DNA from: Apostichopus japonicus
Lineage: Eukaryota > Echinodermata > Holothuroidea > Aspidochirotida > Stichopodidae
Reading direction: 5' to 3'
NCBI RefSeq assembly: GCF_037975245.1
Contig: NC_092566.1
Location: 16,347,001 to 16,411,000, forward strand
DNA length: 64,000 nucleotides
A program made the position numbers and the translations under genes. A model generated the notes under the pieces. The model did not search any database and was not told the origin of the DNA. It worked only from the letters and a program-made list of their open reading frames with translations. Of this stretch, positions 1-64,000 are shown one piece after another (within the stretch, counting starts at the first letter, position 1; each line of letters starts with the position of its first letter).

Positions 1-370
1 GGCTGAACATAAATTATGCCTAGACCTAATTTAGGCAAAACTCGTAGGCTACAGTAGTATAGTAAGCGCCAGACATTTGTTTTTCTCACCGAATGTAGTT
101 ATGCTGGCAGGTACCTTGTTAAATTAAGTAAATATTTGTTACGTTCGTGGCACACATCGATACAGCACTGGTTTTGCTCGTATTGCCGACGGATATTACT
201 TCCGTGGTAATGTAGCAAAGACTCTCTACAGGGCAGAAGCGACAATGTACGGGGAAAAAATGTAACCGGAAGTTAGCGTTCTTCGTGAAGGGCTCCTGTA
301 TTTAACAGGTATATCCACTGCAAACGTTGGCAAGTTTTACAGTATTAAAATATCGAAGATTATTAATTTG

Positions 371-520
371 TGTTAACAACTTGTAATAACACATTATTAA
401 CTTTTATCATCAATTATTAATAATACTTGTAATAACAATTGTTAATTTGTCATAACAAATTATTTATTTGTAATAACAAATTATTAATTTTTAATAACAG
501 ATAAATATTTTTATTAAAAA
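371..520. repeat. AT-rich degenerate tandem repeat (TTGTAATAACAAATTATTAA type)
   Basis: Repeated TTGTAATAACA and AATTATTAA words with variable spacing form an AT-rich array. The rest of 1-1259 shows no supported gene; short ORFs there have no family features. Confidence 0.6.
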
Positions 521-1267
521 TAAACAATTTATATTACCGAATTAATTTTTTTTCAAATGTAACCTGCAAGGACAGTCTAGACAGCACACTGCATAACTCT
601 TTTTACCGTTTCTAAGGATATGGGCAGGGGTAGCTTCCATTCATGTATATCAAAAAAGCACAAATTCAGTCTTTTCGGGCCAAAAATTATGTTTGTCGTT
701 TTTCATTACAGAGTTTGTCAATCATTGGTTAATTATAATGGAGAAACAATGTACAGTTTCTCATGTTGTACAGTAAAGAAACTTCACAATGTGTCCAGTT
801 TTGGAAGCAAAAAGTTGTATACATTTCCTGGACTGTATAACCAGCGGCCATAGGACTTAAAATGGTAAGGTTATATGAGAGCCATGGCCTCGAAGATTTG
901 ATTTTAAGAATGTATTTTATATTGTACGTTATAAATGTGACACAGAGTACCGGACCGGGGTTGCAGTTTGATTACAACGTTGACAAACTGATTTACCGAT
1001 CTCAGGAATATAAATGTTCGTTTGCATTTCCCATGTTTAAATCTTCGAATTTCCTTACTTGTATTCAAACTTTTCTGTCCCAATAGGTATTATCATTAGC
1101 AAGATATTTGCCCAGGAATTTTAGGATTTGTTTTGCGAAAACTGTGTAACGGCTTGTTGCATATGCAAAGCATAATTATACAGGACATGTAAACCAATTA
1201 TTAGCCCCCTCCCTCACCGCACCCATAGGAAATATTCTTGGGAAATGTTCTTTGTCAAGAATATAGG

Positions 1268-1795
1268 CCCGTGGTTTTCAACCTTGGGCTCGCGGGTCGA
1301 TTTTGTGGGCTCGCGAGCATTGCCCCAGTAATGATTAAAAATTGTGGCATTTTTGGGGGCTGGTGGCGAAGGCACATGATGATGTTTCTTATGAAGCCTC
1401 TTCGATGAAACCTTGTACAACGGGTAAAATTTACTCAACCCTAACCCTATAAGACTAGTATAAGAGAATTCGGTGACTCCCACCAACCACTGCACACTAC
1501 GTATTTACCAAGGTTATGATGTGTGGAAGCCTTGCTTTGTACCATTGCCTTGTACCATTGAGGGTTGCAAGAAATCTTTGAGATAGGCTCTAATTGGGAA
1601 GTACCTGTCATCTGATCACGGAGGAACATACATAGCTCTGATTGAGTGCCCGGGTCACTTGTGTCAAGAATACACTAATAAACGCTGTGAAATTGATTTT
1701 ATGAAGTTGATAACTTTGCAGGGTAGGGTATGGGCTCGCAAGGACGGCTCGGAAGACGAATTGGGCTCGTGATCGAAAAAAGGTTGAAAACCAAG
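1268..1795. mobile_element. hAT-like MITE (GTGGTTTTCAACC termini)
   Basis: Inverted termini GTGGTTTTCAACCTT and AAGGTTGAAAACCA bound about 528 bases, flanked by AATATAGG (1260-1267) and GATATAGG (1796-1803), an 8-bp target duplication with one mismatch. Repeated GGGCTCG words lie near both ends. There is no transposase ORF. Confidence 0.7.
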
Positions 1796-1978
1796 GATAT
1801 AGGCGAAGGGAGTGCATTCGTTTCTTCAATGATGGAAGTGTAGGCCTACTCTCTATCGGAGCTACCCAACTGTGATAAAAAGTAGCCATGCAATGCCGGT
1901 CTTTAGCTCTGAAGGGATCGGAATGTGCTCGCTTTTGTTACATCTCTCTAACTAATGTCTTTAGCTCGATCATGACAG

Positions 1979-2425
1979 TACGGAAGCGTAGAAGGGACAT
2001 TGCATTGACGAGTTACCAACTTGACAAAACGACAATTATCTGCAAATTGACGAGTTGACGAGATGGTAACGTGACAAAATTAAGAAAATTGACGTTTTGA
2101 CGAGATAACGGATCTCGTCAATGCATCAATTTTCTGCAAATTGACGAGTTGCACACTTACTACCATCTCGACAAGATGACAAAATTCAGAAAATTGACGT
2201 TTTGACGAAATAACGGATCTCGTCAATGCATCAATTTTCTGCAAATTGACGAGTTGTACAGTTACTACCATCTCGACAAGACGAAAAAATTCACAATATC
2301 TCGTCAAAACGTCAATTTTCTGAATTTTGTCACGTTACCATCTCGACAACTCGTCAATTTGCAGATAATTGTCGTTTTGTCAAGTTGGTAACTCGTCAAT
2401 GCAATGTCCCTTCTACGCTTCCGTA
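1979..2425. mobile_element. Small foldback element with 6-bp TSD
   Basis: 447 bases almost wholly made of inverted arms: the left end TACGGAAGCGTAGAAGGGAC is matched by the right end GTCCCTTCTACGCTTCCGTA. It is flanked by perfect TGACAG direct repeats (1973-1978 and 2426-2431). Inside are repeated ATTGACGAGTTG/CAACTCGTCAAT words and a tandem duplication of about 100 bases. Its terminus resembles that of the large foldback at 60165. Confidence 0.85.
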
Positions 2426-2725
2426 TGACAGGCTCACAGAGATGATGCACTTTGTTATGTATGTGTTAATGTGTCGGAGCACTTGGCGTACCAAAGAATG
2501 AACAATTGTGACAGGTTGTACATTTCGTCGAAAAGTGAAACACGGAAATAGATGCGAAAGGGGAAGGACGCCATTGCACGTCATGGTAGGTAACTCTTTG
2601 TCAAGTTGGAATAAGGTATACAATAGAGAAATGATCAAAATATGATGTATTGCGAAAAAGTTCAAGGTTGGCAATCTGTTACCAACACACCACATGTAAC
2701 TTCGATATCGCTACGTAGGCGGGGG

Positions 2726-4081
2726 GCGAATTTTTTTTTCCCAAACAGGTTCTCAATTGTGTATAAATAGTCGTTCATGATTGGTCGGAAAAGTTACGTC
2801 ATAACAATAAAACCCTTCACTTCGAGGTTATCAAAATGTCTGCATCCATTCGTTGCAACGAAGATATACCCGTTCAAAATTACCCGCAGCTTTTCGTAAA
2901 TATATGTAGATGTGTTTGGAATTGGTTTAGACATAATGAGCACACTAGTTGTATGATCTACTTTGATCGAAGATTTCTGTGAAGGCATTTATCGATAACA
3001 TCGCACAGTGAAAGTTTCGTACAGGGTACATCACACATGCGCTGTAGGCCTTGATGTATTATACCTGTGTACACAGTGCAGTGACGGAAATACATTATAC
3101 TGTAGCATGGTGGGCTCATAATTGACGCACTTAAGGATTTGATCAACGATTTCTATCAAGGAAAAATCAAAATCACTCAACTGTATGTGTTTTTCATATG
3201 TGTGGTTCCTCAGAAATGTAATGATCTCAATATATTTATTGTTCTGTGCATATGCAACGTACAATTGAGCAGAACTTGACCACAAAATGTCTGCCGTGTC
3301 AAGTTCTTTCATACCCCTAAATTGACACATTCGTCGATAAGCTAACTGTAGTGAAGGCTTTAGTATACATCTATTGACTTTAGATGCTGTTTGCTATACT
3401 TTGAGCCTCTAAGCTTAGACAGATCAGGTCCCAGAGAGTAGTGTTGTCCATGATATTGAGGAAATGTTGGTTATTTTTAGGGTGCAAGATTTCCAAATGC
3501 CCAAAAACTGAACGTACAAAACCGGGGGGAAGGGTGTTAAAAGCTTAAAAATTCCACAATTTGGTCATCAAATAGCTGAAATGGATTCAAACTCATGAAA
3601 TATGTAATCCTGCTTGACTGCAAAAAGTTTAGGTGGCCTGCTCTATCGTTGCTAGTAATAATTGAAGGTGCGTCAATTACGGGGGTGCGTCAATTATGAA
3701 GCCTTGACTATACACTAAACTGTTTTGCGTATATTCATTCAAGGCTGAACTCGCGTCGTGAAGTTGATTTTGGTGTAGGCCTACCCATTCCACGAAACGA
3801 ATTCCGATTTCAATAGAACGGCTGACGAATCTTGGATGGCGTAAACACGAAACCGATAGAATGTAGCGTATGTATCATAAGTAAGGTCAACATGTTATCC
3901 AAGCATTAAAAGTAAAAGTTAGGGCGTTTGCAGGGAAACCGCGTAACAAGACTTTATTAAGTGTCAGTGTGTAACTCAGTGTATGTCTTCGAACTATCAA
4001 GCGTTTGATGCTGACGTCACGAGCAATCTGATTGGCTGAAAACTCCGTAATTGAGAACCTGTTTGGGAAAAAAAAATTCGC
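2726..4081. mobile_element. 1.36-kb TIR element with 9-bp TSD (Mutator-like by TSD length)
   Basis: Termini GCGAATTTTTTTTTCCCAAA and its inverse, continuing through CAGGTTCTCAATT, give about 34 bp of near-perfect inverted repeat. Flanks are AGGCGGGGG at 2717-2725 and 4082-4090. Because the TSD is G-rich its length is less certain. No transposase motif is seen in its ORFs. Confidence 0.7.
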
Positions 4082-4549
4082 AGGCGGGGGGAGGGGGGGT
4101 GGCGATCGACTTAATTAAGACTCTACAAACAATATAACTAATTAATAATTTCTGATAACATTTCAAATGTCAAATATATATTTCTAATGCTTTCGCCGTA
4201 TCGATTTCCTTATTATCCGTATCATTACCCGGCCTTTTCACACAAAACCATGACGCCATATATAGTGGCCAATTCCCAATGAACGAAAGTGTCACGTCAT
4301 TCTGGTTCACTATAGTTGCTGTACAAAACAGCGAGTATATCCCGCGTCTTCCCCAAGAATCCTAGAATCCCCTACACGTTCTGAAAGTATGAACAGTTCC
4401 TAACTGCAACAACCTTCATACAATAGAACCAAAATCTTCATACCGATCGATGATTATAGTCCGTACAAATGAAAATTGTTGATGTTGTCTTATATCGCTT
4501 ACATATTGGGAGGATGAGATACGTAGTTCCTTTGCCACTTGGGCCACAT

Positions 4550-4562
4550 ATATATATATATA
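4550..4562. repeat. Short (TA)n microsatellite
   Basis: An ATATATATATATA run. The stretch 4091-5192 otherwise contains a G-run at 4606-4617 and no supported gene. Confidence 0.7.
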
Positions 4563-5200
4563 TCAGCTACCATAGCAACAGTTACCATGGATTAGATATA
4601 CTCTCGGGGGGGGGGGGCACCCATGGTGGGTTACTCCAGGGTTGATCGTGACGGCGGGAGGGTCAAATTTGTCCTTGTGTGTGTCTATGTGGGACGTGGG
4701 AGTGTCATTTTGTGTGTGCGTCCAATTTTGTGCTTGTCTTTAAACTCGATCGGTGGGAAGGTAGGCTGCCCAAGGCTAAACCCTTGTGTCTCAAAGAGCC
4801 CAGGAACCAAAGGTTAGAGGTCAAATGTCACATTTAGTGATTTTTTATTGTTATAACTCCAATTGGAAAAATTGAGATGGAACCTTTCACATGTAATACT
4901 GGAAATGTCACGTACTATCAAAATATCTGAGTGCCGTGGGATCCGAGGTCAAAGGTCACGTGGTTAAAGGTCTTATAATTAATTATTCATTTTAAAAATA
5001 TGTTTGTTGGCGATGAAATTCAACTCCCTGGATTGCCCTCTTAGTTGTTAACATTTGAGCTACCGTGAGTCCAATTTATCGCACAGGTCAATCCACAAGA
5101 ACTTCCACGCAGATAAACTTCTTCCAATATTTATACGGGATATGTATACGGTCGTTACACAAGAAAAGTTATTCAGAAGATCATTTATGGTAGTGCTATA

Positions 5201-5499
5201 CAGGCGCGTAGCCAGGAATTTGCCAAGGGAGGGCGAAACTGTAGATTCGGCATTGCAAACTATCTAATTAAGCGTAGCGCCACTATAAGTTGGCGCGAAG
5301 CGTACAAGAAAATTTTGGCTGTAAATGCCTCCCAGATCGCTGGAAATGGCACTTCCCAGGCCTTGTAAGTTGCATCTTAGCACTTTCTCTTTTGAAAATA
5401 CTAGCGATATCATAAAAACATTAAAAAAAATTAAAAAATTATGTTCAAGGGGGGAGGGGGTGGCTCCCCCTTCGCCCCCCCCCCTTGGCTACGCGCCTG
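5201..5499. mobile_element. hAT-like MITE, family A (299 bp)
   Basis: Inverted termini CAGGCGCGTAGCCAGG and CCTTGGCTACGCGCCTG, with a perfect 8-bp target duplication GTGCTATA (5193-5200 and 5500-5507). Internal words GCGCCAC, GTTGGCGCG, CAGATCGCTGGAAATG and AGGCCTTG are shared with the copy at 37952. The gap 5508-6080 to the IVD start shows no gene and would include the IVD promoter and 5' UTR. Confidence 0.88.
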
Positions 5500-6080
5500 G
5501 TGCTATATAAGGTGGTCGATGTTGTGATACACATAGGGACGCAAACAGGGCTTTCGTTAACAAACTAATTAATATGAATAATTCTAACGATATATTAGCA
5601 AAACTTTGTTTATCAAGCACAAGTGTACGTTACTCACTATATTTATTTCGTATATAGACATAGGCCTATGGACAGTATATACTGTGGTCACGAGTTTATT
5701 ACACCACATCTCTATTGCCCGGGGATTCCTGTGCTATGCAAATACTTTGTCGCATATGTTGGCGAATATTATTAGTGTCAACAATGACGGACAGCGAATT
5801 TCGGCTTGAATAAGTAAGAGACGGCCGACCTTCGACCGGTTGTTAATCTTTGTGATATATGATCCAGGTATCGTTTGTTTGCGGTAGTTCTATTTAGTAA
5901 TCCAGATAAGTGGCAAAATAACCGTTGTGGATTTTATGTCCTTCGTTTGCTACATAGGACCTAGCCCGATACGTTACCGATCATGACACCTGCCTAACTG
6001 TGTGGTTGTTTTATATGTAAACCACTTGCCAGCTGACATTTTAGTTGTACATTTTGCTGAACTGGACCACTTACTTCATC

Positions 6081-9000
6081 ATGGCAGTGGCCAAACCTTT
6101 GTCACTGCTTTCAACGCAGGTACTTCGGCGCGTATGCAGTCGTTTAGCTGTGCCAAGTACTCTTAACTTGCAGAAGAGGCATGCTGGAAACTTCTTTGAG
6201 GTCGATGATGTCGTTTCAGGGCTTACTGAAGAACAACAACAGGTTTGGCCTTAAAAACAAAACAAAATTCCTAATACTAATCAAAGTGGCTATTCTTACG
6301 ACTGTTCGTAAGAATAATTTCCGAATACGCATGCGCAGTTGCTATTTTCATGACGAGTAATATTTTTACGACCAGGAGTAACAATAAATTTCGGTTAGGG
6401 TTAGTGTTAGGATTGGGGTTTAGGGTTAAAGTTAGGGTTACCCCTACTACATGCGCAGTTGCTTTATTTACTTTACTGTGCTTGAATTCGCCTTTGTTGT
6501 AAGAATAGTTTATAAATAATTGTTACGACTAGTCGTAAGAATAGCCACCGCCAATACTAATAGGCCCAATTTGACTTGTACAATAGAGAGTTAAGATGAT
6601 ACCGGTTTCGCGAAATAGAAGGAGAAGAATAATACCTGTTAATTGTATGTACTGTACACAGTATATACGGAAACTTTAGGGCATTCGAAGTGATTATTCG
6701 CAGGGCAGCCCGGCGAATAATGTACACAGACGCCTTATTCGCAGGGCTGTGACGATTTTGAAAATAGGTTTATTATTAGGTTTTGCTATTGATACCAGTC
6801 ATTTTAGGGGCCTTGAAAAACCCAACCTTTTGGGCCCAAATAGTCTTAGCCACTTCATAAGCTAATTTTTGGAGCCCCAGCAGTTCAAGTTTAAAAGCTT
6901 ATTTTAAGGGAGCTTATCTTGGGATTCCCCAAAAGCCGATATTGCCTGAAAGCCAATATGGTCAAAGGTGTGACACCCCCCCTCCCACACCTATACATGC
7001 AAATGAGCAGTCACTCTGCAAAAACAAAGGTGAAAATGATCGAGGGATGACATTTTTATGTTGGCGGTACTAATGCTAGACTGGTTCAATCGGCCCTAGG
7101 CTCCCAAAACCAATCCTAACAGCATTAAGATAGGAATCCCAAAGGCCAATAAATTCCTCAAAATATAGAGGCTCCCAATTAAGACTCTCAAAAAGGTAGC
7201 TGGTGCCCAAAAGCAAACTCGAATAGCCCCAAAAGAAACTCGAATAGCCCCAAAAATTACTGAGCCCGTTAACCCAGTCTAAGGCTGCGCTGTGAATAAG
7301 GTGTTTGTGTCTGGCTATTTGCAGGGCAGCCCTGCAAATAAGATGCTTGTGTCTGGCTATTCACAGGGCTGCCCTGCGAATAAGGTGTATGTGTCTGGCT
7401 ATTTGCAGGGCTGCCCTGTGAATAAGATACTTGTGTCCGGCTATTCGCAGGGCTGCCCTGTGAATAAGGTGTATGTGTCTGGCTATTCGCAGGGCTGCCC
7501 TGCGAATAAGCCCCACCCTAACTATTAGGGGTGAAGTGAGGCACCTTCTGTATTATCTAAACATCTTAACATTTCTTGGTTTTAACATTGCAACCAAACT
7601 CATTCAATGTGTTTCATGATGATGTAATTTGTAAAGATGCAATGCTACAGCCTACACTACAGTTTATTAATCTAAGGCTAGGCCCAGGCCCTATGTAGTA
7701 CTAGTAGCCACGAATTAACTACAGTAACTAGTTATACGGTTCTCGGCTAGTCCATTTACTGATTTGTACAGTGTATTACACAAGCTACAATTTGGGTCTA
7801 CTGTTGTTTGTGTCCAATGTAAGAAAGGATCATTTTTAAACTTAAAGGAGTCTTTCTGACCTTTCTTACTTATTATACTGTAGTGTAGGCCATTCTATTT
7901 TGAAGACTATAGTGTAGGTCTAGTACTTGGTCGGCTACGTAAAATTTGATGTCACCCAAAGGGACATCATATGCATTCCTATTGTTCACTATTGCAGGAG
8001 CTAGATAGTAAGAGGTATTTATAAGACAATGAATAACATTTGCCAAATTGTTTAACTTGCATCATACATAAACCCACCATGCTATGCTATGCTAAGTTGT
8101 TATTGGCTTATTGGCACATTTGGAGAAAAAAATGTTACATATGGACAGCATTTATTTTCAGCTACTGTTCCAGTGAATTTATTGGTATACTGGGAGCAAG
8201 ATCAAAAGTTACTAGAAGTTTTCAATAGTGATTCCATCAAGATCCAGACATTCTCATTTATTCCTTGCTAAGCCATATTTTATTAAACAAATAACTGCCT
8301 CAGATAATAACATGCCCTTATGGTGGTGCGTCCTGTCAGATGCAAGTTGAAATTCTAGCATGAGTGGCCATTTAATTTTATTCAACTTTCTTAGGGTATT
8401 GTTGGCAATATTGATCCCCTTAGAATATTCACTTGTAATCTTGAACATTCTCAGGATAGATCCAATGGTTTCCTGAGTTGTGTTTAAGAATGCTTAATTA
8501 GACAAATATGTCAAAACTGCTCACAAGAAAAAAGAAGCAATCTGGGCTACTGTAAGCACAGTACTTAAACACTTCATCAAACAGTCCTAGGAAGATAACC
8601 CATGTTTACTTTTTCTCCCATTGCTTTCATCGTAGTACCAGCCTAGGGTAGATATTACCCAGAGTCTCTACCTATAAATACCGTCGGCCTACTGTACCTC
8701 AGACTAAAATTCTATAGGCGTCAGTATACTGTAGATGAAGGTATTTCTTTAGCTAAAATGATTAATTAACAACCACATTTTTCAGCTACGGGAATCCGTC
8801 TTCCGTTTTGCACAAGATGAGATCGCTCCCAAGGCAGCAGAGATAGATTCAACAAATGAATGGCATGACAGAAAGGCAAGTAAATACAATCTGTAAATAA
8901 CCTTAGAAATATGGATTATGTATTGAGATTACTTCTTTGCTTTAAAAGTAATCAGTAACTAATGTTTCATTGAATATAATACTGTACATGATGTATGAGC

Positions 9001-12000
9001 TATTAAAAAGGATATTCTGGTGGCTAAAGTTGATTGCTTACCAAAATTGCTGAAAATTTTCTGTCCATCTTTAGGCAAAAATCACATCCTCCTAGTATTG
9101 CAAAGGTATGATTGATTTTAATTAAAGATTTTGTGGTACTTTGTAACTGCATCTGGCAGCAGTAGAACAGATGATGTCAACAGGGAAGATTTAAGCAGAA
9201 ATGTCAGTGTTTTACTTTTTAAATTTGTTGATCATTTATACACAGAAGAAAAGAATGTTTTTCACAAAAAAAGATACATTTTGATGAATTTCGAAGTACA
9301 GAGGACTTTGACAGCTTTAGAAGCAAATATTAAAAATGTATCAAAGTTTCAAAGATTACTCAGAAGTTGATCATAGCCTAATTAAAGCTTTTGAATAGCC
9401 TTTGCCCACATGACATCACAGACCCTTTACTGTGATCCACCTTTCTGGAGTACTTGAATGTTTAGCCATTCAAAATAAGTTACATTCAATCAACCAGCTC
9501 AAGCTACTTTAGGGGCAAGATATTGAGATAAGGTCTTCAACTAGCAGTGTGGAATAGTTTCTCTTCAATTACAAAATATCATAAACCATATATTGCAATA
9601 TTGTCTCAAATTCAGCAATAATTGTATATACCTTTCTTCATGATCTAGATTTCACACAAAGACTAGAAGATTTCTCTGTAGTTCTAATAAATTTGTTAAC
9701 AGATGAATTTTTTTCTATTCCTTTGCAGAGGTTAATGCTTAAGATGGGTGAACTTGGTTTCCATGGAATCACAATTCCAGGTAGAGTTTCATCACTGCCA
9801 GATTGACACATAAACACAACATAGTTTTAACCATATCACGTTTAACATTACCCTACTATACTGTTCTCAACGAAAACAAAAAATTAAACATCGCTAGTGT
9901 ACCAACCATAGTGGACCAACCATAGTGGACCAACCATATTAGGCCCTTAACTATTAAACCAGTGCTGTTGCCGAGGGGATAAAGGTGGTGGCATTTAAAG
10001 CAATGAGGCTTAACAATCCAAAGGTTAAAGGGGTTTGATCCATGGCCCTATCTTAAAATGGCCCCATCTGAAAAGACTTTCTAAATTGTAAAAGATATCA
10101 AATTTGAGTTAAAATGTTGAATTTGAAGCCACCAGATGTGAAAGCTGTAATCCTTCAGCACTCATTTAATAGTGATACTAATTTGAATGTACAGTAGAAA
10201 ACAAGCTTGCCATGCTCTCTGCAGTCAAACCCAAGTAGGAAGTACTGGTGTACATTTCTGGAACTCACTTGATCAAGATATCAAAAACTCAAATACTCTT
10301 AACTTATTTAAAAGAAAACTCAAGCATTACCTTTTAAATAATAGTACAAACCACCCATGCTGAGTTGTTACATTGTCTCTTTGTATGGATTTGCTTTTAC
10401 CTTTCTTCGCTTCCTCTTTATATTTTTTTTTCTCTGTTTTTCCTTATCTCTTTACTTTCTCTGTACTTTAGTGTTTTTTTTTGAAATTTTGTTTGTTAAG
10501 GGTCCAGACTCGAAAAGTTTCTACTTACTTCTGGTTCCTCCACTTCCATTATAGCATATTTTGTACTGTGTTTACTGTTATTTCATCATAATGTGAGTAA
10601 ATTACTCATTGACTCTGTTACTGTTTAAATATATGGAAAGTGGAAAATAAACTTGAAACTTGATAAACTATACACACAATTCCTTCTTAGGTAACAGTAA
10701 CCTACGTTCTTGTACTTTGTCTTTTACAGAGAGCGAGGGTGGCGTCGGAGCGGGTTACTTAGAACATGTCATCATATGTGAAGAATTAGTCAGAGCATCA
10801 GCATCAGTCGGCATGGTGTATGGTGCTCACTCCAATCTGTGTCTTAACCAGATCAGTCGCAACGGCAACGATGAACAGAAGGCCCGCCTCATGCCCAAGG
10901 TACATCTTGTCGAAACACCAAGCACTAATCTGTATAAAGTACATCAACAACGGATGTAAACTAGCAAGTATTTGCACGTTAACTAGCCAGTTATGGATTG
11001 ATTCCATTTTGTTAGAGCTTGTTTCAGACCAAACACGTTTCATATTAGGATCGCAGTAGTAACGAAGTATTCTTATGCGACTTGTAAAGTTTTTTACTTC
11101 TTCCCTGTATTAATCTGAAGTGAAATCTTTAATACTGTAGTCAAGTAAATGAAATGCATCCTTTATGCACTTGCATTAGACATTGCACTGATGCAAAAAT
11201 CTCTCCTTTTCTTCAGTCTCGGCACTAATATCTTGACCAAAGAAGGAAATTAAGAGCTGTTCTTTGTCTTACGTTTCTGACAATTACTGAAAAATTGCCA
11301 ACAATGGCTTTTAGTCATTTCTTTGTGACTGTTGGCAAATGTTAAGCAGTGGCAAAACCAGTTTAACGTAAATACATTGAAATGTGTTCTTAAAACGTGT
11401 CTTATGGCATGGAAGGACTAATCTTATTTAATCTTTCTTTTCAGTTAATATCAGGGGAGCATCTTGGTGCTTTAGCCATGAGTGAAAGCAGCAGTGGATC
11501 AGATGTAGTTTCTATGAGGTGCAAAGCAGAAAAGAAAGGTACAGTGTCAATTTAAAAAAAACTGTTTCATTACCATCTATCTTTATCCTCAGTATTCTAT
11601 AAATTTCTGAAAGCCATGTAGTTTATATTAGACAGCCAATTATGAAAAATAAGCTTCAAAATCATCACAAAAGAAAGAATATTATTTAAGTACTTTGCAC
11701 AGTATTAACTGGATAAACTCAAATTCAATCAAAGAATCAATTTATTTCTCATTTGTCATATTGTATGACATGTGACCACTTTAAAGATCTGCTTTATTGG
11801 CTCCAATCATAGCACGCAATAATTAAGGAAAGTTTTGTGATTACATAATCGACCTGCCACGGTCATAAATCGACCTCATGCCCTACAGTTAGCCTGCATG
11901 GCTTCTTAACACCATTAGGCTCTTTTTGTAAACACTGTTTGGAAATATTTTCATGTCTACAGTGTAGTTAATCATACAGCTTTCACCCAAAGACCTTCAT

Positions 12001-15000
12001 ACAAGACAAAATATGTGGCAGGTGTTGCAGACTAATTGGTAAAAAGAGGTCATTTTACGACCAAGTCAGGTCGATTACGTAATCTCAAGAAACTTTTCCA
12101 TGATAGCGTACTGAGGTTGGGGTCTATACAGCAGACCTTTAATATCAAAGTGGCGTTCTATATTTTTTATCCTAATGCGTTGCACATAAAGCCATTGTGT
12201 GGCATAAATGTGACAGTACTTCCATGCTGTGATGGGGTCCATATTAAGAATCTCAATTTCTTCCTGTGTTTATATGGTTGCCTCTTTGGTTGGTATTCAG
12301 AAGACCAGGCGAGATTTAAGGATCCATTTCTGCTTTATTCCTTTTGCATTATCACAGGAAAACTCTGATCTCAAATACCACCTTATTATCACTGTTAAAG
12401 GAATTGTCTGGTGGAAGATTTTGATACATTGTCCTTGTAGTTATTATTTTTCTCTTTCTAACCATCTAAAAATTGTCCCCATTCGACGTTTTCTTCTTGT
12501 AGAAATCTGGTTTTCAAATTCACCAGTTTCTCACCAAAAGTACCGTTTGTTCGAACGCTTCAATATGGTGATTGACGTAGTGCTTGCAGATAGGCAAAAC
12601 AGGCGACTTGAAGTTAGCACTCCCAATTCCCCAGCAAATTAACTCACGTGTAAGCACATTGAATTGCCTCATATACTCGCGAACGTATATACTACGATGC
12701 TCAGTTGGTGTACTTGTAAAGCGTTACACATAGTACACTCACACTCAAACCACAGTTCATTAACTGTTCGTCGAAATCGCTGAAATAAATTTCACGGATC
12801 AAATTAACAGTAAAAGGAAACTTATAAAGTATTCGTTAAACCGAAAGATGAAACTTGGCGGGATCGATGTCATCGCAGAACTGTCCAATTGTAAACGTTA
12901 GAGTAGCCTATACATGCGAACATTCTTCGCGCTGGAGCTGGATACCGCGATGTATAAACAACGAAGAGCCTGCTGTTAAAACTTATCTTGTGTTACACAA
13001 AGACCACGAAACCACCGATCTACTACATATATTGCGGCTTTAGGAGTTTTTTAAATTATATCTAATTTATAAGAAATTTCACCGGAAATTATTGAAGAAA
13101 TTGATCGAATCGTTGTCAGAGCAGAATATAGCACTGAGAAGCTTAGGCTTCGCAGAACTGTCCGATTGTCAACGTTTGAGTATAGCCTACATGAGAATAT
13201 TTTTCGCGTTGGAGTTGGATAGCGCGATGTATAGCCTGAACAACTCAGAGTCTGCTGTTAAAATTTACCTTGTGTTACACAAAGACCACGGAACCACCGC
13301 TCAAGTACATGGCGGCTTAAGGAGGTTTTGAAAACATATCTAATTTTTAAGAAATTTCACCGGAAATTAAGGAAGAAATTTATCTGTATGCAAACGCTGT
13401 TTTTGTTGTGATTACCGTATAGGTACTGTGCGGAGGGTGGGTTATGACGCAATCTGCTATGGCAGAGCTGACGTCACGTATTGTACTGTTCAAATCATAT
13501 TTGAAATGTCTATCCATAACGATTAAAAAATCGTTTCTCTGTCAAACGCAACATTAGCGTTCTCATACTTTGACAACATGTTTGGAAAATTATTTACTAT
13601 TTTTTTAAGGTAACTTCTTTGGGCCACCAGACAATCCATTTAAGCTTCATTGTAAGTATCTCTTTGCAGATGATATGTTACCCCTGGTCAATGATAACCT
13701 GTCCCAGAGACATTCCCTCCAGGCGGCTGCAGTTATATACTGCGCGCAATGACAAGTTACCTCCTTGGATCACGAGTCGGACCCCTTAGCCTATTGTCCA
13801 CCACGCTCTCTAATATATCCTACACATATATCCTACACAAACAAGCATTTCTTATGTATATTTCCTAATGAAAGTGCAGATAATTGGCTTCAAAGTCAGC
13901 AATGATAAGGTGAATGACTCTAAAGACCCTTCATCTCACTTGACATGTTACTTTAAAAGAGGGATTTTACACAAACTTTTCCTTCATCTCGTAGGATACA
14001 TTACAGAATCTAATGCAGTGGTAACAAACTATTTGAAAGAATTCTGTTAACAGAGAAAAATATTGATTTCAGTTTAGAGCAGCTCGGTATACTACATGCA
14101 TGACCACAACTTTAGGTGTGAGCGTCACATCCAGTATTAAAGAACTTACGAAAGCGCTTTACATTACGAACCACAAATACTGTACAAATGGCTTCAACGC
14201 CTAGTATTGGTCTGTAACACATTCATAGCATGTTAACCTAGACATTTAAAACCTACTGAAATACCTGCAGTACTACAAAAATATTTCAAGATGAATTCTT
14301 CATCTATCTATCATCTATCAGGTATTAACAAGAATTGACTGTTTCATACATTACATCTGGAATGAAACTGGAGGAAACAGAACATGGATATATAGTGGAA
14401 CTATAGTTATGAAACCAAATTTGCTAATACTAGTAATTTCTCTCGGTGATATTTTGAGAGGGAGGATGTTGGATGGTGGAGAGAGGTAGTGTAAATTGTC
14501 TATTATTTGCATCACTTCTTACAGTGGTTTTTTACTTATTGTTAAAAACATTTGCTGTAATTTTTATGATGATCTTGTTTGATGACCATTTCAGGAGATT
14601 ACTTCATTTTAAATGGAACCAAGTCATGGATAACCAATGGGCCAGATGCAGATGTCCTTGTAGTGTATGCTAAAACCAACCCTAATGCAGAAGCAAAGCA
14701 TGCCATTACAACATTTTTAATTGAGGAGGTATGTTTCATATATTTTTCTTGTACAGAGAGGATGCAATTTTCCAACAAATTCTGGTTGCATATATTTGAC
14801 CATATTTCATTTTCCTCTTCATGCATTCATTCAACATGTAATTATATGTCGCAATGTTTGCTGTGAAATTGGTCATATCATGTGTCCCCCCTCACCCCCC
14901 CAAAAAAACCTTATTTGATGTGGTGGTCTTCAAATTGTCACGGTTGTTGTTGTTGTAAAATGAATAAATTAATATAAATAATTGGTCTGAAAAGCAGCTT

Positions 15001-15866
15001 TTTGTGAAAAGTTTTCCCATTCCAAAATCTGTAAGCATTTTTCTCTGCGACAATTCAGACCAAGAATTGTCTACATGCAACAACAATGCACACGGTTGTG
15101 GTTCTTACAAGCTGAAGACAACAGCCAGCTGTTCATTTGGCATCATGACATCACTACCAGTGCATTGTGGGTTTTATGCTTGCATTATGGGTAATTGTGT
15201 AGACTGTTTTCTCTCACCTAATATTAACTGTGATCATCTATTACCTTTTTTCAGTGGACTGATATTTTCTGTTGTAGAAATAAAAAAATTGCTCCATCTG
15301 GTTAGATGTTTGAAGTTCTGTGTAATCTTTGAAGCTCGCAAAGTTACCATGTAAAATCCATTTGCATTGTTTTTTTTTAAATCTCTCAACAGGGAATGGA
15401 AGGATTCAGCAGAGGTAAAAAGCTAGATAAACTTGGAATGCGTGGATCAAACACAAGTGACCTTATCTTTGAAGATTGTAAAGTTCCTGGTAAGTACTTG
15501 TCCACACTGAGAATTGCCTCACTTTATATTTAGTTGAGTGGACTATGTGATTTCTTTAACATACCATATAAATTGCAGATAAGCAAAGGCAGGATCAGGT
15601 GTCTGTAAGCAGGAAGAAAGGCGGTATCATTTGGATGTGAATGATATGGGTCTTTAATAGTTGGGCAAGTTGGTGAGACATATACACCCTGGTGGTAACA
15701 AGTTGCTGCCGGCTAGGGGGTGGAGTGTATCCCCACTGAGTGTTCCTCTTTCCCCCCTTGTGGGAAAATTGAATTCGAAGATTATCTTCATGGAAATGGT
15801 ACCTCATTTGAAGTTAGAATTCTCGATGTAAGATAAGAACAGCTGTTTACTGGAACTGTTGTATTG

Positions 15867-15926
<60 letters not shown>

Positions 15927-18900
15927 TCAGTGTTGTAGCTACGCCGGTCAGCGCCGGTCGGACTTGGCCAGCAGTAACGTTTGCCAACTAGTACTCAAAT
16001 TAAGAAGTTCTAATACCGACCGGCACTCGCGCTTCTGATCGACAAAATTCAGTAAATAGTGTCACGAAATGACTGTAACACAAATCACACTCTCACTCAA
16101 AACTTATTTCATCTTTGGAAAACTAATATAAATAACAAAATTGAAGGTCACTGTGCTGTTCTACTTCAACTATGACCACTGCTACTATGAGCAAACTGAA
16201 TTACTGAATAACTCTACTCAGTACCTTAGCGCTATCTGGAATACCACTTACGTGAACAATCGTCGTATTACTCGTATTGTTCTTCTGACGTCTTCTGTTT
16301 GTACAAACTATGTCACCATTTTGCATCTGAGCACTGTGCATTAGCCAAAAATTTTCCCTTATACCCCTCACCCAGGACGCAGAATTCGCAGGCAACCGCC
16401 ACTTCAAATAATTCAACCGCCACCTGCAAAATCCTAACTATAACCCTGATATAGATATATATATATACCACTTTTCTGTGCAACAATTTGTAGTTTTAGC
16501 TAGATGACCAAAGCATTGTCAAGAATTTTTTTAATACAACTACCTCAAAAACTGAACATTTTGGCAAAATTTGTAAATCCAGCTGGAGGTTTACAAAGGA
16601 ATGAAGGAGGAGAAGAAGAGAAAAAGAAAGAAAAGGAGATATCAGGGAAATATGAATGCCTGGTACCTCTAATATTTTATTACGAAGGAAGTACAACCTC
16701 AAGTGATTGGGAATCCCCCTTGGGTCATGACTGTTACTGTAATGTGACCTTATATATTGTAGATATTGTGGAAAGAATGGTTACATTCCATTGTACACAT
16801 GCATCTGCTCAAAGACATTCGCAATATCTTTCATGTGAATCGCCGTCTTCGTGTCCGTTGTGAAACTGTTAGACTATTTACCGGCCGGTACCTCATTTCT
16901 CCCGCAGCTGCAAATGTTCTAGGAGGCCAAGATATGGGTGTATATGTACTTATGAGTGGCTTAGACTTAGAGAGACTATTGGTCTGCGCTGGAGGGATCG
17001 GGTAAGTGCTACAAACAAGAAAAAGAAAAAGAAATAAAGTTTTGCTTTGCTTATTGCTCTTGCATTCCATCTCTGTTTATTGCAGCTTCAAATGTATTAG
17101 GCCCTTTGAACAAAGGCGTATATGTACTGTTTACAGGATTGGATGTTGAAAGACTACTTGTTGCTGCATTTGGTCTAGGGTAAGTGGAAACTAGGTAATC
17201 AGCTCCACCACTCTTGGAAATCTAAGGGCTCTCTGCACATTTCTATGTTAACCATCATCCTCTGCTCCTGAACGTGTATGACTGGTATTGCCTTGATGCT
17301 AACACGCTTGGTCTATACTTCTCAGAAACAGAGATTCCCTTGAACTTCTCACTACTAGAGCGTAGCGAAAATTCATTGATCAATGAAGTTTTTGACACGC
17401 ATTTCTTAATTTAATTAGGAATGGGATTATTTGTATACTGGTTGATTTCTCGTGTGAGGGGCAGTAACAGGTTTGTGGCACTGGTGGTCGGAGGGCAAGA
17501 GTGTACCAGGTGGTGGGGGGAGGGGGAGGCAGGGTGGCATGGTCGCCCAGAGAATTTTCTTAAACATCCTTATGTCAATCATCGTAAATTAGATTATAAT
17601 GCTATGTTAAATATGTTGAAGACCTTACTTGTTGCTATGATTTAGTGTTCACAGCTAAGTTTTCAATGTCAGATGATGGCATGGCTTAAAAATATTGGAT
17701 TGCAATTATTGCATATTAGATTCCTTCTCTGAAATAGTGAGGCAGCAATGTTGGTCATATTCTTGTAAGGCAGTCACAAAAAACACATAGGCGGCCACCT
17801 CACAAAATGAATACCAGGGGAAACCCTGCATAGTATTGGACGAGAGACTATGTCTTGTCTATGAAAGAGTAAATTTCAAGAAGTAAACAAGTGAGCATCT
17901 TTAACAAATAAATCATAAAAGTGATTTTATTAATTCTAGTATCGTAGGTCCTATTTGTCTGTATGAATATGTTATATGCAAGTGACACTATTGTGACTTT
18001 TTGGGAATTGCATGGAGAGATTGAAACAAACTTTGGTTTTACATTTTCGATACAGTTCAAGAGTTATTCAACATTGCGAGAAAACAAAAAAACTTCATAA
18101 AATGACCCAAAATGACCCATCCAAAACTTTTGACTGTTAATATCTAAGTTCAGAACAACTTCTATGTATCAAAATGTCCTCTATCTTCAATTTGGGGTAT
18201 ATTGATCGACAACTGAGAGAGAAGTTGAGCATTCTTAGTGAATTTCAAGAATGCATCTACTGACCTCAAAAAACCTTCAAACAACCAGGAATCCCTACAT
18301 GTAATTTCCTCATTACCCCTATAGTTGGCACCATTCAACCAAATCTTGGTAATACTATCATGCTGAATACGATTGAATGAGGGTATTTTATAATAATGCA
18401 GAAGCAAAACATTTCACGTCTAATGATCACACATAAATCACTGTCCATTATAGTCTGTGAATTAAAGTGAAGAGTCTAAAAGTAAAAGTTACACGAGTCA
18501 TCTACATTGCTTGATTCATTCCAAAGTTCCATGTGCTGGTCTACATTATGTACTCATTGCTTTCTTTAGATATTAATTTCATTCACTGAATAAAAAAATT
18601 CAATCAAATGTATTTTTTTAGCTTCATGCCAGCAATAGGATATATCCCAGGCTGAACTTCAACACTATTTGCCCTTAATATAAATCTTTATGGTTTCTAA
18701 TTGAACTGTATGATTTGAATCTTGGGAGGAGCTTTCTTAATAATCTATATTTTAATTGGCGCATGTATTCTCTGAAGATTGAAATGATTGAAAAAGTTAC
18801 CTGCTCTGTAACATTTATTCGGCTGTATAATATGAAAGTGATAGTTTCTGATCAGTAATACTTTCCTAAACAATTACACAGTAATGAATATATGTTTAAT

Positions 18901-21391
18901 AGTGATACATAACTGCCAGATTTCTCTTCAAAGAAAATTCAAGAAAGTTTCATTTTCTCAAACTGATTTTTATTTCTCTTCATTCCTAACAGACTGATGC
19001 AGGCAGCCTGTGATGTGGCATTTCCATACTTGCATGAACGCAAAGCTTTTGGAAAACCTATCGGAGAATTTCAAGTAAGTAGAGAGTTGAGACCATTGTC
19101 AGGTTCGTGGTAAGTGGTAACATGTACAGAATAAATTCATGTCCTACATAATATGTTACAAACATGACCTCTGATATATACATGGTTCGCACATGGTCTG
19201 GAAAATGGGAAAAGTGTGGAAAAAGTGCGGAAAAGGAACAACCTCTCTTGTAGGTCTTGAATTTGTGAAGTTTAGGAAGAAAGTCTTATGACTTTTGCAT
19301 ACAAAATTTTTGCATATGAAGAGAATAAATCAAACTGGTGCAAAGATATGTCATGTCATGTTTGGGGTTTTCAAGGTTCACAAAATATTTAGGTGTAGGT
19401 AGGGGAATAAACTTTTAAGGATACAGTGTTGGTGGGACAAACATTTTAAAATGAGGGCTTATGGCTACGAGGTCGTTCAATGTAATTCCAATGTTGGGGG
19501 GGGGGGGGCAAAGATCAAAGTTTAGAAGTCAAATGTTGCTTTTTGATGCACATGTGGTCCATATTGAAGTCTAAAACTAGTTTTTGCTAATAAATACTAT
19601 TGGAGTTTGAAATATTCCCAGATTGAAGGTTTCTTTCCCTACTGATGATGCAGAGGCCAATTTTTTAAGAATATTTTTCTTGTTGTCCCTCAGACAACCA
19701 GGCCTTACTGGTTTGTTGTCTGATCATCGTTTACATAAAACTAGAATGACCTATCATTATGCTGATGCTGCGTATTAGCATGTCTGGACATTTTAACTGA
19801 TCAGTAATGCTGCGGCGCAGTACAGTTTGTAACTCAGTTTTCATGAATGATGTAAAGCTAAGTGGAAAGAAATTTGATAGTTTGTCTTTTGTCAGGGAAT
19901 AATATAGCGTTCAAATTTCTGTAGCTCTTTTCAATTTTGTCTGTTATCAAGTACTATGGGATTCTGTGGACAAAAGCTGTCAAATATCTGTCTACTTGTA
20001 TAGCCATTTTCCATAGCATTTTGCGAATCCGATACTGGATAAACAGCTTTCCTTGCTTATGAAATATATAATTATTGTGAGGTTTATCTGCATAACAAAG
20101 TTAGTTGGCCCTCCATCATATTTTTTATATTAAAACATCTAACAGATTTATCTTTTAACCAAACTAACTCAATGACAAAAGTTTGATGTATATAAAATAT
20201 TTTACAATTTTGGAAAAGAAAAGATTTCGCAGACGAGCTGTCAGTTTATCGCAGACAGTTGGACAAGCTTTAAAAAGTAAGACATTTGTAATCAATACAA
20301 ATCTTTCTCTCCTAGTTTATGCAAGGAAAGATGGCCGAAATGTACGTCCGACTCAACTCAACGCGATCGTATGTTTACAGCATTTGCAGGGCAGTGGACA
20401 ATGGTCACATAAACAGTAAGGATTGTGCAGCTGCTGTGTATTATGCCTCGGACTGTGCCACAAAAACTGCCCTAGATGCCATTCAGTGTTTAGGTAATAA
20501 TTAGGTTTTAATTACTTCCTGTTTATTATTAAGAAGTCCTAATTCTCTAACCACTTGTGAAAAGAGAATGTACTTATAATACATACATTCATATTAGCCA
20601 ACTTATTATAAGAAATAGTCACACAGGTGTAGTCACAAGCTTAAGCCATTGTATTCCTTAATGAGTTACTTCAATTAGCTTCCCTCTCAGTAAATGATTG
20701 GAATATGCCAATTCCGAAAACAAAAAAGATAGATTATAGAGAAAGTTTAAAAAGGTGTGAAAAATGAAAGACAAAAAGAAAGAAACAGAACAGAACCAAA
20801 ACGGTTGCTGCAGAAATGAAGACTGAAGCAAGTCTTTTCCAGGTGTTTTGTATGTTTGCACAGGTTTTACAAACAGCAAGATTGCAGTTCATGAGGGGAA
20901 AAATGGGGTAAAAAGTTTGGTAACCTTGCCGAGTACTGTCAACTAGGTATTAGTTTGAACTTGAGATTCGAAATTCTCCAAATGTTGATTGCCTAAAATC
21001 CCGTTTAATAACTTATTTTTTACGTGTCTTGTATTGTGTTCTTGTAAAGCGCTTGGAGCCTTTTTTATTGGGGGGGGGGGGGGATGGGAGCACTATAGAA
21101 ATATCTTCAAATTCAATGTATGTATGTATGCAACACATCAAGCCCCCAACTTGCTGCCCCACACCTCTCCTGCATTAGGAATGTAATCACCCTACATAAT
21201 AATATTAATTTAACGCATATAATAATGTTGCATTTGTTTTTTATGCAGGTGGCAACGGTTATATCAATGAGTATGTCACAGGGAGACTTCTTCGAGATGC
21301 CAAGCTTAACGAGATTGGAGGCGGCACTCAAGAGATCAGAAAGATGATAATTGGCCGATCAATCAATGCCACTTATCTGTACAACAAATAA
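6081..21391 (+). CDS. IVD: Isovaleryl-CoA dehydrogenase, mitochondrial (11 coding exons, alternative exon 8)
   Basis: FAD-dependent acyl-CoA dehydrogenase that oxidises isovaleryl-CoA to 3-methylcrotonyl-CoA in mitochondrial leucine catabolism and passes electrons to ETF. Exons: 6081-6242, 8786-8875, 9729-9780, 10730-10899, 11445-11538, 14595-14728, 15393-15489, 16908-17001 or 17086-17179, 18993-19074, 20316-20493, 21249-21391. Phases agree at every junction and give 431 residues, close to human IVD. The N-terminus ([20 protein letters not shown]) is arginine-rich and lacks acidic residues, as in a mitochondrial presequence. Acyl-CoA dehydrogenase signature 1 is seen as [13 protein letters not shown] (exon 5), the FAD-contact stretch as [14 protein letters not shown] (exon 6), signature 2 as [12 protein letters not shown] (exons 10-11), and the IVD-type catalytic glutamate as GLDLERLL (exon 8, about residue 288). 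I chose the ATG at 6081 because the presequence starts there; an in-frame ATG at 6045 would add 12 residues. Intron 2 has a GC donor. Confidence 0.95.
6282..6552. mobile_element. MITE in IVD intron 1 containing telomere-like repeats
   Basis: Inverted ends GTGGCTATTCTTACGACT and AGTCGTAAGAATAGCCAC, flanked by perfect AATACTAAT direct repeats (6273-6281 and 6553-6561). The interior holds degenerate TTAGGG/GGTTAGGGTTA units at about 6396-6440 and two ATGCGCAGTTGCT words. 271 bp, no ORF. Confidence 0.75.
7293..7516. repeat. 42-bp tandem repeat, about five units, in IVD intron 1
   Basis: CAGGGC recurs at 7322, 7364, 7406, 7448 and 7490, an exact 42-base period. Each unit carries the near-palindrome CAGGGCTGCCCTG and GTGTCTGGCTATT. 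Because 42 is divisible by three the array reads open ([12 protein letters not shown]-type units), but it lies in an intron with no splice support. Related single motifs occur at about 6700-6750. Confidence 0.85.
10190..10666 (+). mobile_element. 3' end of a 5'-truncated non-LTR retrotransposon
   Basis: The C-terminal tail of a CR1/Jockey-type reverse transcriptase ORF is visible ([20 protein letters not shown], then [10 protein letters not shown] and a stop near 10361), followed by a pyrimidine-rich 3' UTR and an AAATAAACTTGAAACTTGA tail. It lies in IVD intron 3 just upstream of exon 4. Confidence 0.75.
12399..13639. mobile_element. TTAA-flanked 1.24-kb element (piggyBac- or Kolobok-like)
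   Basis: Termini AGGAATTGTCTGGTGG and CCACCAGACAATCCAT are inverted and sit exactly inside TTAA at 12395-12398 and 13640-13643. It contains a diverged tandem duplication of about 225 bases (12866-13090 and 13146-13370: AGAACTGTCC, GTTACACAAAGACCACG, AAGAAATTTCACCGGAAATT). There is no transposase. It lies in IVD intron 5. Confidence 0.7.
15869..15924. repeat. (TA)n microsatellite
   Basis: Uninterrupted TA dinucleotides for about 55 bases in IVD intron 7. GC-rich inverted words (GCCGGTCGG / CCGACCGGC) follow at about 15955-16025 and may be a further MITE, not delimited. Confidence 0.9.
16908..17001 (+). CDS. IVD: IVD exon 8a (mutually exclusive version, IVD-like catalytic helix)
   Basis: 94-base exon between a CAG acceptor and a GGTAAGT donor. 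It completes the phase-1 codon left at 15489 and reads [15 protein letters not shown] then [23 protein letters not shown] matches the helix that holds the catalytic base of human IVD (Glu254, mature numbering), and MSGLDLERL is identical to the human enzyme as I recall it. It joins in frame to 18993 (gg|a, then LMQAACD). This version looks closest to the family standard around the glutamate. Confidence 0.9.
17086..17179 (+). CDS. IVD: IVD exon 8b (mutually exclusive version, altered catalytic helix)
   Basis: Second 94-base exon, 84 bases downstream of exon 8a, with its own TTGCAG acceptor and GGTAAGT donor and identical phases at both ends. It reads [15 protein letters not shown] then [17 protein letters not shown]: the same 32-residue segment with 11 substitutions. 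The catalytic glutamate, the GVYVL core and ERLLV are kept. Changes flanking the glutamate (MS to FT, L to V, CAGG to AAFG) include a glycine-to-phenylalanine swap in the helix that forms the active site. NKGVYVL matches human IVD better than exon 8a does. No stop or frameshift is present, so this is not a decayed copy. Confidence 0.87.
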
Positions 21392-24300
21392 ATAATTGTC
21401 ATGTATACATCGAGAGATGGGTTAAATATGCCAAAAATGTGGGGTTTTGTAAATGAATGGAAATGGAAAGAGATTTTTTGCAGAGTTTATAGGTTTCAAT
21501 GTATGTTCTTTAACCATGAGATGACATGACTGAGTTAAGGCAGAGATTTATTCAGTTTATATAAAGCACAAATAGATACATACATATATATCATACTTGT
21601 AAACTTTTCTTAACCAAGTCCACCACAGTTTGTTCTGTCAAAGAGAATAGACAGTGGCAAACAGTAATTGATATCAATAAGCCTTTCATATACTACAATG
21701 GGATTCCTTTATTTAATGTATTCGTTAATGCATTCGTTTAGCCACTCTTTCCCATAGTCCACAGTGAGTGTCCTAGAGGGGTGGACCGGGCTAAATTGCT
21801 CCTGGCACAGTTGTCCATGGGGTATGAGGCAGCTGCGCTAGGGCCTAGAACAAGTTACCTCGGATGTATTTTTGTACCTTTGCCATTTAAATTGGCTCCT
21901 CAACTTTGAGGAGCCTTCAGAACTTTTGACCAACCATAGCACCAGTCCAGATGAGAGCTGGTAAACTGGTAGGCCAATCCACCCTGGGGTGTCCTAAAGT
22001 AACATCCATTTATTATTATGATTATTTATATATTCCACCACATGAAATGGGTTTAATATAGAGGATGTTATGGTAATTAAAGTATTTAATAATGATTAAT
22101 TAATTCTAATGAAGTATTAAAAATTCACTTTTTATATAGTATTGTAAAAGCAGAATGAAAACAGTGAAATTGAAGAGACAACTCATCTAACTCAAGTGAT
22201 CAAAATAAGTTTTCAAAGAGAATGTGGGAAACAGAAACGAATGATGGCATTATATATTGGCATATTCAGTGTACGATATGTTGATATGAGTACGTTCTTG
22301 TTCGGTCTTCACACTATACTGTACAGATGTATCTTACACTAGTCGTATGGGGACTTCCTTCGTGGTCAGCAACCCCACCCCTTCCTGGTTAGCCTATATT
22401 ACCTTGACGGGTGACACCTATATTAATACGCATTGAGAAGTGCCTGAGCACACAGGGATTGTCACATACAGTATAGTCTGAGCACTTGCATTCTAACCGG
22501 GGAAATAATCAGTTCTAACCAATCAGGATCATAATTCGACAATAGACCTGATATATGCCAAAATGGAAGAACTCCATTCCACGGACGCTTACAAGGGACA
22601 TCACATTGACAATTTAAACCTCCAGATAGAACGGTATACTGTAGGCCTATTACTGTTTCGACCAAACAGACTTGTCAACAGGATGCCCGCCGGTCAAGTC
22701 AAATTAAGCCGCTAAAGATTTTAGTCTGGAAAAATAAAATGAAATAGAACCAACCAATGTTTTTTTACTGGCCCGTGCATTGCACATATCAGAACCCATT
22801 TACTATAGCATGACATAAGGTACATTTCTTCTTGACACTGTCAGCAGTCATCCGATAATAGTAGCTGACATTGTTTTGTATGATACGATTCTACTCTGCT
22901 CAACGTCATTGGCACTTAGGCCTTTATTAACTGGGCATGTCACTTTGAGGTCAAAATAATCTTACAGCTAAGTAATTTGTCATTAAAATCTATGCCATAT
23001 CTGTTATCAATCGATTAGTTTAAAAGTTGACAATCTTATCTCGTCGTTTTGTCGTCAGTAAAGTCCGAACTCCTTTTGCTATCTTTAATATATGTTTCGC
23101 ATGAAACAACTTGTTTAGATGCCAATATTCCTAACGGTGAAGTAATGTCTAAGCTACTTCCTTGTGGTTTCAAAACCTGTGCTTCCAAAGGTCAGATTGT
23201 GATAGGCCAGAACTAATTAAAGATGCAATCATGGAGCGTTACCTTAAGTGTTTTCTGAACGAGGCAACTTATAACTATTCATTTGATCACCGTATGATAA
23301 CGAAATAAATGAACAAAATGGAAAAGCTTGCTTCTTATAGAATGCAAACATTTTGACGACAAACCTTTGCAAAAGGCAATTTTGACAGCTGATAATTCTC
23401 TTTACGGCAACCTCACAAACCATGACGCACAGATTCATGAGTGTTATTGAAAGAAAATAATTTTTTGTTTACAGTAATTTATAACGATTATTTTGTCATT
23501 TTGTTGTTGTCATTGTCAGCAATATGATCGTCATTGTTATTATTTTGGGGCTGTTTTATATCGCAGATATTTCTCATTCCGCAAGAGTGAGGGACGGAAC
23601 AAGAGCCAACTATACAGGAACGAATTTTTTTGGCGCATCAACTGTAATACTATTGATATAACGGCTTGCTCTCCCTTGTACTGTATCTCTCGAAATTGCC
23701 GTTTGGTATTTTTATTTATGAATTTTTATTTTTCGCATAACGGGATAACGCCTGTCCCCAGAGCCTGTTTATCTTCCTATTTACTGTTCGATGTTATGCC
23801 CCCACGATGGGTTTGGAGCCCTCTTTATAACAACAAGGGGTATCCAGTCTAGAATTCGTTGATGGTCATAGCATAAGCATAGGAACGGGGAAGGGCAGAT
23901 GTCTAGGGACGCACTCCATGGCAGTGCTAAATCATTGAGCCGAATCCTTTGTCTTTTATCAAAGAGTGTTTAATTTAATGAAATGGTCAAGTTGTCGTTT
24001 AATATACCTCATATAATACGTGAAATTTTCGATTTTCTTCATCATGTGGACGTCGAAAAAATGACTTTCGATGAACAAAAATTCATAAACACTTTAGAAG
24101 TGTTCTCTGCTATTAAAGCAAATTCTAGTTTATGCACGGAAGCCCACGTTTGACAACGAAAAAAGATATATTTCTATTTGGCTTCTCCGCTAAATAAAAC
24201 AGAATAACGCGTTAATTTATTGTTTGCCGGAAGATGACGAAAAAGTCATATTCCTGTGTAGACACAAAACTGAAAATACAAAACCAAACATGATATCTTT

Positions 24301-25299
24301 ACTGTAACACGAGTTTCAATTAATCGATTAATGATCTTTTTGGTAACCTATAATAGCATCACACTTTGATAGTTGGCTTTGAAGTTATGACGAAATCTAA
24401 GATAGAGTCACGTCTCGCTCTTTTAAGTTTTCCGAAGCGTTTTAAATCGTGTTGTAACAAGACATAGTATCAACATTTGAAAACACCATGCGCATGTGTT
24501 ATATAATAAAAAATGGGAAATGGTATCTTGATAACTATATTATCAGTTTTGTGTATGTATGTTTATACAGTTTCACATTTTGCAGATGTGTTACATAACT
24601 GTAGAATCTGAACCTTGACAAGAACAATTTTATAGGTTACTATTCCCCATTATGATCACAGACTATAATGGCTGAAAGTGACTATGCCGGAGACTTGTTG
24701 TTTCCAATTTCTTGGGATAAGAGTCGGGTTAGAGCAGGGACCGGTCTTGATCAGCCTTCGAGAAAGGTCAGTCGTGCGTTGATTGGATGATGTTGGTGAG
24801 GCGGAAGGACATGGGGTTGTTTATTGCTGTTTTGCCCCTGTTGGATCTGTTTGGATCGAATTGAGTTCTTATAGTGACCATTCAGTCGTTACGGTTTGGT
24901 TCAGCTGATCGGATCAATAATCCATTTAGATACGTCAGACTATATGAAAAAGAAATGTTTTTATTTTGTCCAGGTCGTCGTGGCCTAATTGTTTCTTGGG
25001 GTTTTAACCAAAGATACTCATTGAATCTGGAATAGTTATTGTAAACTTCGACCTTGATTGTAAGGTTCAGTGTAAAATGTAAACACGGAAATGATATCGC
25101 TTACTAGTGTTATTGCCTGCGTTACCTGTCATTACTTGAGTAAATAAACCTCACGTGATACGTTACAACCACAAGGCTGCTCGTTAATCAGAAAGAAGAG
25201 ATAACTGACATTACCACAGGCAAATATAATAATATAACTATTCTGTAAATATAATTGTCCGTCATAAGAAGTTACAAATTAAAACCAGTCTTGTAAGCA
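21392..25299. other. IVD 3' flank and intergenic region
   Basis: No protein-coding exon with matched splice sites or family motif was found. The only distinct structure is a perfect 10-bp hairpin, GGCTCCTCAA-CT-TTGAGGAGCC, at 21894-21915. It lies inside a GC-richer block (about 21750-22005) that reads like a dispersed repeat. A clear single IVD poly(A) signal could not be chosen. Confidence 0.4.
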
Positions 25300-27056
25300 A
25301 AGTCATAGAGAGCGCAAGGTAAGTTTGTATTTATGATACGAGGTTATTCTGTTAACAATTTGCTTTGAATTGAAATATCATCTTAGAAGTGTTTGAAACT
25401 TTCTGCTAATATTATATTTTACAGGGTGGTGCCTCGAATGCTGTCTATAAAAAGAAGTCGGGAAAACTATACTTGTTAGCACGCAGCGAAAGATACATCA
25501 AAGCGCGACAGTACTAACATACTAGTAAAAGCACTTGTTTCGATTTGTAAAAGCGTTTTCATAAAACAAAAATATACAGTCATGATCCGTTTCTGAGGAT
25601 CACGAAAAGTTTCCATTTGGAAACGAACTTTACACGGACGCTTGGGGTTAGGTAATGTTATGATATGTTATGTCATATTTATCCTGTCATACTATTGTGA
25701 CGATACTAGGGCAAACAGGTCACATTACAAGCAGTGTCGTAATTTAGTGTAAATGAGGATTGAGAACAAATAGTAGGCCTAACCAGTTAGATTGGTTTTA
25801 TGATTTTATTACAATCTTATTAAGTTACTTGCTACTGTGCCAGCTGCCGGAACTTGAACTAGATCAATGCTAAAGATAAATTGAAAACTGTTATCAGACA
25901 GCATTTTTTCTTTCCATTCAAGATCGTGATTTAATTTATTTATATATACGCCTATTTATATGAATTTCCTTTAGTAGAATCGGCCCAGTCTTGTGAACGA
26001 AGTTACTTCATAACGAACTTAATCTCGCGGCAGGAGTTTTGGAAGCATCAGCCAGGTCAAGATACAGCGAATTGCAGTGTCAGCCTCGTTATAACAGATT
26101 TACAATCAGGTTAAGCTTGTCGTCTTAATAACTCTGAAAGATTATTGTACGAAATATTATTTATTTCATGTATAATAGTAATGGTTGTCATCCAATGAAG
26201 ATAGAGTTGGCCGTGGAAGTCATAACGTATTGGCCATTATACGCGTTATGTTTACGTCAACGCGTAGGGCAATCAACCAATAAACACAATCGAAAATCGA
26301 TCATTACGCTTTTAAAGTTTGAAACCTATTACGTAAAGAGCCTTCCCTATACCGCATAGGTCGAACACAACTACGTTACGTTATACCAAAGAAAGCCCAA
26401 AGATACCGTTACAGATAACCTAACGTCAATGTATGCAAATGGTCAGTGCAAGTCTATGGCTAATATAACATTTTTTTCGAATCAACGCAATTCCCATTGG
26501 ATATATAACGAACGAATTAAAGCTGCAGGCTTCTGCGAGGCTTGACTCGACTTCATTTTTAGGCATTCTACATACAATCCGCGTGAACAACAAGGTCCAG
26601 GTCGTCCTACACGTAATGGATTCCGGATTCCAAGTCGTGATGCCTAATTTTCCATCAATCAAATTGGTGATTGCTATCGGCATTGGAGAATCACACGTAA
26701 AGGCCAATACTTTATGATCCACCACCAACCAAAAGAGTTTCACAGAGTTGAAAGTGAAATACGGATCAAATTGTGAAATGCTTTGATGACATTCAAGAAC
26801 GAAAATGCAAACCAAACTACAATCGAACTAACGAAGCAAAGTAATATTGTAATTCTTACCTATACTACTTCCGTGATATGTCAATTGCTTTATATCAATA
26901 GTATTAACAGGCAAACGAAGAACCACATTCTGCAAAATCAATTTTATACGTCACTTGATTGGAATTCTACAAACCTTAACGGTTGAATTGTCGCCAGCGT
27001 GTAATATCTATTAATGTTTCTAATTCCTTCTCTTAAAGAACCCAAATAACATTACC
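25300..27056 (+). promoter_or_regulatory. Candidate 5' region of the adhesion GPCR gene
   Basis: The coding start follows a strong acceptor (pyrimidine tract then AAAG at 27036-27038), so a non-coding exon must lie upstream. Candidates are a strong donor CGCAAG|GTAAGT at 25318/25319 paired with a TTTTACAG acceptor at 25424, and a TATAAAAAG box at 25446-25454. The two readings compete, since the TATA box would lie inside the second 5' exon if the splice pair is real. Nothing else coding is seen in this interval. Confidence 0.35.
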
Positions 27057-30000
27057 ATGATGCCCAGGATCTTCTTCCTACTAGTTGATTTGACATTCTA
27101 CTTTCTCGTCTATTGCAATGGACAATCAGGTAGGCCTATACTTTGTATTCGGTATAGTCAGCATATTAGAAGAAGAAGAAACGAGTAACTGTTTAATTTT
27201 ATCTGTATGATATTCTGTAAAATAGTAATCGCCACGTGTCTTATCCGAGTGAGAAAATTCTGATTTTAGAAACTCTGTTTCATGTATGATTTAGTCTCAT
27301 TTAATTTAATCATTCATTCTGAAAAGAACATAATAGAAAATATGTATAATAATTAAGTAATAACCCATCAGACAGAAGGACGTCGTAATTAGGCCAGACA
27401 GTACATGTATAACAGTAATATTAATACGGTAGCCTAACACTAACCTGAAAGCAACGTGAGCGTTCCTCGAAACTAATATTGTGGTTCTAATCGGTGAAAT
27501 GATGATAATCAAGCAAATGTGTAGGAATTATCAAACGTAATAATCACGTCTGTGGCAGGATACTAAACACCGTATTAAAGATAGCTTAATGACGTTAGCG
27601 AAAACTGCAACGGTTATGCCATTATTATGCTAATTGTAAATAGGTTGCTTTTTGGCGTATGTCAAGCACATTACCTTAATTTATGAAAGTTCATCAGTAT
27701 TTGCTCCTTATAGTTTGTTAATATCCCATTGTTGACCGTTTTGGAATGACTCGTCTGGATCGTGGTTCCCTTGTAGCGCTTTACATATGAAAGCCGTGTT
27801 ATACATAGATTACTTTTCAATTATTTTTGGAAAACGTACTAAAACGAATGAAAGAGATATTTTGTTGAAAGAGTTGACGAGTATATGCATACCATTTGCC
27901 GGAAGGTTGTCATTTAGGTATTTATGTACTGTTTACATTTTTACAGCCCGTTTTGATATGACTCTATTGGATCGTGGTCCTCTAAGGGCTGAAAGTGATG
28001 CCTCAGATAATAATGAGTACCAATGCTATCTTGGTAATCCGGACACCAGCAAAGATTCAATGAAGTCATACAGAGTAGGATGGACTAGAGATATTGCAAC
28101 TGAAAATCCAGAACCAGGTGATATGGAGTTTACCGATCAAGGGAATAAATGGAGTGTAGATTTGGATGTATCAAATAACAACGCATTTGGAGTCTTTGGA
28201 TGTAACGCTACTCGTGATGGCGAATGGGATCGAACAGAGATATCAACTGTGAGGATGGTGTCAAATGGTATGTACCGTGGTTAATTAAAATTCCAAGTCA
28301 AGATCTACAAATTAGATAAAGGATTGCTATTTATTTGTTTGACAAAAACAAAATTGTAATTATTATTTTTTCCAATTTATTAGCAAATCCATGATATTTT
28401 TTCGTTCATTGTTTCACGAAGAGTCAATATTGATCATAATAAGTTGCTTTATGAGGAATAAGGCGTCATTCGTTAAAGAAATAACATGGTTAATTTTATC
28501 TAATTAGATTGGCTTACTATATTACACGAGAGATTAGTGTCGACGTCCTTACATTTGAAAATGCTGGTCATATATAAAATAGTCTGTTATATAAGGACAT
28601 ATGGGGTTCATGTAGTTAACATGCACGACTGTTGTAAACCATAGCCATGTTCGCTGGGCTTTTCTTTACACAGTCGCTAATGGATATCATTCACGTACAA
28701 AGATTTATAATTCCGAATACACCGAAACTGTTAATCTGGTGAAAAATTCCCAAGTTTATTTAGTCTATGCATATACTTCAAATATAGTCTAGATATCCGT
28801 GACTGAAAACTACAATGGTTAGTAATGGTTAAAAAAACATCAGGTCGCGAAAACAAGCTTCATTCTCCAAAATAAGGAACAAAGTGTCATAAAAATTTAT
28901 GAATACATTAATGCTCTGATAACATCATAATGCTTATAATCCTTTATTATCATAATATACACAACTATGCATGCTTAAACTAGATATCATTATCTTTTCC
29001 AGTATTAAGGATTCAAAAACTTTTCCAATTAGAGATGGGATATGGTGTTAAACAACATCAGTGTAGCTGAACAGACCGTCATTCTTTCTTGATTGGCAAC
29101 TGAATGGAAAATATGTCTGCTAGTAGTTTGTAAATATATGCAAAGGCTCGTATCACATTCGAATTATGAATAAATTAATAACAACTGTTACCCGGATAGT
29201 TTCCTGATTAATTGTATAAGATTGCCAAGGAAGCTAGTAGCAGTATATATATTAGGATATTTAATTAATTATATTTTGATTATTGAAATATAATAGAGAA
29301 ATACGTTGGAATATATGCTTCCTTATTTCGTTATGGAAATGTTTCCCCTTTTTGAGTCAAATCGATCAATGGCTCATAAATCACCGAATATGTTTCCCCA
29401 AATTTACACGCCGTACAACGTACCCCTTGTGAAATAAATAGACACAAACATTATGCTTTTATTGTTGGTTGTCGACATTTGAATGATTTTTTTTGGTAGT
29501 TGATTATTGTTGCTTTTGCAATCCTTTTAGCCGATGTTGTGCCAACCGTACCGCTTTATACCCAGACTGTCAACGTTGGTGATTTGGATATAATTATACG
29601 AATGGAAATTCGAAATGGCAAAGACGTCGCAAACCTTAGATGGATTCATAATAACAAAATCATAACGGCAGCAGATGGAAAAGATACTTACGTCTTTAAT
29701 GATCCGATTGAAGAGAAAGATGCTGGTATATACGAGTGTTACATTGACGGAGAAAGAAATTTGGCAAAGCATGGTATACATTTACTAATTGTAAGAGGTA
29801 GGTAATAACCGCCGATGAACAGTTTCATTACATTACACTCTGGAGACGTACATATATATTGTAATCTTCACCTAATACCAATAAATCCGTAGATCTATTC
29901 TCTCTTACTCTAATTAGCACCAGAAATAAACTTTATCTCATATCGCGGTGCCTTAAAATAAAGCTACTCACATACTAACGTCAAGTTCATCGGCTAAAAG

Positions 30001-32758
30001 TCAGGACAAATACATGTTGCATCCGACATTAAACAACATGTCCAAACTGATATTAACGAATATATGGAATGGGTGAAGGGAACAATTGATAGTAATAATA
30101 GTAATAATACATGGTTTTAAAACAAGTTATATTATGAATAGTATATGGCAGATGCATATGTCTTCAGTGCGACGATATTAAAGCATGATTTAAGTTGATT
30201 ATTGATTGTTTACTGTGGAAATGATGTCCTCAGTAACGTAACATTTTGTCATCATACGTTTTGATTAAAGTCCTCAAAACAAAGGGAGTTTATCAATTTC
30301 TAATTGTTTTTGTTCAAAATGTTCTTTAGTTCAAACCTGGATTGACGTTGTAAAGTGTTGATGATCTTTGCATGGTGGCTATTCTGAACGCTCCAATGAG
30401 ACTGAACTAGTCATATGTTGCATTATTACATGACAGCAACCAAACCCCATATCTGTAAATGTTCTGACAACATTCATACACGACTCTTTGTTGATTAGGT
30501 CAAACTTACGTAAAGACGAACAGCGGAGTAGTTGATAATCGCATGTCATGAGCCTGTTACTATAGCTATAACCACTAGTTTTAAGTTGATTAGTTTGAAA
30601 ATAGTAAGACGTTGGACACACGGCTGTGATGGCACAAGGAACATATTGTTGAGACAAGTCTACACGCAAAATAGTTGAGCTGACTTTCGTCTTTAAATAC
30701 GTTAGATTTTTTTGTACTTGTGTTGACTTTTATTTACCATGTAATACTACACGTCCAAACAATTCAACAGCTTAAATAGTCCAGATTTGTATATATATAA
30801 AACAAGGAAGCAATAGTAATAATTCTAAATCTTTACAGAATAAGCAGTACAGCAATTAGTGATACAAAATGAACTAATTAAATGGCGGTGCTGGTGTCAG
30901 GAATGTTGCCGTTACCGAAAACACTATTAACATTCAAAACATAGTACTATTAATTAGGTTAAGCATGACACTGGAAATATATTTCAAGTAAATATAGTTA
31001 TCAGCATATAAACAAATCATGTTTAAGGCTTTCTGTCTGGTTTTACAGGTACTGTTACAAGTTTGTATCAAATAAGCGTTGTCTGATTTGGCGAAATCGT
31101 ACTTGGGTATAGTTGAGATTTTGCTTTATTATTTTATCTTCATCAGTCCTGGAAAATCTAGAATGTACAGTAAATTCTACGTTTCAGTTTTGTGTTCAAT
31201 TGGGAAGCTGGCTCCAAACTGAAGGCAGAAAAGCCCGTGACTCTTTTTTCAATCGGATGCGATTTAAATGTGTATTTGAAATTTGGGTTTTTATGTCTAT
31301 TTTACAGCTTGTCCAGCAAATCGATGGGGTCCTCCTGACTGCTTCGGCGTTTGTGATATCTGTTATAATGGAGGTGTTTGCGACGACTACAATGGAAAAT
31401 GTATGTGCCTGTCTGGATTTGGGGGAAACAACTGTGAGATAAGTGCGTAACAATTCCGAATGCACTTCATATTCATATAAGACAAATACGCTTTACAATC
31501 CGTTTACCAAAAATGTTAAGTTGTTCAAAAGTCAATTCAACTTATTAGGCAGATTACGAAGCAGTCGCGCCGTTTCATATCATGGATAGGCGAGATGTCA
31601 ACTAGTAAGTTAGGCCAATTATGTTCTTAAGAGTAAATATCACACCACCCAATTCTGTGGTGCAAGATTGATGAACTTGGCAGTAGGCTTCACAGTTATC
31701 ATACTGAATATTTACCTTTCTCTTTACTCGAAGTTGGTCGAAAAACAAACATCAGAAGTATAAATTACACACACTCCACGTACTTATATCACGTATCAAG
31801 GTGAGATCGATGCTAATAGACAGTTAAGACCGCGAAAAACGTCCACTTCTAAGTATCAAAGATTGCGACATACACGGACGACTCCAAAATTCCGTTCATT
31901 TTGCTTGAAAATTGAAATCATTGTATGACTTTGGAGAATATTAAAGTTGTTAGACGGGATGTCATTTAAAGTTGTAAGGTGTAATCAATTGGCTTTGTAA
32001 CAATAAACAGTTGCATTGTAATTATGGAATGGTACTTATCGTATCAGTGAAATATGAATTAAAACACCTTACATTTTAATGTGTTGTTTGTCGATGTAAG
32101 ATAATTTATACACGATTCGCTAATACGAATAAAACGAATACATTCCAACATTTGAGATCTCAGGAATGGAAACAGAATTTGTGACACATGTGCTTGTTTT
32201 TACTTGCTCTGTGAAAGTTTTAGACTTCGTGATAACGTGAGAATTTGTTTTCTGTTTATGTTAAATACAGCATTTACACATAATTTTTAACCGCTATCGG
32301 TTTTCATTGGGAATATAGCTGGTGAGTGAGTGAAAATCTCCGCTTCAATTGAGAGTATATAATAAATCATTGAGGAAAATCGCCATTTTCGTTAAGTACA
32401 GTACAATGAAAGAGTTTCAATTTCCATTGAACAATTTCCATTGGGCAATGTAAAACCTAGTTTACAGAAAATCATTTGTTTCATTTCAGTGTGTGGTTAT
32501 AACAGATTTGGACATGATTGTGGATTCCAATGTAGCTGGATAGAAGATGAAGCGATTAAGTGCAAATCAAACCTGTTTTGCCGACCACACCCGCTAGGTT
32601 GTACCTGTATTACGGGGTTTGAAGGACTTGATTGTATGGAAGGTTAAGTTCAGATATTTGCTCAATTTGTTTGCACATGACAAGTCCGTTATTCTATCTA
32701 TAACCAATATATCTATCTATCCACCCTTCATCCAGTAGATGCATAGAAGTATATATAC

Positions 32759-32792
<34 letters not shown>

Positions 32793-33565
32793 GAGAGTTG
32801 TGTGTATATATATATGTATAAATATATATATATATATATATATATACTTCTATGTATCTACTTCTATGTATTGTAAAGAAAATCCTAGTGTATTATGATT
32901 CTTAAGGACCCGTCGGAGGTTACGCAACTTTCACCATGTGACTTGAAACTTACATTACTTTCCTTAGATTGGTGAATTTTAGCTTTTCCAAGTAACGACT
33001 TCAGACTGTTAGGCTACCTGTAATGACAGCTGAGGGCTTAACAAACTGCTGTCAATATAACGACATGTTACTTGTTTTGCAACATGCGTTACTTAGCTCC
33101 TGAACTGCTTAGAATGCTTTCACGTCATTGTAGAAAAACACAGTTTGAGCTCAGCATGAGGCATAGGGGTATAAAGGCAGACTTAGGCTCCCATTGGGAG
33201 ACATTTTAAGACAACCAAACCATTTGAGCTGAAAGGGATAGAGAAGAACTATCACAATGAAAATTGACAAGAAACCCCCGGAGGAATTGCATTTAATCGG
33301 ATCTACAGACTTTATACATACAAAATAAATGCAGTAGTTAGGAATATGAAAGAAGTAAGCATTTCTACATAATAAGCCTAGGTTCTGCTTGCACAACATT
33401 TTGCTGTACTATATCTTCACTGTATAGTAACACGTGCACAAGGAAGGTTTATTCTTTTCGAATCGTCGTGTAACTTATTTATTATTACTATATTAGTTTT
33501 CGAACGTTTTATCAATTTTTACATCTTACTTGCTTTGGCGATTTTTCACGAACTGACCTTTCTAC

Positions 33566-33614
<49 letters not shown>

Positions 33615-36483
33615 CCTCTATATAAACCTCTATTAAATATATCTATAACAAAATATTAACTTGTAGTTGCGCAGAATGGCGAAATTATAATAAGCCAAAG
33701 GAAAGTCCGCAAGAAGGTGACAACCTTTACATTCCACATAGGCTGTTTTTAAGAAATATTTATACACGTAACTGATCATTCTTTTGTGTAACACGTTAAA
33801 CCTATTCGTTGAACCATCAAACGAACTTGACTTTAAGCAAGTCCAGTCCATTCCTGTCTAATCACATAATAACATTTACATCGCAGACTGTTCAACTGGA
33901 ACCTACGGTGCAAGCTGTCTGCAAACTTGCCACTGTGAATCGGGAGAATGCGACCAATTTACTGGTAGCTGCATTTTACCATCATGCGAATTCGGGTGGT
34001 CAGGAATCAACTGTCAAGGTAAATTGAACCATTTAAAAAGTAAAAGAAAATATGTATGTGATCGAGACAGTTTTGTTTAACTAACCAAACAGGAAGTGTT
34101 TGTGTACTTGGTTTGTCAATTTAACTAATTCAACCGACATATTATCCCATTGCAAGTAGCTTATTTCTTACCCTCCTTCCCTCGAAGCCCAAAAAATATT
34201 GTACTTTTCTTTTATATCAGTATTGGCATATTTATAAACAGTTATCTATATCGTGAATACATTAAGTATGTACTGTAGATGTACTTCCATGGCTCAAAAT
34301 GTTGTTCACTGACTGCATATGCCACTCAGAGCAAAGAGTGCGTAAACTTCGACAAGGAACTACGTTAACTATAGACGGGAGCGCTGCATTTCAACTTTGT
34401 TTGAACATATAATACCAATACATCACATTTTTGTAACAGAGTTGTCATTTCTACTTCCAAGACAACATTCGCTGTAATATTTGTGTTTCACCATTAGTTC
34501 CTCACATATGTCCAGTCGACTACTTTGGAGGTGATTGTACATTTAAATGTCGCTGCAAAGATAGTTGTGACAAATTATCTGGAGCATGCTCGACGGCAGA
34601 CTGCGATGCAGGTTACAAAATTTACGATGGGAGTTCCATTTGTACGGGTAACTCAATGTTTATATATCAAACATTTTCTTTGAAGCGTTTATAAGCGAAT
34701 AATATGAACGCAGCAAAATCGGTGGTTTATAGCTTAGTTAAAAGCAGGCCCTCATTTCGACTAATTTATTTGTAGGTTATGATTAATTTGTTCCATGTAG
34801 ACTATTAGGAATATTTCATGACTAACAGTGTTAAAACAGCCGATACTCGTAGCATCGAGCGGTTAAAACTAAAGGTATTTTCTCTGCTACGTACAGAGAA
34901 TAGTCGATCATTAAAGATGTATACATTGTGCATGATTTAAGCAGTTAAAGAAAATGATTAAAGATATTTACTACCGACTAGACATGTTTCCCTATGTAAA
35001 AATACTAGGCATACACGTATTTACGTTCTAACAAATCAAAAGACTTTGCCCACCTTCGCATACTTCGCGGTTACTGTTGCTGATAATTTCAATGAACGTT
35101 TCACTTACGTTTAAGATAGATCAATACTTGATGTTGGTGATGTAAACCGAATGAAAAATAATAGTAATAGTAATGTGTCATGTCACCAATGATTCCAAAA
35201 GTATACATATAAATGAAGCCGTTGCTTCTTTGACGTACACTGTTACAATGGATTTTTCACAGAGTGCCAAGGGCAAACGTTTGGTGAAAACTGTGCTGAA
35301 AACTGTCACTGTTACGAAAGTTACTGCAACAAGGTGACAGGATCTTGCAATGGAGGATGTGACAATGAGTGGGTGGACCTCTTCCCCCCTAACAACTGTC
35401 AAACTGGTAAGGAATTAAGTCAGTGGTCGCACATGATATTTGTACGTGAACGTGTTCAATGGTTTTATCAATGCTTCTCTCTTTACTCCTGTATAGACAG
35501 AGTTTTCTGCCATTTGTGATACTAAATCAACATCCTTTAAAGCAATATACGTTACAGATTGACTACAACTACATATCAGATTGTTCTCCAATTCATGGGT
35601 TGATCATTAGCCAAGTGTTATGAAATCCAGCAAATTCTGATGGCAATGAAATTGGCAATGCCATCCGCATGACGATTGGACTTTGTATATGTTGGGAAAT
35701 GATAGTGAAGTTCGCTATCATTTCAAGTGTAATGAATGTAATTGCTAAGAAACCACTTTGAATAATACTGATAATCAGAAAGTTAAACCACGGATCGTTA
35801 TATCGATAAGTCGTTACAGTACGTATATATGTATAGAACCGGTTTCACGTGTATCAAACATGGGATTTGACACCTGTTGTTTGCATTCATTGCTATAGTA
35901 TTGTCCATAGCAGTTTAATTTCAATGCGTCCGAAACAGGTTGTATTACTTCTCGGCTTTTTATTAGTGACGTCGGCATCCATGCTTAATAGGGTGTATTT
36001 AAATTAAAGTCATGATGATAATAAGAGTCGTGTCTTGAGAATCGTAACAGAGACTTATAAGGTAGAATACTTATTATCCACCATCCTGATCATTTTTAAC
36101 GTTGTGCAATATAAAATGTGTATGCTGAATAGCTGACTCTACATCTTTTGTGTGAAATGAATGACGGTGTCCCCTAGTTTATTTGTTCACAGGCCTTGTC
36201 GACGCTACGTTCACTAAAGTAAACCCAGGCGTTGCGGTACCAGTTCACTGTACAGCTATTGAAGGTCCCGGGGGAGATTTGGATACACTAGATTTGGTTC
36301 TCTCATGGCACCCTATCGGTCTCCAGAATGAGGACATTAAGTACAATGGTACTATGGAGGATACAAATGTAAAGATTAACACCTTCATAGTGGATAACGT
36401 GCTTGAAGGACACTGGCTATTCTGTCAGTTGAGAGCCAGGGGCACCATGGTTGCAGTGCTTGATGTTACCATTGAATTTTATG
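27057..36483 (+). CDS. Adhesion GPCR exons 1-9: signal peptide and Tie-like Ig-Ig-EGF(5)-Ig block
   Basis: Exon 1 (27057-27129) encodes MMPRIFFLLVDLTFYFLVYC, a clear signal peptide. Exons 2 and 3 resemble Ig domains 1 and 2 of Tie2; exon 3 has the DAGIYECYIDGE signature of an Ig F strand. Exons 4-8 are EGF-like. Exon 4 (RWGPPDCFGVCDICYNGGVC) and exon 5 (YNRFGHDCGFQC, then CRPHPLGCTCITGFEGLDC) follow the Tie2 EGF1 and EGF2 cysteine and residue pattern closely; exons 6-8 continue the run, giving five modules where Tie2 has three. Exon 9 (36193-36483) is a third Ig-like domain in the place of Tie Ig3. No fibronectin III or kinase exons follow. The Tie resemblance is from memory of the family, not an alignment. 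Confidence 0.8.
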
Positions 36484-39400
36484 GTGAATACTTTTCCACT
36501 TAATATATTTTGTTACACTGTATATTTGATACAAACAGTTAACGGAAAAAAGGGCGTAAGAGCGTACACACTGCATTCATAGTGACGAAGCAACATTTTG
36601 TGGTATGTTGCTTCAATCTTTAAATTTTGGTTATTCGTTAACGTAATGCGATGAAATGTTCATCAGGGAGATCGTTTTTTGCTTCAAAAGACCTCGGCAA
36701 GCAAAGAATGCATGTATGCTTTTATAGCAAGTGACCCAACAACATTTTACGTGGTATTAACAGGGGTTACATCCAATGGTTTCATCAGTATGGCAGTGCA
36801 AGGGCGTAGGAACCGGGGGGGGGGGGGGGGGGCTGGGGGGGGGGGGGCGCCAGCCCCCCCCCCCGTGAAAAATATGGGGGGGGGCGGAAGTATCATTCCG
36901 CCCCCCCCCCCCCCCCCCCCGCTCCGCAAGTCAGAAAACCCCTTTTTCATTTCCAAATGAGAAAAAAATCACATTTGGAGCACCAAATTGCATTTAAGGC
37001 CAGGTGAAAATGCAAAATTCTTTACAAAATGGAGTGGGAGTTGAAGTGTGCTATTTTGCACCAAATTGCATCTGAGGCCACCTGGAAATGCAAAAAAATT
37101 CCAAAGGGGAGGGGGGCACCCCCTCCCCTAAACCCCTCCCCCAGGCCGGCCATCAGTCTTCAGCCCCCCCACTCAAAAGTACCTTCCTACGCCACTGTGG
37201 CAGTGCTTTAACGAGAAGTAAGATGAGCATTTACGACATGAATGTACTTTCACTGAAATATGAGGAGAAAGAAACTCGACTAGATTTAAAGCATCCTTTT
37301 TTATATTTCTTGCAAAAAGCTTTGCCATGTGATCACCAGGCTCCAGCAGGTGAAATGGTGGAGCGAGATCCACAAGGCTCAGGTCCCTTCCAAGATGGCA
37401 CCATAGTTGTTTACACATGTCCTGATGGATATAACTTGGTTGGAGACACGACAGCAGTGTGCCAGAACGGAAAATGGACCGTTGAGGAAGAACCCACTTG
37501 TGAAGGTATATTTCAAACTACACGGCAACGTCATTCATATCACAACAAATACATTTGTGTGATATGTTTGTTAAAGGACGCTATAGCATGACTTTTTCAA
37601 AATGATGATAGTGATGAAAATGTATAACCATTAAAACATATGTAACCATTCAAAATAATACATTTCAATACCATCAAAACGATCGAGGCATATGAAGTGT
37701 TTTGAGACCATGTGAATACTTAACAGTATCCAATGACGTCGGTTATTTGACTTTAATAGAAATAATGTTGGTGCAATATGTGGTTAGCCTCAAATCTTTC
37801 TTGGTTACACTGCATCGACCCGAAAAAAAACCAGCAACTGTTTCAATAGAATGCTATAAACATTTGTCTAATGTGGACGTTTGATTGACTAAACGCCGTC
37901 CGACCTTTGGAACCACGTTGAGCAGAACAGTTCGTTTTATTACATTAAACCCAGTGGCGGAGCTAGGGGTATTGGTCAGGGGGTGGGGGCGAGAATGGTC
38001 TGTAGGGGCGCTTCGACACTATCTAAGCAGAGCGCCACCACAGGTTGGCGCGGAGCAAACATACATTTTTTGAGTAAAGATACTCCCTAGATCGCCGGAA
38101 ATGACCCTTTCCGGGCCTTGCTAATTTGCAGATAAACGAAGAATAAATAGGTGTCATCGCCATTTTGTCAGAAAATTACACCAAAAAAATGTGACAAATG
38201 TCAATAGGTATTTGAGAGCGCAATAAAAAAAGTCAATAATCGCGAATAAGTAAAACGTGGTAAAAAGCTGAAAAGGGCGCCAGCAGTACATTTGAGTCTG
38301 TCAGGGGGGGCATCCGCCCCCTCTGACTGTATGGACGCTCCGCCACTGATTAAACCCACATCTTATATCCCAACAACGGGATATTTATCGATCGGGTCAA
38401 TGTTGGTTCAGCATTTTCATCCTGGTTGGGGATACTTAACATTAGACCATTGTAGAAACAATGTAATTATCCCAACAATTGGTTATGTAATATTGAACCA
38501 ACATTACACATTTTCCGTGTATCTCAACTGCTGGATAATACACGTATTTAATCATGTAGTACAACTTCCAGGTATTACTCAACTATCCCCAACCTTCCTT
38601 TCTTCTCCGCAGTCGATCGCACTGTACGCCGATGTGTTGTTGCACACCTGACATCAGATCCAGAATCTGCTCTAGAATATACTGTTCGTTTCATGGACCA
38701 TGGCATCGCAAATAACACTCAATTGTGGGCTAAGGACCCATACGGAATGAAATATGGTCCATTTTCAGGAGGAATCCTGAATACGTTTTCGTATAGAGCG
38801 CCTGCGTATTTTATTAATATATTCAAACGGCCCTCATTGGAATTCTTAAGTGAAGCGGATGTTTATTTGTATTTGTCGATACAGAACAACAATCAAATAT
38901 TGTGTTATCCTACTGAACACATCGGCACAGACTACATACTGGTAACATTCACACACAATACGACCACGTTTCTTATCACAGCCTCTGTTTCAAACACCGA
39001 GGTTGCTATTCTGTTTAACGAGGACTACTATTTCAATGGAAAAACCTACAGTTTGAATTACCCTTTAAGATTTACTCTTAATGATTTAGAAACTGCCGTG
39101 GTGCAGACTCCCTTTGATGCAACTGGTACTTTTGTTAAATCATCAAATCCCGTTGCAGTTATGATGGACCTTCGATCAAACGAACCCTCCGCATCTTCTT
39201 CTTCGTTATTTTACCTTCCTCCTGTGAGTGAATGGGGCTATAATTTTTCTTTCACAATTTCCCCTGATAATCTGTTTTCATTCAGAATAATAGCTGCTTA
39301 CGATGCAACCGTTATTAAGATGGATCCAAGTATGCAGCTTTGTGGCCAAGTGGTTGAAACATTTATTCTTGAGGCCTGGGAGATACGTGATTTTAATGAT

Positions 39401-42400
39401 TTTATGAACTGTTTCATTTTTGTATCATCATCAAAACCTACCATAGTCCTCTTAAATGAATATTCTTCCCCAACATCTTGCCACAATATTGTGGTACCGT
39501 CAACAGATAGAGCAATACAAAGGATTCCGGTATTTATAAAGGAAAAAATAATGCAACCTAACATTAGAGTCTGGATCTCAAACGAGGACTATCACAGTAT
39601 ATTAATTGATAATGAAACGAAGGTTTGGGATGTTGTGCAGAACAGCAGTAGAGGTTTTGTAATGGTCGAAAAACTCGTAGAACCTGGATATCACGTGATA
39701 TCGTCATCTAACGCAGCATCTAGAATTCTTGCCATCGCCAATAAAGAGCTGTACGCGGCACACAATTTCAATTCAGGTATGAGCCCACCATATGTTTAGT
39801 GAATTTTCGTTCCTTTTGGGATTAATTACCTTTTATTGTTTGCAAATATTGTCGAAGAGATAATAGTTTTATTTAATTGGTTAATTTTATTAATACTCAC
39901 AGTTGACAAATGTTGTCGGTTGTCTTATTTTGATCAATTCAAATATTAGTATAAGTTGTACTTTGCAAGTTCGGCGACCTCGATGATCAAACGATAGCAC
40001 AACTTTTACCCGAGAGAATATCCTTATAGCGAAGCCTTCTGGGTGTTATCCTTGAAATACGAGCAAATGTTACAATGAAGTTAGTAATGAGTTACAGTAA
40101 AAAACAAGTAAGTGGTAAAACAAATATCTTTAATAAAAGTTATAGCAATCCTGTCTTCTGAAAGTTTATATTAACGGGTATTTTCCCCTTAAAAATTAAA
40201 GATAATGACTTTAATGTTATCATTATCGCGATTATGTAGAAATGTTCTTATTATCAGGATGGGATTTAATAGGTCTTTGTTGACATGATGCCTTTTATTT
40301 TCTATTCTTAGAGATATTTCTCAGGACGTGCCCTTTCGAAATGTTGTCGTATTCTGGCGTGCAACTAACCTTTCGTTCAACTTTCCCTGGAACATCCGCA
40401 AACTCAACGCAAAGCTGCAGTCGAGATTCTTCTTATGGTAACTAAAACGTCTTAGTTTAATTAATGGAACTTTTTCAAATATAGTTCAACAATTTACGAC
40501 CCAAAATTCCATTGGTGACATCTCTGTTGTAATGTGTAAGTGCAATCATCAATTGTCACAAAAATGACCAAGGAATTATTGAAGCAATAGTCTTCCTTGG
40601 TATACTTTACAGATTGTTAAATCCTTAATGGTACCTAACAGTCTTCTTTCTAACTTTTAGCAAAACAGCCTCTGTCAGGTAGATTTTGTGGTCACCATGG
40701 ATGGGAGGAACCAGTACTCACAAAATGTTACTCTTCCAAAGACGCGACAGATGAAATTGAGAGAATCGCCAATGTAAGTGTAATATGTTATATGTAATAT
40801 CATTTCGAATTTAAAGAACGAGAATATGTTACCGTACTTTGAAGTTATTTTCGCTGTAAATTCCGTACATGAGATGCTACATCAATATCACAAAACGATT
40901 GCTTCATATAAACTTACTATAGTGCATTCACCACGATTCTTTTTTTTTTTCAATTTTTTTTTTTTGTCCAGCAAAGTACGATATGGTAGTTGTTGTGTTC
41001 AATGAGGACGAAATCACAACTGAAAGTTGGAATTGTTATTAACGTTACTCTAAAATTAAGGATTGGAATGAATATAGGATACTGTATTTGAACAGTGTAA
41101 CATCACCAATACCTATTTCGAATGAACATGCACACTTTTAGCGATCTTTTATTCAAATTTTCGATTAGGAAAAGACCCCCTAAGAAAAGTACATGTTGTC
41201 TTTGACACATGGGAAATTGAGCCAAGTTATTTGTTATCTGTTTAGACGACTGTGACGGAGGAAAATGTCGAGGAAGTTGCCGGCGATCTAGCACTCATAA
41301 CAACTCAGACTGACGATCTTGACGCATCAGAAATCGAAGATGTAGCTAGGTCATTGGAGGATATTGCTAATGCCAACAGTTCTTCACCAGAAGTAAGAAC
41401 TTCGTTTTTCAATTGAATTTAAGTAATATACAGACCTATACACAATGATATGTACATGTAGCTACGTAACTATGCCAATGTGGTCGTCTGGGGCCCGGCG
41501 AAAAATACCGAAAACAACGAAACATCCACTCATCCGCTGAGGCAGTAGGTCAGCAAAGAGGCTAGTGTTGAGATCACACGTTTGATCATTCAAGTCCAAA
41601 ATGGCATAATGTACTCTATGTGGGCCAAACGCGTATTCATCTATTATTTACCCATATGAGCGTCTTCTTTAAACTGCCATCAGAACCACAACAACTTTTG
41701 AAATTCTGACCAGGCTCATCCTAAATGTTTGTTTCAAAGGTTACACAGTCAGTTTTGGGGACAGTCAACAATTTAATGGAAGTAGACGAAGACGAACTCG
41801 GCAAGGAAACGCAAGGATCCAGTAGCGTAATCATTTCTCTGGAGCAACAAGTCTCAAATGTCCAAGAGAATCCAGGAAACTTTACAGACGTACAAGTCAA
41901 TGTTGGCGTTCAAGCTGTTAAAGTTAATCCAAGTATTACTAACGCGATCACATTTATAAGTTTGTCACCAACTAAAAACACTCACCAGGACGTTCAAAAT
42001 GCTGACCTTTCAGAGGAAAACACAATACTGCATAATGACGAACGGGAAATACAGACAGACAACAGCCTAACATCGATCTTCGTTCCATCAATAATATTAG
42101 AACAAGCCTTGATAGGTATTTCCTTCAATCACTGAAATATCGACATTATTCTATGTCAATTTTGTTTTATATTTTACGACTTTTGTCGAAACAGCGTTGT
42201 CCGTTTATAGCCAACAATCTTGAAAGCAATTAATACAAGTTTGTTAATTTCAGTTTCACCAGAGGCAGAGATATTTCAAATTAAGTGGCAAAGTTATCGG
42301 CTTGTAAATTAATACGAGCAATAAAAGGAATACAATGTTTACAAATTTTCCTTAATTGTTTGAATAATGTCGAATCTATAGTTTTTCTTTTACTTCTTTT

Positions 42401-45400
42401 TTCACTTCTCACTTACAGTTGATCCAAACATATCCTACGTTCCAATCAGCTTTATCATTTACAAGGATTCGCGCCTGTTCCAAACAAATATGGCTTCCAA
42501 TGACACCTACAGACAGGCAATCGCTAGTCAAGTTATTTCTGCGACTTTAGAAGTTGATAAAGTTGTCATTGAAAATCTGACAGACGACGATCGTATCATA
42601 TCAAGGTTTATGATTACACCTGTAAGTATCAGCCAAGGGGGAAACTATTTTGGAAAGTAATAATCTATATGTTCATAAATCATTTCTACAGCTCTGTTAT
42701 GAGGTCTGTGCATTTTATTAAAGGAATGTACATCTGATGTTCGTTGTTAAGTTTAATTGTGTACTAGCAATGCATTAATAACTACAATCAAGCGAAAAAT
42801 TTCATGAAAGGTAACATTTTCAGACAGGAGGGTCTTGTTTCATATTTTTTTTTGCATATTTTTTAACCTACTTATCTTTGTAGGTAAACGCATTTAATTT
42901 GGTATGTTCTCTTAATTGCTATTTTCTCTGACAGCAATTAGAGGGAATCGATTCAAACGAAGTTGTAATAGAGAAGACATGTGTATTCTGGTTGGTGCAA
43001 CCGGGAAGCAAAAGCGGAATCTGGTCTGATGATGGTTGTTTGACATCTACAGACAACAACCATACCGTGTGCATGTGCAGTCATTTGACTAGCTTTGCCG
43101 TGCTTGTTGTAAGTTCACTTGAGAGATCTTTATAAATTGAAGGCAGTAGAGGCAGAAAACATTTCATTTTATATCTAACCGATGTTATGCAATTTTTAGT
43201 GTCACTGGTGCAAGCTACCGCGTCGTTTATGTGTTAAAAATGACGTGTGTTTACTGTGAGAGTAAATCTTTATGGAGTCCCGTATGCAGTACTTTATTTT
43301 TTTTTATTTTTAATCTTCACTAGATTTTAATAAAGACACAATATTTATGTTTCGGTAATGAATCAGTACAAATTCCCATGGTATAACTAATATTGCTTGC
43401 ATTTTTATTCTTTGCATTTAAAGGGAATTGAAACGGACAACCCAACCCTTAACGTTATAATGTGGATAGGATCATCTCTATCGATAGCTGGCCTCGTTGC
43501 GTCTGCCTTAACATTGTCTCTTATAAAGTAAGTCGAAGAGTCTATAATTATATTCATTTGGCAACAAACATATTGAAAACATAAACTGCAGGAAGAACCG
43601 TATATGTGCATATTCTGACATATATTGCAACCAAAACACGTTTTACTCTTTTAGAGAAATGAGGCAGAAGCACTCTTCACAGATCAATATCAACCTCTGC
43701 GTAAGCCTGATGGCTTTCTACATCACATTTCTGGCCGGGGATTTAGCCAAGACAAGCCCGAGGCATTGCCGGAACATTGCTACAGCAATACATTACTTCT
43801 GCCTAGCGACCGTGGGTTGGATGACTGTCGAAGCGGTCCACATGTACCTCCTATTTCTTAAGTTCCAATCGCAAAAAGCGTTTCAACTGAAGTTCAAGTA
43901 TTTTGTTCCTGTATCTGCCGCGTTGGTGTACGGTAAGCAGCTAAAGGTTTCCTTCCTGACGCCGATTGATTACTACCGCGATGCCATCACAATGTTCCTA
44001 CTTTCAATAAATCGTCTGTAGTCTTCTTTCAAGTGTTCCAATGGTCCCTCCTAACTGCTGATACTGACCGTGTATTTTGACACCATAATAACAACAATTA
44101 CGATTGCTGATTGAATGACTACAGACTTAAATGATGTTCCATGTCTATTGCTTTGAAGTCTTGAATTGCTGTCATAGATTTGTCATCCTAGTAATATTAG
44201 TGAACCGAATACAATTCATGATCATTTTTACATTCTTTGAGTTTCGTCTCATTTGTTTTAGGGTGGATATTTAACATTTCATGTCTTGACCTCCAGACAG
44301 CGAAAACCATTAGGTCATAGTATTAAACTGTAAAGTAATGTCATAATGTGGCAAATTCTGTTCATCAATTTATTTATTCCAGGCAGAATTGAAATTATGC
44401 ATAAGCAATCCAATGACAACATATTTACGTTCATTTCTTTCCCTAGGTCTCTCCTTGGTGCCAGTCTTGGTTGTGTTCTTCAAGTCATCTGATCAATCAA
44501 TGGAATAGTAAGTCAACATATCATTTATTACAAAGTTGTTGATTCCTTGCCGAGAGCTTTCGTAGGTAGGGCCAGATGAAATAAGAATTCGGACAAATGA
44601 AAAGTCGTTATACTTACATTCACTACTGGAATTAAATAAAGCGTCAATGCATAATATGTGTTTTTTCATGTATTTCAGGGGAAATATATCCTAACTTAAC
44701 ATACATGCTATTACCCGTACACTTATCACGTACATCGTAACAGCTCATCCGAGAAATTAAAACGTTCAGGTAGCTCTTAACATAGCTATAAAATAGGTCA
44801 GAATACTTTTTTTGTGTCCACTTGACGAAAATACTTAAAGGATGTTTGACACAAGCATATTCAGAAGCTTTTTAATGTTGATGTAAGAAATATCGACTTA
44901 TTGCAAAACCTATGTATTAAATCGTTATCTTCTGGGTAATTCTGGAAACCATTTGAATCGAATTTCACAATAATTATGAAGCTAAACTTTATATTGATAT
45001 TTTCATAATATTCTGATTAGGTACATAATCTTGAAATCCTGGCTTCAACTTATAACTAGAAATATGCTTGTACTGACATTGTTTCGTTTTTTTGTCATTG
45101 TTGGTTCTGTGATATTTTGCAGCTGCTTCTTACCAACTGGGAAAGGACTCTACTTTGGTCTTCTTGTGGAAATTCTGATTATGGTTGTCTTCAACATAGG
45201 CGTCTTTATCCTACTTCTTCGAAGAATTGTTTTCCGTCCTATGATGAAAAGTAGTGCCACGCGGAACAATAAGAAAGAAATGCTTGCACGAATGCAGCAA
45301 TTTATTCTGTTTTGGGTTCTTCTAGGGTTGTCGTGGATTTTCGGTTTCCTCGCTGTTATTCCAAACCGGAAGACATACTTGTTTGAAATCCTCTTCTGCA

Positions 45401-45588
45401 TCTTAACGTCTCTTCAAGGGATCGTTTTATTCATCTTTATCTGTGCAAAAAACCCAGAAGTGAAGAAAGCATTCAAGAAAACAAGTTCCTTCTTCAGTGA
45501 GTGGAATATCACAAACACTAAAATGAGTTACACTGTAAACAGCACTACTGACAGTACCATTGCACTTGAGACATCAAGTGATAAATAG
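27057..45588 (+). CDS. Adhesion G-protein-coupled receptor with Tie-like ectodomain, Sushi and IgGFc-binding-like domains (21 coding exons)
   Basis: Predicted type-I-oriented, self-cleaving adhesion GPCR of 1687 residues. Coding exons: 27057-27129, 27947-28267, 29531-29797, 31308-31442, 32490-32642, 33887-34018, 34498-34647, 35263-35406, 36193-36483, 37320-37505, 38613-39776, 40312-40437, 40661-40773, 41246-41392, 41740-42115, 42419-42621, 42935-43108, 43424-43527, 43655-43932, 44447-44507, 45123-45588. The total of 5064 bases is divisible by three and every junction phase agrees. All ectodomain modules up to residue 1006 are bounded by phase-1 introns. Order: signal peptide 1-21, Ig 25-131, Ig 132-220, five EGF-like 221-458, Ig 459-555, CCP 556-617, IgGFc-binding-like 618-1005, HRM-like 1006-1085, GAIN 1086-1385 with GPS, 7TM 1395-1640, short tail. 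The ATG follows a good acceptor (27038), so at least one 5' non-coding exon is expected. I cannot name a ligand or a vertebrate orthologue. Confidence 0.85.
32755..32855. repeat. Compound (TA)n microsatellite
   Basis: Two TA-rich blocks around a short GTGTGTATATATATGTATAA segment; the arms CTTCTATGTAT / ATACATAGAAG-like words flank it. It lies in intron 5 of the adhesion GPCR gene. Confidence 0.8.
33569..33613. repeat. (TA)n microsatellite
   Basis: About 44 bases of TA dinucleotides in intron 5 of the adhesion GPCR gene, upstream of exon 6. Confidence 0.85.
36799..37197. mobile_element. hAT-like MITE, family B (399 bp) with G and C homopolymer tracts
   Basis: Ends CAAGGGCGTAGGAA and TTCCTACGCCACTG with a perfect 8-bp target duplication TGGCAGTG (36791-36798 and 37198-37205). 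The interior shares long stretches with the copy at 62239 (TTTCATTTCCAAATGAGAAA, CACCAAATTGCATCTGAGGC). Runs of G at 36818-36848 and C at 36900-36920 make it longer than the other copy. It lies 122 bases upstream of the CCP exon. Confidence 0.9.
37320..37505 (+). CDS. Adhesion GPCR exon 10: CCP/Sushi domain
   Basis: One phase-1/phase-1 exon of 62 residues. It has the four cysteines and late tryptophan of a complement control protein module: LPCDHQAP, then VVYTCPDGYNLVGD, AVCQNGKWTVEEEPTC. This fold commonly mediates extracellular protein contacts. It joins in frame both to the Ig exon ending at 36483 and to the large exon starting at 38613. The intron before it carries a 399-bp MITE (36799-37197) just upstream of the acceptor. 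Confidence 0.85.
37952..38348. mobile_element. hAT-like MITE, family A (397 bp)
   Basis: Ends CAGTGGCGGAGCTAGG and GGACGCTCCGCCACTG with a perfect 8-bp target duplication ATTAAACC (37944-37951 and 38349-38356). It shares GCGCCACC, GTTGGCGCGGAGC, AGATCGCCGGAAATG and GGGCCTTG with the copy at 5201. It lies in intron 10 of the adhesion GPCR gene, before the IgGFc-binding-like exon. Confidence 0.9.
38613..39776 (+). CDS. Adhesion GPCR exon 11: IgGFc-binding-protein N-terminal-like domain
   Basis: A single uninterrupted 1164-base exon encodes 388 residues. Family landmarks of the IgGFc-binding protein N-terminal domain are TGTFVKSSNPVAVMMDLRSN, then LFYLPPVSEWGYNFSF, a later SSSKPTIVLLNEYSS segment, and LVEPGYHVISSSN. 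The domain is rich in beta-strand patterns and has several N-glycosylation sequons (NNT, NTT, NFS, NSS). In known proteins it sits on secreted mucin-like or cell-surface proteins; here it lies between a Sushi module and the HRM-like segment of a GPCR. It has phase-1 introns on both sides, so it can be skipped without loss of frame. Confidence 0.72.
40312..43108 (+). CDS. Adhesion GPCR exons 12-17: HRM-like segment, GAIN domain and GPS cleavage site
   Basis: Exons 12 and 13 give an HRM-like cysteine and tryptophan pattern (EIFLRTCPFEMLSYSG, then SCSRDSSY, RFCGHHGWEEPVLTKCYS). Exons 14-16 form the mostly alpha-helical then beta GAIN domain (TTVTEENVEEVAGDLA, VTQSVLGTVNNLMEVDEDEL, then FIIYKDSRLF). 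Exon 17 holds a complete GPS: CVFW, IWSDDGC, then VCMCSHLTSFAVLV. Self-cleavage is predicted between Leu1378 and Thr1379, and TSFAVLVG would be the tethered agonist. All GPS cysteines and the HL|T triad needed for autoproteolysis are present. Confidence 0.87.
43424..45588 (+). CDS. Adhesion GPCR exons 18-21: seven-transmembrane (family B2) core
   Basis: Helices are visible in order: TM1 NVIMWIGSSLSIAGLVASAL (exon 18); TM2 INLCVSLMAFYITFLAGDL and TM3 HYFCLATVGWMTVEAVHMYL with TM4 in exon 19 and exon 20; TM5 YFGLLVEILIMVVFNIGVFI, TM6 FILFWVLLGLSWIFGFLAVI and TM7 ILTSLQGIVLFIFICAKNPE in exon 21. The conserved disulfide pair is present (HCRN before TM3, YCFLP in the second extracellular loop). 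The last acceptor is the AG at 45121-45122: with phase 2 it restores Tyr-Cys, while the AG at 45019-45020 would give a stop. The cytoplasmic tail is about 45 residues and rich in Ser/Thr. Confidence 0.9.
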
Positions 45589-46090
45589 AGAGAAACGATG
45601 TTGATTCTATGTTTACACCATACAAGCTACATTTTGGGTTCATCAATACCGTGTATTCCCTCCATGGTGTTCATCGAAGCTTGGGCAACCTTCGTTGCTC
45701 AGTTTTAGCCCGTTCAACTGCATACAATATTTCCAATTGTATATAAAACCATCGAATAATAATATTCATATCAGATGTAAACTAGAAAATATATAATTTG
45801 TAAGTGTTTCACGCTAATGATGAAAGTATAGTAACTCATTCAATCCAATAAAGACGAGCTCTGTACAGACGAGTACAGACAGTACAAACGAGTACAGAAA
45901 GACGAGTCCAGTACAGACGAGAGCTGCTAAATCAGTTAATTTGAAGGCAGCAGCATCTTTACTGTTACTAGTTACCGCCATTATATAGAAATTCAATCGT
46001 ACAAATCTCTTGAGTGCTACTTAGTTTATTACTGCACCCTATGGTATTCTACTAACTAGAACAATAAAATAAACTTTCCCTTTCCCTTTG
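45589..46090 (+). other. 3' UTR and poly(A) signal of the adhesion GPCR gene
   Basis: The stop codon TAG at 45586-45588 is followed by about 470 bases without coding signal, then AATAAA at 46063-46068 (overlapping a second AATAAA). A small imperfect tandem of GACGAGTACAGA-type units lies at about 45850-45925. Confidence 0.5.
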
Positions 46091-48920
46091 GTTAAAAGGA
46101 TTAATATAGGTAAAATATTTTAATTTGAATCATGTGAGTTATATCTCTTTTCGTTTTTGAAATATTATCGTAAGAACATGTTCATCAATTAAACGAGAAT
46201 GGACGTCTTAGTGTACAACACAACCTATTAGACTAATTTCTAAAGATGTAACCTTCTTTTATTGTCTCAAACTCACATTAAATTAAGTTACTGTATGATT
46301 ACAGTGTAATTCAAGTTGGTTATAATTTGAATTAATAACGCAGGGTGTAATTAGAAAGAGTTTACTGAAATTCGTAGACCAATGGACTGACATTAACACA
46401 TAGAACTTTGCCGAGTAGCCGACTTTATTTAGCAATTTAGAGAGAGTTCGAGAGCTCTAAAAGGAGCATTTCGGATATTGTAGATTGTTTAATGGTGATA
46501 TCCGAAAGCCCAGAAAAGATGCAGTAGGCAACGGTTTTGGTAAACGATGACTCATCAAGACTAAAATTATCCATAAACTTTGAGTTACCAAAACGATTCA
46601 CTGTATATAATGTGTCCATCAATTTGGGACACCCACATATGGACTACGATGGTCCATGCTAATTTGGAAAGATCCACGCTAATAAGGTTGACCTTACAGT
46701 GACCTACTTTGTAAGTTGATGAAATGTGATAGCAATCTGTCTCAGAGCTGCTGCCACATAGATCAGTTCATGGACTTCTTACCTCTTTGCTGCTAGCATA
46801 TACCAATTTGTAACTAGTATGACGGTTTCGCAATGCGCATTCCTTTTGAAGAAACCCGAGAACATTTATCGCAGATATCAAGGCACTGCCATATAATCTG
46901 ATATTTGTTTTGTTAATTGGATTTAAGTGCAAACAACTACTAACAAGTAAAAGAAATCTAAATGAAGTTTTGCCATTAAAACACAGGACCAAATGAACAA
47001 CTGTTAGTAAAGTGTACAGTAAAGTGGTAAAGTGTTAAGATGGTAAAGTGTACCATGCACTTATTTCTGTTTTACATCTCCGATTATAATATTCCAAGTA
47101 CGTTACAATGATGTCCTTTGGCTATGTTTTCATATTATCGCTGATTGCTGGATCTTTAATTGAAAACACACCCAGTTGCTTAATTCAAGTTATTTGATCG
47201 TATTATGATGAAGCGTGTACATTTATGTGTTTCCAATGTCATCAAGTAAAATAAAACAAGGCTTCGTGTATTAAGCTAGCAGTTTATGTAACCACAATTA
47301 AAATGAACATTCGATTTACGGAACTCAATGTTATACGAAGATACAAACACCGAATATATTGAATGTTTACAATCTGATAAAGAAACGATTACAGTATGCT
47401 TTTTATCTTACTTTTTGTTTTACCAAATCTGATTAATGAGACTGGAATTAAGTTTGCTCTTATTGGAATTTGCCCTTTGAGATGTGGCTGTAAAAAATAA
47501 CTTCAGTGATATGGTTAATAAGTTTTTTGGTAAGGTTCATTGTGTCTTTGGAGTTATTTATGACAATGCAGATATCATATCAGGAACAAATAACAAAGAA
47601 ACAGAGAAGAACTAAGCCCATACAAATCTGTTTGGCTAATTTGTATCTTCACATATTTCAATTATCAACCATGGTTGCTATAGGGTTAGCATGACATATT
47701 GGCTGACTAACCATTGCTGTCACGTAATGTAATATCTCTCTTATGAAATATTGGCAACTTGACACCACAAACTAACTAGGAAAATGTTTCTACATATCGA
47801 TACAAATCGATGAAGATTGTCGACATTAACAACAATGAACAGTTTCTACTGTCATTTTCCACTTGTATATTGCTGTCAAAGAATGACAAAGAAATGTAAA
47901 TATACTTTTATCTGGTAGATGAAATCATCGTTTTAGGGCAAAGTGGTACGAAGACCTCACACACGGTCGTGTGGGTCACTATAGACACGTAGCCCTTCAG
48001 TCGATAGGCTACCACAGACTGCCGCACGGTAGGACACACCTGTTCAACGCAGAACCATGAACAGAGCATGTCTCGAAAGAAGATCTGTCTCGTTTTCACG
48101 TGTGTAATTACATAAACTTTCTGTGGTCGTGGCTTTAAATTAACCGTATAGGTTTGAAAATCGACATATCGGTCAGATGTGTTGTAACACTATATTGGAA
48201 TCCTGCTTCCAATGGACAAAGATGTTGAAAAGAAAACACACATAAGATGGTGCTGCACGGGGTCGAAACGAAAATGTTTCCTTTTTTTTGCTACTTAACT
48301 AACTCCAGCAGTTGGTTTAGCCAGTCAGGTGACCAATATGGAATCAAGGCATATATATGTGATAACGGTTCTAACAAAAATTCTTGAATGATACGCATGT
48401 ACGGAGGTATTGTGCTATAGGCCAATATAGGTACTTCAGAAATGTTTACCCTTATCATGAGTGATCATTAAGCTAGAACGATCCAAAGTATTTCATATCA
48501 ATTTCTTTTTCCGGTTAATCAGTGTCAGTTGGTATTACTTTAGCTGTCAAATTGACTTGCCATTTCGTTCATGTAGTCACATGCTATTACTAATTAACAG
48601 TTCAGTAGGGCTTTTGGTGCATTGTTCTTCAAACGTTTCATTTCCTCTACGAATTACAAGAGTCCTCGTAGATGAACATGGCTTGGTAAATACTATTTAC
48701 CAGTTATTGGAAACCTTAAATATTTGTCTGTGTACATTTCACAGTTGTAAATGAGTTCCTATTTATTCACTGTTAATTATTTAACAAACGTTTTTCATTG
48801 TCCTTGTTGACTTTTGCCACCGGTTACATACTTCTAATATAACACGGTACAGTAGGCTGTTACAAGTGCGGTATGGGTGTATGTACTTAAGCGTTACTTG
48901 TACATCTGCCATCATTCAAG
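46091..48920. other. Intergenic region between the adhesion GPCR gene and the CUB/LDLa gene
   Basis: AT-rich sequence without a recognisable gene. The ORFs on either strand are short and show no domain pattern or matched splice sites. The promoter of the CUB/LDLa gene should lie in the last few hundred bases, but I see no convincing TATA box. Confidence 0.4.
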
Positions 48921-48993
48921 ATGGCTCGAAATCAATTCTTTCGAGGACTTCCCTATGTGTTAGGGATATTATTGACTATCGTAATAGCTACTC
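48921..48993 (+). CDS. CUB/LDLa gene exon 1: signal peptide
   Basis: ATG followed by MARNQFFRGLPYVLGILLTI, a short basic start and a long hydrophobic core typical of a signal peptide, ending at a GTGAGT donor in phase 1. It joins in frame to CUB1 at 50320. It is the first ATG-bearing exon with a matching phase upstream of the module exons. Confidence 0.7.
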
Positions 48994-51900
48994 GTGAGTA
49001 ACATTTTTACATTCAATAAAATTACTTACCATCTCTATTGTTATATGCAACGTTTATGTGCATTGCTGAAAGTCATTAAATAAAAATATCTGTACTTATC
49101 AAATTTAAGCACAAACTGTTCCTCCAACTTCAATTAAACGTGCAATCAAGTCACCGCAATAATAAGAGAAAGGTAAACTTCAAATTGCGGTTCTAAAACG
49201 GATTTCACCTTCATCTGCGAAGTTTAGTGTTCTCAACTACCTTTTACGTGGTACTCACCGTCTTCCCGAAACAGTCCCGGTTCTAAATTTTTAGGTGTTT
49301 TAACTGTACATAGACCGATAGTGATTTTTCACATTGAAGTTTTGTAGATAAACAATTAATAACGCAACCAACATTTGTCATTGCCAAAAAAAAGAGTCGT
49401 TTTCCCGTGGAATGCCTTGAAAGTACATTTTCAGTCAAATCCAATCCGAACAGATAATTGCAGATGTAACTTCTCTTTCTCTTTCTCTTTCATCTCCAAC
49501 TGACAAAGCGCATACGATCCTCATTTCAGTTTTGAACAGACGTAAAAGAACAATTGGATAATGTCCATTAATTACTCTCATATTTGATAAACTGAAATGT
49601 TATAGGTTAATGAATAATAGAAAAAACTGATGAGATACTTTAGATAATGAAAAACTGGCAAATATTTGTATAGTTAGAACGAGACACGAAACTTAATTTT
49701 GGTCTTAGACTTAAAAAAGATATTAATTAATTGTTCAGTGAGCAATTGAAGATGCAGAGCTTTAATTTTTGCATATAGTATTCTAAACGCATTCATAAAA
49801 AGTGTACAAATCATCAAAATCAATATCGTCATTAATCTATTTTCCCTCATAAAACTGATGAAAGGTCAGATCGTACTAATAGGTCAAACTCAAACAAGCA
49901 ATTTATTTGCGACTAAGACTCAACACCTGAAATACAAATTAATCAAGAGCATCCACTGCGTTTACTGTAACGTGAACGTTATATCTGTATAGTAGTCTCG
50001 AAGCCAAATTGTGTATATTTTTGATCAATAAGTATAGCGATGGTCTTTTTTGCAATATTTCACTATATTTGATCATAATGAATGTGTTAGGAATACCACT
50101 TAGGTCATCGCCAAATTAATATTCTTACTATATTTCAAGCTGATAATGATTTTCGTGGGAAAGTATTCCTGATTTCATTGTTTTTTCTTTGTAACTAATA
50201 ACTCCGTAATAACTAATATTATATTAAATAAAAATTGTATTATATTATGAAGAATTTATAAAGAAAGTATGCTTATCAAACCACAAAATGACATTACTTG
50301 TTTTTTCTGAACTATTCAGATGGTGTAAACGTTAGTTCTTCCTACAACTTTACGTCACAGAACTTTGGCAACGGACACTACCCAAACAATCTCTATGAAG
50401 ATTTTATATTCTCAGCGCCAGAAGGATTGCATCTCCTGCTTAACATTATTTATGTTAAGACTGAAAACTCATGTGACTATTTAACAATTGGTAACGGTAA
50501 TATCGTAGGCGAAGGAACTCTTTTGTCGTATTCTGGGGGACCTGCTATTAATGAATTACGAGTTTTATCAAATGGTACCAACTTGTGGGTTACATTCACT
50601 ACTGATGGAAGCGTCACCGATGAAGGATTTTATGGCATTGTTGAACCTGTAAATTTGACATCTGATGGTACAGTTTCTCTGTAATTTTTTTAAAGTAATA
50701 TCTAACTAATATTTATAAATTATATATCGACTTATAAGTTATATAAGTTATATCGACTAAACCAAGCTACAAATGTATAACATATGCTCCACGGTTAGAC
50801 CATCAACCTGGTTATATCAACATGATGTTGATGGAAGACTGTGTGAACTTTTATGAATTTTACCAAAGCTATGTAAAATGATTGACATAACACATATAAA
50901 TAATTTGCGTTTCAATCGTTCTAACAGCTGTGATTGTTTTCAACAATAATATAAGTCATTTCTTAATCATGTAGTCGCATGATTAAGTTGTTAACTTCAG
51001 GTAGTTGACCCTCATGAAAACAACCAAATGCTGTTCTTACTGTTTAACATGATTGAGTGTCTGTCATACATATATATATGAGGTACAAACGTAAATTGCG
51101 TTAGAACCATCTCAACGCAATATTCTTGGACAATTTAGTCAAACTAGCGCACTATGATGTAGTAAGAAATTCTTATCTTTGATGTTTGCAATTGTTGGTG
51201 GAATTATATAACATTTTACAAACATTCCGAATACTTTTACCTTATTACTTTTCAGAATTTGACTGTGGGAAGGAGTTTAACTGCCAAAATGGTGCATGTG
51301 TACCACAAGGTCAAAGATGTGGCCAAGATCCAGTCTGCGCAAACAGTCAGGACATGAAGCGGAAATTTACTTCTGGTCAGTAACTGAACATTGCATTTAA
51401 TTTGCTTGTTATTCAGCATATATCCTATATCTCCAAATAGACATAGATACAGTATGTGACGTTGACACGCAGGTATGAACGCACCGGGGTCCGGGCTGCA
51501 AGGGAGCGCCTATGACAAGTACCGAAAAAATAAACACTCTTTTACTGAATACAGCCGACGGAGAGTTTATTATTGATATTAAACATGCAACATATGGTTT
51601 CCCTAAAATACTGTTCAACATGCACTATACCCATTGGTAACTCAAGCAAAATCCTTTCCTCACAAGAGAAATCGCGAGAGAGCCATATCCGGGGGTGTGA
51701 GAGGTGCCGAATATATTTAGAAAAAGGCTTACCCAAGCTTAAACCATGGTTGGGCTTGGATAAATGCGGAATATTCTATGCGGAATATTCTATTCTATTC
51801 TATTTCGTTTGCTTAACCGGGACTATGCCGCTGGCAAACCCTAAAAAAATAGATGGATTTGCTCGTATGTTTACTTTATTCATGTTCTTCGCCACTTCGG

Positions 51901-54900
51901 GGGTATAAGTAATACTAGATTGGGCATTATATAGGGTTAGTGCTTGTTGTAATGGATCGTTAATACGGCACTTAATCAGTCGATTGATGAAGGAATTTCT
52001 CTTGCATAAACATATACAAAATATATCCTTTGCTAAATGGTGCCTGGGCAGGGGATGTTATGACTGCGTGATTCATAACGCCATAGGCTCCTAGGTCAAG
52101 TACCAAAAAGAAAGCAGCATTTGGGCCTTGTATACAGAATATATGACAATACACGCAACCATTTAAGCCGATGTTAGATATTATATTCTTCAAATTCAAC
52201 TCACTTTAACGAGTGCTGTAAAAAGCGCATGCACACAAACACACATATAACATTTCAACTCTTCGAATATCCTGGTACTTAACATATTTCTGGTAAAGTT
52301 GAACTTGTACTTATACGATTGCATTCTTGAATTGTGTATCATAACTTGATAGCAACGCAGATGATTTGACCAGATGCATGATGTGTAGTATTTAGTATGG
52401 GAAACGGTGTTGTTGTCTTTCTGGGTGGGGGGGTGGGTGGGGGTTGAGGGGGATAGGTTAAGTAACTAAATATCTAAACCACCGGTGATAATATGTGATG
52501 AAATGAGTGTGGCGGATTCTTTAGCATTGTAAGATCACTGCTGGAGACTGTTGTACCGAGTGGAAATTAAAGAAAATCAAATAATTCCATACATCCGATT
52601 AATGAAAAACTGAATTACTTCTTTCCTCTACGCCGTACGTGCACACGTGCAGCTTTATTTTTCGTTGTAGCAAAATAGTAGTCCAAAGAAGTAAGGTAGT
52701 GTTTTTAATTTCTGTGCGTTCCAAAACGGGCCTTTGGTTGGAGGCATCACGACGGGCTTTACATCCGTTAAGTAAATATATGTTCATCGAGAACCCGTTT
52801 GAAATGGGAGTAAATTAGAGAATGAAATTAAAGTTTGTTTAACCAACTTGGTCACCGTGTTCAGACTTTCTCAAATCTGACAAAAGACAGACAAATAGTC
52901 GAAAAAATGTTCTTCTTTTAAGGACATTATTTGAAAGAGTATGAATCATGTTATTTAAAATCAGTTGAAATGGAGAGTACTATGTAATAGACTTGGAGTG
53001 AACACTTGCCGGTACATTGTGGAGATTAGCACTAAACTTATTAGCACACTAACGAGAGCACGCTACGGTCACTGAACCATTATCATATAAAACATACAAA
53101 CATTCAATCACATAAAGAAAACATACGATAAATCGTTAGAATAATATGGAAGAATTTAAGCAGTCGAGTTTAATGTTAAGTGTTTCAAGTACTGATTTTG
53201 CATGAAATGTCCACATTGTATTTCGTTTGAAATGTTATTTTTATAATCATATTATAGCGCGTATACTTTTAGGTTTCTGGGTATAGCACACATTGCTAAT
53301 TAATCTACATATTTGGCACAATTTAAAGCTAGTTTGGAATAATACCACAGGTTTCTGCTTTAAATGGTTTCATTTGAAATGATTTCAGATATTTCATACA
53401 TTAATAAAATGATAATTGAAGATCATGCCCTTTGCTTTCAGATGTTTCTTACGTCAACTCGTCTCGTCACAACATTTCTTACAATGGAGAATATCCATGT
53501 AGGTTAACTCACACGGAGATTTTCATTGCACCCGTGGAACTTAATCTTCTACTTACCATCGTACATATGGAAATTGATTGGGGAGACCACTTGATAGTTG
53601 GCAACGGAAATACCTCAAACGAAAGGAACATTGTTGAATATACAGATTCTTATATAGGATATGGTAAAGAAATAAAAGTTTTGTCAGAGGGAAACATGAT
53701 GTGGCTGACCTTGACATCCGATGCATATCCAAGTTATGGAAATTTGATCGGTTTTATCGAAGCGGTAAATATGACGATCGACGGTAAGTTGTTTTAAACT
53801 GATGTGGAATATTGTTTGGTTTTTCCTTAAGATATGGATATAAAATTGAAAAACAGTTTCATGAGACTTGTTGTTGTTTGATTTTCATTGCATCTCGAAA
53901 TTTGTTCCATTGAATACATCCGTACATCCGCCCGCCCGTCCGTCTGTATGTCCGTCCATCCGTCCGAACAAAAACAAACTTGAGAATTTGAAAGACTTAA
54001 AAAACACACATAAAGGTAACTGGTGTAATTAATAGAATGTAATCTAGTCCTTTAAGATAAGTCCTCAATAAAAGTAAAGAATACTTGACATAACAGTAGC
54101 GTGTTCCACAGTGGGTAAGAACAACACTTGACTTTTTGTCCTACGAACGTTGCGACGTAAAGAGATGCTTGAAACTACTTGAGTTTTTGGTGTTGTAAGT
54201 ATACTTAGAGAAAATAGAGAAATAAAAACAACTGACCAGCTTTACAAGCAGAATGTTCAACAATAGATAAACGTATTTAAGGAAATAAGATCGTCAAGTG
54301 TAAGTATGTTTCAAGGAAGAAAATCAGCGACTTGTGTTTTCCGTATGTGCGAAAATTTGATTTGCCTGACCACTTTCTTTGCACGAATCAACTGGACATG
54401 ATGATTGGTTATTATAATTGTCTCAGACTAGATAGTGGATCAATGCGAGAAATATATCTTAGTTTAATCTAACTAAAAATAACTGAGGTAAAATACCATT
54501 ATACTTTTAAATATGTTTGGTACTATGATAACATGACCATTCCATTAGATTTGAAAAGCCATAATAATATCTAAACATGTTGGTTTTATTACCCTTATAT
54601 GCACTGATGTACCATTCAAAGTGATTTGGAGATAAGTAGTCGTGGAAGAAGAGCCAATAACAATATGCTTTGTTTTTTCAATGTTCACAGGTAGCTTGTT
54701 CGATGCAAACCGATCGTACTAATTATTTAATTCATTAGTGACAGTGAGTTTAAAATATCAACAGTATACTATGTGAAAGCATTGTTAGTGTAGTCAGCGA
54801 AAGGAATGACCGACCTTTTGTTAAAAGCATTTCAAGTATCACTCACGTATATAATAAACAAAAGTGGTCCCAAAATTGAACCCTGCTTTTGTCTACTGTC

Positions 54901-55558
54901 TGAATCAAAGCAAGCAGTTTGAACTTGTCGACCGACTCAAATACCAGTCTGAAAAGAAATGGCATTGCATTTATTCAGAAATATATTAAGGTGGTTAACC
55001 GCTCTTCTTTGCAGGATTTTAGAGGCAATGTAAAATAGAATTAGGACGATAATTGTGTAATATAGATATGAATCACCGATCTTAAAAAAAAAAAATGATA
55101 TAGGCCTAATTGAAGGACAGTACGAGATTTAAGGTGTTACGAATATTCAGCAGTAGTTTCGCATGTTTTTGTGACCAAATCGTGTAACGATTCTTTGTAA
55201 ATTGTAGCCGTGCACACGCGATACATACATTATGCATGCAGTAGTCTTGTCTCAAGGTGATACCCTACACGGATATCAATATTCGGAATTGATGGCACAC
55301 AAGTGTGTAGAATGGTGCTACGGACACAACGTTGCCTGTCTAATGTGCATTCAGTGGTAGTCTTGTCCCAACTTTACAGTTGTTATGGGCTGTTTATATT
55401 ACCGATAGCACAATATATGACCTACTGCTAACCAATAGAGTCTTTTATAGAAAATTTCGAAGTTACGTTCTGCAAAGTATGGTAGCTTAGAGAACAAAAG
55501 TGAACTTTATCATCGAAGACATTATCATTAGACAATGCATGTTAAACCAAAGCATTTC

Positions 55559-55604
<46 letters not shown>

Positions 55605-58600
55605 CCGTAAAATATCAGTTATGGACTCGTCTACGTTGACACTATGCTAATACCACTAAAGGTTGACAAAAACAAAAAACCAAGCTACGTCGCCGGTTAT
55701 TCTGAACAAAAACTTAATACAATTTCGTTGATAAGGTGTACTGCAGTAACGCATGCTTCCTTCTAGTTTTACTTTATTTTTTCTTACAAATTATCTTTTC
55801 TTCAGAGCTCGATTGTGGTGACGGTTTTGATTGTCAGAATGGAGCTTGTATAACACAACGGGATGTGTGTGACTATGAACAAAACTGTGCGAATGGTGCT
55901 GATCTCATTGGCACTCACAAGTTGGGTAAGTGTCTTTGTGGATTCGTACCAAATGCAAATAAGATACTGTGAGCGGCAGAATAAAAGGTTTTCAATGTGT
56001 AGATATGTGAGTTTTAGGACTAGATGGTGGAGGGGCTGTAATCACAAAAATACATGTCGTATGCCCTCTCTTTGTTATACAGTTATATCATTACACATGT
56101 CAGATGCGATTCAATAGCAGATATCATATAACCCAGCATGAAAATACGTCTTTGATGAATCGTCGATTGGAGACTAAGGTGCTATAGACACGGGGAGCCA
56201 AGACATTTTATTTGATAACAAAATATGTATCGTGTTTCATTAGTAGGTGGTATTAATGTACTTTTTTCTTACAAATAATGCTTCATCACTACAATCGAAT
56301 TCAGTAAGCTAGCAACGTCATTGGGACTTTTATTTTAGAATCAATACTTGGAAGCACATAATCTTTCAAAGGGAAGTTTCAAGACGGTGATTCGAGATAT
56401 AGAAGTGTATATAAACGAAATACAAGTATAATATATATATATCAAAATCATGAATTTTGGAAGGCATATCAATCTCCGTAATATAGTTAGTTTGAAGTAT
56501 TTTTATCCAGTACTCATACAACTATGGTTTGCGGGAATATAGCAGATTTATTGTAATATAGGGTTAGCATAGTTTAGTAGTCTGGCACAATCACACTTCT
56601 GTATCAGAACTCTTAACTTGGAAGTTTGAAATAGTTCATTCAAATAAAATAATTAAAGATTATTCATTTTACTTTCAGATGTTTCTTACGTCAACTCGTC
56701 TCGTTACAACATTTTTTACAATGGAGAATATCCATGTAGGTTAACTCAAACGGAGATTTTCATTGCACCCGTGGAACTCAATCTTTTACTTACAATCGCA
56801 CATATGGATATTGATTGGGGAGCCTACTTGATAGTTGGCAACGGAAATATCTCAAACGAAAGGAACATTGTTGAATATACAGATTCTTATATAGGATATG
56901 ATGAAGAAATAAAAGTTTTGTCAGAAGGAAACATGATGTGGCTGACCTTTATATCCGATGCATATCCAAGTTATGGAAATTTGATCGGTTTCATCGAAGC
57001 GGTAAATATGACGATCGACGGTAAGTTGTTTTAAACTGATGTGGAATATTGTTTGCGTTTTTCTTACGAAATGGATATAAAATCGAGATTGTTTTTTTAC
57101 TGATATTGTCTATTGTTTCAGTAATATAAGTCATCACTTTATGACGTTTTCGGACGACACTATAATGATGAATCGGATTACCAAGCAACACACTGAATAG
57201 ACAGTGTTGAACCATACTTCGTTATAAGCAACGGCTTTGTTCCTAGAGTAATTAACCGTGCTTACGGAATATTTTAAGAAGATGTTGAGTAGAGGATCTT
57301 TTACCATCGTTTACATGGACATTGATTGGGAGATTACTTAAGAGTTGGCAAATGTAAAATCTCACATGAAACTAACATTATAGAGTATACAGAATCTTAG
57401 GGATATGAAGAAGAAATAATTGTTATATCAGAAGGGAACATAATGTTGCTGATTTAAACATTAGATGGAAATTCTTATGCATATGGAGATAACATGATCG
57501 GTTTCCTCGAAGCGGTGAATGTTTCGGCTGACGGTAAGAAGTTTTAAGCTGATGTGGGATGTTGTATATGGTTTTCTCATATGAAAACCCGAACCGTTAT
57601 TATTTGGTGTTCACTGCCAGTTTGTGGAGGTGAAATAAACGAAGACTAAAATTATGATTTGGCTTATAAAGCAAACACATTTACTAATCATATACGGTAA
57701 TGTACAGCCACGGTAATAATACTATTCAGACAACAGAATTTGTTATTGCAATTAAATCCCTTACAGGCAATGACTTATTTGAGAGTAATTGGCATTGTTT
57801 ATTGAATAAAACGCTGATACACATTACTCTCATTTACATTTCCATGCTTTCGTAGTACTTCTGCAGGTTGTTGATAATCTGTTAAATATTGGAACATGAA
57901 AAACTTCAACACTTAGCTTTCTATTTACAAAGATCGTTGTCTTTGTACAATCCGCCAAATAGGCCTACCTACCGTGCTCTGTGCTAATATCACTCTAGGT
58001 TGAAAAAGAGAAAATAAATTGCTTGGTATTTTAGTCTGTACTCGGATTAATACAAAGTCCTTAATATACGACTCTAAGATACCTTGCTGCCTTTGTTCCA
58101 TATATTCTGTGTGTTTGTACAATTTCTTTCCATCAGAGCTTGATTGTGGTGACAGATTTAATTGTCAGAACGGAGCTTGTATACCTCAGATATTCTCGTG
58201 CGACTCTATCCCAAACTGTGCAAATGGTTTCGATACCATGGTAACTAACATCTCGGGTAAGTGTGTACACGGAATTTAACATCACGGTGATAGTGGATTT
58301 CAGTATTTTCACTGGTAAATTATATAAAAGAAACCAATATGAATTGTATATAGGCTAAGTAACGTTTACGAGATGTAAACCTCCTGATTTGATAAGTTAA
58401 CGTTGATGCTGTGTCGCTGATTTAAGTGCATGATGTTGGATGGAAAAAAAGAGAAGTGGAATGAAGGGATTTTGGGGTAGTTCAATCTCAATCATGAGTT
58501 ATTACGACTATGATCCAGCATGGACCTTCGTGGTATTTTTACAAATGCAAAAGGATATCGACAGAGAACGCTAGAATGAATGTAACCAACAGCTTTATTA

Positions 58601-61600
58601 CACACAATTCTTCGACCTTAGCTCAACGAATAAACATCTCATAGGCTACCAGTTTACATACTTTTGAAATCATTTGGGCGTAATTAAATTTAAATTCTTA
58701 AGATAATGAAACACCTGGTCCATTTTCAGATGTTTGGTACATCACTTCAGCTCGCCACAACCTGTATTATGAAGGAGAATACCCATGTTGGTCTCAAGAC
58801 ACAAAGATTTTCATTGCACCCGATGGACTTAACATGTTATTGACAATTGAATATATGAGCATTGCTGGAGGAGACAACCTGAGAGTCGGCAACGGTAATA
58901 TTTCAAGCGAAAGGAACATTTTGGAATACCAACAGGGTGATTTCTCTGATGAAATAAGAGTTTTGTCAGAGGAAAATATTATGTGGCTGACCTTTACATC
59001 AGATGATTATGATAATTATGCACTTTTCAGCGGTTTCATCAAAGCAGTGAATATGACAATGGACGGTAAGCAAAGTTTGCAATGATGTGTGATGTTCATA
59101 TATCTTTAGATAAGAAAACTGCATCAACATCAAAATCGCAACGTACCACAAATATTAGGAGGGTCTACTAATCACGTTTATGGTTATATTGATCGACACT
59201 AAGAAGATGCATTGATCTTGGGTTGTCGGGGAAGGGTAAACGAAGTACCAGATGACCTTGAACGGTGACCTATATATATTTAAGAAAGACAATCGTTAAA
59301 CTGCCCCAAAGATTCGACAAAATAAACGTTCGCCACTGTGGAATTAATAGAAAGACGAGTAATTAACATACTTATATGTTCAGCTTCTGTCTTGTTCCTA
59401 ATGAATTTGTTTAATTGTTATAGAGCTATGACTTATATCAACCAGTAGGTAAAAAAATAAGTTACATGATTCAGGCACATAATTTAGAAAACAATTGTGA
59501 AACGCCTTTGACATATGCGTAACCGAACGTTTCGTTTTTGTTGTTGTAATCACATTCCTTCATCAGATCTCGACTGTGGTAACGAATTTGACTGTCAGAA
59601 CGGAGCTTGTATTCCACAGACGTCTATGTGCGACTATGAACAAAACTGTGCAAATGGCTATGATATGATGGGTATATCCATATCAGGTGAGTGTATCCAT
59701 GGTGAGTGTATCCATGGCGATGAGATTCGAAACAGAAACATGTTTAACTATATCTCATCTTTCCAAGAACATGTTGAGGCCCCTGTCGTCACGATCATAC
59801 TTCAGCTTTGCTAGGAAGAAAACTCTCGTTTACTCTATGTGAACGTGTGCACTGATAGTTCTATGGTTACTAAATCGGAATGATAAAAAACTGTTGATTG
59901 ATGAATCGAGGTATACCTGTCAAACGTTTGTTGAAGCGAATTTTAATACTTCTACCGCGTGTATTCCTGGCCAAATTAGGGCCTATATACGTACCTAACT
60001 TTTGCAATGTTTATATACGTAATTATCCAGTAAAATTGAATAGACTATACAATGAAAGTTTGTAAATATCTTGAAATAATTGAAGTTTCAAAGATTTGCT
60101 ATGATACTTACGATTTGACGAAGCGCATGGTCTTTATAATGTTAATGAACGATGATGTTAGAACTATGGAACGCGAAAAGGGCAAACTGATTTCGTTGTC
60201 TAAACTAACTTTGGTGCTGTCTAAACTAAAGTTGTTGCTGCTGTTTTGACCATGTTGTTGCCTAAACTTACGTTGTTGTCTAAACTTACGATGTTGCCTA
60301 AACTTACGTTGTAGCCTTAACTTTCGTTGCTGCCTTAACTTACGTTGTTGCCTAAATTTCCGTTGTTGTCCAAACTTTCGTTGTTGTCTAAACTTCCGTT
60401 GTTGTCTAAACGTTCGTGGTTGTCTAAACTTCCGTTGTTGTCTAAACTTACGTTGTTGTCTAAACTTACGTTGTTGTCTAATCCTACGTTGACGTCTAAA
60501 GTTGATTCCGTTGTCTAAACTAACGTTGTTGCCATCGGCGCTGTTCAACAATTGCTCAAGCACGTGATGTAAATGAAATAACTTTTCGCTCGAAATTCAA
60601 CTTGCGCTGCAAATGCTTACTACTATACGCACGTATAACAATTAATTTTTACTGAGCCATTAGTCGACAGACATGGCGGAAATCGACCAATTTAAGCAAT
60701 ATATTTTCTTGGGTTACACGAACAGGAAGATTGCAGAGTATTTGGGATGCTCTGAAAGGACTGTAAAGAGTCGGAGGAAAGAATACAACCTTCGAAACAA
60801 AGATGTTCAAAGTGCATGGTACGTCTGCCTAGTACTAGTAGTAGTACATTATCTAGGTTGAGACATAGAATTACTGCTCTTATTGGTTACGACTAGGGGC
60901 CCAGAAGATTCAATCACATGGAAATAGACAAAGGGTTTGGTGGATGTATGACATTTTAACAAAAACCTGAGTGAGGTAAACCTTGGGGTCCCATAATACT
61001 TAATTGGGGGCCAAAAATGCATTTATTAACATGGAGAGAGACAAAAATGAAACGTACTCAGATGATTAGTAATGTAGACCTGGTGTTACGAGGGCCCATT
61101 GTAGCCTAATGTTATATTATAGAAAGTATTTAAAATTGCTTACGTGATAAATCAGTATTTGAGAAATTAGGTCGGGTTACCGTGTCAGAATGTTATGATA
61201 CACGATTGTTCTGGTATATTCCTTATGATGACGCGCTGGTCTCGGGTTAACGTCGGTTTACGTGAAATCGCGTATAAGCTGTGCACTCATTTTCGTGGAT
61301 TCTCTGGAGTGTTCGCGAGATATGCAAAGGACTTCCAAGAATAGAGAAACTGGGTCAAGTGTATCGAGAAAGATCTAGATGATTCTTGACATGGCGAATC
61401 GTATAAAAAGCCGCCCAGATCGGAGAGTTTTTCAGTTTCTGTACGAATACAAGCGACGACACATATTATACCATTCTACTATATATCGTCAGTGCTCAAC
61501 TGCCAGTAATTTCTGAGGGATTGAGATATCGATACCAAGATTGATTCTACGCTTCCATTCAGAAGTTTGAAGAAGACTTTGCTGTGAAATTACAGTTTTC

Positions 61601-64000
61601 CAGTATTTATTGCGGAGAAGGTGAAGAATTTCTGTCTCCGTTGAGGAAGTTCGTTACGCCAGGAGTTAGTGGCTAAAAAGCTGATTTTGGACTGACTCTG
61701 GTAATATTTAGTCGGCGAGAAGTTCGACTTGTGCTTCACTCGATTGTGGCTGGAAGTCCGTCTTCTATTTTGAAGCATCGCCGGATAGAAGGTGACTGCT
61801 GTTTCTGGGATCGCGAGAAACTTCGTCGAGGACCAGTGAATTTCGCGGTACAACGGACCGAGAATCGTCGTCATCAAGGTCGTGGCCGCTGAGGGATATC
61901 GCCGTTGGAAGAGACCAGCGTGTTTTTAAGTGTATCCTATCTTGTTAAGTTTGTGAGTAATTTTCTATATATTTGTAATTACCATTTGTTGTTGTTGGTT
62001 AAAACTCCATTGTTCAATAAAGGTTACGTTCTCATTCAAATTCTCTAGACTCGTTAATTTGTCTGTGTTCTTACGGAAACGAACCCAGGCTTGTGTCTCG
62101 TTAAAAATTAATTATCGAGACCTCTCGCATTCCAACGTAACACTGGCCCTTAGTACTACTACTAGTACTTGGCTAGTACTTAGAACACTGAAACACCGAT
62201 GACAGCAGCCCCAAAGGGCCAACCAACATGGCAATAATCAAGGGCGTATGAAAAATATGGGGGCGGAAGTATCATTCCGCCCCCCGCTTCGCAAGTCAGA
62301 AAACCCCTTTTTCATTTCCAAATGAGAAAAAAAAATCTCATTTGGAGAACCAAATTGCATCTAAGGCCAGGTGAAAATGCGAAATTATATACAAAATGGA
62401 GTGGTTGTTGAAGTGTGCTATATTGCACCAAATTGCATCTGAGGCCATCTGGAAATGTAGCAAAATTCCAAAGGGAGTGGGGGACACCCCCTTCCCTTAG
62501 ACCCCTCCCCCAGGCCGGACATCAGTCTTCAGCCCCCCACTCAAAAGTATCTTCCTACGCCACTGGCATTAATCATTATGAACAGAGATGAGGATATTTA
62601 GTTTTGTAATCGAACTAAAGCATAGGGGAACTACTGGGAACTACTGGGAGTAGGACTAATTCCGCCTAGCCTAGCCCAAGCTCATCAGGGAGCACTTTGG
62701 GGATTACAATTTATTAATGTGAATGATAAGGCACTGGGCTATTTAATCCAATCACTTTGGTAACTATAAAGGCTTACCCCTTCACGATCGAAGTTGTCGA
62801 CCACTCGCTGTGGTAGTCTAGACTGATTAGAATTCTTTCCATTGTTGAGTCTGGTAGTAAGACTAAAAATACCAATATGGCTCGTGGGACCCGGGTGTGA
62901 TAGTGGTAGTCTGAGGCCTATATAGTTTATAGCAGCATTGTCATGCGCTGGTGTTGGTTGTTAAATTTCTTGCGAAAAATTAAAACGAGCTATTTTTATG
63001 TCACGTGGTTGAGCAATTGTTGAACAGCGTCGATGGCAGCAACGTACGTTTAGACAACGACGTACGTTTAGACAACGGAAGTTTAGACAACGGAAGTTTA
63101 GATAGCAACGGAAGTTTAGATAGCAACGGAAGTTTAGATAGCAACGGAAGTTTAGATAGCAACGGAAGTTTAGATATCAACGAAAGTTAAGGCATCGACG
63201 AAATTTTGAGCAACAAACGTGAATTTAGTCATCAACGTAATTTTAGACATCAACGTGAGTTCAGACATCAACGTGAATTTAGACACCAACATGAGTTCAG
63301 ACATCAACGTGAGTTTAGACATTAACGTGAGTTCAGGTATCAACGTAGGTTAAGACAACGAAAGTTTAGACATACATGTAAGTTTAGGCAGCAACGAAAG
63401 TTTAGGCAACAACGGAAGTTAAGGCAACAATGTAAGTTTAGACAACAACGTAAGCTTAGACAGCAATGTGAGTTTGAGCAACAACATAGTCAAACAGCAG
63501 CAACAACTTTAGTTTAGACAGCAACAAACTTAGTATAGACAATGAAATAAGGTTGCCCTTTTCGCGTTCCATATAGAACAGCCGTTGTGATTGTCACATC
63601 CACTTTCTTACCTCGTGTATGAATTTGTCAATGGTATTTAACATAATATACTGGTGAGCTCACCATAACTCCTTTTTTTTGGTATTCATTAATAGAACGT
63701 AAAATCCTTAGACGGTAACATATATGTTGGTAACGTATTACTTTAGTAACCAATATATAATTTAATTTCACTCTCAGATGTTACGAAGGTCACTATACGC
63801 ACTGAAATATCGGCACCTAACTTTCACACCGGAGGATTCCCATGTCACTTACAACAAGAGGAGATCTTTATCGCACCTGATGGCCTTCATGTGCTCCTTA
63901 CTATTGACTATCTAGACACAGGTGATATCTATGACTTCCTGAAAGTTGGTAATGGCAACATCACAGACGAAAGGAACGTTTTGCAATATTCGGGAGGTCC
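48921..64000 (+). CDS. Secreted or membrane protein of alternating CUB and LDL-receptor class A modules (partial, runs off the window)
   Basis: Exons: 48921-48993 (signal peptide), 50320-50667 CUB1, 51256-51375 LDLa1, 53442-53783 CUB2, 55806-55925 LDLa2, 56679-57020 CUB3, 58137-58256 LDLa3, 58730-59065 CUB4, 59567-59686 LDLa4, 63778 to the window end CUB5. Every module exon starts and ends in phase 1, so modules can be gained, lost or skipped without breaking the frame. CUB is an adhesive beta-sandwich and LDLa a small calcium-binding ligand module. Here the CUBs keep the fold signature (FIAP, VGNGN, RVLS, MWLTF) but only one cysteine, and the LDLa modules have five cysteines. The C-terminal part is outside the window, so I cannot say whether it is secreted, anchored or part of another receptor. 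Confidence 0.85.
50320..50667 (+). CDS. CUB/LDLa gene: CUB1 exon
   Basis: 116-residue CUB-like module containing YNFTSQNFGNGHYPNNLYED, then FIFSAPEGLHLLLNIIYVKT and LTIGNGNIVGEGTLLSYSGG. It is the most divergent of the set. Its single cysteine (NSCDYL) sits just before the beta strand leading to IGNGN, not at the YPC position used by the later CUBs. Several N-glycosylation sequons are present. Confidence 0.85.
51256..51375 (+). CDS. CUB/LDLa gene: LDLa1 exon
   Basis: 40-residue LDLa-like module: FDCGKEFNCQNGACVPQGQ, RCGQDPVCANSQD. Five cysteines are present and the usual sixth is missing before the GTCAGT donor. The acidic calcium-cage residues (DGSDE) are replaced by ANSQD. Confidence 0.8.
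53442..53783 (+). CDS. CUB/LDLa gene: CUB2 exon
   Basis: 114-residue CUB module: DVSYVNSS, NGEYPCRLTHTEIFIAP, LIVGNGNTSNERNIVEYTD, KVLSEGNMMWLTLTSD. It has one cysteine (YPC). It is nearly identical to CUB3, including the start of the downstream intron, which shows a recent segmental duplication. Confidence 0.88.
53919..53967. repeat. (CCGT)n-type microsatellite
   Basis: Imperfect CATCCGTACATCCGCCCGCC-like repeats of CCGT/CCAT/CCGC units just after the CUB2 exon; absent from the matching place after CUB3. Confidence 0.75.
54590..55030 (-). mobile_element. Degenerate non-LTR reverse transcriptase fragment
   Basis: On the minus strand a reverse transcriptase domain can be followed through several frameshifts: FLNKCNAISFQTG, then QKQGSILGPLLFIIYVSDT (RT block with the GS-LGPLLF motif, about 54830-54890), FADYTN in place of the FADDTN catalytic block, and NKLPVNIEKTKHIVIGSSS. 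Stops and frameshifts show it is dead. It lies in the intron between CUB2 and LDLa2, antisense to the gene. Confidence 0.7.
55565..55600. repeat. (TA)n microsatellite
   Basis: About 36 bases of TA dinucleotides in the intron before LDLa2. Confidence 0.85.
55806..55925 (+). CDS. CUB/LDLa gene: LDLa2 exon
   Basis: LDLa-like module ELDCGDGFDCQNGACITQ, VCDYEQNCANGADL with five cysteines. It lies behind a TTTTCTTCAG acceptor and ends at GTAAGT, phase 1 at both ends. CDYEQNCANG is shared with LDLa4. Confidence 0.85.
56679..57020 (+). CDS. CUB/LDLa gene: CUB3 exon
   Basis: CUB module matching CUB2 almost base for base (NGEYPCRLTQTEIFIAP, LIVGNGNISNERNIVEYTD). It is followed directly by the relic CUB (57296-57537) with no intact LDLa exon in between, so one LDLa has been lost here. 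Confidence 0.88.
57296..57537 (+). pseudogene. Decayed CUB exon between CUB3 and LDLa3
   Basis: Sequence related to the 3' two thirds of CUB2 and CUB3 (matching GGCAA, GAGTATACAGA, TCAGAAGGGAACAT, ATCGGTTTCCTCGAAGCGGT), ending in an intact GTAAGA donor. It has a one-base deletion in the segment before the VGNGN strand, an in-frame TAG after the ATACAGAATCT stretch and a TAA after GTTGCTGAT. The 5' third and acceptor are not recognisable. Because flanking exons are phase 1, splicing past it keeps the frame. Confidence 0.75.
58137..58256 (+). CDS. CUB/LDLa gene: LDLa3 exon
   Basis: ELDCGDRFNCQNGACIPQ, SCDSIPNCANGFDTM: an LDLa-like module with five cysteines and a phase-1 GTAAGT donor. It is the partner of CUB4 or, by origin, of the relic CUB. 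Confidence 0.85.
58730..59065 (+). CDS. CUB/LDLa gene: CUB4 exon
   Basis: 112-residue CUB module: DVWYITSARHNLYYEGEYPC, KIFIAPDGLNMLLTIEY, LRVGNGNISSERNILEY, RVLSEENIMWLTFTSDD. One cysteine. It is more diverged from CUB2 than CUB3 is. Confidence 0.87.
59567..59686 (+). CDS. CUB/LDLa gene: LDLa4 exon with duplicated donor
   Basis: DLDCGNEFDCQNGACIPQ, MCDYEQNCANGYDMM: an LDLa-like module with five cysteines. The donor region GTGAGTGTATCCATG occurs twice in tandem (59687-59701 and 59702-59716), so a second donor lies 15 bases downstream in the same phase. Confidence 0.85.
60673..60861 (+). CDS. Helix-turn-helix ORF inside the foldback element, possible transposase fragment
   Basis: 62 codons. 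The first 45 form a helix-turn-helix: FKQYIFLGYTNRKIAEYLGC, then SERTVKSRRKEYNL, similar in style to N-terminal HTH regions of DDE-type integrase/transposase-like proteins. The tail after residue 48 is hydrophobic and may be read-through past a possible donor (TG|GTACGT at 60818/60819). No DDE catalytic part is seen; the solo LTR and MITE now occupy the interior. It may be a first exon of the element's own transposase or a captured fragment. Confidence 0.45.
   Translation: MAEIDQFKQYIFLGYTNRKIAEYLGCSERTVKSRRKEYNLRNKDVQSAWYVCLVLVVVHYLG
61084..62142 (+). mobile_element. Solo LTR of an LTR retrotransposon (1059 bp), nested in the foldback element
   Basis: Begins TGTTACG and ends CGTAACA (perfect 7-bp inverted ends of the TG...CA type), flanked by CTGG direct repeats (61080-61083 and 62143-62146). 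A TATAAAAAG box at 61402-61410 and an AATAAA at 62016-62021 are placed as expected for U3/R/U5 and give the orientation. There are no gag or pol sequences and no second LTR, so it is the product of LTR-LTR recombination. The short TSD suggests a Ty3/Gypsy- or BEL-type element; the family is not determined. Confidence 0.82.
62239..62565. mobile_element. hAT-like MITE, family B (327 bp)
   Basis: Ends CAAGGGCGTATGAA and TTCCTACGCCACTG, flanked by GCAATAAT (62231-62238) and GCATTAAT (62566-62573), an 8-bp target duplication with one mismatch. It is a shorter copy of the element at 36799, lacking its long G/C runs. It is inserted inside the foldback element next to the solo LTR. Confidence 0.87.
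63778..64000 (+). CDS. CUB/LDLa gene: CUB5 exon (cut by the window end)
   Basis: Starts after a CTCTCAG acceptor in phase 1: DVTKVTIRTEISAPNFHTGG, FPCHLQQEEIFIAPDGLH, LKVGNGNITDERNVLQYSGG. The frame is open to the last base. One cysteine is visible so far, at the YPC position. Confidence 0.88.

Follow-up and report, generated by a model that had tools for sequence, protein, structure and literature searches.

The locus raises the question of whether a head of the Tie type, familiar as the front end of the angiopoietin-receptor kinase, is joined to an adhesion GPCR in one gene or merely lies next to one. Within the window (i.e., the whole 64,000-nt stretch of DNA that was analysed), 21 hand-assembled exons of region 27057-45588 (+) spliced into a single frame of 1687 residues (Table 1), with exon ends picked by hand at AG/GT sites and keeping of the frame as criterion. 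The exon order was colinear on one strand from the start at 27057 to the stop at 45588, and the acceptors at 36193, 38613 and 40312 that were named in the preliminary description recurred unchanged in the final model. The 1687-aa model likewise bore out the earlier claim that the splice frame continues unbroken from the head into the Sushi, IgGFc-binding, HRM-like, GAIN/GPS and 7TM exons. Donors scored 6 to 8 of 9 as far as the TM2-4 exon, the acceptors of EGF3 and EGF5 (0.53 and 0.59, respectively) fell under the pyrimidine filter used, and no intron in the model was shorter than 127 bp (43528-43654).

Junctions 1-12 of the 20, from signal peptide/Ig1 through HRM1/HRM2, were all in phase 1 (yielding 11 exons of the 1-1 class), in line with the earlier proposal that phase-1 exon shuffling is a plausible route for the head onto the GPCR. 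Since the final eight junctions had phases 0,0,1,0,0,2,1,2, the accompanying description of the boundaries as uniformly phase 1 holds for the ectodomain junctions and had to be limited to these. Phase-1 symmetry also permits alternative exon joins. Separately, an assembly gap at the join between head and GPCR was considered and rejected, since no N bases occur anywhere in the window.

Table 1. Coordinates of the modelled exons, of the two introns between head and GPCR, and of the neighbouring gene start.
Feature	Position	Strand	Remarks
Signal-peptide exon	27057..27129	+	MMPRIFFLLVDLTFYFLVYCNGQS; ends in phase 1; hydrophobic start, 7/9 donor
Ig1 exon	27947..28267	+	phase 1-1; later part aligns to Tie2 via profile of heads
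Ig2 exon	29531..29797	+	phase 1-1; Ig_2 25.4 bits (cut-off 27); Tie2 match
EGF1 exon	31308..31442	+	phase 1-1; Tie2 match
EGF2 exon	32490..32642	+	phase 1-1; Tie2 match
EGF3 exon	33887..34018	+	phase 1-1; Tie2 match
EGF4 exon	34498..34647	+	phase 1-1; outside Tie2 match
EGF5 exon	35263..35406	+	phase 1-1
Candidate Ig3 exon	36193..36483	+	phase 1-1; Ig by position and preliminary description
Ig3/Sushi intron, 836 bp	36484..37319	+	G-rich stretch
Sushi exon	37320..37505	+	phase 1-1; Pfam Sushi 36.8 bits
Sushi/IgGFc intron, 1107 bp	37506..38612	+	weak start-exon candidate; five AATAAA/ATTAAA words
IgGFc_binding (PF17517) exon	38613..39776	+	phase 1-1; 97.1 bits
HRM-like exon 1	40312..40437	+	phase 1-1
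HRM-like exon 2	40661..40773	+	phase 1-0
Putative GAIN exons	41246-41392, 41740-42115, 42419-42621	+	by position before GPS and paralogues
GPS exon	42935..43108	+	CSHLTSFAVLV (HL/T motif); Pfam GPS 54.3 bits
7TM exons to stop codon	43424-43527, 43655-43932, 44447-44507, 45123-45588	+	7tm_2 96.6 bits
Probable next GPCR gene start	48921..64000	+	signal-peptide candidate 48921-48993, then alternating CUB/LDLa exons

The GPCR chassis and its neighbours

The Sushi, IgGFc_binding, GPS and 7tm_2 families all scored above their Pfam cut-offs (Table 1), and the order that defines an adhesion GPCR (i.e., a GPS followed by a secretin-like 7TM) was found, including the H-L-T/S cleavage motif. Many but not all adhesion GPCRs also carry an HRM/HormR domain; the Pfam HRM model did not match the HRM-like stretch (where GPR128_N reached an E of 0.1), and GAIN had no Pfam match in the exons of 41246..42621. 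Neighbouring GPCR genes carry CUB/LDLa, Sushi or Ser/Thr-rich exons ahead of the same IgGFc exon, and the chassis appears, from these gene structures, to be a local head-swapping family. The nearest genomic copies of the Sushi exon sit on C21, at an identity of at most 65%. Moreover, a partial DNA copy of 40996-45343 (91.6% identical) contains stops and a frame break, and unused copies therefore decay in this genome.

Three further observations concern these surroundings. The CUB/LDLa exons after 48921 continue beyond the end of the window, the stretch L001:192-617 gave no Pfam family, although L001 contains five matches to a CUB query, and an FN3-like frame (L016:9014-9268) likewise gave no Pfam family.

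Identity and relatives of the head

Since no Pfam family exceeded its cut-off on the head exons (Ig1, Ig2, Ig3 and the EGFs), with sub-threshold scores for Ig_2, EGF_STAB1-2 (17.6; cut-off 27) and hEGF (14.6; cut-off 29.3) and no match whatever for the Ig1 and Ig3 exons, sequence searches against the PDB were used instead. Tie2 matched the end of Ig1, Ig2 and EGF1-3 with an E of 2.5e-38 (135 bits, 257 residues) vs. 6.6e-6 (28 bits) for the best non-Tie chain, while a profile of three heads gave 5.6e-48 (167 bits) for Tie2 vs. 1.8e-5 (27 bits). A generic Ig/EGF array with a convergent likeness to Tie would fit the weak Pfam matches to Ig and EGF families, but such a distance between Tie2 and the next chain in both searches makes this the least credible of the readings considered. 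Judged by these scores, the likeness of the head to Tie is far beyond chance. The Tie2 module order noted earlier stood in part: the end of Ig1, Ig2 and EGF1-3 are colinear with Tie2, but Tie2 has three EGF modules whereas five EGF exons are found here, and the match stops after EGF3. AF2 models of single exons were of low confidence for both Ig1 (mean pLDDT 41.3) and Ig3 (mean pLDDT 50.8, all-beta).

The nearest heads read in the genome, at the loci on C2 and C16, share 40-73% identity per exon with the head in the window, i.e., 42% for Ig1 (C2), 64% and 62% for EGF1 (C2 and C16), 40% for EGF4 (C2), 73% and 71% for EGF5 (C2 and C16), and 40% and 44% for Ig3 (C2 and C16). EGF1 was 53% identical on C19, a kinase locus with a related head that entered this comparison for EGF1 only (the coordinates taken for its EGF2 and EGF3 contained stops), and 47% on C12. 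The order of Ig2, EGF1, EGF2, EGF3, EGF5 and Ig3 is identical at C2 and C16 (Ig1 and EGF4 also being present on C2), and acceptor-side phase 1 was found in 13 of 14 exon pieces of these heads, the EGF4 piece having been cut overlong. Both heads run into FN3, after which PTP exons were read on C16 (C2 was read to FN3). Ig3 matches were confined to C2, C16 and the window, EGF5 matches additionally occurred on C19 and C18, and the EGF5/Ig3 pair had a single C6 locus, namely the Tie-headed GPCR gene (149/149 candidates scored, E <=0.001).

Genome-wide, a phosphatase exon lay within 20 kb downstream of at least 28 of the 54 head loci (best 150 of 548 phosphatase candidates), where loci are rows less than 3 kb apart merged and one gene is possibly counted twice. 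A 7TM exon within 40 kb accompanied, among the matches listed, only one of the 54, again the Tie-headed GPCR gene. This neighbour count drew on 123 phosphatase rows on head-bearing contigs (a smaller subset of rows gave the same counts) and on 7TM rows from C2, C16 and C18, each set of near-duplicates being counted once, together with seven rows from C6; as 150/548 phosphatase, 150/282 7TM and 139/1266 kinase candidates were scored, an absent neighbour is uninformative. Among the matches listed, 84 rows were of the EGF1 type; a phosphatase exon occurred within 60 kb downstream of at least 52 of these, upstream of at least 25 and on the opposite strand for at least 4, and a kinase exon was nearby for at least 2 (counting kinase rows of C2, C12, C18 and C19 only).

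These relatives also bear on the origin of the head. The earlier proposal had a Tie-type head moving onto a GPCR; the nearest heads read in the genome run into FN3 and phosphatase exons, not into a Tie kinase, and a Tie kinase as direct donor was rejected since EGF5 and Ig3 (plus EGF4 on C2) are common to the phosphatase-type heads. Nothing in the window matched any of seven query pieces, which covered FN3, phosphatase, TM and kinase parts of loci on C2, C16 and C19, in agreement with the earlier observation that no FN3, kinase or single-pass TM exon follows the head.

Head copies are numerous in the genome and often tandem, and a disused relic of a phosphatase-type gene could thus have come to lie upstream of the GPCR by chance. 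This is very improbable, as each of the nine exons up to and including Ig3 has an open frame and usable splice sites, the FN3 and PTP pieces tried had no match in the window, and codon changes show an excess at third positions. Specifically, changes on the window branch across EGF1-3 numbered 8/12/28 at positions 1/2/3 (P 3.3e-4 vs. one third), in a small test with a distant outgroup and with a similar pattern on the phosphatase stem (10/8/17); the head codons look to be under constraint. Because related heads occur on phosphatase and kinase loci and the chassis is shared behind other domains, one receptor head seems, on this comparison of sequences, to have been exchanged among different signalling bodies (GPCR, phosphatases, kinase) by phase-1 exons.

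One gene or two

Two adjoining genes, one for a secreted protein consisting of the Tie-like head (from 27057 to ~36483 or 37505) and one for an IgGFc-binding adhesion GPCR that starts from a first exon of its own, would agree with the neighbouring chassis genes that lack a Tie head and with the five AATAAA/ATTAAA words within the Sushi/IgGFc intron. Start exons were scanned for at three settings, the signal-peptide threshold of 1.9 being deliberately set to let the 27057 exon pass. A hydrophobicity of 2.2 with exons of <=220 bp missed this exon and gave a candidate at 38400, a hydrophobicity of 1.9 with exons of <=160 bp let it pass and lost the latter, and a hydrophobicity of 1.9 with limits of 160, 220 and 300 bp recovered both. 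The 38400 candidate, which would provide the GPCR with a start, lies in the Sushi/IgGFc intron (ATG at 38400, 6/9 phase-1 donor after 38571) and is weak: its hydrophobic stretch begins at residue 22, and joining 38571 to 38613 would leave an intron of 41 bp, vs. 127 bp for the shortest in the model. With exons of <=160 bp this intron gave no start-exon candidate. Moreover, the Ig3/Sushi intron contained no candidate under any setting and no AATAAA/ATTAAA word, the IgGFc exon has no in-frame ATG from the preceding stop to its acceptor, and both introns are sized within the range of the others. For a separate first exon upstream of 38613, named beforehand as part of the refuting case, there is the one weak candidate; it is the chief finding that speaks against a single gene, and two genes are an improbable reading of the locus.

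We infer that head and GPCR are carried on one transcript. The sequence evidence (i.e., a Tie2 E of 2.5e-38, and GPS and 7tm_2 above cut-offs in the same frame) confirmed the reported arrangement, an adhesion GPCR preceded by a Tie-type head, and we consider it likely that this is a single adhesion-GPCR gene that gained its extracellular front through phase-1 exon shuffling. The Tie-like Ig-Ig-EGF5-Ig head, found genome-wide mainly at loci with receptor tyrosine phosphatase exons, would have been moved by phase-1 exons and, together with the Sushi exon, placed before the IgGFc-binding/HRM-like/GAIN/GPS/7TM chassis of the local GPCR cluster. The product would undergo autoproteolysis at HL/T, and binding of an extracellular protein to the head could pull off or shift the N-terminal fragment, exposing the tethered agonist TSFAVLV and giving rise to a G-protein signal.

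As to this extracellular protein, the Tie2 segment FIHSVPRHE (F161-E169), whose residues have contact roles in angiopoietin binding according to the portion of PMC8294587 consulted, stands opposite WIHNNKIIT in an uncertain loop alignment in which I162 and H163 are retained, F161 is replaced by W, and S164, V165, P166 and the RHE loop are not retained. The proposal of angiopoietin as ligand consequently found little in its favour, the motif being mostly not retained under that uncertain alignment. Fibrinogen-domain exons are very many in the genome, and a fibrinogen-domain protein is a possible ligand of the head.

Comparison with known receptors

In the literature as far as its text was accessible, no Tie-type or IgGFc-binding front was found on any adhesion GPCR, nor an echinoderm Tie-headed GPCR or phosphatase (a weak test of absence), and neither IgGFc nor Tie2 occurs as a term in the accessible portion of the adhesion GPCR review PMC13197933. 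The in-frame combination of Tie head and GPCR, in a genome whose other such heads go mostly with phosphatase exons, suggests that recognition heads travel between unlike signalling bodies via phase-1 exons. The genes concerned offer a concrete means of studying whether ligands follow the heads that bind them and how new ligands are acquired by orphan adhesion GPCRs. If one head serves a kinase, many phosphatases and a single GPCR in the same animal, then one cue, perhaps a fibrinogen-domain protein, might lead to phosphate addition, phosphate removal or G-protein signalling according to the body that carries the head, and the adhesion GPCR cluster might serve as a head-swapping platform, although we regard this broader scheme as rather unlikely.

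Compared with Tie2/TEK, the end of Ig1, Ig2 and EGF1-3 are homologous and in the same order, whereas the Tie-headed GPCR has two extra EGF exons, a 7TM in place of the single-pass kinase body (the FN3 and kinase pieces tried having no match in the window) and, with the loop alignment uncertain, a ligand motif that is mostly not retained. The Tie-headed phosphatase loci on C2 and C16 have head exons in common with it in the same order, but there FN3 (both) and PTP (C16) follow the head, and the FN3 and PTP pieces tried had no match in the window. The PF17517 domain occurs in FCGBP and is shared with such proteins, while here it precedes a GPCR. Finally, the GPS with its HL/T motif and the 7tm_2 domain are as in adhesion GPCRs of class B2.

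The Tie-like head and its possible ligand

The window spans C6:16347001-16411000. Its gene was assembled from stop-to-stop frames and a splice-site listing, with exon ends picked by hand, and comprises 21 exons in a single frame of 1687 residues. The uniform phase-1 boundaries claimed in the preliminary description were found at the first 12 of 20 junctions, but not at the last eight (i.e., phases 0, 0, 1, 0, 0, 2, 1 and 2). Behind the head (i.e., the Ig1, Ig2, EGF1-EGF5 and Ig3 exons), the described Sushi, IgGFc-binding, GPS and 7TM exons each scored above the Pfam cut-off in profile searches (Sushi, IgGFc_binding, GPS, 7tm_2), whereas the supposed HRM exon found no match to the HRM model; Ig_2 fell slightly under the cut-off.

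Tie2 chains were the top PDB matches to the window protein (E-value of 2.5e-38, residues 105-361), after which the next match jumped to 6.6e-6, bearing out the Tie-type N-terminal head. A three-head profile matched Tie2 with an E-value of 5.6e-48 and extended further into Ig1, the top non-Tie chain scoring 1.8e-5. By these sequence comparisons, the head is Tie-like. The Tie2 match leaves out EGF4, EGF5 and Ig3, and the last of these exons, without a Pfam match and with an all-beta structure model of low confidence, is taken as a putative Ig by position only.

According to one study, F161 and P166 dominate the Tie2-angiopoietin contacts, to which I162, V165 and the RHE loop contribute (PMC8294587). 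In an alignment that is uncertain at this point, Tie2 FIHSVPRHE faces WIHNNKIIT in the window head, with F161 replaced by W and I162 and H163 kept. Since V165, P166 and RHE are not conserved, the angiopoietin-like ligand proposed earlier is not supported. A fibrinogen-domain protein is a lead only; expanded fibrinogen-related proteins are reported for A. japonicus (PMC13228809). With 150 of 2727 candidates scored, Fibrinogen_C exons gave at least 169 genomic matches; among those listed, very many, and the majority overall, are on contig C9.

One gene or two

No FN3, kinase or single-pass membrane exon was said to follow the head, and searches with seven pieces of related loci, covering FN3, phosphatase, TM and kinase exons, indeed gave zero matches in the window. 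The two introns between head and body (836 bp for Ig3-Sushi, 1107 bp for Sushi-IgGFc) lie inside the range of the gene's other introns. Were there two genes, the GPCR part would have its own start exon, and a signal-peptide exon upstream of 38613 had been named as the sign of this. We scanned for possible first exons, defined by an ATG, a hydrophobic stretch and a phase-1 donor, at a threshold set so that the true first exon passes; the scan recovered this exon as well as the first exon of a relative on C9. No candidate came from 27130-36192, and one or two came from 39777-45122. The Ig3-Sushi intron held no start-exon candidate at any scan setting, which speaks against two genes, and the Sushi-IgGFc intron held none with exons of up to 160 bp. 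With exons of up to 220 bp, the latter yielded one candidate (38400-38571, with a 6/9 phase-1 donor), which counts against a single gene. This candidate is weak, because its hydrophobic stretch begins only at residue 22 and because the IgGFc acceptor follows after only 41 bp, less than the shortest intron in the gene model (127 bp). The odds of a single gene were left unchanged, its head and body appearing joined by order and strand.

If the general adhesion-GPCR scheme applies to this predicted receptor, the head would most likely bind an extracellular protein and the GAIN/GPS unit would cut itself at HL|T. Pulling or losing the N-terminal fragment would expose TSFAVLV as a tethered agonist, and the 7TM would then signal via a G protein.

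The GPCR body and its neighbours on C6

Coordinates of the window gene and other loci (plain positions are window positions)
Feature	Position	Strand	Remarks
Window gene, ATG to stop	27057-45588	+	
Signal-peptide candidate, next downstream GPCR gene	48921	+	ATG-exon/hydrophobicity scan
Next GPCR gene	window 48921-64000, on to C6:16448010	+	
Partial copy of window 40996-45343	C6:15951001-15955365	-	91.6% DNA identity, stop codons and frame break
Putative receptor kinase with related head	C19:9133001-9160000	-	
18-bp tandem array	60254-60531		
18-bp tandem array	63040-63485		

At least 15 matches to the TM5-7 exon (65 of 483 candidates scored), including the window and a decayed copy, lie on C6 between 15.82 and 17.16 Mb. 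Of the genome's 38 IgGFc_binding matches, 4 are on C6. The next downstream GPCR gene probably starts inside the window. Up to its IgGFc exon (C6:16440103), tblastn gave 16 CUB and 16 LDLa matches in alternation; Pfam bore out the IgGFc exon as well as one of the CUB and two of the LDLa modules, and left one CUB-like frame unmatched. The consensus units of the two 18-bp arrays look mutually reverse-complementary.

Ahead of another IgGFc exon (C6:15912226; locus C6:15912001-15932000, minus strand), a single Sushi unit matches 35 times, in almost identical copies that are mostly spaced by 336 bp; CUB and LDLa matches then follow before the IgGFc exon. By eye, a long Ser/Thr-rich frame lies ahead of a third (C6:16994533). 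Order and strand suggest that these different fronts are joined to their IgGFc exons.

Related heads elsewhere in the genome

Exon-by-exon searches of the genome (671,581,487 bases, 35 contigs) showed that C2 and C16 carry the head in many copies. An EGF5+Ig3 search gave 84 matches (149 of 149 candidates scored), merging into 54 loci (C2, 35; C16, 15; C19, 2; C18, 1; window, 1), which points to a large family of Tie-type heads on C2 and C16. Parts of one locus on each contig were read (C2:27.20 Mb, C16:20.12 Mb), and per-exon identity of the window to C2/C16 heads was 40-73%. Acceptor-side phase 1 was found in 13 of 14 of their exon pieces, and the C2 locus additionally contains Ig1 and EGF4. 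Both loci go on to an FN3 exon (29.7 and 30.0 bits), beyond which the C16 locus has one phosphatase exon at 46.6 bits and another at 25.4 bits.

A listed phosphatase exon lies within 20 kb downstream on the same strand at no fewer than 28 of the 54 loci, compared with 2 upstream and none on the opposite strand; widening the span to 40 kb raises this to 34 or more, compared with 18 upstream and again none on the opposite strand. Among the matches listed, a 7TM exon follows within 40 kb at the window locus only; a span of 60 kb adds a single C2 locus, where a phosphatase exon intervenes. Loci lacking a listed partner exon are to be regarded as unassigned, not as a different type.

On C19, a Sushi exon occurs together with matches to Ig2 (weak, 28%), to EGF1 (54%) and, in part, to EGF2 and EGF3. 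Further down the strand lie a hydrophobic stretch that includes basic residues and three tyrosine kinase frames (71.5, 24.6 and 22.3 bits; cut-off 23.1), and all of these probably form one receptor kinase gene with a related head. C12:6.996 Mb (from 6996136), which has three Tie-like EGF exons, is a candidate true Tie gene; its EGF1 and EGF2 are 52% identical to Tie2, which for EGF2 is no higher than at some other loci.

Along the window branch, EGF1-3 differences polarised with C12 fell 8 times on first, 12 times on second and 28 times on third codon positions (third-position excess, P = 3.3e-4 against one third), in a small sample whose third positions may be saturated. Unpolarised counts were 102, 87 and 186, and the phosphatase-type stem had a similar pattern (10, 8 and 17).

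A Tie-headed adhesion GPCR was not found in the literature searched, subscription papers lying mostly outside its coverage, and the window gene would accordingly be an adhesion GPCR with a front not found described there. GPCRs fused to other signalling modules are already in print, i.e., with kinase tails in choanoflagellates and sponges (PMC12716839). The two Tie-headed loci read on C2 and C16 share Ig2, EGF1-3, EGF5 and Ig3 with the window gene, in the same order, and then, unlike it, continue into FN3.
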